Below are positions 1 through 64,000 of a stretch of 64,000 bases of DNA, in pieces. This DNA comes from Comamonadaceae bacterium. GTDB lineage: Bacteria; Pseudomonadota; Gammaproteobacteria; Burkholderiales; Burkholderiaceae_C. Under the pieces are notes generated by a model that ran no database searches, was not told the DNA's origin, and was given only the letters and a program-made list of their open reading frames with translations. A program made the translations under genes and the position numbers. The stretch lies in NCBI GenBank assembly GCA_027484105.1, contig JAIXUG010000015.1:1-64000 (forward strand). The letters run 5' to 3'. How positions within the stretch are numbered: the first letter of the stretch is position 1; every line of letters starts with the position of its first letter.

Positions 1-899
1 ATCAGGTCCTGGTAGTTCCAGTAGGCCGCGTAGAACTCCATCATGGTGAACTCGGGGTTGTGGCGCACCGAGATGCCTTCGTTGCGGAAGTTGCGGTTGA
101 TCTCGAACACGCGCTCAAAGCCGCCCACCAGCAGGCGCTTGAGGTAGAGCTCGGGCGCGATGCGCAGGAACATCTCTTGGTCCAGCGCGTTGTGGTGCGT
201 CACAAAAGGTTTGGCGTTGGCGCCTCCGGGAATGGGGTGCAGCATGGGCGTCTCGACTTCCAAAAAGCCGTGCTGGACCATGAACTCGCGGATGCCGCTG
301 ACGGCCTTGCTGCGCACCGCAAAGCGCTTGCGCGCGGCTTCGTCGGTCATCAGGTCGACATAACGCTGGCGGTACTTCACCTCTTGGTCGGCCACGCCGT
401 GGAATTTGTCGGGCATGGGGCGCAGGCTCTTGGTGAGCATGCGGATCGAAGTGGCATGGATCGACAACTCGCCGGTGCGGGTTTTGAACAGGTGGCCTTC
501 CACGCCCACGATGTCGCCCAGGTCCCAATGCTTGAACAGCGCGTACAGGTCTTCGCCCACGTCGTCCCGGGTCACATAGACCTGGATGCGGCCGGTGGCG
601 TCTTGCAGTGTGGCAAAGCTGGCCTTGCCCATGACGCGCTTGAGCATCATGCGGCCCGCCACTTTGGCGGTGGTTTTGGCCACGCCTTCACCGTTCAATG
701 CTTCGGCGGCTTTCTCGCCGTGGGCCTGGTGCAAGTTGGCAGCATGGTGCTCGGGCTTGAAGTCGTTGGGAAAGGCCACGCCTTTGCCGTCGGCCTGCGC
801 CTGGCGCATGGCTTTGAGTTTTTCGCGGCGCTCGGCAATCAGCTGGTTTTCATCTTGCGGGGCTGGCGCGGCTGGGGCGGTGGCTTTCGTATCGGACAT
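1..899 (-). CDS. lysS: Lysyl-tRNA synthetase, class II (3' part outside window)
   Basis: Charges tRNA-Lys with lysine in the cytoplasm. The first 299 codons are visible, out of roughly 500 usual for the family. After an Ala/Pro-rich N-terminus comes the OB-fold anticodon-binding domain (about residues 75-180, with [14 protein letters not shown] and [11 protein letters not shown]), then the start of the class II catalytic domain. Class II motif 2 is plain near residues 270-290 ([14 protein letters not shown]). The ATG at 897-899 gives [11 protein letters not shown]. The reading frame is open to the window edge, so the gene is cut only by the window. It is transcribed away from the neighbouring Lon-domain gene. 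Confidence 0.96.
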
Positions 900-988
900 G
901 TCGGGCGGTGGTAGGGCCGGGTGCGCTGTGCACCTGAACCGGGGTTGCTGGAGAGCTGGGACTGCGCCAAGGCGCAAAGCCCGCTATT

Positions 989-1675
989 TTAAGAGTTTGC
1001 CGAGGGCTTCGGGCCGGGGCCGTGGGTGTTTGGCCTGGCAGAGGCCGCTGGGGCCACCAGATCGCCCACCAACTCCAGGCGCATCAGGGGCTCTTGCAGG
1101 GCAAACAAGCGGTATTTAATCTGCAGAGGCAAGGGCAACAACTCGCCCCAGCGGTGGGACAGCCAGCTGCAGTCCTGCAGGCGCCAGGCTTCATTCCAGG
1201 GGGTTACCACGCTGGGTTGGGCACTCAGCTGGGTCAGGGCCTCGTGCATTTGCACAGACAAGTGCTGCAGGTCCTCGGGCACTTGCACGCTGGGCTCGGG
1301 AGCCAGGGTGTGCACCCGGCCAAGCCACAGGCCGTCGCTGCGCTGCTGCGTGGCCTCGATGCGAAATTTCTCCACCCCCCGGCACCAGACCATCACCAAA
1401 CCCGGCTGGGGCCGCTCGATGCGCTCGATCGAGACTCGGGTGCCCATGGCCTCAAATTGCTCTGCCGCTGCACCGGGGCGGTGCACTTCGCGGCCCTGGG
1501 TCAGGGTGACCACGCCAAAGCCCGTGCCCTGGCGCTCACATTCGCCAATCATGTGCAGGTAACGCAGCTCAAACAGTTGCAAGGGCAGCAAGGCGCCCGG
1601 GAACAGCACGGTTCCCAAGGGGAACAGGGGCAATTCCATCATGGCGTTCGGGTTGGGGATGGTGCTTGGAGGCAT
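989..1675 (-). CDS. LON peptidase substrate-binding domain protein
   Basis: A 228-residue protein made almost entirely of the N-terminal substrate-binding domain of Lon protease (MELPLFPLGTVLFPG at the start, then LQLFELRYLHMI and TGFGVVTL). There is no AAA+ or protease domain, so it is a stand-alone LonN/PUA-like protein; its role is not established. The ATG at 1675 is used; a second in-frame ATG at 1642 would begin right at MMELPLFPLG and could be the true start, as neither has a clear ribosome site. It lies between lysS and the divergent yggT gene, 32 bp from the latter. Confidence 0.85.
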   Translation of the reverse strand: MPPSTIPNPNAMMELPLFPLGTVLFPGALLPLQLFELRYLHMIGECERQGTGFGVVTLTQGREVHRPGAAAEQFEAMGTRVSIERIERPQPGLVMVWCRGVEKFRIEATQQRSDGLWLGRVHTLAPEPSVQVPEDLQHLSVQMHEALTQLSAQPSVVTPWNEAWRLQDCSWLSHRWGELLPLPLQIKYRLFALQEPLMRLELVGDLVAPAASARPNTHGPGPKPSANS

Positions 1676-1707
1676 CTGGGTATCATCGCACTAGCAGGAG
1701 GATGGCC

Positions 1708-2256
1708 ATGCTGTTTCAAATGGTGAGTTTGGTGCTGGAGGTGGTGGCAGGTTTGGTGGCGGGCACTTGCTTGCTGAGGTTTTTGATGCAATGGCAGCGC
1801 ATTTCCTTTCACCAACCTTTGGGTCGGTTTGTGTTTGCGGTGACCGACTGGTTGCTCTTGCCCTTGCGCCGGGTCATTCCGCCCTGGACATCTTGGGATT
1901 TGTCGAGTCTGGTGGGGGCCTTCCTGATCAAACTGGTGCAGTACCTGCTGCTGTGGCTGGTCGCGGGCGGGCAGGGCGCTTTGGCCTTGTTGCCGCTGGT
2001 CAGTTTGGTGGGCATGGCCCAGCTGGTGGTGTCGGCCTTGAGCGCGCTGGTGCTGGTGTTGGCGGTGATGTCGTGGGTCAACCCTGGCTCGCCCATGTAC
2101 AGCCTGGTGGCGCGCTTGAGCCAGCCGTTTTTGCGGCCGTTTCAGCGGGTGGTGCCCCTGATTGGCGGGGTGGATTTGTCGCCCATCGCCTTACTGGTGG
2201 TCTTGCAGTTGGTCGGCATGGTGCTGGCGCCGCTCCACATGGGCTGGATGCACTGA
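1708..2256 (+). CDS. yggT: YggT family integral membrane protein
   Basis: A 182-residue inner-membrane protein with two tandem YggT units, each about 90 residues with hydrophobic segments (LVLEVVAGLVAGTCLLRFL near the start, and a second block from about residue 90). The family is linked to osmotic or membrane homeostasis but has no defined biochemistry. A perfect AGGAGG at 1696-1701 decides the start: it abuts an ATG at 1702 but lies 6 bp before the ATG at 1708, which gives MLFQMVSL. A bidirectional hairpin follows the stop and separates it from the convergent accD gene. Confidence 0.88.
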   Translation: MLFQMVSLVLEVVAGLVAGTCLLRFLMQWQRISFHQPLGRFVFAVTDWLLLPLRRVIPPWTSWDLSSLVGAFLIKLVQYLLLWLVAGGQGALALLPLVSLVGMAQLVVSALSALVLVLAVMSWVNPGSPMYSLVARLSQPFLRPFQRVVPLIGGVDLSPIALLVVLQLVGMVLAPLHMGWMH

Positions 2257-2278
2257 GCCAAACGCTCCGCCCAAAACA

Positions 2279-2300
2279 AAGGCCCTCCAGGGAGGGCCTT
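2279..2300 (-). terminator. Terminator of the trp-accD transcript
   Basis: AAGGCCCTCC and GGAGGGCCTT form a near-perfect GC-rich hairpin. Read on the minus strand it follows the accD stop by about 20 bp and runs into TTTGTTTTGG, so it should end leftward transcription. It may also stop readthrough from yggT. Confidence 0.75.
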
Positions 2301-2319
2301 AGGGGTGACATCCAGCAAC

Positions 2320-3192
2320 TCAGCTGACCGCGTCGGCTGGCTGGCGTTGCAACATGGCCAAGGTGGTGGCAATGGTCTTGCCCAGTTCCCGGCGATCGCA
2401 GATGAAGTCCACCGCGCCCTTGCTTTGCAAAAACTCCGAGCGCTGGAAGCCTTCAGGCAAGGTCACGCGCACGGTGCTTTCGATCACGCGGGGTCCGGCA
2501 AAACCAATCAGCGCTTTGGGCTCGGCGATCACCACATCGCCCAAGAAGGCAAAACCGGCCGACACGCCGCCCATGGTCGGGTCGGTCAGCACGCTGATGT
2601 AGGGCAGGCCCTTCTTGGCCAAACGGGTCAAGGCGGCATTGGTCTTGGCCATTTGCATGAGCGAGAGCAAGCCTTCTTGCATGCGCGCTCCGCCCGTGGC
2701 AGTGAAGCAGACAAAAGGCACTTTTTGCGCGATGGCGGTTTCCACGCCACGCACAAAGCGCTCGCCCACCACCGAGCCCATCGAGCCGCCCATGAAGTCG
2801 AATTCAAAGCAGGCTGCCACCAGGTTGATGCTGTGCACCGAGCCGCCCATGACCACCAGGGCATCGGTCTCGCCCGTGTTGTCCATGGCTTCTTTCAGGC
2901 GCTCGGGGTACTTGCGGCTGTCCTTGAACTTGAGGGGGTCCACCGGCACGACTTCCTGGCCGATTTCGTAGCGGCCTTCACCGTCCAGAAAAGCGTTCAA
3001 GCGGGCGCGCGCGCCAATGCGCAGGTGGTGCGCGCAACCTGGGCAGACGTTGTGGTTTTCTTCCAGGTCGGTTTTGTAGAGCACCGTTTCGCAGCTGGGG
3101 CACTTGACCCACAAGCCCTCAGGCACCGTGCGGCGATCGGCCGGGTCGGTGTGCTGGATCTTGGGGGGGAGCAGTTTTTCGAGCCAACTCAT
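2320..3192 (-). CDS. accD: Acetyl-CoA carboxylase carboxyltransferase subunit beta
   Basis: AccD pairs with AccA to move the carboxyl group from biotin carrier protein to acetyl-CoA, giving malonyl-CoA for fatty acid synthesis. 290 residues, normal length. The N-terminal zinc ribbon is complete ([10 protein letters not shown], then [10 protein letters not shown], residues about 30-55). The crotonase-like carboxyltransferase core follows, with [11 protein letters not shown] and [12 protein letters not shown]. The ATG at 3192 has AGGAG upstream. It is the last gene of the truA-trpF-trpB-trpA-accD series, separated from trpA by 108 bp holding two inverted repeats. Confidence 0.97.
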
Positions 3193-3224
3193 GAGGGTTT
3201 CTCCTTGTGCGGCAAATTATCGTT

Positions 3225-3298
3225 GAAACGGGCCCGGGCTCGTTTCACATGGCGAAGCTGGCCAGGGCCAGATTCCGGCCGCCGGGGCAGGCCCTGGC
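3225..3298. repeat. Two inverted repeats between trpA and accD
   Basis: The trpA-accD gap contains an 11-bp palindrome (GAAACG.GCCC arms, 3225-3246, one mismatch) and a second inverted repeat with perfect 9-bp arms GCCAGGGCC (3261-3269) and GGCCCTGGC (3290-3298), ending 2 bp before the trpA stop. Neither is followed by a T tract, so a simple terminator is unlikely. They may stabilise a transcript end or tune accD expression relative to trp. Confidence 0.5.
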
Positions 3299-3300
3299 GC

Positions 3301-4110
3301 TCAGGCGTCCAGCGCTTGCCGGATGCCTGAGAGGAACTCACCCGCCACGGCATGGACACCGTCTGCCGGGGCCGCATCGATCAACTGGATCAGGCGCGAG
3401 CCGATCACCACCGCATCGGCCACGCGGCCGATGGCTTTGGCGGTCGTCGCATCGCGGATGCCAAAGCCCACACCCACCGGCACGCTGACGTGTTGGCGGA
3501 TGCGGGGCAGCATGGCTTCGACCGCGTCGGTGTCCAGCGTGCCGGAGCCGGTCACGCCCTTGAGCGACACGTAATACACATAACCGCTGGCCACCTGGGC
3601 CACTTGCTGCATGCGTTCGTCGGTGCTGGTGGGGGCCAGCAAGAAGATCAGGTCCATGCTGTGGGCGCGCAGCTTGGCGGCAAATTCCACGCATTCTTCG
3701 GGCGGGTAGTCCACGATCAGCACGCCGTCCACACCCGCGGCCGAAGCATCGCGGATGAAGCTGTCGGCGCCGTGCTTTTGGTCGTAGCGCTCCACCGGGT
3801 TGGCATAACCCATCAGCACCACCGGGGTGGTGGTGTTGGTTTGGCGAAATTCGCGCACCATGTCCATCACCTGCACGGTGCCGATGCCCAGCGCCAAAGC
3901 CCGGTCACCGGCTTTCTGGATCACGGGGCCGTCGGCCGATGGGTCAGAAAACGGCACCCCCAGCTCGATGATGTCGGAGCCGGCCTCGGCCATGGCATGC
4001 ATCAGTGGCACGGTGCTGGTTTTTTGGGGAAAGCCGGCCGTGACATAGGGAATCAGCGCTTTGCGGCCTTGGGCTTTCAGGGCGGAGAGGGTGGCGTCGA
4101 TGCGGCTCAT
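3301..4110 (-). CDS. trpA: Tryptophan synthase alpha chain
   Basis: Cleaves indole-3-glycerol phosphate to indole and glyceraldehyde 3-phosphate; indole is passed through a tunnel to TrpB. 269 residues, a single TIM barrel. The catalytic Glu lies in ELGVPFSDP and the catalytic Asp in [21 protein letters not shown] and [16 protein letters not shown] are further family signatures. The ATG at 4110 follows the trpB stop by 10 bp, so the two are cotranscribed and probably coupled. Confidence 0.98.
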
Positions 4111-4120
4111 GTTCTGCCCC

Positions 4121-5404
4121 TTATTTGACGAAGTTCACAGGCTGCTCGCCACCTTTGACCGACTGGCCTTGGCAGCTGGGTCGGCAGAAAAAGTCGGCGT
4201 TCGACAAGTCGGCCACGGTGCCGATGTCCTTGTCGCCACGGCCCGACAGGTTGACCAGGATCGACTGGTCAGTGCGCATGGTTTTGGCCAGTTTCATGGC
4301 GTAGGCAATGGCGTGGCTGGATTCGAGCGCGGGGATGATGCCTTCGGTGCGACACAGGTAGTGGAAGGCTTCGAGCGCTTCCTGATCGGTGATGCCCACA
4401 TACTCGGCGCGGCCGATGTCTTTGAGGAAGGCGTGCTCGGGGCCCACGCCGGGGTAGTCCAGACCGGCGCTGACGCTGTGCGTTTCGGTGATCTGGCCGT
4501 TTTCGTCTTGCAAAATGTAAGTGCGGTTGCCGTGCAGCACGCCGGGGCTGCCCAGTTGCAGCGAGCAGGAGTGCTTGCCCGAATCCATGCCTTCGCCCGC
4601 GGCTTCCACGCCGATCAGGCGGGTGTTTTCGTAGGGAATATAGGGGTAGAAGATGCCCATGGCGTTGCTGCCACCGCCCACGCAGGCAATCACGGCGTCG
4701 GGCTGCTGTTCGGCCATCTTCAATGTTTTGAACATCTCGGGCATTTGGGTGAGGCACTCCTCGCCAATCACGCTCTGGAAGTCGCGCACCATCATGGGGT
4801 AGGGGTGTGGGCCTGCCACCGTGCCGATGATGTAGAAGGTGTTGTCCACATTGGCCACCCAGTCGCGCATGGCTTCGTTCAAGGCGTCTTTCAGGGTCTT
4901 GCTGCCCGACTCCACCGGCACCACGGTCGCGCCCAAGAGCTTCATGCGGTAAACGTTGGGGCTTTGGCGCTTGACGTCTTCGCTGCCCATGTACACCACA
5001 CACTCCAGCCCATAGCGCGCACAGATGGTTGCGGTGGCCACACCGTGCTGGCCCGCGCCGGTCTCGGCAATGATGCGCGGCTTGCCCATGCGCTTGGCGA
5101 GCATGGCCTGGCCGATGGTGTTGTTGATCTTGTGTGCGCCCGTGTGGTTCAGGTCTTCGCGCTTCAAGAAAATCTGCGCGCCACCCATCTCACGGCTCAT
5201 GCGGGCGGCGTGGTACACGGGCGAGGGACGGCCCACAAAGTGCGCCAGCTCGGACTTGAATTCGGCCATGAAGGCCGGGTCGTGCTGGTATTGGGCGTAG
5301 GCGGCTTTGAGTTCGTTGATGGCGTGCGTCAGGGTTTCGCTGACAAAGCTGCCGCCATACACGCCGAAATGGCCTTTGAGGTCGGGTTGTTGGTAGTCAA
5401 ACAT
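4121..5404 (-). CDS. trpB: Tryptophan synthase beta chain
   Basis: PLP enzyme that condenses indole with serine to tryptophan, in an alpha2-beta2 complex with TrpA. 427 residues, slightly longer than the roughly 400 usual because of a C-terminal tail ([20 protein letters not shown]). The PLP lysine is in [10 protein letters not shown] and the phosphate-binding loop is VGGGSNAMG. The start is the ATG at 5404 ([18 protein letters not shown]). It lies 87 bp downstream of trpF and 10 bp upstream of trpA. Confidence 0.98.
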
Positions 5405-5491
5405 GGTGTGTGGCTCTGTGAAGGTGGGGCCGCTCGGTGCATGCAGATGGCATGCGCTCCAAGTGCAAACTAAACGGACCCGAGGAATGCT

Positions 5492-6193
5492 TTAAAGGGG
5501 GAAGTCGTGGTCGGCGGTGCGCACCGCCTGGACAAATTGCCGCATTTTGTCGGCATCTTTCAGGCCCTTGCCTGCTTCGATGCCCGAGCTCACGTCAACG
5601 GCCAGTGACAGGCCGCGCGAGCGCAGCGCCCGAATGCCATCGGCCACGTTTGCAGGTGTGAGTCCACCAGACAAAACGAGGTGAGCATTGACGTTTGGTG
5701 GCAGCAGTGACCAATGGAATGTTTTCCCGCCGCCGCCGTATCCGTCGACGTGGGCGTCGAGCAGCAGGGCTTGGGCTTGATGGTGGAGGTGGGCAAATTC
5801 TAGCAAGTCGAAGTCGGCCACCTCGGACAGGGGGATTCGGGCGGCTTTGAGGTGCGGGCGGCCGGTGCGCTGGGTCATGGCCTCGCAAAATTCAGGCGAT
5901 TCGTCGCCATGGAACTGCAGCACAGCACCCGGCACAACCGCGCAAGCGGCGGCGATGCGCTCGGGCGTGTCGTTGACGAACAGCAGCACGGGCTGCACAA
6001 AGGCAGGCAGCAGCCGGGCCAGCTCGGCCGCAAGCTCGATGCTGACGCTGCGTGGGCTGGGGGGGTACAGCACAAAACCAATCGCATCGGCACCCGTTGC
6101 ACATGCGGCCAGCACGTCGGCCTCGCGGGTGAAGCCGCACATCTTGATGCGGGTGCGATGCTGGGGCGACAGGCGGTGTTCTGGCGAGGTCAT
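5492..6193 (-). CDS. trpF: Phosphoribosylanthranilate isomerase
   Basis: Third step of tryptophan synthesis: phosphoribosylanthranilate to CdRP. 233 residues from the chosen start. The TIM barrel begins with RIKMCGFTREADV, holding the catalytic Cys; LLLDAHVDGYGGGGKTF and LSGGLTPANV carry the catalytic Asp and phosphate-binding loops. I place the start at the ATG at 6193, which shares ATGA with the truA stop (translational coupling), rather than the ATG three codons upstream that would overlap truA further. Confidence 0.95.
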   Translation of the reverse strand: MTSPEHRLSPQHRTRIKMCGFTREADVLAACATGADAIGFVLYPPSPRSVSIELAAELARLLPAFVQPVLLFVNDTPERIAAACAVVPGAVLQFHGDESPEFCEAMTQRTGRPHLKAARIPLSEVADFDLLEFAHLHHQAQALLLDAHVDGYGGGGKTFHWSLLPPNVNAHLVLSGGLTPANVADGIRALRSRGLSLAVDVSSGIEAGKGLKDADKMRQFVQAVRTADHDFPL

Positions 6194-6975
6194 GGCAACC
6201 AATCAAAAACGGGTGTGGTGTCAGGCAAACCCCATTCAGGGCTGTAAATCGGCCCGGCAAAGTACAGGCCATCGGGCGAAAACGTGGGGGCGGCAGCATC
6301 CCGGCTTTTGGCCAGCAGCACTTCGCGCATCCAGTCGGGCGATTGCTGGCCCTGGCCAATGCTGACCAGGCAGCCCATGATGTTGCGGATCATGTGGTGC
6401 AAAAAGGCATTGCCTTCAAATTCAAAGCGCCAGTATGCCCCGCGTTTGGAAATGTCGATCTGACGCAGCGTCTTGACGGGCGACAGCGCCTGACAGCTGC
6501 TGGCCCGAAAGGAAGAAAAATCGTGTTCACCCAGCAAATGCTGGCTGGCTTGGCGCATCGCGTCTTCGTTCAGCGGGTGGTAGACCCAGCCCACACGGCC
6601 AGCTTCCAGGCTGGGGCGCACGCGCGAGTCGAGCAGCACGTAGATGTAGCGTCTGCCCAGGGCGCTGCCCCGGCAGTGGAAATTGCCCGGCACCACTTGG
6701 GCCCACTGCACCGCAATGTCAGACGGCAAATACCGGTTGGTGCCGCGCACCCAGGAATGGGGCTCGCGATCGATGTCGGTGTCAAAGTGCACCACCTGCA
6801 TCAGGCCGTGCACACCGGCGTCGGTGCGGCCTGCGCACAGGGTGCTGATGCGGGGCACATCGGCAAACAGGCTTAGGGCTTTTTCGAGCTTGTCCTGGAT
6901 GGTCAAACCCGTGCTTTGGCTTTGCCAGCCCTGGTAGGCCGTACCCGAATAACAAATGCCCAGCGCAAGTCTCAT
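6190..6975 (-). CDS. truA: tRNA pseudouridine(38-40) synthase
   Basis: Makes pseudouridine at positions 38-40 of tRNA anticodon stems. 261 residues, normal length. The catalytic Asp is in CAGRTDAGVHG (about residues 49-59); GICYSGTAYQGWQ near the N-terminus and FLHHMIRNIMGCLV near residue 200 are family signatures. Its stop overlaps the trpF start. In many Burkholderiales fimV lies directly upstream; here only 81 bp separate truA from asd. Confidence 0.96.
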   Translation of the reverse strand: MRLALGICYSGTAYQGWQSQSTGLTIQDKLEKALSLFADVPRISTLCAGRTDAGVHGLMQVVHFDTDIDREPHSWVRGTNRYLPSDIAVQWAQVVPGNFHCRGSALGRRYIYVLLDSRVRPSLEAGRVGWVYHPLNEDAMRQASQHLLGEHDFSSFRASSCQALSPVKTLRQIDISKRGAYWRFEFEGNAFLHHMIRNIMGCLVSIGQGQQSPDWMREVLLAKSRDAAAPTFSPDGLYFAGPIYSPEWGLPDTTPVFDWLP

Positions 6976-7056
6976 CGTGCAGGCCTTGGCCGTGTCCAGC
7001 GCATGAACGGCCCCAGCCAGGAGTTCAGTGCTGTGGACACACGGGTCATGGCGAGG

Positions 7057-8187
7057 TCAGGCGTCCAGCAAGATGCGCAGCATGCGGCGCAGCGGCTCGG
7101 CCGCGCCCCACAGCAGCTGGTCACCGATGGTGAAGGCGCCCACATATTCTGGTCCCATGGCCAGTTTGCGCACACGGCCCACCGGGATGGTCATGGTGCC
7201 GGTCACGGCCACAGGGGTCAGGTCGCGGATGGTGGCCTCGCGGGTGTTGGGCACCAGTTTGACCCACTCGTTGTCGGCGGCGATCATGGCCTCGATGTCG
7301 GCCACGGGCACGTCTTTTTTGAGCTTGAAAGTCAGGGCCTGGCTGTGGCAGCGCATCGCGCCCACCCGCACGCAGAAACCGTCCACGGGAATGGCGGCAG
7401 AGCCAAAGCCCTCGCCCATGCCCAGAATCTTGTTGGTTTCGGCCATGCCTTTCCACTCTTCCTTGGACTGGCCATTGCCCAAATCTTTGTCGATCCAGGG
7501 AATCAGCGAGCCACCCAGTGGCACGCCAAAATTGGCGGTCTCGGCAGCCGTCAAGGCACGCTGCTTGGCCACGACCATGCGGTCGATTTCGAGAATGGCG
7601 CTCTTGGGGTCGTCCAGCAGGGCTTTGACTTCGGCGTTCAGGGTGCCGTATTGGGTCAGCAGCTCGCGCATGTGCTGTGCGCCGCCGCCAGAGGCCGCTT
7701 GGTAGGTCTGGGTGCTCATCCACTCGACCAGACCGGCTTTGTAAAGGGCGCCTACGCCCATCAACATGCACGAGACGGTGCAGTTGCCGCCCACCCAGTT
7801 TTTGCCACCGTGGGCCAGGGCGTTCTTGATCACGGGCATGTTGACCGGATCGAGGATGATCACGGCGTCTTTTTGCATGCGCAGGGTTGAAGCGGCGTCG
7901 ATCCAGTGGCCATTCCAGCCTGCCGCGCGCAGCTTGGGGAAAACCTCGGAGGTGTAGTCGCCGCCCTGGGCGGTGATGATGATCTCGCAGCGCTGGAGCT
8001 GCTCCAGGTTGAAAGCGTCTTGCAGCGTGGTTTCGTTCTTGGCCATCGCAGGGGCTTTGCCGCCTGCGTTCGATGTGGAGAAGAACAGGGGCTCGATCAG
8101 GTCAAAGTCTTTTTCCTGAATCATGCGGTCCATCAGAACCGAGCCGACCATGCCGCGCCAGCCGACCAAACCTACTAACTTGCTCAT
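7057..8187 (-). CDS. asd: Aspartate-semialdehyde dehydrogenase
   Basis: Reduces aspartyl phosphate to aspartate semialdehyde with NADPH, the branch point to lysine, diaminopimelate, methionine and threonine. 376 residues. The NADP loop is at the N-terminus ([15 protein letters not shown]); the catalytic Cys lies in [23 protein letters not shown] is a family signature. In related genomes asd directly follows leuB on the same strand; here a transporter-deacylase pair and an 8-kb secretion island lie between them. Confidence 0.97.
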
Positions 8188-8279
8188 TTCAACGCCCTTT
8201 CAGTTTTTAAAACAGTGTTTGACCAGACTGTTTGCCCGGCTCGTCTGGCCGGGGAGGGCGCACGACGAACCAGGCCGGA

Positions 8280-8381
8280 TCAGCCCTTAATGGTCGTGGT
8301 TTTGGTGGTGATTGCACGCGCACCAACAGCCACTGCAGCGGCAGCGGTCAGGTTCAGGGTGAACAGGCGGGCGTGAAACAT
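8280..8381 (-). CDS. Possible small peptide downstream region of leuB/upstream of asd
   Basis: A 33-codon frame (start MFHARLFTLNL, then a short Ala/Val-rich hydrophobic stretch, end TTKTTTIKG) lies 92 bp upstream of asd on the same strand. The hydrophobic centre suggests a tiny membrane or exported peptide, but I see no convincing ribosome site and no lipobox. I do not recognise it. It may be chance, or an entericidin-like remnant of the kind sometimes found among leu genes. Confidence 0.22.
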   Translation of the reverse strand: MFHARLFTLNLTAAAAVAVGARAITTKTTTIKG

Positions 8382-8449
8382 GGGGCTTGATTGTAGCGGA
8401 TTGGCTGGCGTGGAACTGACAGCGGGCAGGGCGTCCCCGCGTAAACCCT

Positions 8450-8480
8450 TTGTTCCGGGCATGTTCGGGGTCCCTATACT
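8450..8480 (+). promoter_or_regulatory. Candidate sigma70 promoter for the transporter-deacylase pair
   Basis: TTGTTC at 8450-8455 and TATACT at 8475-8480, with a long 19-bp spacer, precede an AAGGAAA ribosome site and the ATG at 8499. The -10 is good; the spacing is poor. Confidence 0.35.
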
Positions 8481-8498
8481 TTTGGAAAGGAAATTCGG

Positions 8499-9374
8499 AT
8501 GACGGCACAACAACTGATCTTGAGCCTGGTGCTGGCCACCATGGTGTTTTCGGTGGCACTGGAATTGCGCATCGACGACTTCCGGCGGGTCGCCCAGACC
8601 CCGCGTGCGGTGCTGTGTGGCTTGATTCCCCAATTCATTTTGTTGCCGGTGGGTACCTGGTTGGCCACATTGGCGCTGGATTTGCCCGCCAACGTCGAGG
8701 CCGCGATGATCTTGGTGGCGGCCTGTCCGGGGGGCAGCCTGAGCAATGTGGTGACCCACATGGGGCGCGGCAACACGGCCTTGTCGGTCAGCATCTCAGC
8801 GGTGGCCAGTGTGCTGGCGCTGTTGGCCACGCCCTTCAACTTCAGCTGGATGATCGCGGCCAACCCCGAAACCGCATCCTGGTTGCGCGAGTTGTCGATC
8901 GACCCCTCCGGCATTTGGTTGAGCCTGGTGGCGCTCTTGGGCATTCCGCTGACGCTGGGGCTGTGGTTTTCGCACCGCCTGCCGGCTCTGACACAGCGCA
9001 TCCGCAAGCCGCTGGGCCGCTTTGCCGTGGGCGCTTTGATCTTGTTCATCGTCGCCGGGCTCATCAAGGAGCGGCAGTTGTTGACGCTCGGTCTCTTGCC
9101 CACCTTTTTGATGGTGGTGCTGCACAACGCCAGTGGCCTGTTTCTGGGCTGGGCCACAGCCCAAGCCATGCGCATGAACGAGCGGGACCGCCGGGCCATC
9201 ATGATCGAAGGCGGCATGCAGAACTCGGGCCTGGCGCTGGGCATCATCGCAGTGCAGTTTGGCAGCGATCTGGGCATGGTCACCCTGGCCAGCCTGTGGG
9301 GCATTTGGCACATCGTCAGCGGCATGGGCCTGGCCCTGTATTGGAGAAGAAAAGATGCTCGATTGCTTGATTAA
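8499..9374 (+). CDS. BASS-family (bile acid:sodium symporter-like) transporter
   Basis: A 291-residue inner-membrane protein with about nine or ten hydrophobic segments and the family pattern of two inverted five-helix repeats. Signatures include ALELRIDDFRR near the N-terminus, VAACPGGSLSNVV (about residue 85, crossover region of the first repeat) and EGGMQNSGLALGIIAVQFG (about residues 240-260, second repeat). Relatives move organic anions such as bile acids, pyruvate or pantoate with sodium; the substrate here is unknown. It overlaps the next gene by 20 bp, so the transporter probably supplies the deacylase substrate or exports its product. This is an inference from context only. Confidence 0.85.
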   Translation: MTAQQLILSLVLATMVFSVALELRIDDFRRVAQTPRAVLCGLIPQFILLPVGTWLATLALDLPANVEAAMILVAACPGGSLSNVVTHMGRGNTALSVSISAVASVLALLATPFNFSWMIAANPETASWLRELSIDPSGIWLSLVALLGIPLTLGLWFSHRLPALTQRIRKPLGRFAVGALILFIVAGLIKERQLLTLGLLPTFLMVVLHNASGLFLGWATAQAMRMNERDRRAIMIEGGMQNSGLALGIIAVQFGSDLGMVTLASLWGIWHIVSGMGLALYWRRKDARLLD

Positions 9375-11109
9375 GAACGGCACCGTGGTGGACGGCACGG
9401 GCGCACCCGCCCGTGTGGCCGATGTGGGTGTGCGCGGCGGCCGCATTGTGGCGGTAGGCCAGGTGGACGAAGCTGCCCAGCAAACCGTGGACGCCACAGG
9501 CCTGTGGATCACCCCCGGCTTTGTGGACATCCACACCCACTACGACGGGCAAGTGACCTGGGACGAGTGCTTCACCCCCAGCATCTACCACGGCGTGACC
9601 ACGCTACTCATGGGCAACTGCGGGGTGGGCTTCGCGCCCAAACGCCCGGGTCATGAAGGCGACCTGATCAAGCTGATGGAGGGCGTGGAAGACATTCCGG
9701 GTGCGGCGCTGCACGAGGGCATCCGCTGGAATTGGGAAAGCTTTCCGCAGTACATGGACGCGCTGGCCGCCACGCCGCGCAGCCTGGACTATTTGGTGCA
9801 GGTGCCGCACGACCCCTTGCGCATGTATGTCATGAAGGAGCGCGCCCTGGCCCACGAGAAGGCCACGGCGCAAGACATCGAGGCCATGCGCTCGCTCTTG
9901 CGCGAAGCCCTGCAGGCCGGTGCCGCCGGGTTCAGCACCGGGCGCAGCGACAACCACCGCACCTCCGAGGGCAAGGACACACCCGCCGCGAATGCAGGCA
10001 ATGACGAATTGACGGGTCTGGCCCAGGCCTTTGAGGGCTTAAGCCACGGCGTGGTGCAGATCGTGAGCGACTTCAACCTGCTGAACGGCCCCGATCAGTT
10101 CGATGCCGAGTTCGACAGCGTGGAGGCGCTGGCGCGGGCCAGCGGCAAACCGGTGTCCATGACCTGGCTGCAGCGCGACCCGGGGGGCGAGCAGTACCTG
10201 AAAATCCAGCAGCGGGTCGAAGCGGCGGTGCAGGCGGGCCTGCCGCTCTACATGCAAACGGCGGTTCGGGGCATTGGCGTGCTCAATGGTCTGGATGCCA
10301 GTTTTCACCCCTTCATGGGCTTTCCGTCCTACAAGGAAGTCGCCCATTTGCCTTTGGCCGAACGCGCCCAAGCGTTGCGCGATCCGGCGCGCAAGGCCCG
10401 CATCTTGTCGGAAAAGTCCGAGCGCCTGGCCGGAGACGGCAGCGCCATCCCGCCGCTGGTGGACATTTTGCTGGCCAAGATCGACATGATCAGTGGGCGC
10501 ATGTTCGCGCTGGAGAACACGCTCAATTACGAGCCCTCGGTCATGCAGAGCTTTTTGGTGCGGGCCAAGCAGGCGGGCATCACCCCGCTGGAGGCGATTT
10601 ACGACCACCTGAGTGCGGGCACCGGCGAGGGCCTGATTTATTTTCCGATCTTCAATTACAACGAGGGCTCACTCGACGCGGTGCGCCGCATGCTGGCCCA
10701 CCCCAGAGCGCTCAGCAGCCTGAGCGATGCGGGTGCCCACGTGGGCACGGTCTGCGATGCCAGCTTCCCGACCTTCATGCTCACGCACTGGGTGCGCGAC
10801 CGTGGGCGCGAATCTGTATCGCTTGAAACAGCGGTGGAGATGCTCACGAGCCGCAATGCCCGGTACCTGGGCTTGTCCGACCGTGGCGTGATCGCGCCGG
10901 GCATGCGCGCCGACCTGAACGCCATCGACCCCCAGCGCTTGAGCTTGGGCCTGCCCCGCTTGGTGCGCGACTTGCCTGCAGGCGGCAAGCGCTTTGTGCA
11001 AAAGGCCGAAGGCTATGTGGCCACCTGGGTGGCGGGCGAGCAGGTGCAGCGCGAAGGCGAGATCACCGCAGCCCGCCCGGGTCGCTTGGTGCGCATGGGC
11101 CAAATCTGA
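9355..11109 (+). CDS. N-acyl-D-amino-acid deacylase (amidohydrolase superfamily)
   Basis: A 584-residue metal-dependent amidohydrolase. The N-terminal urease-like beta sandwich (MLDCLIKNGTVVDGTG) is followed by the metal site HTHYDG (about residues 59-64), an acidic Cys-containing region (MGNCGVGF) as in D-aminoacylases, and a later DAGAHVG that carries the catalytic Asp. Such enzymes hydrolyse N-acyl-D-amino acids or related amides; the exact substrate cannot be read from sequence. The ATG at 9355 has GGAG 8 bp upstream and lies inside the transporter 3' end (translational coupling). Confidence 0.85.
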   Translation: MLDCLIKNGTVVDGTGAPARVADVGVRGGRIVAVGQVDEAAQQTVDATGLWITPGFVDIHTHYDGQVTWDECFTPSIYHGVTTLLMGNCGVGFAPKRPGHEGDLIKLMEGVEDIPGAALHEGIRWNWESFPQYMDALAATPRSLDYLVQVPHDPLRMYVMKERALAHEKATAQDIEAMRSLLREALQAGAAGFSTGRSDNHRTSEGKDTPAANAGNDELTGLAQAFEGLSHGVVQIVSDFNLLNGPDQFDAEFDSVEALARASGKPVSMTWLQRDPGGEQYLKIQQRVEAAVQAGLPLYMQTAVRGIGVLNGLDASFHPFMGFPSYKEVAHLPLAERAQALRDPARKARILSEKSERLAGDGSAIPPLVDILLAKIDMISGRMFALENTLNYEPSVMQSFLVRAKQAGITPLEAIYDHLSAGTGEGLIYFPIFNYNEGSLDAVRRMLAHPRALSSLSDAGAHVGTVCDASFPTFMLTHWVRDRGRESVSLETAVEMLTSRNARYLGLSDRGVIAPGMRADLNAIDPQRLSLGLPRLVRDLPAGGKRFVQKAEGYVATWVAGEQVQREGEITAARPGRLVRMGQI

Positions 11110-11137
11110 CGCACTTCATTTTTGAAACGTCCGAAAT

Positions 11138-11173
11138 AAAAAGCCCGGCCACCTTTGCAGGTGCCGGGCTTTC
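11138..11173 (+). terminator. Bidirectional terminator after the deacylase gene
   Basis: AAAGCCCGGC and GCCGGGCTTT arms with an inner ACCT/AGGT pair form a strong hairpin 28 bp after the deacylase stop. It lies between that gene and the displaced leuB end, so before the island arrived it would have served both converging transcripts. Confidence 0.75.
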
Positions 11174-11204
11174 TTGTTGGCGGAGCTTGATCAGCCGATT
11201 TTGA

Positions 11205-11291
11205 TCAGCCCAGCGCCTTGACCACCGCATCACCCATTTCGCGGGTGCCGACTTTGGTCGTGCCTTCGCTCCAGATGTCGCCGGTGCGCAG
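11205..11291 (-). pseudogene. leuB: Displaced 3' end of leuB (29 codons)
   Basis: These 87 bp encode the last 28 residues and stop of 3-isopropylmalate dehydrogenase. The protein is identical to the end of the intact gene at 19851-19937 (begins [10 protein letters not shown], ends VVKALG). At DNA level 80 of 87 bases match, and all seven differences are silent third-position changes. Similarity stops abruptly at both ends. This is most simply the original leuB end, pushed away when the secretion island entered. It has no start codon of its own. Confidence 0.93.
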
Positions 11292-11620
11292 TCTATTTTC
11301 AATGGCTGAAATGCCCTCCATCAGCTCTTGGGGTTGTTGTAGAAGCTAGAAGAGGGACAGGTCGGCACCACCTTGATAGCCGATAACGCCAACATCCGAC
11401 ACGATCCACGGGTATGTGTGACGGTTTCATATGTGTTCTAAATGGTTGCTATCCCGCGCAGGGCTTTGGGCATGTCGTCAGTATTGCGGGCAGTGACTGC
11501 GCCAACCTGCCCATTATTGAATGGGTCAGCGGTTTTTCGGTGGCGGAAGACCTGGCAGGGCGACAGAGGGCAGTTTTGGCCTATTTGCCGGAAATAAAGC
11601 ATCCTGATGTTGTTGATTGA
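11292..11620 (+). other. Unassigned stretch at the island edge with one weak ORF
   Basis: Between the displaced leuB end and the tpsB promoter I recognise no gene. One frame, 11414-11620, could encode 68 residues (start MCDGFICVLNG, end EIKHPDVVD) but lacks a ribosome site and any motif I know. On the minus strand the leuB fragment frame continues upstream for about 17 codons into unrelated sequence before a stop. It looks like decayed accessory DNA. Confidence 0.3.
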
Positions 11621-11623
11621 AAA

Positions 11624-11651
11624 TTGTTATTTAAGACGTTTTTGTTAAGAT
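11624..11651 (+). promoter_or_regulatory. Candidate promoter of the two-partner secretion genes
   Basis: TTGTTA (11624-11629), a 16-bp spacer and TAAGAT (11646-11651) lie in a sharply AT-rich patch about 40 bp before tpsB. GATAATGACAAT (11649-11660), overlapping the -10, resembles two of the three GATAAT-type hexamers of a Fur box with one mismatch; the third hexamer is not evident. Iron control is therefore only a possibility. Confidence 0.4.
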
Positions 11652-11689
11652 AATGACAATTTAATCAATCATTTCAGATAGGTATAAGT

Positions 11690-13453
11690 TTGCGGAAAAT
11701 CGCCTTGAACCTTATCTGCAAACTCGCTATGAATCACGCACATCAAACGGCACCATCTGCCCTCAGCATTCTGAATCAGGCAATACACGGGGTGTGCCAA
11801 ACAGCAGGGCTTTACCTGCTGCTCGCCACAGCCGTTCATGCGCAAACACCGCCCTCGCCGGGTAGCATCAGTCGCCAAGTGATGCCCGAACTCTCGCCAG
11901 CCATACCCGCAGCGCGGGCAGAACAACCCGCAAAGTCCAGGCGTCCATCGGCTGCACCTGGCGCTACCGTTGTCAGTGTTCAGCAGTGGGTTCTTGAAGG
12001 CAGTACCCTGCTGAATCAGGCCGAAGTCGACGAATTGCTCAAACCTCTGACGGGCGTCGGTGTCACTCTTCAGCAAATTCAGGAAGCGGCGGCAAAGGTT
12101 CAGCGAGCCTATGAGGCCAGCGGGTGGTTGGCTCGCGTTTTTTTGCCGCCGCAAGACGTGATCAACGGTGTTGTTCGCATGCAGGTGCTCGAAGCCAAGC
12201 TGGGTGCCGTGGTCTTAGGGCGTGCTGAAGCTGGGGCTGTGCCACGCGTGCGGCCTGAGGTGGTTCAAGCCGTCGTCAACCATTCCTTGACACCAGGTGG
12301 TGTGCTGAACACGCGGCTGGTCAATCGCGGGTTGTTGCTGGCCGATGATTTGAACGGTGTCAATGTCACGGGGCAGCTCATGACTGGGGCGACACAGGGC
12401 AGCACGGATGTTTTGGTGAACGCCGTGAACGAACGCCCCTGGAAATTTGAAGCCGGGGTGGACAATGGCAATGCCCGTTCGGTGGGGGCTTGGCGGGCCG
12501 TAGTTTCTGCTCAGTGGCTCAGTCCGTCGGGCAGAGGAGAGAGCTATTCGGTTCAGACACTGAAATCCGAAGGTGCCGACTTCCTGCGCTTGGGGGCCAG
12601 TGCGCCACTGGGCAGCAGTGGCCTGACTGGCAATTTGGCCGTCAGTCAAATGAACTACAAGGTGGTCACACCTGGTGCAAATGGTGCTGTGCCCCGCATT
12701 GAGGGTGGTGCCCAAAATCTGAGCACCGATTTGGCTTACCCCTTGCTGCGTTCAAGAAGCCAGAACCTTTACCTCACTGCTGGATTCGAGCAGCGCGATT
12801 ACAACAGCTTTGTAGAAGACAGTAAGCAAAGCGACTACCGGGTGAACGCCTTCAACATGGGGCTGAGCGGTAACCAATTTGACGACTTTGGCGGGGGCGG
12901 ATCCAACGCCTACAGCTTGGGTCTGGTGAGCGGCCGTGTCAGCAAGCGCGACCCCAACTCCAACAACGACGAAGCCACCTTGGGCCAATACAGCAAGCTG
13001 CGTTGGGCGCTGTCGCGTCAGCAAAATCTGGGGGCAGGTCTGAGTTTGTTGGTGGGTATGCAGGGCCAATACACAGGCAGCAAGCCGCTTGACAGCTCTG
13101 AAAACCTGATACTGGGTGGTCCTAGCGGTGTGCGTGCCTACCCCGTCGGAGAAGCCAGCGGTCCCCAAGGCGTATTGACGACTGTGCAGCTGCGCTGGGC
13201 GGTCACGCAGCAATGGCAAATCACGCCATTTGTGGACCACGGCCGCGTGCAAAAGCGCAACGATGACAACCTGCGCGCCTACAGCCTTCAGGGTGCAGGC
13301 TTGGTGGTGACCTGGACTGGCCCCAACGGGTGGCTGGCCAGGGCCACTTACGCCCGCCGGTCTGGCGCCAACCCCAATCAGAGGTCTGGAAAAGACCAGG
13401 ACGGCTCCCTGATTCAAGACCGCCTGTGGGTCAGTCTCAGCCGTTCGTTCTGA
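11690..13453 (+). CDS. TpsB-type outer-membrane pore (FhaC/ShlB family)
   Basis: Two-partner secretion translocator that exports the adjacent TpsA across the outer membrane. Up to 587 residues. A signal peptide ends near residue 51 (LYLLLATAVHA); a Pro/Ala linker follows; two POTRA domains span about residues 93-245 (VQQWVLEGSTLLNQAEV; the second ends near NAVNERPWKFEA), then a 16-strand barrel ending in the terminal Phe of SLSRSF. The conserved L6-type motif appears as VRAYPVGEASG. The start is uncertain: TTG at 11690 has AGGT upstream; the next ATG is at 11729. Only 67 bp separate it from tpsA, so the pair is an operon. Confidence 0.9.
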   Translation: MRKIALNLICKLAMNHAHQTAPSALSILNQAIHGVCQTAGLYLLLATAVHAQTPPSPGSISRQVMPELSPAIPAARAEQPAKSRRPSAAPGATVVSVQQWVLEGSTLLNQAEVDELLKPLTGVGVTLQQIQEAAAKVQRAYEASGWLARVFLPPQDVINGVVRMQVLEAKLGAVVLGRAEAGAVPRVRPEVVQAVVNHSLTPGGVLNTRLVNRGLLLADDLNGVNVTGQLMTGATQGSTDVLVNAVNERPWKFEAGVDNGNARSVGAWRAVVSAQWLSPSGRGESYSVQTLKSEGADFLRLGASAPLGSSGLTGNLAVSQMNYKVVTPGANGAVPRIEGGAQNLSTDLAYPLLRSRSQNLYLTAGFEQRDYNSFVEDSKQSDYRVNAFNMGLSGNQFDDFGGGGSNAYSLGLVSGRVSKRDPNSNNDEATLGQYSKLRWALSRQQNLGAGLSLLVGMQGQYTGSKPLDSSENLILGGPSGVRAYPVGEASGPQGVLTTVQLRWAVTQQWQITPFVDHGRVQKRNDDNLRAYSLQGAGLVVTWTGPNGWLARATYARRSGANPNQRSGKDQDGSLIQDRLWVSLSRSF

Positions 13454-13457
13454 AGCG

Positions 13458-13466
13458 CCCCCCCCC
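13458..13466 (+). repeat. C9 homopolymer between tpsB and tpsA
   Basis: Nine consecutive C residues lie 4 bp after the tpsB stop and about 55 bp before the tpsA start. Runs of this length can slip during replication; here a length change would alter the intergenic leader, not a reading frame. Confidence 0.8.
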
Positions 13467-13520
13467 GAACCCTGCCGTTTAGACGGTTCCACTCTTTTTT
13501 GGCGCACAAGCCCTCTTGCC

Positions 13521-16500
13521 ATGAATTCAATTTGCAAAGTCGTCTGGAGCGAAGTCCACCAGCAGCTGGTGGTGGTGTCCGAACTGGTCAGGTCAGGTGG
13601 CAAAACCCACAGCAGCCGCAGCGCAAGCCCTCGGGGGCAGACCCTGGCGGTTGATGCCTGGCAACCCAGAGCGCTTTGTCTGGCCTTGGCGCTCGGTCTG
13701 GGCGCTGTTCAAGCCCAAACGGCCCCCACAGCGCTTCCCACAGGCGGCAATGTGAGTGCCGGACAGGCCAGCATCAGCCAAAGCGGCGCCAACATGGTGA
13801 TCAACCAGAGCAGCCAGCGCGCAGCCATCAACTGGCAAAGCTTCAATGTGGGTGCCGATGCCCATGTACAGTTCAACAACGGAAGTGGCACCACCCTCAA
13901 CCGTGTCACCGGCCCGGAGGCCAGCACCATCGCGGGGCGTATCAGTGCCACTGGGCAGGTGATCATCAGCAACGGCAACGGCGTGTTGTTCACGCCTGGC
14001 AGCCGCATCGATGTAGGGGGCCTGGTGGCCACGACCCACGCCATCAGTGACCAGGCCTTCATGGCGGGCGGCAACTTGCGATTTGAGCGCAGTGGCAGCA
14101 CGGCCAGTGTGGTGAACGAAGGCGCGATCACGGCTAGCCTGCAGGGCTATGTGGCCTTGCTCGCCCCTGAAGTGCGCAACAGCGGGGTGATTGTGGCGAG
14201 CAAAGGCACAGTGGCCCTGGCCGCTGGCGAAGCGGTCACCCTGCGTCTCAATGCCAATGACCAGCTGCAGGGCGTGGTGGTGGAAGGCGGTGCATGGCAA
14301 GCACTGGTGGAAAACCGGCATGTGGTTGAAGCACCAGGGGGGGTGGTCATCCTGTCCGCCAAGGCCTTGTCCAGTGTGCAAGGCGGCGTGATCAACAACA
14401 CCGGCACAATCGAGGCCACCCAGTTAAACCACGTGAATGGCGTGGTTCGGTTGGAAGCGAGCCAAGCGGTACTGCAAACGGGCACGGTGCGTGCACCGAG
14501 CATTGCGGTGGAAACCCGTAACTTCATCGATGCTGGCACCTGGGATGCCAGTGCCTTGGGTAACAGCGCCAACGCTGCCAACGCCGGTGGCAGCATCCAG
14601 GTCATTGCCAGTGGCAGCGTAGAGCAAACCCAGTCGGCCCAGATGCGTGTGGATGGGGCACAGGGCGGCAGCATCCGTATCGTGGCGCAAGAGAGCGCTT
14701 ACATCTCGGGCACCCTCAGCGCGAACGGTGGCAGCACGACGGGGGGTGATGTGTCATTGACGGCCCCCAGCCTGGGTGTGGCGGGTGCCACGATCAGTGC
14801 AGATGGGCAAACCGGCGGTGGTCGCATCCGCATTGGCGGCGGCTGGCAAGGCCGCGACCAAGACTTGCCCAACGCAGCCAAAACCACAGTCTCAGGAAGC
14901 AGCATCCAAGCCAATGCCACCCAAAGCGGCAACGGTGGCACTGTGGTGGTGTGGTCGGATCAACGCACCCAATACGCCAGCAGCATCCAGGCCAAGGGGG
15001 GGGTATCCGGTGGTGATGGTGGCCGGGTTGAAATCTCCAGTCACGGCAACTTTCAGTCAAAAGGCGCGGTGGATGTGACCGCCCCCAACGGCGCAGCGGG
15101 TGCAGTGTTGTACGACCCTGCCAACATTGAGATCGTGAGCAGTCTTTCCGGGTTGACGACACTGTCGTTGTCTGACAGTTTGGCTGCAAACCGCTACTTG
15201 GGCAACAGTTCCGTCACAGAATTGCTCAATGGGATTCCCAACACGACCGGCAACTCACTTGAAGGTGTCCCCACTACCTTCGGACTTACGGCTGTTCCCA
15301 ATTATTCAGGCGTTACTGCCTTGGGCCGTGTCATGGTCGCCAGCAGCGACGACTCAACCGTTGCTTCCAGAGCCGGATCCATCCGAATTTTCAATGCCAC
15401 GACGGGTGCCTTGATCTCGAATCTGACGGGTTCTAATGTTGATGATCGAGTTGGTTCTGGGGTCGTTGTCAATTTGGGTGACGGCAAGTATGTCGTGACA
15501 TCACCGTTATGGGGTGGGGGGACCGCTGGAACTGCTGCAACCGCCAGAGGGGCAGTGACTTGGATAAATGGCAGTGTGGGTTTGTCTGGTGTGGTGTCCA
15601 GCGGCAACTCGCTGGTTGGTGATCAAGCGGGTGACAATGTAGGGGGGAACACCCTTTTCCCGAGTAACAGCGTTCAGGTCCTGACCAATGGCAATTATGT
15701 TGTCAGGTCCCAACATTGGCGGGGTGGATCCACTGCTGCCAACGCCTTGGGGGCCGTCACTTGGGGCAGCAGAAGCACAGGTACTACGGGTGTCGTGGGT
15801 GCAAGCAACTCTCTGGTAGGAAGCACTGTTGGTGATCAGGTTGGCGCAGGGAATGTCATTGCATTGAGCAATGGAAATTACCTTGTCGTATCTCCAGACT
15901 GGAATAACGGGGGAGTTGCCGATGTGGGGGCTGTTACGTGGGCAAACGGTAGCACGGGTATTACCGGCAACATATCCGTCAGCAACTCCCTGATAGGCAG
16001 CACAGCAGGCGATCAAGTTGGACGTGGACATGTAAGTAGGATGGTTGTGGCCTTGACCAACGGAAATTACGTCGTGGCTTCAACTAATTGGGATAACGGT
16101 GCAGCTTCTAATGCTGGTGCGGTGACCTGGGGCAATGGCACGACGGGTACTTTTGGCGTGGTGTCCGTCGGCAACTCCTTGGTGGGAAGCACAGCGTTTG
16201 ATCAAATTGGAAACCTGGGCATCAGAGCGTTAGCCAATGGCAATTTCGTCGTGTCTTCACCTAATTGGGATAACGGTGCAGCTTCTAATGCTGGTGCGGT
16301 GACCTGGGGCAATGGCACGACAGGCCTTACCGGCGTGGTGTCCGCCAATAACTCCTTGGTAGGTGATGCGACAAACGATCTCGTAGGCAACGGACATTGG
16401 ATCATAGCGCTCACCAATGGCAATTACGTGGTGCGATCGCCCCAATGGCGTGGACAACGAGGCGCAGCGACATGGGCTGATGGCAGTACGGGCATCACTG

Positions 16501-19500
16501 GCGTGGTTTCCGCTGGCAACTCCTTGGTGGGTAGTACAGCAGATGACCAGCTAGGCTTCGCAGGCATTTTTGCTTTGAGCAATGGGAATTACGTGGTTGC
16601 CACGCCCACTTGGAATAACGGTAGCGTAGTCAAGGCGGGTGCAGTGACTTGGGGTAATGGCCTTGGAGGTACGGTGGGTCAGGTATCCAATGCCAATTCC
16701 CTCATTGGAGATCAATTGCTCGATCAAGTGGGCGGCGGCGTGCTCCCCTTAAACAATGGCCATTATGTTGTAAGGTCACCAAATTGGAGGACCGGAGCGA
16801 CTCCGAACGATGGCTTGGGTGCTGTGACTTGGGGCAACGGTACGACGGGTACGACTGGCGTCGTGTCCCCCCTTAACTCCTTGGTCGGCAGCGCTGGGGG
16901 TGATCGCGTTGGTATGGCCTTGTTCGGACTGGTGAATGGTCACTATGTGGTGAGGTCCGAAAACTGGGGTAGTACAGGGCAGAGTACAGTCAACGGAAAA
17001 GGCGCTGTCACCTGGGGTAGCGGAACGGGCGGCACGGTTGGCCAAGTCAGTGCGGCCAATTCTCTGGTTGGGCTTAATGCCGGCGACAGAGTTGGAGGTA
17101 CAGGTATCACGGCATTGACCAACGGCCATTATGTGGTGCGTTCGGAGCACTGGGGCAGTGCTGGTGTTTCAAATGCTGGATGGGGCGCGGTCACCTGGGG
17201 TAACGGAACGGGGGGGACGGTTGGGGCAGTATCAGCAGCAAACTCACTGATAGGTTCTGCCGCAGGTGATCGGGTGGGTATCACAGGTGTGACCGGTTTG
17301 GTTAACGGAAATTATCTGGTTCGGTCATCGTTTTGGGGTAGTATGAATGTGGCCAACTCATTAGGTGCAGTGACCTGGGGTAATGGAACTGTGGGCACTG
17401 TTGGCCAGGTATCTGCAACCAACTCTCTGATGGGTGCTCTGGCAGGTGACCGTGTCGGCAGTGGCAATGCCGTGACCCTTATGGATGGCCGGGCCTTGGT
17501 GGCGTCGCCATTTTGGCAGAGCAATTCACTGGCCAATGTGGGCCGGGTCGATATCGTTAATGGCTCTAGCCCTGTAAGTTTGACCTCTACCTTGGCATTC
17601 AGCACCAATCCAGATGCCACCAGTTATGTGTTGACCAGTGACCTGCTCAACCTGCTCAATGCAGGTACGGCGGTCAGGTTGCAGGCCAACAACGACATCA
17701 CCGTTTCATCAGCATTTTCAACCACAGGCACAGGGTCGCTCACGCTCAACGCAGGCCGTTCGGTGCTGTTGAATGCCAGCATTAGCCTGAGCAATGCCGA
17801 TCTTTCGATCATAGGCAACGAATGGGTGACGCCGGTCAACGGTGTGGGCGGTGGTGTGATTGATGCTTATCGTGCCAGCGGACCCGCGGTCATCACGCAG
17901 GCTGCAAATACCAGCCTGAGTGTTGGCACAGGCGATCTGTCGGTGATCTTGCGTGCATCGGGCAATGCGGGAAAGACGAATCAGGATACGGGGGCCATTA
18001 CCCTGCGATCGTTGTCTGGTGCCAACGCCTCTGTCATCAACGGCGGGACCACTGCAGGCAGCAGTGTGTCATTGGGAACGGTCAATGCCACTGGCAACTT
18101 GTCAGCGGTCAGTAACGGGATTCTTGATCTGGGCACCAGCACGGTGGGGGGTAATCTGAGTGCCAACAGCAACAACGGCAACATCGTTCAGACGGGTGCG
18201 CTGACGGTCACTGGCACCAGCAACCTGAACGCAGGCACGGGCAACATCACGCTCACCAATGCGGCGAACGACTTCACAGGTGCGGTGTCGGCCACAGGTG
18301 CAGCAGTCAGCATGACCGATGTCAACGCGCTGACGCTGGGCACGGTCTCCAGCAGTGGAAACCTGACGCTGAACAACTCCGGCCCCTTGAATCTGGGCAC
18401 CAGCACGGTGGGGGGTGACCTCAATGCCACCAGCAACAACGGCAACATTTCGGCCAGTGGCGCCGTGACAGTTAGTGGCGTCACCAATCTGAACGCCGGT
18501 ACCGGTTCGGTCTCGGTTTCGGGGCCGCCGCCAGCACCTGCACCTGCACCTGCACCTGCACCATCGTTGGTTTTGGCTTCTCTCACAACTGCCGCACAAA
18601 TCCAAGCGTTGACCAGTGCCCAGATTGCGGGCTTGAGCAATGCAGAGGTGCAGAGTCTGACCGCTAGCCAAATGGGTTTTTTCACGCCCTCTCAAATGAG
18701 CTATTTTTCTGCGGCTCAATTGCAACTTCTGACCGCTTCGCAGGTGCAGGGCCTCTTTGCTGCTCAGATTGCTGGACTGAATACTTCCCAGTTGGTCAGC
18801 TTGGCATCATTACTGAACCCTGGGCAAATACAGGCACTCAGTCCAAACCAACTGAATAGTCTGAGTCCATCGCAGCTTGCCAGTTTGGTGGGGTCGTTGT
18901 CGGCGTCCCAGGTGCAGTTGTTGAGCGTGACCCAGCTGAGCGGCCTGAGCCCATCGCAGCTTGCCAGCTTGGCGGGCTCGATGAGCGCTGCTCAGCTGCA
19001 GTCGCTGAGCCCAGCGCAACTGGGTGGTTTGAGTGCTGCGCAGGTGGCCAGTTTGGTGGGTTCGCTGTCGGCGTCACAGGTGCAGTTGTTGAGCGTGACC
19101 CAGCTGAGCAGCCTGAGCCCATCGCAGCTTGCCAGCTTAGTGGGCTCGATGAGCGCTGCCCAGCTGCAGTCGCTGAGCCCAGCTCAGCTGGGTGGTTTGA
19201 GTGCTGCGCAGGTGGCCAGTTTGGTGGAGTTACTGTCCAGGGCGCAATTGCAGTCACTGACCTACGAACAATTGAAACAGTTGAGTTCTAAGCAAGTGGC
19301 CAGATTGGCTGCTTCAATGACGACCTCCCAGTTGCAGGCACTGACCGCCTCTGGTCTGAGTGGGAAGCTGTTCAATCAATTGACCCAATCCCGAACAACG
19401 ATGGGTGCCATAGACAAGTTCAATATTTCGCATGTGACTTCAAGAGGCGACTCTCCCATTCAGGGCGTCAGCGTCATTGTGCAAAATTCGGCTCTTACAA

Positions 19501-19784
19501 ATTTACCCACGAGGGTCATGGTTTCATTGCCATTTGGTTCTGCAAGCAGCGGAAAAGGGTTTAATTTCTCCTTGCCTGAGACCCTGCGGTCTGGTGCGGG
19601 TCAAGGAGAGGTGTTTCAGGCCACACGAGCCGATGGTACGGATTTCCCAGCTTGGTTGAAATTCGATCGATCAAACATGAAACTGGATGCCAGCGCAGTA
19701 CCCATGGGGGCATTGCCACTCGAGATCGCTTTGGTGCTGGGTGGGCAACGGACTTTGATTCAAATTGCAGAGCGAGCCGAGTAA
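13521..19784 (+). CDS. TpsA exoprotein: large adhesin-like protein with FhaB-type secretion domain
   Basis: A 2087-residue secreted protein, probably an adhesin. Residues 1-25 form an extended signal peptide region (ICKVVWSEVHQQLVVVSEL); the signal ends near residue 65. The TPS secretion domain spans about 68-320 (INWQSFNVGADAHVQFN, NGNGVLFTPGSRIDVGG), followed by beta-helix repeats to about 590. Residues about 600-1345 hold eleven copies of a 55-67-residue unit built around NYVVRSPNW, GAVTWGNG and NSLVG. More beta-helix sequence leads to a Pro-Ala hinge (about 1668-1682), then an octad repeat of the form [LIV]xxLSxxQ (about 1690-1950). The last 120 residues look Ig/cadherin-like (PAWLKFDRSN). 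No toxin domain is evident. Confidence 0.9.
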   Translation: MNSICKVVWSEVHQQLVVVSELVRSGGKTHSSRSASPRGQTLAVDAWQPRALCLALALGLGAVQAQTAPTALPTGGNVSAGQASISQSGANMVINQSSQRAAINWQSFNVGADAHVQFNNGSGTTLNRVTGPEASTIAGRISATGQVIISNGNGVLFTPGSRIDVGGLVATTHAISDQAFMAGGNLRFERSGSTASVVNEGAITASLQGYVALLAPEVRNSGVIVASKGTVALAAGEAVTLRLNANDQLQGVVVEGGAWQALVENRHVVEAPGGVVILSAKALSSVQGGVINNTGTIEATQLNHVNGVVRLEASQAVLQTGTVRAPSIAVETRNFIDAGTWDASALGNSANAANAGGSIQVIASGSVEQTQSAQMRVDGAQGGSIRIVAQESAYISGTLSANGGSTTGGDVSLTAPSLGVAGATISADGQTGGGRIRIGGGWQGRDQDLPNAAKTTVSGSSIQANATQSGNGGTVVVWSDQRTQYASSIQAKGGVSGGDGGRVEISSHGNFQSKGAVDVTAPNGAAGAVLYDPANIEIVSSLSGLTTLSLSDSLAANRYLGNSSVTELLNGIPNTTGNSLEGVPTTFGLTAVPNYSGVTALGRVMVASSDDSTVASRAGSIRIFNATTGALISNLTGSNVDDRVGSGVVVNLGDGKYVVTSPLWGGGTAGTAATARGAVTWINGSVGLSGVVSSGNSLVGDQAGDNVGGNTLFPSNSVQVLTNGNYVVRSQHWRGGSTAANALGAVTWGSRSTGTTGVVGASNSLVGSTVGDQVGAGNVIALSNGNYLVVSPDWNNGGVADVGAVTWANGSTGITGNISVSNSLIGSTAGDQVGRGHVSRMVVALTNGNYVVASTNWDNGAASNAGAVTWGNGTTGTFGVVSVGNSLVGSTAFDQIGNLGIRALANGNFVVSSPNWDNGAASNAGAVTWGNGTTGLTGVVSANNSLVGDATNDLVGNGHWIIALTNGNYVVRSPQWRGQRGAATWADGSTGITGVVSAGNSLVGSTADDQLGFAGIFALSNGNYVVATPTWNNGSVVKAGAVTWGNGLGGTVGQVSNANSLIGDQLLDQVGGGVLPLNNGHYVVRSPNWRTGATPNDGLGAVTWGNGTTGTTGVVSPLNSLVGSAGGDRVGMALFGLVNGHYVVRSENWGSTGQSTVNGKGAVTWGSGTGGTVGQVSAANSLVGLNAGDRVGGTGITALTNGHYVVRSEHWGSAGVSNAGWGAVTWGNGTGGTVGAVSAANSLIGSAAGDRVGITGVTGLVNGNYLVRSSFWGSMNVANSLGAVTWGNGTVGTVGQVSATNSLMGALAGDRVGSGNAVTLMDGRALVASPFWQSNSLANVGRVDIVNGSSPVSLTSTLAFSTNPDATSYVLTSDLLNLLNAGTAVRLQANNDITVSSAFSTTGTGSLTLNAGRSVLLNASISLSNADLSIIGNEWVTPVNGVGGGVIDAYRASGPAVITQAANTSLSVGTGDLSVILRASGNAGKTNQDTGAITLRSLSGANASVINGGTTAGSSVSLGTVNATGNLSAVSNGILDLGTSTVGGNLSANSNNGNIVQTGALTVTGTSNLNAGTGNITLTNAANDFTGAVSATGAAVSMTDVNALTLGTVSSSGNLTLNNSGPLNLGTSTVGGDLNATSNNGNISASGAVTVSGVTNLNAGTGSVSVSGPPPAPAPAPAPAPSLVLASLTTAAQIQALTSAQIAGLSNAEVQSLTASQMGFFTPSQMSYFSAAQLQLLTASQVQGLFAAQIAGLNTSQLVSLASLLNPGQIQALSPNQLNSLSPSQLASLVGSLSASQVQLLSVTQLSGLSPSQLASLAGSMSAAQLQSLSPAQLGGLSAAQVASLVGSLSASQVQLLSVTQLSSLSPSQLASLVGSMSAAQLQSLSPAQLGGLSAAQVASLVELLSRAQLQSLTYEQLKQLSSKQVARLAASMTTSQLQALTASGLSGKLFNQLTQSRTTMGAIDKFNISHVTSRGDSPIQGVSVIVQNSALTNLPTRVMVSLPFGSASSGKGFNFSLPETLRSGAGQGEVFQATRADGTDFPAWLKFDRSNMKLDASAVPMGALPLEIALVLGGQRTLIQIAERAE
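15420..17560 (+). repeat. Eleven-copy protein repeat array inside tpsA
   Basis: GAVTW or GAATW recurs eleven times with 55-67 residues between copies; each unit also carries G[NH]YVVxS and NSLxG. I believe the family is the one catalogued as DUF5649, from memory. Two adjacent units share 61 identical bases (16084-16144 and 16261-16321), evidence of fairly recent duplication. This stretch is richer in A and T than the flanking core genes. Confidence 0.85.
18534..18562 (+). repeat. GCACCT hexanucleotide microsatellite encoding the Pro-Ala hinge
   Basis: Four full copies plus five bases of GCACCT encode alternating Ala and Pro. Copy-number change would lengthen or shorten the hinge by two residues without changing frame. 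Confidence 0.9.
18891..19226 (+). repeat. Tandem 168-bp duplication in the octad-repeat stalk of tpsA
   Basis: Residues 1791-1846 and 1847-1902 are two adjacent 56-residue blocks, each beginning G-S-L-S-A-S-Q or the start of its variant and nearly identical in protein and DNA. Each block holds five 8-residue units and 12-residue variants. The second copy degenerates at its end (LVELLSRAQLQ). Confidence 0.85.
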
Positions 19785-19807
19785 GGCTTGAAATGCGAGC
19801 TGCCCAT

Positions 19808-19835
19808 AAAAAATGCGCCTCACGGCGCATTTTTT
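19808..19835. terminator. Bidirectional terminator between tpsA and leuB
   Basis: AAAAAATGCGCC and GGCGCATTTTTT form a perfect 12-bp stem with a TCAC loop. T tracts on both strands let it end both the tpsA transcript and the convergent leu transcript. Confidence 0.9.
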
Positions 19836-19850
19836 GGCTGGTAGATAGCT

Positions 19851-20936
19851 TCAGCCGAGGGCTTTGACCACCGCATCACCCATTTCACGGGTGCCCACTT
19901 TGGTGGTGCCTTCGCTCCAGATATCGCCGGTGCGCAGGCCTTGGGCCAGCACTTTCTGCACCGCGGCTTCGATGCGCTCGGCTGCTTCGCCCTGGTTCAG
20001 GCTGAAGCGTAGCATCATGGCGGCTGACAAGATGGTGGCCAGAGGGTTGGCGATGCCTTTGCCCGCGATGTCGGGGGCGCTGCCGTGGCTGGGCTCGTAC
20101 AGGCCTTGGTTTTTCGTGTTCAGGCTGGCCGAGGGCAGCATGCCAATCGAGCCGGTGAGCATGGACGCTTCGTCACTCAGGATGTCGCCGAACATATTGC
20201 CGGTGACCACCACGTCAAAGCGCTTGGGCTCTTTGACCAGTTGCATGGCAGCGTTGTCCACGTACATGTGGTCCAGCGCGATGTCGGGGTATTGCTGGCC
20301 GACTTCGGTGACCACGTCTTTCCAGAACTGGAAGGTTTCCAGCACGTTGGCTTTGTCCACGCTGGTCACGCGGCCCTCTTTGCCTGCGGCCTTGCGCTTG
20401 CGGGCGGCTTGGAAGGCCACGTGCGCGATGCGCTCGATCTCGGGCTTGGAGTAGCGCATGGTGTCAAAGGCTTCCTCGGCACCGGGGAAGTGGCCGTCGG
20501 TGGCCACACGGCGGCCGCGTGGCTGGCCGAAGTAAATGTCGCCCGTGAGCTCACGGATGATAAGGATGTCCAGGCCCGCGATCAGCTCGGGCTTGAGGCT
20601 GGACGCGCCCACCAGCTGCTCGTAGCAAATGGCAGGACGGAAGTTGGCGAAAAGGCCCATGTTCTTGCGCAGGCCCAAAATCGCTTGCTCGGGGCGCAGG
20701 GGGCGGTCGAGCTTGTCGTATTTCCAGTCGCCCACCGCACCAAACAGCACGGCGTCAGACGCCATGCCCAACTTGAGTGTGGCTTCGGGCAAAGGGTGGC
20801 CAAACGCGTCATAGGCGGCGCCACCGACCAGGGCGGTTTCGATCTCGAACTTCAGGTCGAGGGCGTTCAAGACTTTGACGGCTTCGGCGACGATTTCGGT
20901 GCCGATGCCATCACCGGGGAGGACTGCGATTTTCAT
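19851..20936 (-). CDS. leuB: 3-Isopropylmalate dehydrogenase
   Basis: NAD-dependent oxidative decarboxylation in leucine synthesis. 361 residues, normal length. The N-terminus reads [16 protein letters not shown]; substrate-binding arginines lie around [10 protein letters not shown] and the family signature is near [19 protein letters not shown]. Complete and apparently functional, but its last 29 codons are duplicated at 11205-11291 with seven silent differences. The 3' end was therefore probably supplied by the incoming island. It follows leuD by 17 bp. Confidence 0.98.
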
Positions 20937-20953
20937 GAAGGTTCCAGAGTTCT

Positions 20954-21607
20954 TTAGGCGTTGACGGCGGTGTGCGCGAGCCAGGGCTTGGTGGCCAGGC
21001 GCTCGGCTTCAAAAGCCTTGATCTTGTCGGCATGGCGCAAGGTCAGGCCAATGTCGTCCAAGCCGTTGAGCAAGCAGTACTTGCGGAAGGGCTGCACCTC
21101 GAAGGGGATCTCTTCGCCTTGTGGGCGCACGACCACCTGGCGCTCCAGGTCCACCGTGAGTTCGTAGCCGGGGAAGGCGGCTACTTCATTGAACAGCAGG
21201 TCCACCGTGGCCTCGGGCAAGACGATGGGCAGCAGGCCGTTTTTGAAGCAGTTGTTGAAAAAGATGTCGGCAAAGCTGGGCGCGATCACGCAGCGAAAGC
21301 CGTATTGGTCAATCGCCCAGGGCGCGTGTTCGCGGCTGGAGCCACAACCGAAGTTCTTGCGGGCCAGCAGCACAGACGCGCCTTTGTAGCGTGGCTGGTT
21401 CAGCACGAAGTCAGGGTTGGGTTTGCGCTGGCTTTCGGGCACGCCGGGCTGGCCGACATCGAGATAGCGCCACTCGTCGAACAGGTTGGGGCCAAAGCCG
21501 GTCTTGCGGATCGACTTGAGGAACTGCTTGGGGATGATGGCGTCGGTGTCCACGTTGGCGCGGTCCATCGGGGCCACGATGCCTTTGAGGAGGGTGAATT
21601 TCTGCAT
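20954..21607 (-). CDS. leuD: 3-Isopropylmalate dehydratase small subunit
   Basis: With LeuC isomerises 2- to 3-isopropylmalate. 217 residues. The swivelling domain carries [13 protein letters not shown] (substrate loop) and [14 protein letters not shown]. The N-terminus [32 protein letters not shown] region is typical. It sits 20 bp after leuC and 17 bp before leuB in one operon. Confidence 0.97.
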
Positions 21608-21627
21608 GGTGTGATGTCCCGGTCGCT

Positions 21628-23049
21628 TCAGGCGAATTTACGGATGTCAACAAAGTGGCCGTGGATGGCCGCAGCCGCCGCCATGGCGGGGCTGACCAGG
21701 TGGGTGCGGCCACCCGCGCCCTGACGGCCTTCGAAGTTGCGGTTGCTGGTCGAGGCGCAGCGCTCGCCGGGCTCCAGGCGGTCGGCGTTCATGGCAAGGC
21801 ACATCGAGCAACCGGGCTCGCGCCACTCAAAGCCAGCGGCCTTGAAGATCTCGTGCAGGCCTTCTTGTTCGGCTTGCACTTTGACCAAGCCCGAACCGGG
21901 CACCACCATTGCCAACTTGACGTTTTTGGCAACTTTCTGGCCCAGCTTTTTGACCACGGCGGCGGCTTCGCGCATGTCTTCGATGCGGCTGTTGGTGCAG
22001 GAGCCGATGAAGACCTTGTCGATGGTGATGTCGGCCAGCGCCTTGCCAGGCTGCAAGCCCATATAGGTCAGGGCGCGCTCGATGGCGTCGCGCTTGACCT
22101 CGTCTTTTTCTTTGTCCGGGTCGGGTGTCTGTCCGTCGATGCCCAACACCATTTCGGGCGAGGTGCCCCAGGTGACTTGCGGCACGATGGCACTGGCGTC
22201 CAGCTCGACCACGGCGTCAAAGTGCGCGCCGGGGTCGGACTGCAGGGTCTTCCAATAGGCCACGGCCTGGTCCCACTCGACGCCCGTGGGCGAGAGCAAA
22301 CGGCCTTTGACGTACTCGATGGTTTTCTCGTCCACCGCCACCAGGCCCGCACGCGCACCGGCTTCGATGGCCATGTTGCAGACCGTCATGCGGCCTTCCA
22401 TGCTCAGGCTGCGGATGGCCGAGCCGGCGAATTCGATGGTGTAACCGGTGCCTCCAGCGGTGCCGATCTTGCCGATGATGGCCAGCACGATGTCTTTGCC
22501 GGTGATGCCTTTGGCCAGGGTGCCCTCGACCTTGACCAGCATGTTCTTGGCTTTTTTGGCCAAGAGGGTTTGGGTGGCCATGACGTGCTCCACCTCGGAG
22601 GTGCCGATGCCGTGGGCCAGTGCGCCAAAGGCGCCGTGGGTGGAGGTGTGCGAGTCGCCACAGACCACGGTCATACCGGGCAGGGTGGCGCCGTTTTCGG
22701 GGCCAATGACGTGCACGATGCCCTGGCGCTTGGACAAGAAGGGGAAGAAGGCGGCCGCGCCGTATTCCTTCATGTTGGCATCGAGCGTGGTGATTTGTTC
22801 TTTGCTGATCGGGTCGGTGATGCCGTCGTAGCCCAACTCCCAGCCGGTGGTGGGGGTGTTGTGGTCGGCAGTCGCCACGATGGAGCTGACACGCCAGACT
22901 TTGCGGCCCGCTTGGCGCAGGCCTTCGAAGGCCTGCGGGCTGGTGACTTCGTGCACCAGGTGGCGGTCAATGTAGAGGACGGAGGTGCCGTCTTCTTCGG
23001 TGTGGACAACGTGTTCGTCCCAGATCTTGTCGTAGAGCGTGCGTGGCAT
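21628..23049 (-). CDS. leuC: 3-Isopropylmalate dehydratase large subunit
   Basis: Aconitase-family [4Fe-4S] enzyme. 473 residues from the ATG at 23049 ([15 protein letters not shown]), which has AAGGAAAG upstream; the frame stays open further upstream but that part overlaps gltA and is not coding. The cluster cysteines are in [12 protein letters not shown] and [10 protein letters not shown], and substrate residues in [13 protein letters not shown]. First gene of leuCDB; separated from gltA by a terminator. Confidence 0.97.
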
Positions 23050-23095
23050 GTGCTTTCCTTGAATGCAGCCGGGTATTTTATGCGCTGGGGCGCAA

Positions 23096-23119
23096 AAAAG
23101 CCCGCCGAGGCGGGCTTTT
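23096..23119 (-). terminator. Terminator of the sdh-gltA transcript
   Basis: AAAAGCCCGCC and GGCGGGCTTTT arms make a GC-rich hairpin 17 bp after the gltA stop, ending in a T run on the minus strand. Confidence 0.85.
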
Positions 23120-23135
23120 GCGGGCGCGCAGCGGA

Positions 23136-24434
<1,299 letters not shown>

Positions 24435-24476
24435 GGTGGGTTTCCTCTTGGTTTCCAGGTTTGAACCTTGGCAGGT

Positions 24477-24785
24477 TCAGGCTCTCAGCATGTCCAGGAC
24501 TTCGCGCACCTCTTCGGTGCTGATCTCGGGCTGTAGCGTCTTGCGACGCAACAACAAGTCCATGAGATCGTTGTCTGACAGGTCCATCAGCACGTACATG
24601 CCCCGGGCCTGGCCCACCGTCAAGCCATCGGCGTGACGGTTGAAGAAGCGCTCGATGAACAAATCGTTCTCGAGCAGACCGCGGCGGCTGCGCCAACGCA
24701 GCTTGCTCAGTGAGCGTTCGCTCAATGGCGCTTGGCGGTCAGCGCCGACCAGCGACGCATCTTCCAGGATCGGGGTGACGGTCAT
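24477..24785 (-). CDS. sdhE: FAD assembly factor SdhE
   Basis: Small cytoplasmic protein that promotes covalent attachment of FAD to SdhA. 102 residues. The functional RRG motif is seen in RSRRGLLENDLFIERF (about residues 32-47) and the tail in MDLSDNDLMDLLL. The ATG at 24785 overlaps the sdhB stop by one base (TGATG), showing translational coupling; the longer frame upstream overlaps sdhB and was discarded. Confidence 0.93.
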   Translation of the reverse strand: MTVTPILEDASLVGADRQAPLSERSLSKLRWRSRRGLLENDLFIERFFNRHADGLTVGQARGMYVLMDLSDNDLMDLLLRRKTLQPEISTEEVREVLDMLRA

Positions 24786-25489
24786 CAGGCAGCGCGACGC
24801 AGCATCATTTCTTTGATCTTGCCAATGGCCTTGGTGGGATTCAGACCCTTGGGGCAAACATCGACGCAGTTCATGATGGTGTGGCAGCGGAACAAACGGT
24901 AGGGATCTTCCAGATTGTCCAGGCGCTCGGAGGTGGCCTCGTCGCGGCTGTCGGCAATGAAACGGTAGGCTTGCAGCAAACCGGCAGGGCCCACGAACTT
25001 GTCGGGGTTCCACCAGAAGCTGGGGCAGCTGGTCGAGCAGCTGGCGCACAAGATGCACTCGTACAGGCCGTTCAGCTCGTCACGCTCTTCCGGGCTTTGC
25101 AGGCGCTCGGTCTCGGGCGGGATGGTGCTGTTGATCAGGTAAGGCTTGATCGAGTGGTACTGCTTGAAGAACTGGGTCATGTCCACGATCACGTCGCGGA
25201 TCACGGGCAGACCGGGCAGGGGCTTGAGCACGATGGTGCCCGGCAAGGTGTTCATGTTGGTGAGACAGGCCAAGCCGTTTTTGCCGTTGATGTTCATCGC
25301 GTCCGAACCGCACACGCCTTCGCGGCAAGAGCGGCGAAACGAGATGGTGGGGTCCACGGCCTTGAGCTTCATCAGGGCGTCCAGCAGCATGCGCTCGTTG
25401 CCGTCCAGCTCCACCTGGATGGTTTGCATGTACGGCTTGGCGTCCTTGTCAGGGTCGTAGCGGTAGATCTGGAAAGTGCGTAGGGTCAT
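24785..25489 (-). CDS. sdhB: Succinate dehydrogenase iron-sulfur subunit
   Basis: Carries electrons from SdhA flavin to quinone through three clusters. 234 residues. The [2Fe-2S] site is CREGVCGSDAMNI plus the later GLAC; the [4Fe-4S] and [3Fe-4S] sites are CILCASCSTSCP and CHTIMNCVDVCPKG. The ATG at 25489 (MTLRTFQIYRYDPDKD) has AGGAG upstream; a longer frame is open but lacks a ribosome site. Confidence 0.98.
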   Translation of the reverse strand: MTLRTFQIYRYDPDKDAKPYMQTIQVELDGNERMLLDALMKLKAVDPTISFRRSCREGVCGSDAMNINGKNGLACLTNMNTLPGTIVLKPLPGLPVIRDVIVDMTQFFKQYHSIKPYLINSTIPPETERLQSPEERDELNGLYECILCASCSTSCPSFWWNPDKFVGPAGLLQAYRFIADSRDEATSERLDNLEDPYRLFRCHTIMNCVDVCPKGLNPTKAIGKIKEMMLRRAA

Positions 25490-25555
25490 GAAAGAACTCC
25501 TCTTGAATTCGGGTGGTGGACCGCAGGCCGGGTGGGGCAGCGGTCCAGACAATCT

Positions 25556-27361
25556 TTAGAACGTGCGAACCTTGGGTGGCACGGAGTCCACCGTCAGGGG
25601 CTTGAGCTTGACCGGCTTGTAGGTCAGGCTGTTGTCGGCGCTGTGCCACAGGGTGTGCTTCATCCAGTTGGCGTCGTCGCGGCCCAATGGCGCCACGGCG
25701 TCGTCCACTGGGCGCTCGTAGTCGCTCACGGTGTGGGCGCCACGGCACTCGCGGCGGGCAGCGGCAGACACCATGGTCGCTTGCGCGCTTTCGATCAGGT
25801 TGTCCACTTCCAGGGCTTCGATGCGGGCGGTGTTGAACACTTTGGAGGTGTCCTTCAGGCCAATCGCATTCACGCGCTCGCGGATGGCCGCGATCTTTTG
25901 CACGCCTTCGTCCATGCTGGCCTGAGTGCGGAACACGCCAGCGTGTTGCTGCATGGTGGCGCGCATGTCGTTGGCCACGTCCTGGGCGTATTCGCCGCCA
26001 CGGCCTTCGAGCTTGTTCAAACGGCCGAGTGTGAAATCTGCGGCATCGGCTGGCAGCGGCTTGTGGGCCTTGGTTTTGCTGGCGAAGTCAACGATGTGGT
26101 TGCCCGCAGCGCGGCCAAACACCAGCAAGTCGAGCAGCGAGTTGGTGCCCAGGCGGTTGGCGCCGTGCACCGACACGCAAGAGCACTCGCCGACCGCATA
26201 CAAACCGTTGACCACCGCGTTATGGTCGGTGGCGGTCTGCGTGACCACTTGGCCGTTGATGTTGGTCGGGATGCCGCCCATTTGGTAGTGGATGGTGGGC
26301 ACGACGGGGATTGGCTCTTTGGTAATGTCGACGTTGGCGAAGTTGACGCCGATTTCGTACACCGAGGGCAGACGCTTGTGGATGGTCTCCGAGCCCAGGT
26401 GGTCGAGCTTGAGCAGCACGTAATCCTTATTGGGGCCGCAGCCACGGCCTTCCTTGATTTCCTGGTCCATGCAGCGTGACACGAAGTCACGCGGGGCCAA
26501 GTCTTTCAGGGTGGGCGCATAACGCTCCATGAAGCGCTCGCCATTGCTGTTGAGCAAGATGGCGCCTTCGCCACGGCAGCCTTCGGTCAGCAGCACACCA
26601 GCACCGGCCACGCCGGTGGGGTGGAATTGCCAGAATTCCATGTCTTCCAAAGGAATGCCCGCACGCGCGGCCATGCCCAAGCCGTCACCGGTGTTGATGA
26701 AAGCGTTGGTGGAGGCGGCGTAAATGCGGCCTGCGCCACCGGTGGCCATCAGCACGGTCTTGGCGTGCAGGATGTGCAGGTCGCCGGTTTCCATCTCCAG
26801 GGCTGTCACGCCGACCACGTCGCCTTCGGCGTCGCGGATCAGGTCGAGTGCCATCCACTCCACAAAGAAGCTGGTTTTGGCGGCGACGTTTTGCTGGTAA
26901 AGGGTGTGCAGCATGGCGTGACCGGTGCGGTCAGCCGCAGCGCAAGCGCGTTGCACCGGCTTTTCGCCGTAATTGGCGGTGTGGCCGCCAAAGGGGCGCT
27001 GGTAAATCGTGCCGTCGGGGTTGCGGTCAAATGGCATGCCCATGTGCTCCAGGTCGTACACAACCTTGGGCGCTTCGCGGCACATGAATTCGATGGCATC
27101 CTGGTCGCCGAGCCAATCAGAGCCCTTGATGGTGTCGTAGAAGTGGTAATGCCAGTTGTCGTCGGACATATTGCCCAGCGAGGCACCGATGCCGCCTTGG
27201 GCCGCCACGGTGTGCGAACGGGTGGGGAACACTTTGGACAGCACCGCCACATTGAGGCCAGCGCGAGCCAGTTGCAGCGAGGCACGCATGCCCGAACCAC
27301 CGGCGCCGACGATCACGACGTCAAACTTGCGGGTGGTGATTTTGTCTTTGGTATAGCTCAT
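25556..27361 (-). CDS. sdhA: Succinate dehydrogenase flavoprotein subunit
   Basis: Oxidises succinate to fumarate using covalently bound FAD. 601 residues. The dinucleotide fold VVIVGAGGSGMRASLQL is at the start; the FAD-linking His is in PTRSHTVAAQGG (about residue 50); active-site residues are in HPTGVAGAG and HGANRLGTNSLLDL. Lies between sdhD and sdhB with 50-70-bp gaps. Confidence 0.98.
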   Translation of the reverse strand: MSYTKDKITTRKFDVVIVGAGGSGMRASLQLARAGLNVAVLSKVFPTRSHTVAAQGGIGASLGNMSDDNWHYHFYDTIKGSDWLGDQDAIEFMCREAPKVVYDLEHMGMPFDRNPDGTIYQRPFGGHTANYGEKPVQRACAAADRTGHAMLHTLYQQNVAAKTSFFVEWMALDLIRDAEGDVVGVTALEMETGDLHILHAKTVLMATGGAGRIYAASTNAFINTGDGLGMAARAGIPLEDMEFWQFHPTGVAGAGVLLTEGCRGEGAILLNSNGERFMERYAPTLKDLAPRDFVSRCMDQEIKEGRGCGPNKDYVLLKLDHLGSETIHKRLPSVYEIGVNFANVDITKEPIPVVPTIHYQMGGIPTNINGQVVTQTATDHNAVVNGLYAVGECSCVSVHGANRLGTNSLLDLLVFGRAAGNHIVDFASKTKAHKPLPADAADFTLGRLNKLEGRGGEYAQDVANDMRATMQQHAGVFRTQASMDEGVQKIAAIRERVNAIGLKDTSKVFNTARIEALEVDNLIESAQATMVSAAARRECRGAHTVSDYERPVDDAVAPLGRDDANWMKHTLWHSADNSLTYKPVKLKPLTVDSVPPKVRTF

Positions 27362-27414
27362 GTTTTAACTTGGTAGGTGTGGTTTCAGCGCAATGACAGG
27401 CGAGGGCTGCCGCG

Positions 27415-27783
27415 TTACAGGCGCCACAGGGCCTGAACAGCCCAGCCGGCACAGCCGACCAGCCAGACGAGGGTGAAGACGTGCAAAGCCAGGCGAAGTG
27501 CCAAGGGCTTGACGTAGTCCATCCAGATGTCACGCATGCCGACCCAGACGTGGTAGAGCAGGGCGATGATCACGGCGAAGGTCAAAACCTTCATCCACTG
27601 GGCAGCGAAAATGCCAGCCCATTCTTCGTAGCCAATGGGGCCGGAGGTGAAGATCACCTGGGCCAGCAAGACCACCGTGAACAGGGCCATCAAGATGGCG
27701 GTGACACGTTGGGCCAGCCAGTCACGAAAGCCGTAACCAGCACCGGTGACGATGCGTTTGGAGCCGTAATTCACAGACGACAT
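27415..27783 (-). CDS. sdhD: Succinate dehydrogenase membrane anchor subunit
   Basis: One of two inner-membrane subunits that bind quinone and haem b. 122 residues from the ATG at 27783 (MSSVNYGSKRIVTGAG), with three hydrophobic segments (starting at ILMALFTVVLLAQVIF, VLTFAVIIALLYHVWVG and LHVFTLVWLVGCAGW). The haem-ligand His is probably in LYHVWVGMRDIWMDY. The frame upstream of this ATG overlaps sdhC. Confidence 0.94.
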   Translation of the reverse strand: MSSVNYGSKRIVTGAGYGFRDWLAQRVTAILMALFTVVLLAQVIFTSGPIGYEEWAGIFAAQWMKVLTFAVIIALLYHVWVGMRDIWMDYVKPLALRLALHVFTLVWLVGCAGWAVQALWRL

Positions 27784-27823
27784 GGGTCTTTTTCCTTGTT
27801 GTTTTGAGTGATGGGGCGGGGAT

Positions 27824-28255
27824 TCAGTACAGGCCAAACAACTTGGCAGCCAACACAGCGGTCAAGCCCAGGCTGAGCACCAGGGTCACCACGGCAGACG
27901 ACTTGCCGAATTCCTTGCTCACCGCGTGGAAGGCGTCCATGTAAATGTGGCGCATGCCGGCGATGAAGTGGTGCAAATACGCCCAAATCAGAGCCAAAGC
28001 CAGCAGCTTGAAGATCCACCCGGGCACAAAACCCACGCCAATTTCAAATGCGGCGGTGAACTTGGCAAAGGAAATCTCGGAGGTGATGGAGTTGTCAAAC
28101 AGCCAGATGAACAAAGGCATGAGCAAAAACATCAAGAAGCCGCTGATGCGGTGCAAGATGGAGACAATGCCCGCGGCCGGGAGGCGGTAAGTGGGCAGAT
28201 CCTTCAGGGCGTTGATGTTGCGGAATTCAGGCCGTTTGCGGGCGAGTTCGGTCAT
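27824..28255 (-). CDS. sdhC: Succinate dehydrogenase cytochrome b556 subunit
   Basis: Membrane anchor with haem b and quinone site. 143 residues from the ATG at 28255 (MTELARKRPEFRNINAL). SILHRISGFLMF holds the conserved His-Arg-Ser/Gly quinone-site motif and HHFIAGMRHIYMD the haem-ligand His. Three membrane spans. First gene of the sdh operon; the 129-bp gap upstream to the GntR gene must carry its promoter (a TAGAAT -10-like hexamer is visible, with a weak -35), and does not contain the TCTTATATAAGA palindrome. Confidence 0.94.
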   Translation of the reverse strand: MTELARKRPEFRNINALKDLPTYRLPAAGIVSILHRISGFLMFLLMPLFIWLFDNSITSEISFAKFTAAFEIGVGFVPGWIFKLLALALIWAYLHHFIAGMRHIYMDAFHAVSKEFGKSSAVVTLVLSLGLTAVLAAKLFGLY

Positions 28256-28384
28256 GTGGGTACTTTCTGGAATAAACGCGTTCGTGAAGTGAATGACAAA
28301 CCGGGGGATTCTATTGCAACGCATCAAACTGACATGGGCATTTCAGTGACAGTTTGCGCATTTTTTTGAGGTGTATGGCGGGTA

Positions 28385-29170
28385 TCAGTTCAATGCGTTG
28401 TGGTAGTGGTGGGTGTCTGTTCGGTAAAAGCCGCGACGCAGCTCCATCGGCGTGTCGTTGTAGGTGTAGGCTACGCGTTCCACGCTGAGCAAGGGGGTGT
28501 GGGCCGAAACATCGAGCAATTCCCTTTGGGTTTTGTCAGGCAAAACGGCCCGGATTTTTTCATCGGCACGCACCATGCGCACGCCAAACTCGGTCTCAAA
28601 CAGCGCGTACATGGGGCCGTGGTAACCCGACAGCCGCTCGGCCGTCAAACCTTTGAAAGGCGCACCCGGCAACCACAGGTCTTCCAGGATGGTGGGGATG
28701 TTTGCAAACGAAAGAACGCGTCTGACCTGCAAAATCGTGTCACCTGTGCGCAGCGACAGGGCTCGGGCGATCTCGGCCGAGGCGCGCAAGCGCTTGCAAT
28801 CCACGATGTGGCGCTGCGCAGGGCCTTCGGTGTTCAGGTCGCCTTGATCGGGGACCAGCTTCAAGAAGCGGTACTGCACCTGGTGCTCGGCATGGGTGGC
28901 CACAAAAGTGCCTTTGCCTTGCTTGCGGATCAGCAGGTGGTCATTGGCCAACTCGTCAATGGCTTTTCGGACGGTGCCCTGGCTGACCCGGTAGCGGGTG
29001 GCCAGCTCCATTTCGCTGGGAATCGATTCGCCGGGTTTCCATTCGCTCGCTTGCAGACTCTGCAAAATCAAGCCCTTGATCTGCTGGTAAAGCGGACTGA
29101 ATGCTGGCGTTGAAGGCGAGGCGTCGCTCGCCCCGGCAGATGCATCAGTCAAGGTCAGGTGTGGGTTCAT
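28385..29170 (-). CDS. GntR-family regulator, HutC subfamily (winged helix + UTRA)
   Basis: A 261-residue transcription factor. The winged-helix domain covers about residues 24-92 (YQQIKGLILQSL, IPSEMELATRYRVSQGTVRKA-type recognition helix, LIRKQGKGTFVA) and the UTRA effector-binding domain about 110-255. Its own promoter holds a perfect 12-bp palindrome in the spacer, pointing to autorepression. Placement between sdhC (same strand) and mdh (divergent) suggests it senses a TCA-cycle-related metabolite and controls these genes; the effector is unknown. Confidence 0.85.
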   Translation of the reverse strand: MNPHLTLTDASAGASDASPSTPAFSPLYQQIKGLILQSLQASEWKPGESIPSEMELATRYRVSQGTVRKAIDELANDHLLIRKQGKGTFVATHAEHQVQYRFLKLVPDQGDLNTEGPAQRHIVDCKRLRASAEIARALSLRTGDTILQVRRVLSFANIPTILEDLWLPGAPFKGLTAERLSGYHGPMYALFETEFGVRMVRADEKIRAVLPDKTQRELLDVSAHTPLLSVERVAYTYNDTPMELRRGFYRTDTHHYHNALN

Positions 29171-29213
29171 GAAAAAAACGCGGCATGCGTATCAGGTGCA
29201 CAACGGGTGCTGG

Positions 29214-29241
29214 ATCATATCTTATATAAGACATAAGACAA
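29214..29241 (-). promoter_or_regulatory. Candidate promoter of the GntR gene with operator in the spacer
   Basis: On the minus strand TTGTCT (29241-29236), 16 bp and TATGAT (29219-29214). The palindrome TCTTATATAAGA (29220-29231) fills the spacer, an ideal place for autorepression. Confidence 0.5.
29220..29231. promoter_or_regulatory. Operator-like palindrome TCTTATATAAGA (copy 1)
   Basis: A perfect 12-bp palindrome in the GntR-mdh divergent region, followed by a further half-site-like ATAAGACA. The same 12 bp, extended to 14 in inverse orientation, occur at 47459-47470. Size and symmetry suit a GntR-family dimer; binding is inferred. Confidence 0.6.
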
Positions 29242-29242
29242 A

Positions 29243-29272
29243 TTGACCAACCAGGGTTTTCGCGGGTACACT
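29243..29272 (+). promoter_or_regulatory. Candidate sigma70 promoter of mdh
   Basis: TTGACC (29243-29248), an 18-bp spacer and TACACT (29267-29272), just downstream of the palindrome. It leaves a leader of about 125 bp before the mdh start. Confidence 0.5.
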
Positions 29273-29405
29273 CTGCGGCTGTTTGCTTGCGCCGTGACCT
29301 CTTTCAGGTTCACAGGCGTGTATCCGGTCTGCCGGATGGCCCTGCCGACACGATTGTTGGCAATGGACTGCAACCCTTGTTTTCAACCTTTCGGAGTTCT
29401 CCACC

Positions 29406-30389
29406 ATGAAAAAGCCCGTCCGCGTTGCCGTTACCGGCGCAGCAGGTCAAATCGGTTACGCATTGTTGTTCCGCATCGCCTCCGGCGAAATGCTGGGCAA
29501 AGACCAGCCCGTCATCCTGCAATTGCTGGAAGTGCCTGTTGAAGGCCCGCAAAAAGCGCTCAAGGGCGTGATGATGGAACTGCAAGACTGCGCATTCCCA
29601 CTGTTGGTGGGCATGGAAGCCCACGCCGACCCCATGACCGCCTTCAAGGACACCGACTACGCTTTGCTCGTCGGTTCGCGTCCACGCGGCCCCGGCATGG
29701 AGCGCGCAGAGTTGCTGGCCATCAACGGTGCCATCTTCACCGCGCAGGGCAAGGCCCTGAACGCCGTCGCTTCGCGCAACGTCAAAGTGCTGGTCGTGGG
29801 CAACCCTGCCAACACCAACGCCTACATCGCCATGAAGGCCGCGCCCGACCTCAAGCCCGGCAACTTCACCGCCATGCTGCGCCTGGACCACAACCGCGCC
29901 TTGTCGCAAATCGCTGCCAAGACCGGCAAAGCCGTGGCCGACATCGAAAAACTCTGCGTCTGGGGCAACCACTCGCCCACCATGTACGCCGACTACCGTT
30001 TTGCCACCATCAAGGGCGAGTCGGTCAAGGCCATGATCAACGACCAGGAATGGAACTCCAACGTGTTCCTGCCCACCGTGGGCAAGCGCGGCGCAGCCAT
30101 CATCGAAGCGCGTGGCCTGTCCTCGGCCGCCTCGGCCGCCAACGCCGCCATCGACCACATGCGCGACTGGGCCTTGGGCACCAACGGCAAGTGGGTCACC
30201 ATGGGCATTCCATCGCAAGGCTGGTACGGCATCCCCAAGGACGTCATGTTCGGCTTCCCCGTCACCTGCGAAAACGGCGAGTACAAAGTGGTTGAGGGTC
30301 TGGAAATCGACGCGTTCAGCCAAGGCTGCATCGACAAGACACTGAAAGAGTTGACCGACGAGCAGGCGGGCGTGGCCCACCTGATCTGA
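29406..30389 (+). CDS. mdh: Malate dehydrogenase (NAD)
   Basis: Interconverts malate and oxaloacetate in the TCA cycle. 327 residues, of the cytosolic-type MDH common in betaproteobacteria. The NAD fold is [14 protein letters not shown]; the catalytic His is in [14 protein letters not shown] (about residue 190) and substrate arginines lie near [15 protein letters not shown] lies about 9 bp before the ATG. First gene of a likely mdh-lyase-unknown-acnB operon opposite the sdh genes. Confidence 0.97.
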
Positions 30390-30409
30390 TCGCCAATCAG
30401 AGACCCTCA

Positions 30410-31414
30410 GTGAGCCATCCTCGCGACGTCCTCTTGGGTGCGCAAGCCGCAAGCGTTCAGCTGCCGGTTTGCGACCATTACAGCGGTGTCGAAGCGAGGA
30501 TGCGCAAAAGCCTGCAGCTGCAGGCCGACATGACGCAAGAGTTCGGTACCTGCGTTTTTGACGTCACCCTGGACTGTGAAGACGGTGCCCCCGTGGGCGG
30601 CGAAGCCGAACACGCCGCGCTGGTCACCGAGCTGGCCCTGGGCGCAGCACCCGAAGCCCGCGTGGCTGTGCGGGTGCACCCCGTCGATCACCCCAGTTTT
30701 CAGGCCGATGTGGCGGCCATTGCGGGCCAAGCCGCCAGCCGTTTGACGCACATCATGGTGCCCAAGGTCGAGTCGGTGGCCGATGTGCAACTGGCCGAGC
30801 AGGCTTTGCTGGCGGCCGGGGCCGTTGATTTGCCCTTGCATGTGCTCATCGAATCGCCCGCCGCTGTGCACCGCGCTTTTGACATCGCCGCCCACCCCCG
30901 AGTGCAGTCCATCAGTTTTGGCCTGATGGATTTTGTGTCCGCGCATGGTGGCGCCATTCCCGCCGAGGGCATGGGCATTCTCGGCCAGTTCACGCACCCG
31001 CTGGTGCTGCGCGCCAAGCTCGACATCGCCAGTGCCTGCCACGCCCACGGCAAAGTGCCCTCGCACTGCGTGGTCACCGAATTCAAGAACCCCGATGCCA
31101 TCCGCCAAGCCGCGCAAAAAGCGGCCTTTGAGCTGGGCTACACCCGCATGTGGAGCATCCACCCAGACCAGATCCGCCCCATTCTGGAGGCCATGGCGCC
31201 GGTGCAGGCGCAGATCGAACAAGCGGCTGAGATCATCTTGGCGGCCCATGCCGCACAGTGGGCACCCATCAGCCATGCTGGCCAATTGCACGACCGGGCC
31301 AGTTACCGGTTTTTTTGGCAGCTGTTGGAGCGGGCGCAGCAAACAGGCCGCCACCTGCCCGCTGAGTTGCGGCAGTTCTTCAGCCGTCCAACGGTGAAAG
31401 AGGGTGCCGCATGA
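30410..31414 (+). CDS. CitE-like CoA ester lyase (HpcH/HpaI aldolase superfamily)
   Basis: A 334-residue TIM-barrel protein related to citrate lyase beta subunit, malyl-CoA lyase and citramalyl-CoA lyase. Signatures are TLDCEDGAPVGGE (metal-binding acidic loop, about residue 55), IMVPKVESVADV (about 118) and IESPAAVHRAFDIA (about 145). No citrate lyase alpha or gamma genes are nearby, so it is unlikely to be citrate lyase proper; a C-C lyase acting on a malyl-CoA-like thioester is more plausible. Start is GTG at 30410, 20 bp after mdh. Its stop overlaps the next start (ATGA). Confidence 0.8.
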   Translation: MSHPRDVLLGAQAASVQLPVCDHYSGVEARMRKSLQLQADMTQEFGTCVFDVTLDCEDGAPVGGEAEHAALVTELALGAAPEARVAVRVHPVDHPSFQADVAAIAGQAASRLTHIMVPKVESVADVQLAEQALLAAGAVDLPLHVLIESPAAVHRAFDIAAHPRVQSISFGLMDFVSAHGGAIPAEGMGILGQFTHPLVLRAKLDIASACHAHGKVPSHCVVTEFKNPDAIRQAAQKAAFELGYTRMWSIHPDQIRPILEAMAPVQAQIEQAAEIILAAHAAQWAPISHAGQLHDRASYRFFWQLLERAQQTGRHLPAELRQFFSRPTVKEGAA

Positions 31415-32100
31415 ACCTGAGTCGCCGCCTGACCTCGCGCATCGGCCTGCTGGCCTTGCTCTTCTTGTGGGCGTCTTCTGTGGTGGCCCAAAGCCCGGCG
31501 CACGCCAAGCCAAAATCCAAACCCTCCGCCAGCCCATCGAAGTCTCGGGCCAGTGCCCCGGATGCCGCGGCAGCATTGCAAGCGCAAGCCATGGCAGAGG
31601 CCGCCGCCCGTGCCGCCACCCAAAAGACACCCCCAATGGCCCTCGCCGCAGTGCTGGCAGCGCCCGCGCTTGCGGCACTGCCTGCCGCAGCGGCCGAGCC
31701 CGCGACCAGCCTGGCCACCGAAGTGCCCCTGTTGACGCCATCGCCTTCACCCGAAATCCTGATCGCCCAGCAAATACACCAAGGCCAATTGCCCTGCGAA
31801 CTCGGCGCCACCGTCCGAATTGAAGCCGACCCCTCACAAGCGGGCGCTTTTCATGTGCAGGGCAAAGGCTTCAAGTACCTCATGTTCCCCGTCCAGACGA
31901 GCACGGGGACTTTGCGCCTGGAGGACAAAAAGGCCGGTGCCGTTTGGCTGCAGCTGGCCAACAAATCCATGCTCATGGACCAAAAAAGAGGCCGTCGCAT
32001 CGTGGACGACTGTGTCCACCCCGATCAATTGGCCGTTGCCGAGGCCATGAAAACCAATCCCCCGCCCAGCCTGTTTGACACCCAAGGCATGGGGCGATAA
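31411..32100 (+). CDS. Exported protein of unknown function, Ala/Pro-rich linker and small C-terminal domain
   Basis: A 229-residue protein I do not recognise. A signal peptide ends near residue 26 ([12 protein letters not shown]). Residues about 27-120 are low-complexity Ala/Pro/Ser/Lys sequence, probably a flexible tether. The last 100 residues form a compact domain ([41 protein letters not shown]) with two Cys that could pair in the periplasm; its look is faintly like a small beta-barrel lysozyme-inhibitor fold, a guess. The start overlaps the lyase stop (ATGA), and acnB follows by 32 bp, an odd place for an exported protein. Confidence 0.75.
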
Positions 32101-32132
32101 CCCTTGAAACCCTGACTCACCGGAGAAAAACC

Positions 32133-34724
32133 ATGTTGAAAGCCTACCGAGACCACGCCGCCGAACGCGCAGCCCTTGGCATTCCGCCACTGCCTTTGGA
32201 TGCCAAGCAAACCGCCGAATTGATCGAGCTGATCAAAAACCCGCCCGCAGGCGAAGACGCTTTCTTGTTGGACCTCTTGACCCACCGCGTGCCACCGGGC
32301 GTGGACGACGCTGCCAAAGTCAAGGCCTCCTTTTTGGCCGCGGTCGCGCACGGTGAAATCAGCGTGGGCCTGATCTCCAAAGCCAAGGCCACAGAGTTGC
32401 TGGGCACCATGGTGGGCGGCTACAACGTGCACCCCCTGATCGAATTGCTCGACAGCGCCGAAGTGGCTGCCGTGGCCGCCGAAGGCCTGAAGAAAACCCT
32501 CTTGATGTTCGACTTCTTCAACGACGTTGCCGAAAAAGCCAAGGCGGGCAACGCCAAGGCCAAAGAAGTCATGCAAAGCTGGGCTGATGCCGAGTGGTTC
32601 ACCAGCCGCCCCGAAGTCGAGAAAAAAATCACCATCACCGTCTTCAAGGTGCCCGGTGAAACCAACACCGACGACCTCTCGCCCGCGCCCGACGCCTGGA
32701 GCCGCCCCGACATCCCATTGCACTACCTCGCGATGTTGAAGAACACCCGCGAAGGCGCCCCTTTCAAGCCCGAAGAAGACGGCAAGCGCGGCCCCATGGC
32801 CATGATCGAAGAGCTCAAGAAAAAAGGCCACTTGGTGTCTTATGTGGGCGACGTGGTCGGCACCGGCTCCAGCCGCAAGTCGGCCACCAACAGCATCATC
32901 TGGGGTTTTGGTGAAGACATCCCCTTTGTGCCCAACAAGCGTTTTGGTGGTGTGACTTTGGGTGGCAAGATCGCCCCCATCTTCTTCAACACCCAGGAAG
33001 ACTCCGGCGCCTTGCCCATCGAAGTCGATGTCAGCGGCCTGAACATGGGCGACGTGGTCGACGTCTTGCCCTACGAAGGCAAGATCGTGAAGGACGGCCA
33101 AACCGTCACCACCTTCCAACTCAAGAGCGATGTGCTGTTTGACGAAGTGCGCGCCGGTGGCCGCATCAACCTGATCATTGGCCGCTCGCTCACCGCCAAA
33201 GCCCGTGAGTTCTTGGGTCTGCCCGCGTCCACCGTGTTCCGCCTGCCCGCACCTGCAGCGGCCACCAAAGCCGGCTTCACGCTGGCCCAGAAGATGGTCG
33301 GCCGTGCGGTTGGTTTGCCAGAAGGCCAGGGCGTGCGCCCCGGCACTTACTGCGAACCCAAGATGACCACCGTGGGCTCGCAAGACACCACAGGCCCCAT
33401 GACCCGCGACGAGTTGAAAGACCTGGCTTGCCTGGGCTTCAGCGCCGACATGGTCATGCAGTCCTTCTGCCACACCGCGGCTTACCCCAAGGCCGTGGAC
33501 GTCAAGACCCACCGCGAACTGCCCGCCTTCATGAGCAACCGTGGCGGCGTGTCTCTGCGCCCCGGAGACGGCGTGATCCACAGCTGGCTCAACCGCCTGT
33601 TGTTGCCCGACACCGTCGGCACGGGCGGTGACTCGCACACCCGTTTCCCTATTGGCATCTCCTTCCCCGCCGGTTCGGGCTTGGTGGCCTTTGGTGCGGC
33701 CACGGGTGTGATGCCTTTGGACATGCCCGAGTCCATCCTGGTGCGCTTCAAAGGCGAAATGCAGCCCGGCGTGACCCTGCGCGACTTGGTGCACGCCATT
33801 CCGCTGTACGCCATCAAGAAGGGCCTGCTCACCGTGGCCAAAGCCGGCAAGATCAACGAGTTCTCCGGCCGCATCCTGGAAATCGAAGGCTTGCCCAACC
33901 TCAAGGTCGAGCAAGCGTTTGAATTGTCCGACGCGTCCGCCGAGCGCTCAGCCGCCGGTTGCACGATCAAGCTCAACAAGGAGCCGATCGAGGAGTACCT
34001 CAAATCCAACGTGGTGCTCATGAAGAACATGATCGCCGACGGTTACGCCGACGCCCGCACCTTGGCACGCCGCATCGAGAAGGTCGAAGCCTGGTTGGCC
34101 AAGCCCGAACTGCTCGAAGCCGACAAAGATGCCGAATACGCGCACGTGATCGAAATCGATTTGGCCGACATCAAAGAGCCCATCCTGTGCTGCCCCAACG
34201 ACCCGGACGACGCCAAGTTCTTGTCCGAAGTGGCGGGCACCAAGATCGACGAGGCCTTCATCGGTTCGTGCATGACCAACATCGGTCACTTCCGTGCTGC
34301 TGCCAAGCTGCTCGGCGGCAGCCGCGACATCCCGGTCAAGCTGTGGGTCGCCCCACCGACCAAGATGGACGAGAGCGAACTCATCAAGGAAGGCCACTAC
34401 GCCAACTTCGGCGCCGCCGGTGCCCGCACCGAAATGCCTGGCTGCTCGCTGTGCATGGGCAACCAAGCCCAGGTGCGCGAAGGCGCCACCGTGGTGTCCA
34501 CCAGCACCCGCAACTTCCCCAACCGCTTGGGCAAGAACACCAACGTGTTCTTGGCCAGCGCCGAGTTGGCAGCCATTGCGTCCAAGCTGGGCCACATCCC
34601 GACAGTCGCCGAGTACCACGAAGCCATGGGCATCGTGAACAAGGACGGCGCGGCGATCTACAAGTACATGAACTTCAACCAGATTGAAGAGTATGTGGAG
34701 AACGCCAAGGGTGTGACGGCTTAA
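32133..34724 (+). CDS. acnB: Aconitate hydratase B
   Basis: Isomerises citrate and isocitrate, and often 2-methylcitrate intermediates, with a [4Fe-4S] cluster. 863 residues, normal for AcnB. The HEAT-like N-terminal domain ([19 protein letters not shown]) is followed by the swivel domain and the catalytic core. Cluster cysteines appear in [15 protein letters not shown] and [14 protein letters not shown]; the substrate loop is [13 protein letters not shown]. Ends the mdh transcript with a terminator behind it. Confidence 0.98.
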
Positions 34725-34748
34725 ACGATCGCCCCTCGCTGAAAGCAC

Positions 34749-34772
34749 AAACGGCCCTTCGGGGTCGTTTTT
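34749..34772 (+). terminator. Terminator after acnB
   Basis: AAACGGCCC, TTCG tetraloop, GGGTCGTTT (one G-T pair) followed by TTTGTT, 25 bp after the acnB stop. Confidence 0.85.
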
Positions 34773-34960
34773 GTTGGTCATTCATGAAGCAGGGATTTCG
34801 GGCGGTGCCCTTCTTGCCGATGAAAGACCTGAGCATTTGTGAAATAGGGTATGGTTTCTACGACTCTGAAGTACGTTGTCTTGAGTTTGGTCTCTGCGTA
34901 CTCTTTGAGATATTCCCTTGTTGTTCGGTGGCGGTGAAGAAAAACTTTTGGAGACTTTCA

Positions 34961-35983
34961 ATGGCTAATGTTTTTCATTGCCTAAGGGCCTTTACGTTCC
35001 TGGCTTCCATGGTCTGGTTGACCGCTGCGCAAGGCCAATCCGATTGTCGACCAGCGCCCGCAGGTGTTGCTCAGTTGGTTGAAATTAGACCGGGATTTCA
35101 TCGGGTGCAAGGGCCCTTGGCCGAGTTCAACCCTTGCCACCGTTCCGTTCAATTGTCGATGCCAGGAATGTTTGCCGACAAGTTGGCCGACAAGCCGCCT
35201 TTGATGATCATTGCCCACGGCGGGAATGGTCCCGGTTTTGCCGAGCAGGAAATGGTTCGCCGAATGAATGCGCGAGGTGTGGCCACCTTGTTGTTCGATG
35301 CCTATGAGATGAACGGTTTTCAGTACCGCGGTACTTCGCTGTTTTTGACTGGCGCGACCAATGAATCGCGTCAGCGCATGATCTTCAAGGCCACCCTTGG
35401 GGCTTACCACTGGATTCGTGAAAACCCCCGCATTGACACCTCACGCCTTTACATCCACGGGCTGTCCAACGGCGGCAGTGTGGCTCTGAACATGGCCGCT
35501 GTGGTGGATCCCGCGCATGTCCGGATTGTGTTTTCTGAAGGGGCACCTTCGGCAGGCATCGGCATGCCGGATCAGATTCGGGTGCCCCTGAAAATGGTGT
35601 TCGGCAAGATCGACAACTATGGCGGCAGAACGGTAGACGACTGGATGCACCTGCGCACCGACCCCTGTGTGGTGAATCAGTCCGCCGAAGGCGCGGCGCC
35701 TGGCACGGCCCAACGTTGCAGTCTTCAGATCAATCCATCGGCGCAGGGCTTATCGCCTTTTCAATGGGGAGAGCAACTCAGGGCCGAGGGACAGCCGCTG
35801 GAATTCTGGTTTTACGACGAAGCGGCCCATGGATTGTTGTTGGGACCGATCGATCGGGGTATGCGCACTTACGGTTCTGGCCCCACAGCGTCCCAACGCT
35901 TTGGCTGGATTGGCGCGAGTTCCAACGCAGCCAACCGTTTTGTGGCTGACTTGATGAAGGCCATCAAAGCCAGTTACCCCTGA
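34961..35983 (+). CDS. Secreted alpha/beta hydrolase (dienelactone hydrolase-like)
   Basis: A 340-residue alpha/beta hydrolase with a signal peptide ending near residue 26 (FLASMVWLTAAQGQ). The oxyanion region is IIAHGGNGPG (about residue 80); the nucleophile Ser is in HGLSNGGSVALN; the catalytic Asp is probably in FGKIDNYG and the His in DEAAHGLLLG. Several Cys (DCRP, NPCH, DPCV, QRCS) suit a periplasmic location. The ATG at 34961 has GGAG 11 bp upstream and opens the signal peptide, so the frame upstream was rejected. Substrate unknown. The 236-bp gap before it holds only the acnB terminator. Confidence 0.8.
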   Translation: MANVFHCLRAFTFLASMVWLTAAQGQSDCRPAPAGVAQLVEIRPGFHRVQGPLAEFNPCHRSVQLSMPGMFADKLADKPPLMIIAHGGNGPGFAEQEMVRRMNARGVATLLFDAYEMNGFQYRGTSLFLTGATNESRQRMIFKATLGAYHWIRENPRIDTSRLYIHGLSNGGSVALNMAAVVDPAHVRIVFSEGAPSAGIGMPDQIRVPLKMVFGKIDNYGGRTVDDWMHLRTDPCVVNQSAEGAAPGTAQRCSLQINPSAQGLSPFQWGEQLRAEGQPLEFWFYDEAAHGLLLGPIDRGMRTYGSGPTASQRFGWIGASSNAANRFVADLMKAIKASYP

Positions 35984-36002
35984 ATCTTGAGTGGGTGCGT
36001 GT

Positions 36003-36023
36003 CTCCAAAGCCGAAGTTTGGAG
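36003..36023. repeat. Inverted repeat downstream of the hydrolase gene
   Basis: Perfect 7-bp arms CTCCAAA and TTTGGAG around a 7-base loop, 20 bp after the stop and about 100 bp before the next gene. No T run follows. Could be a weak terminator or an operator for the metallo-hydrolase gene. Confidence 0.4.
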
Positions 36024-36118
36024 CGCTCATATGTCCGAGCACAGACCATGGTCAATCGGCTTGACTTTGGACATGGCCCGGGTAAAGCGTAAGGTGGAGG
36101 CACTTTTTAGGAGAACAC

Positions 36119-37081
36119 ATGCTCAACCGCCGTCATTTTCTGGGTACAGGCTTGGCCAGCGCCACAGCATTGACTTTTTCTTCCGTCTGGTCACAAAACA
36201 CGCCTCAGTTTGGCGCACCCGAATTGCCTTCGGTGGGCTTTCGGCGCATGAAGTTGGGGTCCATGGAGGTCATTGCCCTGAACGATGGCGCTGTGCGCCG
36301 CCCGCTGGGTCAGGAGTTTGTGCCTGCCGTACCGCTCGACCAAGTCAAGGCTTTGCTGGCCTCGCAAAACCTGCCCACCGATTACATCGATGTGCCGTAC
36401 ACCTCGTTTTTGTTGATCAATGGCAACCAACGCTATTTGTTTGACACCGGTTTTGCCGACAACGGCCCCCCCACCACAGGCAAGTTGCTGGGCAATCTGG
36501 CTGCTGCGGGTTTCAAGCCCGAAGACATCAACAACGTGGTGCTCAGCCACTTTCATGGTGACCACATCAATGGTTTGCGTTTTAAAAACGGCAACTTGGT
36601 TTACCCCAACGCCCGCGTGCATGTGCCGGCGCCCGAACACGCTTTCTGGACGGACGAGGCCCGCATCGCGGCAGCACCGGCGCAGATGCAAGGTGCTTTT
36701 GGGGCTGTCAGGCGTGCCTTGACGGGCTTGACACCTGATCAATTGGTCAGGTTAGAACCCGGCAGCATTTTGGCTCCCGGTATCCAGTCGGTGGCTGCTT
36801 TTGGCCACACACCCGGTCATACTTTGTTCACAGCGCGCTCTGAAGGCCAATCGTTTGCCTACGTGGCCGACATCACCAATGTGCCGTCCTTGTTTGCCCG
36901 CAATCCCGATTGGGCGGTGGTGTTCGACATGAACCCCGAGATGGCCCGCCAAAGCCGTCGCCGCATCTTTGACATGCTGGTCAAAGAAAAAATAGTGGCG
37001 GGTGGTTTCCACTTTCCGTTCCCGGCCTTTGGTTCCATCATGCCCTCGGGTAATGGTTACCAGTTTGTACCGATGGCCTGA
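36119..37081 (+). CDS. Exported MBL-fold metallo-hydrolase
   Basis: A 320-residue metallo-beta-lactamase-fold hydrolase. A Tat-like signal (NRRHFLGTGLASATAL) ends near residue 26. Zinc ligands are in SHFHGDHING (about residue 145), FGHTPGHTLF and VADIT; the terminal His is in GGFHFPFPAFG. The arrangement resembles lactonase-like or arylsulfatase-like members with unknown substrates. AGGAG lies 8 bp before the ATG. It follows the secreted alpha/beta hydrolase on the same strand by 135 bp, so both may act on periplasmic esters or lactones (inference). Confidence 0.82.
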   Translation: MLNRRHFLGTGLASATALTFSSVWSQNTPQFGAPELPSVGFRRMKLGSMEVIALNDGAVRRPLGQEFVPAVPLDQVKALLASQNLPTDYIDVPYTSFLLINGNQRYLFDTGFADNGPPTTGKLLGNLAAAGFKPEDINNVVLSHFHGDHINGLRFKNGNLVYPNARVHVPAPEHAFWTDEARIAAAPAQMQGAFGAVRRALTGLTPDQLVRLEPGSILAPGIQSVAAFGHTPGHTLFTARSEGQSFAYVADITNVPSLFARNPDWAVVFDMNPEMARQSRRRIFDMLVKEKIVAGGFHFPFPAFGSIMPSGNGYQFVPMA

Positions 37082-37106
37082 GTGCATCGCTGAAGTTGCA
37101 TTCCCC

Positions 37107-37138
37107 AAAAGCCCGCGCCCAACAGCGTGGGCTTTTTT
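37107..37138 (+). terminator. Terminator after the MBL-fold gene
   Basis: AAAAGCCCGCGC and GCGTGGGCTTTT arms (one G-T pair), six-base loop, then a T run. Confidence 0.85.
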
Positions 37139-37247
37139 GTGTCCGTTTTGGACAGTTCGACAGACAGCGCGGGGATAAGATCTTTGGAGTGCCTCGAGCC
37201 AAAGCCCAAGGCGCTTGCGGCATCCTTGTTTCTTTGGAGAACTCCTC

Positions 37248-38243
37248 ATGCAATTGACCACCTTGGGCAAAAGCCCCCTGAAAGTCTCGCGTCTGTGCTT
37301 GGGCACCATGATGTTCGGTGACCAGACGCCGCTGGAAGATGCGCGCGCCATCGTGGCCGATGCGAACGAAAAAGGCTGCAACTTCATCGACACCGCTGAC
37401 GTGTACACACGGGGCAAGTCAGAGGAGATGGTGGGCCAAATCCTCAAGGGGCAACGCCAGCAGTGGGTCTTGGCCAGCAAGGTCGGTAACTCGATGTCGA
37501 GCCAAGCCAATCATCAGGGCTATTCGCGCAGTTGGATGATGCGGGCTTGTGAAGACAGTCTGCGTCGCCTGGGCACCGACCACTTGGACATTTATTACCT
37601 GCACCGCGACTACAACGGCATGAACCTGGAAGAGCCCTTGCGGGCCATCGAGGCCTTGCTGCGCGACGGCAAGATCCGCTATTGGGGTGTCTCAAACTTC
37701 CGGGGCTGGCGCATTGCCGAGATGGTGAACATGGCGCGCCAGATGAACATGCCTGGCCCTTTGGTGTGCCAGCCTTATTACAACCTGCTCAACCGCTTGC
37801 CCGAGGTGGAAATTCTGGAGGCGTGTGGCCATTACGGCCTGGGCGTGGTGCCCTACAGTCCGATTGCACGCGGCGTTTTGACAGGCAAATATGCACCGGG
37901 TCAAACACCACAACAGGGCAGCCGTGTTGCCCGGGGTGACAAGCGGATTTTGGAGACCGAGTTCCGCGAAGAGTCTCTGCAAGTGGCCCAAGTTTTGATG
38001 CAGCATTGCCAGGGCAAAGGCGTGTCTTTGTCGCACTTTGCAACGGCTTGGGTACTGGCCAACCGGCACGTGAGCGCGGTCATTGCAGGCCCGCGCACGC
38101 TGGCCCAGTGGCAAGACTACGCCGGGGCGTTGCAGGTGCAGATCACGGCCGAAGACGAAGCCCTGGTCAACCGCCTGGTGGCTCCGGGCCATCCGTCCAC
38201 ACCCGGTTACAACGATCCTTCTTATCCCCTGAATGGGCGCTGA
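37248..38243 (+). CDS. Aldo/keto reductase
   Basis: A 331-residue NADPH-dependent oxidoreductase of the aldo/keto reductase superfamily, YajO/Tas-like group. The barrel begins MQLTTLGKSPLKVSRLCLG; the catalytic Asp-Tyr pair is in FIDTADVYTRGKSEE, with Lys in VLASKVGNSM and His in DIYYLHRDYNG. The C-terminal NADP site is near VIAGPRTLAQWQD. The ATG at 37248 has GGAG 8 bp upstream. Physiological substrate unknown. Confidence 0.88.
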   Translation: MQLTTLGKSPLKVSRLCLGTMMFGDQTPLEDARAIVADANEKGCNFIDTADVYTRGKSEEMVGQILKGQRQQWVLASKVGNSMSSQANHQGYSRSWMMRACEDSLRRLGTDHLDIYYLHRDYNGMNLEEPLRAIEALLRDGKIRYWGVSNFRGWRIAEMVNMARQMNMPGPLVCQPYYNLLNRLPEVEILEACGHYGLGVVPYSPIARGVLTGKYAPGQTPQQGSRVARGDKRILETEFREESLQVAQVLMQHCQGKGVSLSHFATAWVLANRHVSAVIAGPRTLAQWQDYAGALQVQITAEDEALVNRLVAPGHPSTPGYNDPSYPLNGR

Positions 38244-38297
38244 AACTGCCTGATGATTTGCAGCTGGCCAAACTTGGGTTTGCCGCACAATCCAAGT

Positions 38298-39524
38298 ATG
38301 GCAAGCCAAGAGCACAAACAGGTGGTGATCGCGGGCGGCGGCATTGGGGGCCTGGCCGCTGCTGTGGCGTGCGCGCAGCGCGGCGTGCCGGTGCAGTTGC
38401 TCGAACGCGCAGCTCAGCTGAGCGAGGTGGGCGCTGGCATCCAGATCGGGCCGAACGTGACACGCATTTTGCAGGCCTGGGGCTTGGGCGCGGCGCTGTC
38501 GCAAGTGGCGGCTTTCCCGGAACAGTTGCAAGCGCGTGATGCCCAAACCGGGCAGCTGCTGGGCACGCTGACTTTGGGCGCACGGGCGCAGGCACGGTAC
38601 GGCGCACCATACGCCACCATCCACCGGGCCGATTTGCAGGGCTTGTTGCACCGGGCAGCCCAGAGCGCTGGCGTGCACAAGCTGCTGGGTCAGACCGTGC
38701 AAGGCTGGCAGGGCACCGAAGCGGCTTTGCAAGTGAACACAGCAGAGGGCCTCAGCCTGCAGGCCAGTGCTTTGATCGGGGCCGACGGCGTGTGGAGCGC
38801 AGTGCGCCAGCAGTTGCTGGGCGATGCCCCGGCGCGCTTTACCGGGCACTTGGCGTATCGGGCGCTGGTGGCGCAGGCCGATTTGCCCGCGCACTTGCGC
38901 AGCCAACACGTCACTGTGTGGCTGGGGCCGCGTTTGCATGTGGTGCATTACCCGGTGCGCGGCGGCGAATGGCTCAACATGGTGGCCATCGTGCACGGCG
39001 ACAAACCCGCGCAGGCCGACGCATGGGACAGCGCTGGCCACACCCAGGCGCTGATGCAGGCCATGGGTGCGGTGGGCAAGGATTTGCACGAACGACTGGC
39101 GTCGGCGCCTGCTTGGCGGCAGTGGGCGCTGCACGACCGTGCGCCCTTGGCCGCTGCTGACCAAATGGCCCAGGGCCGCGTGGCTTTGCTGGGCGACGCG
39201 GCGCACCCCATGCGGCCTTATTTGGCGCAGGGCGCGGGCATGGCCATCGAAGACGCACAGGCCTTGGCGCAGAGCCTGAGCCAGCACAGCGCGACGGTGA
39301 CCGAGCAGCTGCAGGCCTATGCCGAGCAACGCTGGGCGCGCAACGCACGGGTGCAGGCGCGTGCCATCCGCAACGGCCGCATCTTCCATGCGACTGGCCC
39401 TGTGGCTTGGGGGCGCAATCTGTCAATGCGGCTCTTGGGCGAGCGGGTGATGGATGTGCCCTGGTTGTATGCGGGTGGGCTGATGTCGGGCGATGAATCA
39501 ACTTTCAGGGACTTTTCTTCATGA
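38298..39524 (+). CDS. FAD-dependent monooxygenase (salicylate hydroxylase-like)
   Basis: A 408-residue class A flavoprotein hydroxylase. FAD motifs are complete: VVIAGGGIGGLAAAVAC at the N-terminus, IGADGVWSAVRQQLL (about residues 155-168) and LLGDAAHPMRPYLAQGAG (about 290). Such enzymes add one oxygen to an aromatic ring with NAD(P)H; the ring substrate cannot be read here. Start is ambiguous: ATG at 38298 gives a standard N-terminus, ATG at 38253 adds 15 residues. The stop overlaps the next start (ATGA), an unexpected pairing with a cell-wall enzyme. Confidence 0.85.
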   Translation: MASQEHKQVVIAGGGIGGLAAAVACAQRGVPVQLLERAAQLSEVGAGIQIGPNVTRILQAWGLGAALSQVAAFPEQLQARDAQTGQLLGTLTLGARAQARYGAPYATIHRADLQGLLHRAAQSAGVHKLLGQTVQGWQGTEAALQVNTAEGLSLQASALIGADGVWSAVRQQLLGDAPARFTGHLAYRALVAQADLPAHLRSQHVTVWLGPRLHVVHYPVRGGEWLNMVAIVHGDKPAQADAWDSAGHTQALMQAMGAVGKDLHERLASAPAWRQWALHDRAPLAAADQMAQGRVALLGDAAHPMRPYLAQGAGMAIEDAQALAQSLSQHSATVTEQLQAYAEQRWARNARVQARAIRNGRIFHATGPVAWGRNLSMRLLGERVMDVPWLYAGGLMSGDESTFRDFSS

Positions 39525-40750
39525 CAAAACACGCATCCAAACCTCGTAATACGGCCTTGGTGCGGGCTGCCGCCATGAGCGCGGTGCTGGCCAGCGCAGG
39601 GCTCGCCCCCACGGCTTGGGCGCAAAGCACCGATTTGACAGCCTGCATGGCCGAGCTGCGCCCGGCTGCTCGCTTGGGCAAGGTGAGCGATGACACTTGG
39701 GCGCGCCACACGGCGGGGCTGCAGGCTGATTTCAGCGTGATCGAGAAGCTGAACTTTCAGCCGGAGTTTCGGATGCCCATTTGGGATTACATGTCGGCGC
39801 TGGTGGACGAGGAACGCGTGGCCGATGGCGCGGCGCGTTTGACGCAGCACCGCCAGGCGCTGGTGCGTGCCGAAGAGCGCTTTGGCGTGGACCCGGCCAC
39901 GGTGGTGGCGGTGTGGGGCGTCGAAAGCAATTTCGGCCAGACCTTTGGCAAATACCCGTTGGTGCAAGCACTGGGCACGCTGTCGTGCCACGGGCGGCGT
40001 CAAAGTTTTTTCAGGGGCGAATTTTTTGCGGCGCTGCGCATCTTGCAAGCCGGGCACATCGCGCCTGAGCGCTTCGTGGGATCGTGGGCGGGGGCCTTTG
40101 GGCACACCCAGTTCATGCCCACCACGTTTGAACGCCTGGCGGTGGACTTTGACGGGGATGGCCGCGCCGACCTGATGGACAGCAGCGTGGACGCGCTGGG
40201 ATCGACCGCCAACTTTTTGGCCCGCGCAGGCTGGCAGCGCGGCCTGCCCTGGGGCATTGAGGTGAAGTTGCCTGCGGGCATTTCTTTGGCAGGCGAGGGC
40301 AGGCGCAGCAAGCGCCCGGTGGCTGAGTGGACGGCGCGGGGCGTGCGCCGCATCGATGGCTCGGCCTTGCCAGAAAGCTTGGGCAACGTGGGCTTGCTGA
40401 CGCTGGCCGGTGCCAACGGTCCGGCTTTTTTGGTGACGCGCAATTTTGATGCGCTCTACAGCTACAACGCCGCCGAAAGCTATGGCCTGGCGATTGCCCA
40501 CCTGAGCGACCGTCTGCGTGGCGGCGGTCCCTTCGTCACACCTTGGCCCACCGACGATGCCGGCTTGTCACGCGCCGAGCGGCGCGAGCTGCAGGGCTTG
40601 TTGACGATGCGCGGCCACGACATCGGCCCCATCGACGGCATGCTGGGCGAAAAATCGCGCGAGGCGATCCGCGCCGAACAAAAGCGTCTGGGCATGGAGG
40701 CCAATGGCCGTGGCGGCCAAAAAATCCTCAAGGCGCTGCGCGGGGGCTGA
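39521..40750 (+). CDS. MltB-type lytic murein transglycosylase
   Basis: A 409-residue peptidoglycan lyase. The signal peptide ends near residue 35 (LASAGLAPTAWAQ). The SLT_2 catalytic domain spans about 40-325 with catalytic Glu in VWGVESNFGQTFG and SWAGAFGHTQFMPTT; a C-terminal peptidoglycan-binding domain (about 345-405) has LQGLLTMRGHDIGPIDG. No lipobox Cys is seen, so it is probably soluble in the periplasm. Converges on the molybdenum hydroxylase gene with only 2 bp between stops. Confidence 0.9.
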   Translation: MTKHASKPRNTALVRAAAMSAVLASAGLAPTAWAQSTDLTACMAELRPAARLGKVSDDTWARHTAGLQADFSVIEKLNFQPEFRMPIWDYMSALVDEERVADGAARLTQHRQALVRAEERFGVDPATVVAVWGVESNFGQTFGKYPLVQALGTLSCHGRRQSFFRGEFFAALRILQAGHIAPERFVGSWAGAFGHTQFMPTTFERLAVDFDGDGRADLMDSSVDALGSTANFLARAGWQRGLPWGIEVKLPAGISLAGEGRRSKRPVAEWTARGVRRIDGSALPESLGNVGLLTLAGANGPAFLVTRNFDALYSYNAAESYGLAIAHLSDRLRGGGPFVTPWPTDDAGLSRAERRELQGLLTMRGHDIGPIDGMLGEKSREAIRAEQKRLGMEANGRGGQKILKALRGG

Positions 40751-40752
40751 GC

Positions 40753-43020
40753 TCAGGCGGTCAGGGGCAAAGCCCGCTGCCGTTTGCCCGTGAGGGCAAA
40801 CAAGGCATTGCCCACGGCCGGTGCCAAGGGCGGCACAGCCGGTTCGCCCACGCCGGCCGGGTGGCGGGTGCTGGGCACGATGTGGGTTTCCACCACCGGG
40901 GTCTGGCTGAGCGTGAGCAGGGGGGCGTCGGCAAAGTTGCTTTGTTGCACCTCGCCGCCCACGATGTCGATCTTGCCGTAAAGCGCGGCGCTCAGGGCAT
41001 AGACCACGCTGCTTTCCATTTGCTGGGCCACGGTGCCGGGGTTGACCACGGTGCCGCAGTCGATGGCGCAGACCACGCGGTGCACGCGGATCTGGCCGTT
41101 GGCCAGCGAGACCTCGGCCACTTGCGCCACGATGGAGCCAAAGGATTTGTGCAGCGCGATGCCCCGGGCGCGGCCAGCGGGCAGGGGCTTGCCCCAAGCC
41201 GCTTTGTCGGCCGCCAGCTGCAGCACAGCGGCGTAGCGCGGCGCGTCTTTCAACAGATTCAAGCGGAAGGCCAGCGGGTCTTGTTGTGTGGCGGCGGCCA
41301 GTTCGTCGATGAAGCTTTCAGAGAAGAAAGCGTTGTGCGAATGGCCGACCGAGCGCCAAAAGCCCACCGGCACGCCGGACTTCGTGGCCACATGGCTCAT
41401 GTGCTGGCTGGCAAAACCGTAGGGCAAATCGAACAGGCCTTCGGCTGTGGTTTTGTCGGGCATGTCGATGGGGCCGGACAGCACGGGCACAGCACGCGCC
41501 ATCCAGCGCGGAGAGATGGCGTCCCCCGCTGACTTGATGCGCAAGCTGCTGACTTGGCCTTTGTCATCCAGCGAGGCCTGGAACTTGGCCAGGTGCATGG
41601 GGCGGTAAAAGTCGTGCTTCATGTCTTCTTCGCGCGACCAGCTCAGCTGCACCGGTTGGCCCTCGCAGGCCATGGCCACTTGCACGGCTTGGCCAACAAA
41701 GTCGACTTCCAGGCGGCGACCGAAACCCCCGCCCAGTTGGGTGACATGGACGGTGACTTGTGTCACGTCGACCTTGGCCACTTTGGCAGCCATGTCGCGG
41801 GCCATTTGCGGCACTTGCGTGGGCGCCCAGATGTCCACCTTGCCGTCTTTGACCCGCGCAGTGCAGTTCATCGGCTCCATCGTGGCATGGGCCAGATAGG
41901 GTGCTTGGTACAGGGCGTCGATGCGGGTGGCGGCGGATTTTTCGGCCTGGGAGGGCACGCCTTGTTCGTGGAAGGTGTGGCCGCTGTCTTCGTTCAGGGC
42001 CTTGAGCAGGTCGGCCTGGATGCGCTGGGTGTCCAACGCGCCTGTGGCAGGGACTTGCCACTGCACTTTGACGGCCTGCGCGCCTTGACGCGCGTGCCAG
42101 GTGCTTTGCCCCACCACGGCCACACCTGCCGTGCCGCCGCCCCAGGCGTCAAGCGGCACAACTTTGGAAACACCTTTCAGCGCCAAGGCGTCTTTCGTGT
42201 CCATGGACGTGGCCGTGCCGCCCAGCATGGGGCACATCTGCACAGCGGCAAACACCATGCCGGGCAAACGCACGTCCAAACCGAAAGTGGCTTGGCCGGT
42301 GACTTTGGCGGGGATGTCGGTGCGGGCTGTCGATTGACCGATGAGTTTCCAGTTTTGGCGGGCTTTGGCCTGGATATTGGCGGGCGTGCTGCCCGAGGCT
42401 GTGGCGGCCATTTGACCGTAATGCGCCGATTTGCCCGAAGCGTGTTGCATCACGCCTTGGGCCACGGTGATCTCGCTGACGGGCACCTTCCACGCCGCAG
42501 CGGCTGCTTGCAACAAGCTGGCGCGGGCCGTGGCAGCGGCCATGCGCAATGGGTCCCACAGGTCGGCGACAGAGGATGACCCGCCGGTGGCGTTGATGCC
42601 CAATTCGCGGGCGACTTTGCCCACCAGCCATTGGCCCATCTTGATTTTGGTGGGCTTGTGCTCGCCTTCGCTGTCCAACGGGTGAAAGGGCAGGCTGGCC
42701 ACCAGCATGGCCACGTTGCCGTAAATGCTGTCGCCACCGGCTTGCTCCAGACGTACGCGATTCAGGGGCACATCGAGTTCCTCGGCCACCAGCATGGCGA
42801 GGGCCGTGTGCACGCCCTGGCCCATTTCGCTGCGGGGCATGGCCAGCACCACCGCCCCATCGGCCGCGATCTTGATCCAGCCGTTCAAGGCCACATCGCC
42901 TTGGGTTTGGAGCATGAGTTCGGGCGCGCCCAGGCGTGAACGGGCGGGCATGACGCCCCAGCCGACGACCAATGCGCCGGTCGCGCCGAGAGCGCTGAGC
43001 AACCAGGTGCGGCGTTTCAT
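40753..43020 (-). CDS. Molybdopterin-binding large subunit, IorB-like (xanthine dehydrogenase family)
   Basis: A 755-residue Moco subunit resembling isoquinoline 1-oxidoreductase beta subunit. The N-terminus has twin arginines and a hydrophobic span ([19 protein letters not shown]), suggesting export or membrane attachment. The catalytic Glu is in [13 protein letters not shown] near the C-terminus; [16 protein letters not shown] and [14 protein letters not shown] are Moco-contact regions. Shares ATGA with the upstream iron-sulfur gene. Oxidises an N-heterocycle or aldehyde; substrate unknown. Confidence 0.85.
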
Positions 43021-43484
43021 ACGGCACCGCCTTTCTTCATGTCTGCAGCAGCACGGTGGATGGCTGCGCGCACGCGCTGGTAGGTGCCGCAGCGGCACAG
43101 GTTGGTCATGGCCGCGTCAATGTCAGCGTCGCTGGGCTTGGGGTTTTTGTCCAGCAAGGCGGCAGCGGCCATGAGCATGCCGCTTTGGCAGTAGCCGCAT
43201 TGGGGCACTTGCTCGGCGATCCAGGCCGCTTGCAGCGGATGGGGCTTTTCTGCTGTGCCCAAAGATTCGATGGTTTTGATGGGTTGATGGGCCACCGCTG
43301 ACACGGGCATCACGCATGAGCGCACGGGCTGGCCGTCCACATGAACGGTGCAGGCCCCGCAAGCGGCGATGCCGCAGCCGAATTTGGTGCCCGTGAGGTT
43401 CAGTTCGTCGCGCAGGACCCACAGCAAGGGCATGCTCGGGTCAGCGGTCGAGGTGCGGCGTTGGCCGTTGATGTTCAGTTCCAA
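43017..43484 (-). CDS. [2Fe-2S] small subunit, IorA-like
   Basis: A 155-residue electron-transfer subunit. The plant-type [2Fe-2S] cluster is bound by [15 protein letters not shown] plus RSC (about residues 37-60); the second, helical domain binds another by CGYCQSGM and LCRCGTY. The start is TTG at 43484 with a GGGGAAACACC leader; there is no usable ATG nearby in frame. Gene order small-large without a separate FAD subunit matches the IorAB type. It lies 93 bp downstream of kynU. Confidence 0.88.
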
Positions 43485-43577
43485 GGTGTTTCCCCAGTGA
43501 AGTAAGTTGTCATGTTAATACAAATGAATGTACTTTTAGGGGCGCTGCAGAAGGAGCAACACACAGGGCATACCCCT

Positions 43578-44861
43578 TCAGGTCACCGCATTTTTTTGGG
43601 CATAGCGGGGGTTTTGCCACTCTCCGTTGTGCATGACCTGTCGCAGTTGTTCGGCGGCATGCCACACATCGGCATAACCGATGTAGAGCGGTGTGAAGCC
43701 AAAGCGCAGGATGTCGGCTTGTTGGCCGCCATCGCCCGCCCGGAAGTCACCGATCACGCCGCGTGCGATCAGGGCCTGCACGATGGCGTAAGCGCCTTCA
43801 GCGCGGGTCAGGCTGACTTGCGAGCCACGCAGAGCTTCTTCGGCCGGTGTGGCGATTCCGAAGCCATGGCCGTGCAAGCGTGTGCGCACCAGCTGCATGA
43901 AAAGTCCCGTGAGTGCCAGCGATTTTTGGCGCAATGCCGCCATGCCGCCCAGCGCTTCGGCACTCAAAAAAGCGTCCAGACCGCAGTCGAGCGCAGTGAG
44001 GCTCAAGATGGGTTGCGTGCCGCATTGGTAGCGCGTGATGCCTTGGGCAGGCTGGTAATCGGGCGTGAAGGCAAAGGGCGCAGCGTGTCCCCACCAGCCG
44101 GCGAGCGGTTGCCAAAAGCGGTCGGTGTGCTTGGGGTGCACCCACACAAAAGCCGGTGCACCGGGGCCACCATTGAGGTATTTGTAGCCGCAGCCCACCG
44201 CAAAGTCGGCCCCCGAGCCGTTCAGGTCAACAGGTACCGCGCCTGCGCTGTGGGCCAGGTCCCACACGGTGAGGATGCCTTGCATGTGGGCCTGTGCGGT
44301 GAGGGCCTGCATGTCGTGCATGGCGCCGGTGCGGTAGTTCACATGGGTGAGCATCAGTACCGCCACATCGGCTTGCAGGCCGGCCGCAATTTCGTCGGCC
44401 TCGACCAGTTGCAGGGTGTAGCCGCGCTCTTTGCAAAGCGCCTCGGCGATGTAGAGGTCGGTGGGGAAATTGCTGCGTTCGCTGACGATTTTGGTTTTAT
44501 GCGGGTGGTCAGCGGCGGCGATGTGCAGCGCTGCGGCCAGCACCTTGAACAGGTTGATCGAGGTGCTGTCGGCAGCGATCACTTCGCCCGGCTTGGCGCC
44601 GATGAGGTGGGCCATCTTGTCGCCCACGCGCTGGGGCAGGGTGAACCAGCCTGCGCTGTTCCAGCTTTTGATGAGGTCTTGGCCCCATTCGTGGGTGACG
44701 GCCTGAGCCACCCGGGCCGGGGTGGCTTTGGGCAGCACGCCCAGCGAATTGCCGTCAAGGTAGATCACGCCCTGGGGCAGGTCAAATTGCTCACGCAGGT
44801 CGCGCAGTGGGTCTTGTGCGTCCAGCAGTTCGCAGTCTTGCAAGGTGGGGGTGAAAGTCAT
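43578..44861 (-). CDS. kynU: Kynureninase
   Basis: PLP enzyme that splits kynurenine to anthranilate and alanine in tryptophan catabolism. 427 residues. YLDGNSLGVLPKATP (about 34-48), the PLP lysine in GCGYKYLNGGPGAPA (about 228) and GTQPILSLTALDCGLD are typical. No kynA or kynB lies in the window. Located in a same-strand series argD-argF-ykgJ-kynU-iorAB; gaps are short but whether all are cotranscribed is unclear. Confidence 0.95.
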   Translation of the reverse strand: MTFTPTLQDCELLDAQDPLRDLREQFDLPQGVIYLDGNSLGVLPKATPARVAQAVTHEWGQDLIKSWNSAGWFTLPQRVGDKMAHLIGAKPGEVIAADSTSINLFKVLAAALHIAAADHPHKTKIVSERSNFPTDLYIAEALCKERGYTLQLVEADEIAAGLQADVAVLMLTHVNYRTGAMHDMQALTAQAHMQGILTVWDLAHSAGAVPVDLNGSGADFAVGCGYKYLNGGPGAPAFVWVHPKHTDRFWQPLAGWWGHAAPFAFTPDYQPAQGITRYQCGTQPILSLTALDCGLDAFLSAEALGGMAALRQKSLALTGLFMQLVRTRLHGHGFGIATPAEEALRGSQVSLTRAEGAYAIVQALIARGVIGDFRAGDGGQQADILRFGFTPLYIGYADVWHAAEQLRQVMHNGEWQNPRYAQKNAVT

Positions 44862-44885
44862 GGTGGGCGGTTCTTTCCACCGGAA

Positions 44886-45194
44886 TCACAGATCCAGTGC
44901 AGGCAGGCCGTGTCGGCGGCGGGCTTGTGTGCAGGCGTCGCTGCCTTCTTCAAATTCACGGCAGGGGGAAGGCCGCCATTCGTAAATGCCGCAAATGGCT
45001 TTTTCGCCGGTTTGGCCATAGAGCGCCGCGCAGCGCGGCGGGCTGTGGTCGGTGCCGCGCATGCGGCAGGTGTGTTCGGTGACAAGCGAGGCCAGCCCGG
45101 CGGGCACATGGCCGCCGCCTTCTTCGTATTCGTACACGGAAAAGTCCACCCGAAAGCTCACGCAGCAAGCGCCGCAGGTGGTGCAGGCGGACAT
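44886..45194 (-). CDS. YkgJ-family cysteine cluster protein
   Basis: A 102-residue protein with eight Cys, most in the pattern CTTCGACCVSF, EHTCRMRG, PRCAAL, AICGIYEWRPSPCREF. The family (once called Fe-S oxidoreductase) probably binds zinc or an iron-sulfur cluster; its function is not known. The ATG at 45194 gives MSACTTCGACC; its first base is 2 bp from the argF stop, so coupled expression is likely. Confidence 0.85.
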   Translation of the reverse strand: MSACTTCGACCVSFRVDFSVYEYEEGGGHVPAGLASLVTEHTCRMRGTDHSPPRCAALYGQTGEKAICGIYEWRPSPCREFEEGSDACTQARRRHGLPALDL

Positions 45195-45195
45195 G

Positions 45196-46131
45196 TCAGG
45201 CGTGCACGCGGCCCAAGAGCAAAAACTCCATGAGGGCTTTTTGCACATGCATGCGGTTTTCGGCCTCGTCCCAAACGACCGATTGCGGTCCGTCGATGAC
45301 TTCGGCGCTGACCTCTTCGCCGCGGTGCGCGGGCAGGCAGTGCATGAACAGGGCGTCAGGTTTGGCCGCTTGCATCATGGCTTCGTCCACACACCAGTCG
45401 GCAAAGGCTTTTTTGCGCGCTTCGTTTTCGGCTTCAAAGCCCATGCTGGTCCACACATCGGTGGTGACCAGGTCGGCGCCTCGGCAGGCGTCTTCCGGGT
45501 CTTTGAAAATTTTGTAGCTGGCGCTGCTGCGCAGGCCCGCCACAGCCTGGTCGACTTCGTAACCGCTGGGCGTGCTCAGGTGCACGGTGAAGCCCAGCAA
45601 TTCGGCTGCTTGCAGCCAGGTGTTGGCCATGTTGTTGCCGTCACCCACCCAGGCGATCACTTTGCCAGCAATGGACCCGCGGTGTTCGATGAAAGTGAAG
45701 ATGTCGGCCAGGATTTGGCAGGGGTGGAACTCGTTGGTGAGGCCGTTGATGACCGGCACGCGGGAGTGCGAGGCAAAGCGCTCGATCTTGTCCTGACCAT
45801 AGGTGCGGATCATGACGATGTCGGTCATGCGGCTGATGACGCGGGCGCTGTCTTCGATGGGCTCGGAGCGCCCCAGTTGGCTGTCGCCCGTGGTCAGGTG
45901 CACCACCGAGCCACCGAGCTGGTACATGCCGGCTTCAAAGCTCACGCGGGTGCGGGTGCTGGCCTTTTCAAAGATCATGGCCAGGGTGCGGTCGGCCAGC
46001 GGGTGGTATTTTTCGTAGGCCTTGAACTTGCGTTTGATTTCGGCGGCGCGAGCGAGCACGTGCGCGTATTCGTCGGCGCTCAAGTCGGTGAACTGCAGGT
46101 AATGCCGCACGGGCGCTGGGGCGTTGCTCAT
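45196..46131 (-). CDS. argF: Ornithine carbamoyltransferase
   Basis: Makes citrulline from ornithine and carbamoyl phosphate in arginine synthesis. 311 residues from the ATG at 46131, which shares ATGA with the argD stop. The carbamoyl phosphate site is FEKASTRTRVSFE (about residue 55), the ornithine loop is DVWTSMGFEAE and the catalytic Cys is in MHCLPAHRGEEV. Confidence 0.97.
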   Translation of the reverse strand: MSNAPAPVRHYLQFTDLSADEYAHVLARAAEIKRKFKAYEKYHPLADRTLAMIFEKASTRTRVSFEAGMYQLGGSVVHLTTGDSQLGRSEPIEDSARVISRMTDIVMIRTYGQDKIERFASHSRVPVINGLTNEFHPCQILADIFTFIEHRGSIAGKVIAWVGDGNNMANTWLQAAELLGFTVHLSTPSGYEVDQAVAGLRSSASYKIFKDPEDACRGADLVTTDVWTSMGFEAENEARKKAFADWCVDEAMMQAAKPDALFMHCLPAHRGEEVSAEVIDGPQSVVWDEAENRMHVQKALMEFLLLGRVHA

Positions 46132-47330
46132 GGCGCTTCTGCCAGGAAGGATTTGATCAAGGGCGCCAAAATCGCGACCACTTCGTCGGCTTCGGCCTCG
46201 GTCATGATGAGTGGCGGCACCAAACGGATCACGCTGTCGGCGGTCACGCTCAGCAAAAGGCCGGCTTCTGCGGCCCGGGTCCAAATGGCACCGCAGGGGC
46301 GGTCAAGTTCCACGCCCAGCATCAAGCCCTGGCCCCGGACTTCCTTGACGCCATGCACGCCTGCCAACGCTTTCTCAAGGGCCTTGCGCAAATGGTCGCC
46401 GACGCGCGCTGCATTGGCCATCAGGCCGTCTTTTTCCATGATGCGGATGGTCTCCACACCTGCGCGCATGGCCAGGGGGTTGCCGCCAAAAGTGGTGCCG
46501 TGGTTGCCCGGCTGGAAAATGTGGGCGGCCTTGGGGCCTGCCACCACCGCGCCAATCGGCACGCCCGAACCCAGGCCCTTGGCCAGCGGCATCACGTCGG
46601 GCACGATGCCTGCCCACTGGTGGGCAAACCATTTACCGGTGCGGCCCATGCCGCACTGGACTTCGTCGATCATCATCAGCCAGTCTTTTTGGTCGCACAG
46701 GGCGCGCACTTGCTGGAGGTATTCGATGCGCATCGGGTTGATGCCGCCTTCTCCCTGGATGGTTTCCATGAACACCGCCACCACATTGGGGTTGCCTTCG
46801 GTGGCTTTTTTCAAGGCCTCGATGTCGTTGACCGGCACGCGCAAAAAGCCGTCCAGCATGGGGCCGAAACCTTTCTTCAGCTTCTCGTTGGCGGTGGCGC
46901 TCAGGGTGGCGATGCTGCGGCCATGAAAGGCTTTTTCGTAAACCACAATCTCGGGTTTCTCGATGCCCTTGTCATGACCGAACTTGCGGGCCAACTTGAT
47001 GGCCGCTTCGTTGGCCTCCAGGCCGGTGCAACAGAAAAACACATTGGTCATGCCCGACATTTCGACCAGCTTGGCCGCCAGCACCTCGGCGTTGGGCACA
47101 TGGAAGTAGTTGCAGCTGTGGATCATTTTGGCCAACTGGTCTTGCAGTGCGGGCACCAAGTCGGGGTGGTTGTGACCCAGCGTGTTCACGGCGATGCCTG
47201 CCAATGCGTCCAGATAAGACTTGCCATTGACGTCCCAAACTCGGCAACCCTGACCATGGCTGAGTGCGATGGGCAGTCGGCCATAGGTGTTCATGGTGTG
47301 CGGTGAGGCGGCTTCAATGAAAGCAGACAT
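46128..47330 (-). CDS. argD: Acetylornithine/succinyldiaminopimelate aminotransferase
   Basis: PLP aminotransferase making N-acetylornithine in the arginine pathway; the same enzyme type often serves lysine synthesis. 400 residues. The N-terminal MNTYGRLPIALSHGQG, FFCCTGLEANEAAIKLAR, DEVQCGMGRTGKWF and the PLP lysine in PLAKGLGSGVPIGA are all present. The ATG at 47330 has AGGAG 9 bp upstream; the longer frame upstream has none. Divergent from the DUF3579 gene. Confidence 0.96.
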   Translation of the reverse strand: MSAFIEAASPHTMNTYGRLPIALSHGQGCRVWDVNGKSYLDALAGIAVNTLGHNHPDLVPALQDQLAKMIHSCNYFHVPNAEVLAAKLVEMSGMTNVFFCCTGLEANEAAIKLARKFGHDKGIEKPEIVVYEKAFHGRSIATLSATANEKLKKGFGPMLDGFLRVPVNDIEALKKATEGNPNVVAVFMETIQGEGGINPMRIEYLQQVRALCDQKDWLMMIDEVQCGMGRTGKWFAHQWAGIVPDVMPLAKGLGSGVPIGAVVAGPKAAHIFQPGNHGTTFGGNPLAMRAGVETIRIMEKDGLMANAARVGDHLRKALEKALAGVHGVKEVRGQGLMLGVELDRPCGAIWTRAAEAGLLLSVTADSVIRLVPPLIMTEAEADEVVAILAPLIKSFLAEAP

Positions 47331-47458
47331 GCGTGAACTCCTGAAATGAAATCGGCCCAACGAAAAGGGCCGCTGAGGATGGATTTTAGAGGCATTAATC
47401 AGTCGAATGTAGATCGAATTTGCAAGCCCTATTGACCGATTCCAAAAGGGGGTTTGAG

Positions 47459-47470
47459 TCTTATATAAGA
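47459..47470. promoter_or_regulatory. Operator-like palindrome TCTTATATAAGA (copy 2)
   Basis: Identical to the palindrome in the GntR-mdh region; with one base on each side the two sites are exact reverse complements (ATCTTATATAAGAC versus GTCTTATATAAGAT). It lies in the 209-bp argD/DUF3579 divergent region, 70 bp before the DUF3579 start. No convincing -35/-10 pair could be assigned around it. Confidence 0.55.
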
Positions 47471-47539
47471 TACAATACTTGAGCTCACTTGGCAGCGGTG
47501 ATCCCGCCTCCCAGTCCGACTGATTCACACCTCTATCCG

Positions 47540-47860
47540 ATGGTTTCCAACAACGCCAAAGAAGTTTTCATCCAGGGTATCACCCAGGACGGCAAGGATT
47601 TCCGACCCAGCGACTGGGCCGAACGCCTGGCGGGCGTCATGAGCCCTTTTCGACCCGGCGGAGCCACCCCAGGCAGCCATCTGAGTTATTCCCCTTGGTG
47701 CATTCCCACCACGATGGCCGGGATCAAGTGCGTGATCGTGAACCACGAATTGCGCGATCACAACGTCATGGCCTGGGATTTTGTGATGAACTTTGCGCGC
47801 GACAACGGTTTGCAAGTGGCCGAAGCCTGTTTGTTGCCTGACCCGCCCTCCAAAAAATAA
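47540..47860 (+). CDS. DUF3579 domain protein
   Basis: A 106-residue protein of a family found mainly in betaproteobacteria and commonly beside argD, function unknown. The conserved core is FIQGITQDGKDFRPSDWAE through LAGVMSPFRPGG and FVMNFARDNGLQV. I use the ATG at 47540; an in-frame TTG at 47489 would add 17 residues without similarity. Its neighbour argD is divergent, with a palindrome between. Confidence 0.85.
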   Translation: MVSNNAKEVFIQGITQDGKDFRPSDWAERLAGVMSPFRPGGATPGSHLSYSPWCIPTTMAGIKCVIVNHELRDHNVMAWDFVMNFARDNGLQVAEACLLPDPPSKK

Positions 47861-47873
47861 CAACCCGGTACCG

Positions 47874-47896
47874 ACCGCCCAAGGGCGGTTTTTTTA
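47874..47896 (+). terminator. Terminator after the DUF3579 gene
   Basis: ACCGCCC and GGGCGGT arms with a two-base gap, then a T run, 13 bp after the stop. Confidence 0.8.
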
Positions 47897-47929
47897 TGTC
47901 CTGTCCCCAGCGGATCTCAAGCAGCCATG

Positions 47930-47961
47930 AAAAAACCGCCGAGGTTTGCACCAGGGCGGTT
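47930..47961 (-). terminator. Terminator of rpsT
   Basis: AACCGCC (47934-47940) and GGCGGTT (47955-47961) arms; on the minus strand the stem is followed by a T run. About 80 bp after the rpsT stop. Confidence 0.7.
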
Positions 47962-48040
47962 CAGTGTTCGCGGACAGCGCACCCGTTTCAAACGGCAGCG
48001 AGGTTTGAGCCTCGCCGGGCTGTTGATCTGGTGGAGCGGA

Positions 48041-48343
48041 TCAGGCTGCGGCGAGGGCCAAAGTCTTGACTTTGGCGCTCAGGCGGCTCTTGTCACGAGC
48101 TGCCTTGTTTTTGTGGAAGATGCCCTTGTCGGCAATGGTGTCCACCACGGCTTGCATCTTGGCAAACAGCTCTGTGGCTTTGGTCTTGTCACCAGCTGCA
48201 ACGGCTTTTTCGACGTTTTTCACAGCGGTGCGGTATTTGGAGCGCAGCGAAGAGTTCGCAGCGTTGATTTTGATGTCTTGGCGGACGCGTTTACGGCCGG
48301 AGGCAAGACGGGGGTTTTTCTTTTTCGGTTTAGCGGATGCCAT
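48041..48343 (-). CDS. rpsT: 30S ribosomal protein S20
   Basis: Small-subunit protein binding 16S rRNA. 100 residues, Lys/Arg/Ala-rich three-helix bundle ([35 protein letters not shown]). The ATG at 48343 is the family start; 16 further upstream codons in frame are discarded. Monocistronic, convergent with the DUF3579 gene, divergent from murJ. Confidence 0.97.
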
Positions 48344-48519
48344 ATATAAGTTCTTTCGGTGTCTGAGGATGTTGTCCAGCGAACCCGGCATTCTAGCAGA
48401 CCCCGGGAGCCCTTGGGGCTTCTTGAGCCCGCAGCCTGGCCATTTGCTGCGCGGATGGACAAAACCGGCTTGTTGCAGGTCTTTGGATGACCCGCAGGGG
48501 GCCGCTACACTCGTCCACT

Positions 48520-50085
48520 GTGAGCCTCCTCAGATCTGCTTCTGTCGTGTCGATGTTTACCCTGGCCTCGCGGGTCACGGGTTTGGTGCGCGAGCTGCTC
48601 ATGGCATCGATGTTCGGGGCGAGCGCCTTGACGGACGCCTTCAATGTGGCTTTTCGCATTCCCAATTTGTTTCGTCGCTTGTTTGCAGAGGGCGCATTCA
48701 GTCAGGCGTTTGTGCCGGTGCTGGCAACCAGCCGAGCCCAGCATGGCGATGAGGCCACCCGTGAAGTGATCGACAACGTGGCCACGGCACTGGCTTGGTC
48801 GGTGCTGTTGTTGTCGGTTGTGGGTGTGTTGGCCGCACCTTGGCTGGTGTGGGCCATGGCCAGCGGCTTGCAGCAAGATGCCCGTGGCTACGATGCGGCA
48901 GTGAACATGACGCGCTGGATGTTCCCCTACATCGCTTTCATGTCGATGGTGGCGCTGTCGGCCGGAATTTTGAACAGTTGGAAGCGTTTTGCCGTGCCCG
49001 CAGCCACCCCTGTGCTGCTGAATGTGAGCGTGATCCTGGCAACCTGGTTCTTGTCACCCTGGTTGGAGAAGCAAGGCTTTGAGTCCATCTATGCCTTGCC
49101 CGTGGGCGTGATGGTGGGTGGCTTTTTACAGCTGGCGGTGCAGATACCGGCCTTGGCCCGTCTGGGTTTGCTGCCGCGTGTGGGCGTGGGGCCTGCCCGA
49201 ATCAAAAAAGCCTGGACCAACCCAGCCACACGCAACATCCTGCGCCTGATGGGTCCGGCTTTGTTGGGTGTGGGGGTGGCACAAATTTCCTTGCTCATCA
49301 ACACCCAAATTGCCTCACACCTGGCCCCGGGCAGCGTCAGCTGGCTGACCTATGCGGACCGTTTGATGGAGTTTCCGACCGCCATTTTGGGGGTGGCACT
49401 GGGCGTGGTGCTGATGCCGCAATTGGCCGCTGCCAAAGCCACGGGGGATGGCGAGCGCTATGCCGCCATGCTCGACTGGGGTTTGCGCCTGGTGGTGTTG
49501 CTGGCCCTGCCATGTGCGGCGGCTTTGTTGGTGTTTTCTCAGCCCCTGGTGTCGGTGCTTTACCACTATGGCGCCTTCACCGACCGAGACGTTCAGCAGA
49601 CCACCTTGGCCCTCACCGGATACGGTGTGGGTTTGCTGGGTCTGGTGGCCATCAAGGTGCTGGCGCCGGGGTACTACGCCAGCCAGGACATCCGCACCCC
49701 GGTGCGCATTGCCATTGTGGTGCTGGTGTTGACGCAGGTCTTGAATGTGCTGCTGGTGCCCCATCTGGCCCATGCTGGGCTGGCCCTGTCGATCGGCTTG
49801 GGGGCCTTGGTGAACGCTGCTTGGTTGCTGCTGGGCTTGTTGCGCCGGGGCAGCTACAAGCCCCAGCCGGGTTGGTGGCGTTTTGCCGCGCAGGTTGTGC
49901 TGGCCACCGGTTTGTTGACAACGCTGCTGTGGATGGCCGCGCAGCACCTGCCCTGGGTGGCAATGCGCCAAGAAGCCTGGACGCGCATCGGTTGGATGGC
50001 TTTGACACTGCTGGGCTCTGGGCTGCTGTATTTTGGTGTTTTGTGGGCCACGGGTTTGAGGCTCAGGTCTTTCCTCAAGCGATGA
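48520..50085 (+). CDS. murJ: Lipid II flippase MurJ (MviN)
   Basis: Moves lipid II across the inner membrane for peptidoglycan synthesis. 521 residues, about 14 membrane segments of the MOP fold. [16 protein letters not shown] (TM1, with the conserved Arg), [20 protein letters not shown] and [20 protein letters not shown] are family signatures. I prefer the GTG at 48520 ([10 protein letters not shown]), matching other MurJ starts, over the ATG at 48487; neither has a clear ribosome site. Confidence 0.95.
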
Positions 50086-50095
50086 AGGGTTCCAA

Positions 50096-50956
50096 ATGTC
50101 CCTGAATTTATCGCCACTGACGCCTTTGAATTACTTTGCCAGCTTGGTGCAAAGCGATGAGCAGTTCCCTTTGTTGGAGGCGGCGGCCAGTCTGGCGCAA
50201 GATGAAGAACCCTTGCTGGATGTGCAGCAAGTGCTGGACGATGTGGCACGGCTGTTGAAAAAAGTCACGGCACGCATGCCTGAAGATGCCGATGATTTGA
50301 CCCGACTGGCCATACTCTGTCAGGTGTTCTACAAAGACTTGGGCTTCGGGGTCAATGCCAACGACTATTACGCGCCGGAAAACAGCTACCTCAACGAGGT
50401 CCTCCGAACGCGACGGGGCATCCCCATTTCATTGGCGGTGATTTGGCTGGAACTGGCCCAAGCCTTGGAATTGCAGGCGCAAGGGGTCTCTTTCCCGGGT
50501 CATTTCTTGGTCAAGGTCGCTTTGAACGAAGGCTTGGTGGTGTTGGATCCGCTCACAGGTGAGTCCTTGGGCCTGGACCATTTGGCGGAGCGGTTGAGGC
50601 CCTTCCGTGACCCTGTCGATCGCAAGGCTCAAGCCGATCTGGACGAGGGCGAGACGCCCATGGGCTTGTATTTGCAAGCTTGTCCGCCACGCGACATGTT
50701 GGCCCGCATGTTACGCAATCTGAAAGAGATTTTTCGGTCCCAGGAAGATTGGCCTCGGATGTTGCAAGTCTTGGACCGACTGGTGGTTTTGTTGCCAGAG
50801 GTCTGGACCGAACGGCGAGACAGGGGCCTGGTTCACGCCGAGCTTGGGCAGGTGCATGAAGCCTTGCAGGATTTGAGGCTCTATCTCCAGGCTGTTCCCT
50901 CAGCCCCCGACAACGCGGCCCTGAAAAACCGCGTGAATGAACTCTTAGGACATTGA
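50096..50956 (+). CDS. SirB1 family protein (transglutaminase-like + TPR)
   Basis: A 286-residue cytoplasmic protein. The N-terminal two-thirds is a transglutaminase-like fold (YYAPENSYLNEVLRTRRGIPISLAV and GVSFPGHFLVKV, with His in the latter) and the C-terminal third has TPR-like helices (RMLQVLDRLVVLLPEVWTERRDRG). No catalytic Cys is evident. The role of the family is unsettled. It lies 10 bp after murJ, so the two are cotranscribed, and converges on purM. Confidence 0.85.
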   Translation: MSLNLSPLTPLNYFASLVQSDEQFPLLEAAASLAQDEEPLLDVQQVLDDVARLLKKVTARMPEDADDLTRLAILCQVFYKDLGFGVNANDYYAPENSYLNEVLRTRRGIPISLAVIWLELAQALELQAQGVSFPGHFLVKVALNEGLVVLDPLTGESLGLDHLAERLRPFRDPVDRKAQADLDEGETPMGLYLQACPPRDMLARMLRNLKEIFRSQEDWPRMLQVLDRLVVLLPEVWTERRDRGLVHAELGQVHEALQDLRLYLQAVPSAPDNAALKNRVNELLGH

Positions 50957-51026
50957 TCGGCAACGCCCCCGAAAAAATGGGCGCAGCGGTTCAGGCCAGT
51001 TTCATCGAGCGCTATGGACCTTCAGA

Positions 51027-52088
51027 TCAGGCAACCACGACCTGAGCGCCTTCGCCTTGCTTGGCAATGTGTCCAATCGTGAACACTTGTTCGCCCGCCT
51101 CACGCAGGGTCTGGGCACAGGCCTGGGCTGATGCCGCATCCACCACCACCACCATACCGATGCCGTTGTTGAAGGTGCGGTTCATTTCGATGTCGTCGAT
51201 GCCAGCCGTGGCTTGCAGCCAAGCGAAGAGCTCGGTCTGGGGCCAGCTGCCTTTGAGCAAGTGCGCGGCCAAGCCCTCGGGCAAGACGCGGGGAATGTTC
51301 TCCAACAAACCACCACCGGTGATGTGGGCCAGGGCTTTGATGCCGCCGCTCGAGGTGGCATCTGCTGAGTTCGGGTGTTGAGCCAGCGCCGCCAACACGT
51401 TCTTCACATACAAGCGGGTGGGGCGCATGATGGCTTCTTTGAAAGGCATGCCATCCAAGGTGGCCGGGGTGTTGGCGCCTGCGCGCTCGATGCACTTGCG
51501 CACCAGGCTGAAGCCGTTGGAGTGCACGCCGTGCGAGGCCAAGCCCAGCACCACATCGCCCACTTGCACCTTGGCGCCGGTGAGGATCTTGCTTTTCTCG
51601 ACCGCACCGACGCAGAAGCCCGCCAAGTCGTATTCGCCTGCGGGGTACATGCCGGGCATCTCAGCCGTTTCGCCACCGATCAGCGCGCAGCCGCTCATCT
51701 CGCAGCCCTTGGCGATGCCGCCGACCACCGCCGCCGCAGTGTCCACGTCGAGCTTGCCACAGGCGAAGTAGTCCAAGAAAAACAGCGGCTCAGCGCCTTG
51801 CACCAGCACGTCGTTGACGCTCATGCCCACCAGGTCGATCCCCACGGTGTCGTGCATGTTCCACTCAAACGCCAGCTTGAGCTTGGTGCCCACGCCGTCG
51901 GTGCCGCTGACCAGCACAGGTTCCTTGTAACGCTTGGGCACTTCGAACAGCGCGCCAAAACCACCAATGCCGGCCAAGACGCCTTCGCGCATGGTTTTCT
52001 TGGCCAGGGGTTTGATGCGCTCGACCAGGGCGTCGCCAGCAACGATGTCAACACCGGCGTCTTTGTAGGAAAGGGGAGTTTGGCTCAT
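51027..52088 (-). CDS. purM: Phosphoribosylformylglycinamidine cyclo-ligase (AIR synthetase)
   Basis: ATP-dependent ring closure in purine synthesis. 353 residues. [20 protein letters not shown] at the N-terminus, [14 protein letters not shown] and [15 protein letters not shown] form the ATP and substrate sites; [12 protein letters not shown] is also characteristic. On the minus strand a TTGATT (52158-52153), 16-bp spacer, TTTATT (52136-52131) pair could be its promoter. Divergent from the AI-2E-family gene. Confidence 0.97.
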
Positions 52089-52244
52089 GGTTTTGGCCCG
52101 GATCGGGCGGTAAATGGGGGACGAGGGGCCAATAAACGGGCTGGCAGACTAAAATCAAGGCTCATTTTAAGGGTTAGCCCTGAGCGCTTTGACCCGCACG
52201 CCTCAAAAGACGAGACCGATTTGCAAACCCCGCCCCCTTTTTTC

Positions 52245-53336
52245 ATGACCCGTTTGGCCGCTTGGTTGGGCGTGGCTTTGTTGGCCGCCTGGGTGTTCTG
52301 GTTGCTGGCCCCGGTGCTGGCGCCTTTTGTGATCGCAGCGGTCATGGCTTATGTGCTGCATCCCCTGGTGTTGCGCCTCGAAGGCTTGGCGGGCGGGCGT
52401 TTGCCTCGTGCATTGACGGTGGTGATGGTGGAAGCTTTGGCGCTGTTGGCGCTGTTGGGCTTGTTTTTGTTGCTGGTGCCAATTTTGGTGCGCGAATGGC
52501 CCTTGCTGCAGCAACAACTGCCTCTTTTGCTGGACCGATTGAGTGCTGTGGTGAACCCCTTGTTGGCGCAGTTGGGGCTGGATGTTTCGCTGAATCTGGA
52601 TGATCTGAAAGCCCAGTTGGTGGTTTACCTGAGCGCCAATCGCGAGGACTGGTGGGCGCCGCTCATGTCTTCGCTCAAGCTGGGGGGCAGCGTGGCCCTG
52701 GCCATTGCGGGCTATGCGGTGCTGGTGCCGGTGGCGCTGTTTTTCATGCTGTACGACTGGACCCGCATGGTGCACCTGGTCGTCGAGTTGGTGCCGCCTG
52801 CATGGCGTGGCAGCTTTGACAGCTTCATGCAGGAAAGCGATGAAGTCCTGGGCGAATACCTGAGGGGGCAGCTGCTGGTCATGCTGTCATTGGCGGTTTT
52901 TTATGTGGTGGGTCTGGCTTTGTTCGGGCTGGATTTGGCCCTGCCGATTGGGGTGTTCACGGGCCTGGCGGTGTTCGTGCCTTATTTGGGTTTTGGCTTG
53001 GGTCTTTTGCTGGCTTTGCTGGCGGGCTTGCTGCAAATGACCCCGACCGAGGCCTTCATCATGGTGGCCGTGGTGTACGGCCTGGGGCAGCTGATCGAGA
53101 GTTTTGTGCTGACTCCCCGCTTGGTGGGCGAGCGCATTGGTTTGCACCCGTTGGCTGTGATCTTGGCGCTGATGGCTTTTGGTCAGTTGCTGGGCTTTGT
53201 GGGTGTCCTGATCGCCTTGCCGGCCAGTGCGGTGTTGTTGGTGGCCTTGCGCCGTTTGCGTCGCCAATATTTGCAAAGTGACCTGTACCGTAAAAGCGGC
53301 ACGGGTCAACCAGAGCAGGATTCGAACGGGGCATGA
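52245..53336 (+). CDS. AI-2E family transporter (PerM-like)
   Basis: A 363-residue inner-membrane protein with about eight hydrophobic segments. The N-terminal pair (AAWLGVALLAAWVFWLLAP), the cytoplasmic or periplasmic central domain (about residues 65-145) and the C-terminal bundle with LAVFVPYLGFGLGLLLALL and LIESFVLTPRLVGERIGLHP match the family. Members export AI-2, or ions, or are unassigned; no lux genes are near. I start at the ATG at 52245; an in-frame TTG at 52221 is possible. Overlaps hda by 4 bp. Confidence 0.87.
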   Translation: MTRLAAWLGVALLAAWVFWLLAPVLAPFVIAAVMAYVLHPLVLRLEGLAGGRLPRALTVVMVEALALLALLGLFLLLVPILVREWPLLQQQLPLLLDRLSAVVNPLLAQLGLDVSLNLDDLKAQLVVYLSANREDWWAPLMSSLKLGGSVALAIAGYAVLVPVALFFMLYDWTRMVHLVVELVPPAWRGSFDSFMQESDEVLGEYLRGQLLVMLSLAVFYVVGLALFGLDLALPIGVFTGLAVFVPYLGFGLGLLLALLAGLLQMTPTEAFIMVAVVYGLGQLIESFVLTPRLVGERIGLHPLAVILALMAFGQLLGFVGVLIALPASAVLLVALRRLRRQYLQSDLYRKSGTGQPEQDSNGA

Positions 53337-54019
53337 GGCAACTGGCTTTGGACATTGGCTTGGCCAGCACGCCCTCGCTGGACAATTTTTTTGCAGGGCC
53401 CAACCTCGCGGCGGTAGACCATTTGCGTCTGTGGACGGCATCCAGCCGCCGTTCGCCTGTGCCCACTTATCTGTGGGGAGAAAGCGGCTCGGGCAAGACC
53501 CATTTGCTGCATGCTGTACACCACGTGTTGAAAGAGCAGGGCGCTCTGGTCGGCTGGCTGGACGCCCACACGATGGACCCGCCCGGGTTCAACGACGATT
53601 GGACCGCCGTGCTGATGGACGATGTGCACCTCTACAACAGCGAGCAACAGCACACCGCCTTCAATTGGTTTGTCAATGCGCTGACCCCCCGCAGCGGCAT
53701 GCCGCGCTGGGTCTTGGCCACTGGCGCTTTGCCGCCAGCTGATCTGAAGCTGCGCGATGACCTGCGCACGCGCTTGGGCTGGGGCCATGTGCATGCCCTG
53801 CAGGTTTTGCAGGAACCGGAGCGCCGCGCTGTGCTGCGCCAGGCAGCCGATGCGCGAGGTCTGTTTTTGAGTGACGAAGTGATGTCTTACATGCTCAATC
53901 GATTTTCCCGGGATCTGGGCAGCTTGATGCAACTGCTGGACAACCTGGACCACTATGCCTTGCAAACGCAGCGCGCTCTGACCATTCCGCTTGTGCGCGC
54001 CATGCTGGAGAACGAATGA
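53333..54019 (+). CDS. hda: DnaA regulatory inactivator Hda
   Basis: AAA+ DnaA homologue that with the DNA clamp triggers hydrolysis of DnaA-ATP after initiation. 228 residues. Clamp-binding motif QLALDIGL at the N-terminus, Walker A in GESGSGKTHLLHA, Walker B in VLMDDVHLYN and the arginine-finger region near LNRFSRDLGSL. It lacks the DnaA DNA-binding domain. Starts in ATGA with the transporter and ends in ATGA with the HAD gene. Confidence 0.93.
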   Translation: MRQLALDIGLASTPSLDNFFAGPNLAAVDHLRLWTASSRRSPVPTYLWGESGSGKTHLLHAVHHVLKEQGALVGWLDAHTMDPPGFNDDWTAVLMDDVHLYNSEQQHTAFNWFVNALTPRSGMPRWVLATGALPPADLKLRDDLRTRLGWGHVHALQVLQEPERRAVLRQAADARGLFLSDEVMSYMLNRFSRDLGSLMQLLDNLDHYALQTQRALTIPLVRAMLENE

Positions 54020-54684
54020 AACTCGCCCTGTTCGACCTGGACCACACCTTGCTGCCGCTGGACTCCGACCACACTTGGGGCGTTTTCACCACTGAGTTGG
54101 GCTGGACGGATCCGCACGTGTTCGGCCAACGCAATGATGAGTTTTACGCCCACTACCAGGCAGGCACGCTCGACATCCACGATTACGTGCGCTTTGCCAC
54201 CCGCGCGGCGCGTGAGCGTGGTGCCGTTGAAGCGGCGCAGGCGCATGCCCGTTACATGGACGAAGTGATCCGCCCGCGCATCACGCCCGAGGCGCTGGCG
54301 CTGGTACGATCGCACCAGCATGCGGGCGACACGGTCATGATCGTGACGGCCACCAACGAGTTTGTGACCCGCCCAATTGCGCAGGCTTTCGGTGTGAGCG
54401 AGTTGATCGCGGTGGAACTCGAACGCGATGCCAACGGCTGGATCACCGGCGAGATCAAGGGCACGCCCTCGTTTCGCGAAGGCAAAGTGGCCCGTGTCGC
54501 ACAGTGGTTGGACACACGGGGTCTCCAATGGAGCGATGTGGAGATGAGTTTTTACTCGGATTCCATGAACGACCTGCCGCTTTTGGAAAAAGCCCACCAT
54601 CCGGTGGCAACGAATCCTGACGCTCGGTTGCGTCAACTGGCCACAGAGCGTGGCTGGCGCATCCTCGAACTGTTTCAAGAATGA
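54016..54684 (+). CDS. HAD-IB family phosphatase (SerB-like)
   Basis: A 222-residue haloacid-dehalogenase-type hydrolase. Motif I is LFDLDHTLLPLDSD, motif II around VMIVTATNEF, motif III/IV in SFYSDSMNDLPLLEKA. It matches the group IB hydrolases often found between hda and pcnB in betaproteobacteria; phosphoserine phosphatase-like, real substrate unknown. Overlaps both neighbours by 4 bp, so hda, this gene and pcnB form one operon. Confidence 0.9.
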   Translation: MKLALFDLDHTLLPLDSDHTWGVFTTELGWTDPHVFGQRNDEFYAHYQAGTLDIHDYVRFATRAARERGAVEAAQAHARYMDEVIRPRITPEALALVRSHQHAGDTVMIVTATNEFVTRPIAQAFGVSELIAVELERDANGWITGEIKGTPSFREGKVARVAQWLDTRGLQWSDVEMSFYSDSMNDLPLLEKAHHPVATNPDARLRQLATERGWRILELFQE

Positions 54685-56228
54685 TCAAAAATTTCATCGA
54701 CAAGCTGATGGGCAAATCGCCCAAAAGCAACAAGCCCCACTTTGGCCGTCGGACCGAGGTGCCTGCTTCGGTGCACCGCATCGACCCTGACTTGGTGGAC
54801 GAACGTGCCATCCACGTGACCCACACCTTGCAGCAAGCCGGATTTGAGGCCTATATCGTGGGCGGAGCGGTGCGCGACCTGCTGCTGGGCTTGCGCCCCA
54901 AGGACTTTGATGTGGCCACCGATGCCACGCCCGAGCAAGTCAAGGGACTGTTTCGCCGGGCCTTCATCATCGGTCGTCGCTTTCGCATTGTGCATGTGGT
55001 GTACGGTCGGGGCCGTGACAACGAAGTGATCGAGGTGTCCACCTTTCGGGCGCATCTGGACAATGCGGCAGCCGAGCAGGTCAAGGGCAATGAACGCACC
55101 AGCAAGCGCCAACTTGAAGGCATGCAGCATGCGGTTGATTCCAGTGGTCGCGTATTGCGCGACAACGTTTGGGGTCCACAAGACGAAGATGCGACGCGCC
55201 GTGATTTCACCGTCAACGCGATGTACTACGACCCTGAGTCGCAGACCGTGGTGGATTACCACGGCGGCATTCAGGATGCGAAAAAACGCGTGCTGCGCAT
55301 GATCGGCGACCCGGTGGCACGGTATCGCGAAGACCCGGTGCGCATCATCCGCGCCGTTCGCTTTGCCGCCAAGCTCAGCCCGCTGGGCTTCAAGCTGGAA
55401 GCCAAAACGGGCAAGCCCCTGGCCCAGTCCGCGTCCTTGTTGGCCGATGTGCCGCAAAGCCGTTTGTTTGACGAAATGCTCAAGCTGCTGCAAACCGGCC
55501 ATGCGTTGGCGTCGATCGAGCAGTTGAAAAAGTTGGGTCTGGCGACCGGTATTTATCCTCTGCTGGATGTGGTGGTGGAGCGGGCTGACACACCTTTTGT
55601 GCAGGTGGCCTTGACCGACACCGATCGCCGTGTGGGCGAGGGCAAGCCGGTGGCCCCCAGTTTCTTGTTGGCCTGCGTGTTGTGGGCCGATGTGCGCGAG
55701 GGTTGGGCCAAGCGCTTGGCGCGCAAAGAGCACCCGTACCCGGCTTTGCAGGATGCCATCGATGAGGTGTTCGACGCGCGCATTGGCGATGTGTCCGGTC
55801 GCGGCAAGTTGGCCGCCGACATGCGCGAGATCTGGATGATGCAGCCGCGCTTTGAAAAGCGCGTGGGCAGCACCCCATTTGGACTGGTTGAGCAGCCAAG
55901 ATTTCGCGCAGGCTTTGATTTTTTGCGCCTGCGTGCCGACATCGAAGAGGTCGATGTGCGCTTGGCCGATTGGTGGCAAGAGTTCAGCATGGCCAGCGAT
56001 GCCGAGCGCGAAGACCTGGTGCAAGCGGCCAAAGCCGAACAGCAAGCCTTGCAAACCTCCAAGCCTCGTGTGCGCCGTGCACCCCGCCCCGATGGCGCGG
56101 CCCAGCCACCGAAGGAGGTCGCGGCCGCTGCGCCCGAGGCAGAGCCAGGCGATGCGGCTGCTCCCAAAAAACGCCGTCGCCGTCGTCGCCCTGCCGGTGC
56201 CGCAGGTGAGTCTGGCAGCGCCGAATAA
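54681..56228 (+). CDS. pcnB: Poly(A) polymerase I
   Basis: Adds 3' poly(A) tails that promote RNA decay. 515 residues. The nucleotidyltransferase head has GGAVRDLLLGLRPKDFDVA (about 55-74), ending in the catalytic Asp pair, then FRRAFIIGRRFRIVHV and DFTVNAMYYDP. The C-terminal RNA-binding part ends in an Arg/Lys-rich tail (KKRRRRRRPAG). Family features distinguish it from CCA-adding enzymes. Confidence 0.93.
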   Translation: MIKNFIDKLMGKSPKSNKPHFGRRTEVPASVHRIDPDLVDERAIHVTHTLQQAGFEAYIVGGAVRDLLLGLRPKDFDVATDATPEQVKGLFRRAFIIGRRFRIVHVVYGRGRDNEVIEVSTFRAHLDNAAAEQVKGNERTSKRQLEGMQHAVDSSGRVLRDNVWGPQDEDATRRDFTVNAMYYDPESQTVVDYHGGIQDAKKRVLRMIGDPVARYREDPVRIIRAVRFAAKLSPLGFKLEAKTGKPLAQSASLLADVPQSRLFDEMLKLLQTGHALASIEQLKKLGLATGIYPLLDVVVERADTPFVQVALTDTDRRVGEGKPVAPSFLLACVLWADVREGWAKRLARKEHPYPALQDAIDEVFDARIGDVSGRGKLAADMREIWMMQPRFEKRVGSTPFGLVEQPRFRAGFDFLRLRADIEEVDVRLADWWQEFSMASDAEREDLVQAAKAEQQALQTSKPRVRRAPRPDGAAQPPKEVAAAAPEAEPGDAAAPKKRRRRRRPAGAAGESGSAE

Positions 56229-56243
56229 GCCCCCAGGCCAACC

Positions 56244-56735
56244 ATGCAGAACCCCGTGCGTGAGCCGGTGACGGCTTGGGTGGCCTTGGGTGCCAACCTG
56301 GGCGATGCCCGGCAGGCCGTGTTGCAAGCCTTTGAGGCGCTGGGCATGCTGCCTGGCACGCGATTGACAGGCCGATCGCGCCTCTACCGCAGCGCCCCCC
56401 ACCAGGCACAGGGCCCTGACTTTGTGAATGCGGTGGCCCAGCTGGACACCTGTTTGAGTGCGCCTGACTTGTTGGACGCCCTGCAGGCGCTGGAAATCAA
56501 GGCGGGCCGTGAACGTCCTTATGTGAATGCCCCGCGCACACTGGACCTGGACCTGATTTTGTACGGTCAGTCCCGCATCGACAGTCCGCGCTTGCAAGTG
56601 CCCCATCCGCGTTGGCGAGATCGCGCTTTTGTTCTTCTGCCTTTGGCCGATGTGTCGCCCGAAGCGGTGAACGCACAGGATCGGGTACGCGTGGCGGACC
56701 AGCCCATTGACGTGTTGCCCGAAGACAGCCCTTGA
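56244..56735 (+). CDS. folK: Hydroxymethyldihydropterin pyrophosphokinase
   Basis: Transfers pyrophosphate from ATP in folate synthesis. 163 residues. WVALGANLGDARQAV at the start, SRLYRSAPHQAQGPDFVNAV and the metal/substrate loop NAPRTLDLDLILYG are all present. It is 15 bp after pcnB on the same strand, so part of that operon. Confidence 0.95.
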   Translation: MQNPVREPVTAWVALGANLGDARQAVLQAFEALGMLPGTRLTGRSRLYRSAPHQAQGPDFVNAVAQLDTCLSAPDLLDALQALEIKAGRERPYVNAPRTLDLDLILYGQSRIDSPRLQVPHPRWRDRAFVLLPLADVSPEAVNAQDRVRVADQPIDVLPEDSP

Positions 56736-56820
56736 GCAGCCAGGCCTCGTTGCAGGTTTTCAGGCAGACGTTCTTGCAGGCCTTGTCAGCTTGGTCAAGG
56801 ATGGGGATAGACCGCTGAAA

Positions 56821-57267
56821 TCACTGACTGATCAGACGTGCCGCTTCGATTTGGTATTCAAAGTAGCGTTGAAAGCTGAAGACCAGACTGGACATCATGA
56901 CCGTGGTGCCCAAAAGCAAGGCCGTGACGATGCCAATGATGGTGGCCCATTGCGTGCGACCCGCAGGGTTCGCGGCGTCGGTCTGGGGATTGAACCGGGC
57001 GTTCCACTTTTCGATGGACATGAGCCCGTAAAAAATCGCATTCATGGCGCAAGCGGCGATCGTGAAGCCCAACAACGGGATCAGCATCCAGCTGAGCGTG
57101 TCATCTTGGCCAAACTGCTCCACCCGTTCCAAACCATAAAACCCCAGCGCGGTTGGAATGGGCAGCAACCAAGCCAGCATGTCTTTGAAGCCGTGAAGGT
57201 AAAACCGGTGCAATCCCAATGGGCCGCCCCAAAAAGCCAGCCAAGTTGCCAATGTTTTGTTTTTCAT
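56821..57267 (-). CDS. Small membrane protein, TM2-domain-like
   Basis: A 148-residue protein with about three or four hydrophobic segments. The N-terminal LAFWGGPLGLHRFYLHG is the TM2/NINE hallmark (small residues then HRFYLG-like). The ATG at 57267 gives MKNKTLATWLAFWGG; the frame upstream overlaps the GNAT gene. Function unknown. Converges on folK and lies 8 bp after the acetyltransferase stop. Confidence 0.75.
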   Translation of the reverse strand: MKNKTLATWLAFWGGPLGLHRFYLHGFKDMLAWLLPIPTALGFYGLERVEQFGQDDTLSWMLIPLLGFTIAACAMNAIFYGLMSIEKWNARFNPQTDAANPAGRTQWATIIGIVTALLLGTTVMMSSLVFSFQRYFEYQIEAARLISQ

Positions 57268-57275
57268 GGCCCCGA

Positions 57276-57797
57276 TTATTGCGGAGCGGTGCTGTCGGCA
57301 GCGCCCAAAGGCTTTTCCATCATCACCACATCCAGCCAGCGGTCGAACTTCCATCCGCATGACTTGAGGGTGCCCACGTGGCTGAAGCCCACCGAGGTGT
57401 GCACGCCAATCGAGCCCGCGTTGGCAGAATCGCCGACGACTGCCAGAAATTTGCGCACGCCAGCGCGTTCGGCCTGGACGCACAGCTCCGCCAGAAGGGC
57501 CCGCCCCATGCCTTTGCGGTGCGCATCCGCTGCCATGTAAATCGAGTCTTCAGCAGAGAACCGGTAAGCCGGCCGCGGCTTGAACCAGTTGCAATAGGCA
57601 AAACCGATCACACGGCCCTCGTCTTCGACGACCAGGTAAGGCAGTCCCTTGGACAGCACATCGGCGCGGCGGCCGGCCATGTCAGCCTCGGTGGGCGGGT
57701 CGATCTCAAAAGTGCCTGTGCCTGTGAGCACATGGTGGCGGTAAATGGCCGTGATGGCAGCGACATCTTCGTCGCGGCTGGGACGGATCAGAGGCAA
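57276..57797 (-). CDS. GNAT acetyltransferase (phosphinothricin acetyltransferase-like)
   Basis: A 173-residue N-acetyltransferase. The acetyl-CoA loop is RKGMGRALLAELC; LIRPSRDEDVAAITAIYRHHV and TFEIDPPTEADM near the N-terminus and SIGVHTSVGFSHVGTL near the C-terminus match the PAT/YncA group that acetylates methionine-sulfone-like amino acid analogues. No ATG suits the N-terminus; a TTG at 57797, with GGGAG 7 bp upstream, is chosen. It diverges from rpsP. Confidence 0.85.
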   Translation of the reverse strand: MPLIRPSRDEDVAAITAIYRHHVLTGTGTFEIDPPTEADMAGRRADVLSKGLPYLVVEDEGRVIGFAYCNWFKPRPAYRFSAEDSIYMAADAHRKGMGRALLAELCVQAERAGVRKFLAVVGDSANAGSIGVHTSVGFSHVGTLKSCGWKFDRWLDVVMMEKPLGAADSTAPQ

Positions 57798-57813
57798 GGC
57801 AAGGCTCCCGTTG

Positions 57814-57819
57814 TATAAT
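57814..57819 (+). promoter_or_regulatory. -10 element of the rpsP-rimM-trmD operon
   Basis: A perfect TATAAT preceded by TTG, about 115 bp before rpsP. No good -35 hexamer is seen at 17 bp. It lies in the divergent region with the GNAT gene. Confidence 0.5.
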
Positions 57820-57934
57820 GGTGGGCTTTTCAGTGTGTCACTGGCCGGGTGGCCAGTTGCGTGTCTCAAACGCTGAAGGATACCGGGCGTCTGGGCAATT
57901 GTTCCCAAGATACCCAACCACCCAAGGATAAATC

Positions 57935-58186
57935 ATGGTTGTTATTCGTTTGAACCGCGGCGGCTCCAAAGCACGTCCTTTCTTCAACATCGTCGTGGCT
58001 GACAAGCGCGTGCGTCGCGATGGTCGCTTCCTCGAGCGCATCGGTTTCTACAACCCCACAGCCAAAGGTGGCGAAGAAGGTCTGCGCATTGCTCAAGACC
58101 GTCTGACCTACTGGAAGAGCGTTGGCGCCCAGGCTTCTCCCACCGTGGAACGTCTGATCCGCCAAGCTGGCAAAGCCGCTGCCTGA
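57935..58186 (+). CDS. rpsP: 30S ribosomal protein S16
   Basis: Small-subunit assembly protein. 83 residues, complete ([51 protein letters not shown]). AGGA lies 7 bp before the ATG. First gene of the conserved rpsP-rimM-trmD-rplS cluster; rimM follows by 16 bp. Confidence 0.98.
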
Positions 58187-58202
58187 TTGACCCGCACAGG
58201 TC

Positions 58203-58814
58203 ATGCGACCCCCTTTGGAAACAGCCGCACTGCCGGCTGACGCCATCGAAATCGGGCGCATCACCGATGCCTGGGGCATCAAAGGCTGGTTCAAGGTCTT
58301 GCCCCACAGCGCCTCGCCCGAGGCGCTTTTTTCTGCCCAAAGCTGGTTCTTGCTTCCGCCCGATCGGCCCATGAAGCCCCAGCGTGGCACTGCCACAGCG
58401 CTTTCCTCGCTGCAGGGATGGATGCAGCCCTTGCTGCTGAACATCCTGGAAGTCAAAGACCATTCCGACACGGTGGTGGCGCGTGCGCAGGGCATTGACG
58501 ACCGCAACGCGTCCGAATCCTTGCGCGGTGGTCGAATTTTTGTGTCGCGCGCCAGCTTTCCTGCCGCCGCCGAGGGCGAGTATTACTGGGTTGATTTGAT
58601 CGGCTTGCAAGTGCTCAACCGCGAAGGTGTAGATCTGGGCCAGGTGCGCGACCTCATGTCCACTGGCCCGCAAACCGTGCTGGTCATCGAAGCGGCTCCC
58701 GAAACCGAAGGCGCCAAGCCTGTTGAGCGCATGATTCCCTTTGTCGCAGCTTTCGTCGATGGTGTGGATTTGCCTGGCAAGCGCATCACCGTGGACTGGC
58801 AACCCGACTACTGA
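58203..58814 (+). CDS. rimM: Ribosome maturation factor RimM
   Basis: Assists 30S head assembly by binding S19. 203 residues. The N-terminal RimM barrel begins IEIGRITDAWGIKGWFKVLP; the C-terminal PRC-type barrel has EYYWVDLIGLQVLNREG and MIPFVAAFVDGVDL. A 40-residue stretch between strands (about 35-70) is longer than in E. coli. Followed by trmD after 28 bp. Confidence 0.95.
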   Translation: MRPPLETAALPADAIEIGRITDAWGIKGWFKVLPHSASPEALFSAQSWFLLPPDRPMKPQRGTATALSSLQGWMQPLLLNILEVKDHSDTVVARAQGIDDRNASESLRGGRIFVSRASFPAAAEGEYYWVDLIGLQVLNREGVDLGQVRDLMSTGPQTVLVIEAAPETEGAKPVERMIPFVAAFVDGVDLPGKRITVDWQPDY

Positions 58815-58842
58815 GCCGCCCCGGCCGTGGAGGGCCATCCCC

Positions 58843-59613
58843 ATGCGCTTTGACATCATCACCCTGTTTCCCGAGTTGTTTGGGCCGCTTTTGACCAGCG
58901 GCATCACCCGCCGTGCCTACGAAAGTGGCTTGGTCGAGGTGCATTTTTGGAACCCCCGTGACCACGCCGAAGGCAATTACCGCCGTGTCGACGACCGTCC
59001 CTTTGGCGGCGGACCGGGCATGGTGATGCTGGCCGAGCCCCTGGGCAAATGCCTCAAGGCCATCCGCACTGAACGGGCCGAGGCGCAGCCGGCTCCCCTG
59101 GTGCTGTTTTCGCCGATTGGGCAAAAACTGAACCATGCGGCCGTGCAAGGCTGGTCTGACAGCCAGGGCGCGGTCCTGCTTTGCGGCCGTTACGAAGGCG
59201 TGGATCAGCGCTTCATTGACCGCCATGTGAGCCACCAGATCAGCCTGGGCGACTTCGTGCTCTCTGGAGGCGAGATCGCCGCCATGGCGCTGCTTGACGC
59301 CGTGGCGCGGCTTCAGCCCGGCGTGCTGGGGGACGAAGGCAGCCACCAGCTCGACAGCTTCAATCCCGCACTCGACGGCTTGCTCGACAGCCCACACTAC
59401 ACCCGCCCCGAAATGTGGCAAGGCGATGCTGTTCCTGAGGCCTTGCTATCAGGGCACCATGCCAGGATCGAGCGCTGGCGGCGCGAGCAGAGCCTGATGC
59501 TGAGCGCCCGCCACCGCCCTGAATTGATCGACCAGGCCCGTGCCGCTGGGCATCTGAGCCGCATGGACGAAGTTTTTTTGCAAGGCTTGGACGCTCAGAA
59601 CCCCCAGCCTTGA
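58843..59613 (+). CDS. trmD: tRNA (guanine37-N1)-methyltransferase
   Basis: Methylates G37 of tRNA, preventing frameshifts. 256 residues, SPOUT trefoil-knot fold. The start is the ATG at 58843 (MRFDIITLFPELFG). The AdoMet knot is LLCGRYEGVDQRFIDRH and LSGGEIAAMALLDAVARLQPG. In the usual order rplS follows directly; here an alpha/beta hydrolase gene intervenes. Confidence 0.97.
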   Translation: MRFDIITLFPELFGPLLTSGITRRAYESGLVEVHFWNPRDHAEGNYRRVDDRPFGGGPGMVMLAEPLGKCLKAIRTERAEAQPAPLVLFSPIGQKLNHAAVQGWSDSQGAVLLCGRYEGVDQRFIDRHVSHQISLGDFVLSGGEIAAMALLDAVARLQPGVLGDEGSHQLDSFNPALDGLLDSPHYTRPEMWQGDAVPEALLSGHHARIERWRREQSLMLSARHRPELIDQARAAGHLSRMDEVFLQGLDAQNPQP

Positions 59614-59669
59614 GCGACGAGGTCTGGCTCCAGACTTGTCGCGGGCGCTACTGCTGCATCTGGAAATAG

Positions 59670-59683
59670 AACGACCGTTCGTT
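59670..59683. promoter_or_regulatory. TetR-operator-like palindrome before the hydrolase gene
   Basis: AACGA, CCGT, TCGTT: 5-bp arms with a 4-bp centre, one base before the ATG at 59685. The style resembles TetR-family operators of the ACCGTTCGTT kind. No TetR gene is in the window. Confidence 0.4.
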
Positions 59684-59684
59684 T

Positions 59685-60569
59685 ATGGTGTCGACCATGA
59701 AAACGATCGACCCCCACGCCCGCATTTTCAGCCTGTCAGCCCAGGACGGCTACCCACTGCAGGCCACCCATTACCCCGCCCGTGGCGATGTCCAGGGCCG
59801 ACTGATTGTGGCCGGAGCCACCGGGGTGCCCCAGCGCTTTTACAGCCGCTTTGCCCGTTTTGTGGCCGAGCAGGGCATCGAGGTCTGGACGCTGGACTAC
59901 CGGGGCATTGGCCTGTCTCGCCCCCAGCGGCTGGACGAACTGCGCATGGACTACCTCGACTGGGCACGCTTGGATCTGTCGGCCTTGCTGGACCATGTGC
60001 TCCAGCAGGGCGATGGGCCGGTGTGGATGGTGGGCCATTCCTACGGGGGCCATGCCTTCGGTTTGTTGCCTGCTCACGATCGGATCCAGCGCTTTGCCAC
60101 CTTTGCGACCGGGGCCGGCTGGCACGGCTGGATGCCCCCTTTGGAGCGTCTGCGGGTCCACTTCATGTGGCATGTGCTGGGGCCCTTGATTGTCCGCACC
60201 AAGGGCTACCTGGCCTGGAGCCTGCTGGGCATGGGTGATGACCTGCCGCGCGATGTCTTTTACCAATGGCGCCACTGGTGCCGCTGGCCACGCTATTTTT
60301 TCGAAGATCCGGCCATGCCTGGGCTGTCGGAAAAGTTTGCCCAAGTGCGAACGCCGATCCTGGCCATCAACGCCACCGACGACAGATGGGCTCCCCCGGC
60401 TTCGCGCGACGCTTTCATGGCGGGCTACTGCAACGCACCCGTGCAAGCCCTGACCATTGAGCCCCGCAGCCTGGGAATGGCAGGGATCGGTCACATGGAC
60501 TACTTCCGGCCTCAGGCCAGCGGCCTGTGGCAACAGACGCTGGACTGGCTGCGGACGGGCAAGCTATAA
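59685..60569 (+). CDS. Alpha/beta hydrolase inserted between trmD and rplS
   Basis: A 294-residue cytoplasmic alpha/beta hydrolase. VAGATGVPQRFYSRFARFVAEQG (oxyanion region), LDYRGIGLS, the nucleophile Ser in MVGHSYGGHAFG (about residue 115), Asp in AINATDDRWAPP and His in GIGHMDYFRP form the catalytic set. It belongs to a group of uncharacterised esterase-like proteins. ATG at 59685 or 59697. It begins 71 bp after trmD, with a TetR-type palindrome before it, and its stop is overlapped by a TATAAT that may serve rplS. Confidence 0.85.
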   Translation: MVSTMKTIDPHARIFSLSAQDGYPLQATHYPARGDVQGRLIVAGATGVPQRFYSRFARFVAEQGIEVWTLDYRGIGLSRPQRLDELRMDYLDWARLDLSALLDHVLQQGDGPVWMVGHSYGGHAFGLLPAHDRIQRFATFATGAGWHGWMPPLERLRVHFMWHVLGPLIVRTKGYLAWSLLGMGDDLPRDVFYQWRHWCRWPRYFFEDPAMPGLSEKFAQVRTPILAINATDDRWAPPASRDAFMAGYCNAPVQALTIEPRSLGMAGIGHMDYFRPQASGLWQQTLDWLRTGKL

Positions 60570-60570
60570 T
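60565..60570 (+). promoter_or_regulatory. -10 element probably serving rplS
   Basis: TATAAT overlaps the hydrolase stop codon, 135 bp before rplS. The -35 position has only a weak TGGACT. Suggests rplS is not dependent on readthrough from trmD. Confidence 0.45.
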
Positions 60571-60704
60571 TCAAGGCTTTTCGGTCCTCTACCCGCCGCG
60601 ATCCGGCCTGCTGCCCTTCATGGACAGCCGACAGGCTCTTTCAAAGAGCGTCAGGAACGCCCCTAGTGCAGCAGGCATGAACGAGAGAAATGTCGGAGTT
60701 TCAA

Positions 60705-61088
60705 ATGAACCTGATCCAGACCCTTGAGCAAGAAGAAATTGCTCGCCTTGACAAAAGCATCCCTGAGTTCGCCCCTGGCGACACCGTGATCGTGAACGTG
60801 AACGTGGTTGAAGGTAACCGCAAGCGCGTTCAGGCTTACGAAGGTGTGGTGATCGCCAAGCGCAACCGTGGCCTCAACAGCGGCTTCACCGTGCGCAAGA
60901 TCTCCAGCGGCGAAGGCGTGGAACGTACGTTCCAGACCTACAGCCCTTTGATCGCCAGCATCGAAGTCAAGCGCCGTGGTGACGTGCGCCGTGCCAAGCT
61001 GTACTACCTGCGTGACCGCAGTGGCAAGTCGGCACGTATCAAAGAGAAGTTGCCTCAGCGCAAAGCTGCACCCGCAGCCCAAGCGTAA
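60705..61088 (+). CDS. rplS: 50S ribosomal protein L19
   Basis: Large-subunit protein at the 30S interface. 127 residues from the ATG at 60705 ([17 protein letters not shown]), with CGGAG 9 bp upstream; an ATG 15 bp further upstream lacks a site. [32 protein letters not shown] and [17 protein letters not shown] are canonical. Last gene of the rpsP cluster. Confidence 0.97.
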
Positions 61089-61106
61089 AGCCTTTTCGGC
61101 CATACG

Positions 61107-61143
61107 AAAAACCGCCCGGGTTTGCGCCCAGGGCGGTTTTTTT
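61107..61143 (+). terminator. Terminator after rplS
   Basis: AAAAACCGCCC and GGGCGGTTTTTTT arms around a 13-base loop, 20 bp after the stop. Confidence 0.85.
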
Positions 61144-61172
61144 ATGGGACTGTCACCGCTCTGTCAAAGCAT

Positions 61173-61205
61173 GAAAAAAGGCCTTGCCGGTGAGAGCAAG
61201 GCCTT
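61173..61205 (-). terminator. Terminator of the DEAD-box helicase gene
   Basis: Perfect 10-bp arms AAGGCCTTGC and GCAAGGCCTT with an 8-base loop; read on the minus strand it ends in a T run. About 40 bp after the helicase stop. Confidence 0.85.
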
Positions 61206-61246
61206 GGTGGGGATCGGGTGGTCCCAGTTGGTTCCCGGATAGAGAG

Positions 61247-63190
61247 TCAACCGCGCGTGATTTTCAGCACCCGGGTACCACCACGCTTGCCGGCGGGGCC
61301 TTCGCCAGCTGAATGGGGTTTGAAGTTGCTGGCACCAAACTGCTTGGGGCCGCGTGCAAACTTGTCGCCGGCTGTGCCGCGTGGGGCAGGGCGTGCAGCA
61401 TTGCGGTTGTCGCCGCCACGGTCTTCCCAGCGGCCACCTTGGCGTGGGCCGTCCTGGCGGGCGTCTTGACGTGGTGAAGGGCGGCTGTCGCCACGGTCCC
61501 AAGGGTGCGCAGGTGCGCCGCGGTTGTCGCCGCGTGGCGCGTCAAAACGACCGCCATCCTTGCGGGCATCGAAGCGGGGTTCGCTGCGCTGCTCATAGCG
61601 GGGTTGCTCGTCGCGGAAGTGGCCACGTGGGGCGCGGTTGTCAAACCCGCCGCCATCGCGGTCACGGTGGCCACCAAAGTCGCGGCCGCCGGCTGGGCGA
61701 CCCCCACGGAAGCCACCGCCAGCATTGGCGTAATTGCGCTCGCCGCTGAAACGGTCACCGCCACGACCCATGGGTTTGCGGGCTTCGGGCATGCGCATTT
61801 TGGGCTCCATGCCCGGAATCACTTCGGCCTTGAAAGGCTGACGTGTGTAGGCCTCGATGTCGCCGATCTTGCGGCGATCGCGCATTTCGGCAAAGGTCAC
61901 AGCAATGCCATCGCGGCCAGCGCGGCCTGTGCGGCCAATGCGGTGGGTGTAGTCCTCGGCCTTCATGGGCAAGCCGAAATTGAAGACGTGTGTGATGGTG
62001 GGCACGTCGATGCCGCGCGCAGCCACATCGGTGGCGACCAAAATCTGGACCTGGCCATTGCGCAGGGCCATCAAGCGGCGGTTGCGCATGCCTTGACTCA
62101 AGGCGCCGTGCAGGGCCACCGCCGAGAAGCCGTCTTGCTGCAGGTCAGCAGCCAGGCCGTCGCACTCGATCTGGGTGCTGGAGAACACGATGGCCTGGTC
62201 AATGGAGGCATCGCGCAACCAGTGGTCGAGCATCTGGCGCTTGTGTTGGGCGTTATCGGCCCAGAACAGCACCTGCTTGATGTTGTTGTGCTTTTCTTGA
62301 GGGTTGTCGATCTGGATTTTCTGGACCGATGAACCACCGTCGTGCATCACGCGCATGGCCAGTTGTTGGATGCGCGGTGCAAACGTGGCGCTGAACATCA
62401 TGGTCTGGCGGCGTTGGATGGTCATCTCGTTGATGTCGGCGAGGTCGTCCGAGGAACCCAAGTCGAGCATGCGGTCGGCTTCGTCCACCACCAAAAACTG
62501 AACCTTGTCCAGCTTGATCTGCATGGAGCGCTGCAGGTCCAGCAAACGGCCAGGTGTGGCCACAACCAAGTTGGCGTTTTGCAGTTTGGCAATTTGCAAC
62601 TGGTAAGGCATGCCGCCGACCACGTTGGCCACGCGCAGGCCGCGTGTGTGCTTGACCAGCTCGATGGCGTCTTGCGCCACCTGCTGAGCCAGCTCACGGG
62701 TTGGGCACAGGATCAGAGCGCCGGGGCTGGGGGATTTGAAGTTGCGAGGGTTGGTCGGGTCTTTGCGCTTGGCACGCTTGGGGGCAGGTTCGCCCTTGGC
62801 GGCCGCGTCGGCACAGGCTTGGTCAAACTCGGCGCGTTCGGCGGTTTCCTGCTCGGCCATTTGCTGGATCAGCGTGTGCAGCACAGGCAGCAAAAATGCA
62901 GCGGTTTTGCCGCTTCCAGTCTGGCTGGAGACCATCAGGTCGGTGTAGCCATTGGATTGGCCGTCTTTCGAGCCGCCCACTTTTGGCAGCGCCAAAGGAA
63001 TGGCGCGCAATTGCACAGCGGTAGGTTGGGTGTAGCCCAGATCGGCCACGGCGCGCACCAGCTCTGGGGCCAGGCCCAGTTCGATGAAGCCATTGGGCAC
63101 GTCAGCGACGGTTTCCTCGACGGCCGTTGTGGTGGACATGTTTTCGGCAGGCGACAAGTCGTCCTGCACTGTGATCAAAGTGTCGGTCAT
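61247..63190 (-). CDS. RhlE-type DEAD-box RNA helicase
   Basis: ATP-dependent RNA helicase, probably for ribosome assembly or RNA decay. 647 residues from the ATG at 63190. Motifs in order: Q motif GYTQPTAVQLRAIPL, Walker A SQTGSGKTAAF, PTRELAQQ, TPGRLLDL, VVDEADRMLD, FSATF, ATDVAARGIDVP and HRIGRTGRAGR. An extra charged insert (about residues 105-150) precedes PTRELAQQ. The last 180 residues are Arg/Gly/Asp-rich (RGG-like), an RNA-binding tail. Another ATG at 63139 could be used. The 257-bp upstream region is described separately. Confidence 0.93.
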   Translation of the reverse strand: MTDTLITVQDDLSPAENMSTTTAVEETVADVPNGFIELGLAPELVRAVADLGYTQPTAVQLRAIPLALPKVGGSKDGQSNGYTDLMVSSQTGSGKTAAFLLPVLHTLIQQMAEQETAERAEFDQACADAAAKGEPAPKRAKRKDPTNPRNFKSPSPGALILCPTRELAQQVAQDAIELVKHTRGLRVANVVGGMPYQLQIAKLQNANLVVATPGRLLDLQRSMQIKLDKVQFLVVDEADRMLDLGSSDDLADINEMTIQRRQTMMFSATFAPRIQQLAMRVMHDGGSSVQKIQIDNPQEKHNNIKQVLFWADNAQHKRQMLDHWLRDASIDQAIVFSSTQIECDGLAADLQQDGFSAVALHGALSQGMRNRRLMALRNGQVQILVATDVAARGIDVPTITHVFNFGLPMKAEDYTHRIGRTGRAGRDGIAVTFAEMRDRRKIGDIEAYTRQPFKAEVIPGMEPKMRMPEARKPMGRGGDRFSGERNYANAGGGFRGGRPAGGRDFGGHRDRDGGGFDNRAPRGHFRDEQPRYEQRSEPRFDARKDGGRFDAPRGDNRGAPAHPWDRGDSRPSPRQDARQDGPRQGGRWEDRGGDNRNAARPAPRGTAGDKFARGPKQFGASNFKPHSAGEGPAGKRGGTRVLKITRG

Positions 63191-63447
63191 GTGTGTAAAA
63201 ACTCGCACGGAACAACGGCTGCCAACAAAGCTTTGTTGGGTTGGGCCGCAGGCACCGCAAGGTTGATAAGACATCAACCATCAAACGGTGCTCGCGAGAG
63301 GCGCTGGGCATGGAGCCTGGCCGCTGAGAGTGACCCTATCGGTGGGTCAAGGCATGAAGGGAGATGTATGAAACGCTGCACCCATGTGCAGAGAGCCCCG
63401 AATTATGGCACACATCAAGCCTGGGCGCTAGGGTTTCCCCTTAATTT
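63191..63447 (-). promoter_or_regulatory. Upstream region of the helicase gene
   Basis: No gene is seen here. It holds a hairpin with 7-bp arms GGTTGAT and ATCAACC (63261-63279), which would be in the helicase 5' leader. I cannot assign a clear -35/-10 pair. Confidence 0.4.
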
Positions 63448-64000
63448 TCACAAACGGATGAAATGTTCGCGGTAATGCGCGAGTTCATCAATGGATTCGT
63501 GGACATCGGCCAGCGCTGTGTGCTTTTGTTGCTTCTTGAAGTTGGCATACACCTCGGGTTTCCAGCGGCGTGACAGTTCCTTGAGGGTGCTCACGTCGAG
63601 GTTGCGGTAATGGAAAAACGCTTCCAGTTTGGGCATGTACTTGACCAGAAAGCGGCGGTCCTGGCTGATGGTGTTGCCGCACAGGGGCGAGCTGTTTTTG
63701 GGCAGGTATTTTTTCAGGAAGGCCAATATTTGCTCTTCGGCTTCGGCTTCACAGATCGTCGAGGCTTTGACTTTGTCGATCAGGCCGCTTTTGCCATGGG
63801 TGCCCTTGTTCCACTTGTCCATCTGGTCGAGCAACGCATCGCTTTGGTGAATGACCAGCACAGGTCCTTCGATCCGGGGGGTGAGATGAGGGCCGGTGAC
63901 GATCACGGCGATTTCCAGCAAACGTTCTTTTTCGGGGTCCAGGCCCGTCATTTCGCAATCGAGCCAGACCAGGTTTTGGTCGGATTTGGGCAACGCTTGT
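63448..64000 (-). CDS. orn: Oligoribonuclease (5' end outside window)
   Basis: Degrades 2-5-nt RNAs, including pGpG. The DEDD exonuclease fold is plain: [20 protein letters not shown] (motif I), [16 protein letters not shown] (motif II) and [18 protein letters not shown] (motif III). A TTG at 63993 could start a 181-residue protein, but the frame continues open to the window edge (Q-A-L-P-K-S-D), and relatives I recall have a few more residues, so the true ATG probably lies beyond 64000. Confidence 0.93.

Follow-up and report, generated by a model that had tools for sequence, protein, structure and literature searches.

A two-partner secretion island adjoins leuB

The window, the whole stretch of 64,000 nucleotides analysed here, carries an intact leuB gene on the minus strand (19851..20936) that encodes a 361-aa isopropylmalate dehydrogenase and has leuB-type matches in all 60 of 60 genomes. 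Between its stop codon and two large plus-strand genes, tpsA (13521..19784) and tpsB (11690..13453), lies a short right edge with a hairpin (19785..19850). TpsB, an outer-membrane transporter with POTRA_2 and ShlB domains, stands beside TpsA, a 2087-aa secreted exoprotein with an ESPR, a TPS domain, DUF5650, DUF5649 and ALTTAQ repeats, which identifies the pair as a two-partner secretion (type Vb) system. The TpsA product is probably adhesin-like. Among such systems the pair is nothing unusual and its placement alone differs. The closest relatives of TpsB stand at 91% and 89%, and the best in another genome of the genus at 38%.

On the other side of tpsB, the left edge of the island (11292..11689) has 46.5% G+C, compared with 63.1% in the flank. 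A search of 59 other genomes from the genus and order found nothing related to it, and 399 genomes of the family gave one weak 37-bp match. A 68-aa open frame within it (11414..11620, plus strand) has a single relative, the metagenome protein P0122 (75%), and matched nothing in Pfam or PHROGs at E<=1. Beyond this edge lie an 87-bp second copy of the leuB 3' end (11205..11291, minus strand), a spacer (11110..11204) with a hairpin terminator at about 11138-11173, an amidohydrolase gene (9355..11109, plus strand), an adjoining gene that we take to encode a BASS-type transporter (8499..9374, plus strand) and, as the far neighbour, asd (7057..8187, minus strand), which was named from gene order and sequence. 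Rfam yielded no family at gathering score between 11000 and 20000.

An earlier reading of the DNA from its sequence alone (the sequence-only reading) had seen no trace of an integrase in the island. Family scans of tpsB, tpsA and the edge open frames bear this out: none of these was recognisable as a gene for an integrase, an excisionase or a transposase, and the island is thus not filed as a prophage. GC3 is 62-65% in the island and 81-84% in leuB and the amidohydrolase gene, but it is 69.0 in the open frame holding leuC, near the island's values, so that the argument from composition is weak.

The island lies between two copies of the leuB 3' end

The copy at 11205-11291 comprises 28 codons and the stop codon and lies 8.6 kb from the present leuB tail (19851..19937, minus strand). 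The two share 80 of 87 bases and differ by silent changes alone, seven in all; read on the minus strand, both encode an identical peptide. Homology is limited by the stop codon at one end and by the first base of a Leu codon at the other. Both the repeat with its silent differences and these abrupt limits are as the sequence-only reading had described them. A search of the window genome with the repeat returned exactly two places (E 7e-40 and 3e-30), which excludes chance.

We then searched for such a second tail in other genomes. The 87-bp DNA matched in 32 of 60 genomes, and second matches beyond the window genome were short (31 bases in G021 and G035) or weak (73% in G036). The 28-aa tail matched in 86 of 90 genomes of the genus at E<=1. 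Besides the window genome, a second match at E<1e-3 occurred only in G105, where it lies within a 367-aa open frame and is thus no fragment; four more genomes gave such a match at E 0.3-0.7. Across the family sample, the tail matched in 375 of 399 genomes at E<=0.001, and the second matches found in two other genomes both lie inside long open frames (524 and 551 aa). Thus, an isolated leuB tail outside the window genome was found in none of the 90 genus or 399 family genomes, of which 4 and 24, respectively, gave no match whatever and are uninformative. Relatives with both leuB ends but without the secretion genes, which had been named as evidence against import, did not appear among them.

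Relatives carry the site without the island

To define the state of the site without the island, we compared 63 leuB loci from the genus. Secretion genes, tpsB included, are present at leuB in 0 of the 63 fetched stretches, some of which reach only a short way past leuB (169 bp in L037, 362 in L096, 545 in L114). In 19 of the 63 loci, a single leuB runs directly into a terminator and then the amidohydrolase gene across a gap of about 72-103 bp, the arrangement that had been predicted for island-free relatives. In 39 others, asd adjoins leuB without the amidohydrolase block, so the presence of this block varies among relatives. The fragment is followed by a spacer that closely matches that of five amidohydrolase loci (L096 and L107, 63/66 each; L119, 62/66; L041, 60/66; L040, 58/66), and the remaining 14 score 35-46 of 66. 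The flank at 7000-11204 matches at 88-90% in the five genomes tried, in G086 across two contigs. Together, the island-free loci and the shared spacer type suggest that the fragment, the terminator and the amidohydrolase gene are the native side, and that the present tail, the last 28 codons of the intact leuB, would be the incoming, island-borne copy.

The single leuB of such relatives had also been expected to resemble the fragment rather than the present tail. This is the case in L096 (84 versus 80 of 87) and L041 (83 versus 78), but not in the means over the 19 amidohydrolase loci (76.9 and 77.2 of 87), so the seven silent sites alone cannot name the native copy and synteny carries the argument. 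A relative agreeing with the 19851 version at each of the seven sites had been put forward as a refuting case. No such agreement occurs in the 63 site strings, 53 of which are in register; the other ten (L048, L055-L063) are shifted and carry no information. The sequence downstream of the present tail is matched by no fetched relative (best 24/66, ungapped), and in a search for a donor, no fetched leuB pairs the 19851 tail with that downstream sequence.

A similar junction in a metagenome protein

The metagenome protein P0124 has a similar island-edge peptide that gives way, at the same codon, to a different leuB tail, one that occurs exactly in 8 of the 63 relatives. P0124 is a 65-aa protein from a single 1519-bp contig and could be an assembly chimera. 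The search for islands ending in a leuB fragment elsewhere, which the sequence-only reading had suggested, gave none in the 90 genus and 399 family genomes; this junction is a counterpart. A breakpoint that recurs in this way would speak for site-specific recombination close to where the repeat begins. Two further proteins, P0187 and P0171, have a different edge, three codons away, and the breakpoints are therefore not all one.

When P0124 was compared with plasmids, its leuB part alone matched among the matches listed (20 of 30 records), as did that of P0187 in 5 of 5 phage records. Viral contigs searched with leuB, the tpsB alignment, P0187 and P0124 held no related locus, and plasmids searched with the window DNA gave 12 records with stray matches that span no more than 3% of the query. 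It is tempting to speculate that small mobile islands without an integrase form a family that targets one fixed site in the final codons of leuB across related betaproteobacteria, each island bringing a spare tail so that the host gene stays functional. Two independent insertions might then be represented by the window and P0124, and a second edge type by P0187 and P0171. We regard this extension as less likely than not.

Probable import into leuB and alternative explanations

We consider it probable that an incoming element carrying tpsBA and its own leuB tail crossed into the resident leuB and displaced the native tail. The element, with its own last 28 leuB codons, would have crossed with the resident gene near the start of the repeat. 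Its tail would then complete leuB and leave the protein unchanged, and the resident tail, with the terminator and amidohydrolase gene behind it, would be left at the far end of the element as the 87-bp remnant. The incoming tail would come from a related yet different lineage. The crossover would most likely have been site-specific, as for e14 in icd, with a recombinase that was supplied in trans or was lost later. If the 11-bp core of e14 is taken as a guide, a candidate core may lie within the first 14 bases of the repeat, beside the island edge (11278..11291) and, as a putative second copy, within leuB (19924..19937), both on the minus strand. These bases are identical in the two copies, and the recurrent edge comes from one short contig (P0124). 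A near-palindrome at the island edge scores 10/14, which is not unusual in leuB (a score of at least 10 is reached in 21 of 1073 windows).

The main rival to site-specific import is one-sided homologous recombination. A donor leuB-tpsBA segment might have entered by homology on one side and illegitimate joining on the other (homology-facilitated illegitimate recombination, HFIR), or a circle with a leuB tail might have entered by a single crossover. Either route needs no integrase, and none is seen; leuB is 86-91% identical to 22 of the 31 relatives compared, enough for homologous exchange. The accessible part of PMC3240628 reports HFIR during E. coli conjugation and in three species that are naturally competent, that of PMC5361080 proposes it for T6SS arrays, and that of PMC2935791 suggests circular intermediates for the displaced tips of rhs genes. 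However, illegitimate joins should vary in place, and in P0124 this edge meets a different leuB tail at the very same codon. Along leuB itself we saw no change in which relative is nearest, a weak test because even the nearest relatives are about 10% divergent. The sequence-only reading had not chosen between homologous recombination and a lost integrase. Both stay in play, but the P0124 edge and the e14/icd parallel tilt the balance towards the site-specific route, and we regard the homology-driven one as rather unlikely.

If the 87 bp had instead been duplicated locally when the island inserted, with the copies diverging afterwards, there would be a precedent in Janthinobacterium lividum PAMC 25724, where a two-partner secretion island lies between 102-bp repeats (98/102). 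In the window, however, the differences are all silent (P 0.0016-0.0034 under a simple model of one copy decaying neutrally), and at each site the base in either copy also occurs in the leuB of relatives (53 of 63 loci in register). This makes local duplication very improbable and supports the earlier view that the incoming end derives from another strain or species. The order of events could also be reversed, with the secretion genes behind leuB first and a block of leuB tail, amidohydrolase and transporter arriving later, which would agree with the 39 of 63 relatives that lack the amidohydrolase block at leuB; since the amidohydrolase is found there in 19 of 63 fetched relatives and the secretion genes in 0 of 63, we give this order very little credence. 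An assembly chimera, in which an unrelated contig was joined at the leuB tail, deserves thought because the window genome is in 29 contigs and repeats are a common site of assembly error. It is the least credible explanation, as both junctions lie inside one 90-kb contig and a like edge junction was found independently in P0124.

Comparison with other displaced gene ends

The proposed import into leuB has a parallel in the cryptic prophage e14 at icd of E. coli K-12, a gene that is also the site of phage 21. The text of a paper on phage SfI holds no icd passage. On this reading, in both cases the 3' end brought by the element restores the gene, the native tail persists as a pseudogene at the far end, and the differences are mostly silent: the icd tail and icdC differ at 12 of 165 bp, 10 of them silent, with the first difference at base 12. 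The start of that homology holds the 11-bp repeat within which site-specific recombination is inferred in the accessible text of PMC4759930. The targets are homologous dehydrogenase genes, as icd and leuB align as homologues. The window has a tail in use and a displaced copy flanking an island, with an empty site in relatives. Unlike in e14, the target is leuB, the homology spans 87 bp and starts about 26 codons nearer the stop, and the cargo is tpsBA without recognised integrase, excisionase or phage genes; the island encodes tpsB, tpsA and short open frames only.

The displacement of rhs C-terminal ends (Jackson 2009, PMC2935791) is similar in that an incoming tail moves the resident one downstream, where it is silent, and the accessible text proposes a circular intermediate. 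The rhs tails described there vary and are themselves the cargo, whereas in the window the LeuB protein stays the same and the cargo sits next to its gene. HFIR, as described in the accessible parts of PMC3240628 and PMC5361080, shares the gene-anchored insertion without a recombinase, with resident sequence left beyond, but predicts scattered breakpoints, in contrast to the repeated one in P0124.

A narrow literature search, with subscription journals mostly outside it, brought up no paper in which leuB serves as an insertion site, and one candidate mention of leuB was merely a strain genotype; a similarly narrow search found nothing on two-partner secretion in Limnohabitans. If import is right, leuB would, like icd, be a dehydrogenase gene that offers its 3' end as a landing site, in its case to a secretion system rather than a phage. 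The displaced tail would be a fossil that marks both the resident and the incoming allele, making donor lineages directly searchable. An intact core gene can then be a mosaic at its end, and a gene fragment beside an island can mark its boundary where no integrase remains.

Displaced gene ends among two-partner secretion loci

To analyze how often two-partner secretion islands are flanked by displaced gene ends, we tested 108 loci for flanking repeats, the window included; many reach contig ends, so misses are possible. A repeat of this kind was found only in the window and L163, and L163 fits local duplication instead. Repeats at L197 (72-84% identity) were set aside as presumed paralogous genes, and matches of 26-30 bp at L150 and L208 as short. 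In J. lividum PAMC 25724, the repeats consist of the start of a LysR-type gene and its promoter, and three of the four differences depart from the relatives, each where that copy no longer needs the sequence.

A probably displaced leuB tail marks the far edge of a secretion island

In the window, leuB (20936 to 19851, minus strand) is followed downstream by two plus-strand genes of two-partner secretion (TPS) that point towards it: tpsB (11690-13453), with POTRA_2 and ShlB domains, and tpsA (13521-19784), with ESPR, TPS, DUF5649 and ALTTAQ domains and DUF5650 in 11 matched stretches. Beyond them, at 11205-11291, the final 28 codons and the stop of leuB occur again, and past this displaced tail come a hairpin terminator, an amidohydrolase gene, a transporter gene and asd. 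The repeat reported in the sequence-only reading was borne out: 80 of 87 bases agree between the displaced tail and the present tail (19851-19937), all seven differences are silent, and the genome carries exactly these two copies. No recombinase was recognised among the island genes and the short open reading frame, in keeping with the earlier remark that no integrase is visible. This short frame (68 aa, 11414-11620) lies in the island edge and has one metagenome relative (75%); no known family was found for it.

The displaced tail is continuous with native sequence

We fetched 63 leuB loci, one each from 63 of the 89 other genomes of the genus searched. None of the 63 fetched stretches, some of them short, contains the secretion genes. 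At 39 loci asd comes next after leuB, 75-261 bp away, and at 19 the amidohydrolase gene does, about 72-103 bp away; of the remaining five, L037 stops 169 bp past leuB and L048, L049, L099 and L126 carry other inserts. For L116, where the contig ends within leuB, the gap (~79 bp) was calculated by hand. The spacer after the displaced fragment is of the same type in L096 and L107 (63/66 each), L119 (62/66), L041 (60/66) and L040 (58/66), the other 14 amidohydrolase loci matching it at 35-46 of 66 positions, while the sequence behind the present tail resembles no fetched relative (best 24/66, ungapped). Thus, by this comparison of spacers, the fragment at 11205-11291 is contiguous with native sequence.

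The proposal that island-free relatives would run straight from leuB into the native downstream region, with a tail of the displaced type, held in part. The 19 amidohydrolase loci show the uninterrupted order, and five of them a spacer of the type behind the fragment, but the seven silent sites favour neither copy: the mean match is 76.9 of 87 for the fragment and 77.2 for the present tail, with seven loci nearer the former, ten nearer the latter and two equal. These sites alone do not settle which copy is native.

The tail pair argues for import rather than local duplication

Had the tail been duplicated in place and one copy released from selection, that copy should since have gained mainly protein-changing differences. 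Under such decay of one copy, the chance that all seven differences are silent is 0.0016-0.0034 (three transition weights), and the leuB genes of relatives show both alternative bases at every one of the seven sites (53 of the 63 loci could be placed in register). The pair thus fits duplication in place poorly and points to import, upholding the earlier view that the incoming tail came from elsewhere.

The leuB differences are unlike those at a TPS locus of Janthinobacterium lividum PAMC 25724 (L163). There, 102-bp direct repeats (9348-9449 and 17849-17950), covering the start and promoter of a LysR-type gene, enclose a TPS island together with putative sulfotransferase and adenylylsulfate kinase genes (names assigned by sequence reading, without a scan). 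The stretch was matched in 36 of 40 genomes, and in all 19 relatives whose loci were given the LysR gene directly faces an MFS-type transporter gene, the site being empty. Four of the 102 bases differ between the two copies: the one beside LysR departs from relatives twice within the transporter half, the one beside the transporter once in the LysR start, and the fourth site is variable among relatives. Such a pattern fits duplication in place, which the leuB pair does not. A second repeat pair (8344-8408 and 19293-19356; 65-bp, 92%) is found slightly beyond the first, on the outer sides of the LysR and MFS genes.

A proposed e14-like insertion at leuB

We then propose that an element entered near the 3' end of leuB and brought its own tail, the old tail being left at the far end. 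The claim of a tail-displacing insertion is supported and sharpened. It has a measured precedent: in E. coli K-12 the terminal 165 bp of icd are repeated as icdC beyond the cryptic prophage e14, with 12 differences, 10 of them silent, as also reported (PMC4759930), and with the first difference at base 12. Site-specific recombination within an 11-bp repeat has been inferred for e14 (PMC4759930). The leuB tails are identical over the first 14 bases of homology, and at the first differing site the present tail has a T that is rare in relatives (2/53). If the island brought this T in, the crossover would lie inside that 14-base stretch or upstream of it, as in e14; this reading would be weaker if the base had mutated later.

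The arrangement is e14-like, but the target is leuB, the cargo is unusual and no integrase is visible. leuB aligns with icd along its length, and the window's edge lies ~26 codons nearer the gene end than the e14 core. Both the e14 core and the candidate leuB core contain CTGCGC, to which we give no weight, since it encodes Leu-Arg in both. The island is not classed as a prophage or a strict integrative element because a defining feature, a recombinase of their own, was looked for and not found; a recombinase acting in trans may have inserted it.

Alternatively, the island could have entered by homology-facilitated illegitimate recombination, or a circle could have integrated through one homologous crossover; these routes have been reported or proposed for other loci (PMC5361080, PMC2935791, PMC3240628). 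However, a recurrent island edge speaks against them, although the recurrence is seen on a single short contig from a metagenome. The 46-aa open frame spanning the junction of island edge and displaced tail, used as a protein query, retrieved P0124, a 65-aa protein from an ENA metagenome contig of 1519-bp, which reads ...GVIGYQGGADL...PQELMAGISAIGNR followed by a 28-residue leuB tail identical to that of 8 of 63 relatives. The window counterpart of its first part is DVGVIGYQGGADLSLF, a stop and 18 residues, joined at the same codon to the window's own native tail. With the same edge and codon but different tails, a single island edge thus seems to have been joined at the same point to two native leuB tails, which would favour the e14-like insertion.

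We read 23 of the 90 listed proteins, including the window's own (P0123). In P0187 (three contigs) and P0171, a leuB tail follows another edge sequence (ELMLIARNWQKFGSLPRVP), with the join three codons earlier than in the window; these proteins may represent a further type of insertion at leuB. The others comprise normal leuB ends, of which some are truncated by the contig end or carry a frameshift upstream, and isolated fusions on short contigs, namely P0132 and P0137; the left part of P0137 resembles the reverse strand of a leuB tail.

Cargo relatives and other inserts downstream of leuB

Among the best 120 of 776 matches in the protein collection, the closest relatives of TpsB share 91% (JGI) and 89% (NCBI and another source) identity. 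The values are 48% and 43% in named GTDB genomes, 38% in the best other genome of the genus and 39% for a second copy in the window's own genome. Thus, the genus sample offers no close relative of the island, and related pairs are found in other assemblies. The host would belong to a freshwater genus of Burkholderiales, possibly Limnohabitans. The island edge has 46.5% G+C, and GC3 is 62-65% in the island genes and 81-84% in leuB and the amidohydrolase gene; composition is weak evidence, because the frame holding leuC (69.0%) lies near the island's values.

The leuB-asd gap also receives other sequences. The amidohydrolase and transporter block (8499-11109) is present or absent among relatives, and L099 carries a ~10 kb defence cluster directly after leuB (2186-12077), with type I restriction, methylation and specificity genes and genes for a PDC-S02 protein and PtuA-like and PtuB-like proteins. 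Other loci have inserts of 5.3, 1.6 and 0.9 kb; no displaced leuB tail was seen at L099 or at these loci. Past position 3597, L037 (genome G029) no longer follows the usual spacer, and before the contig end an open frame starts, which looks like the start of a putative mobile element.
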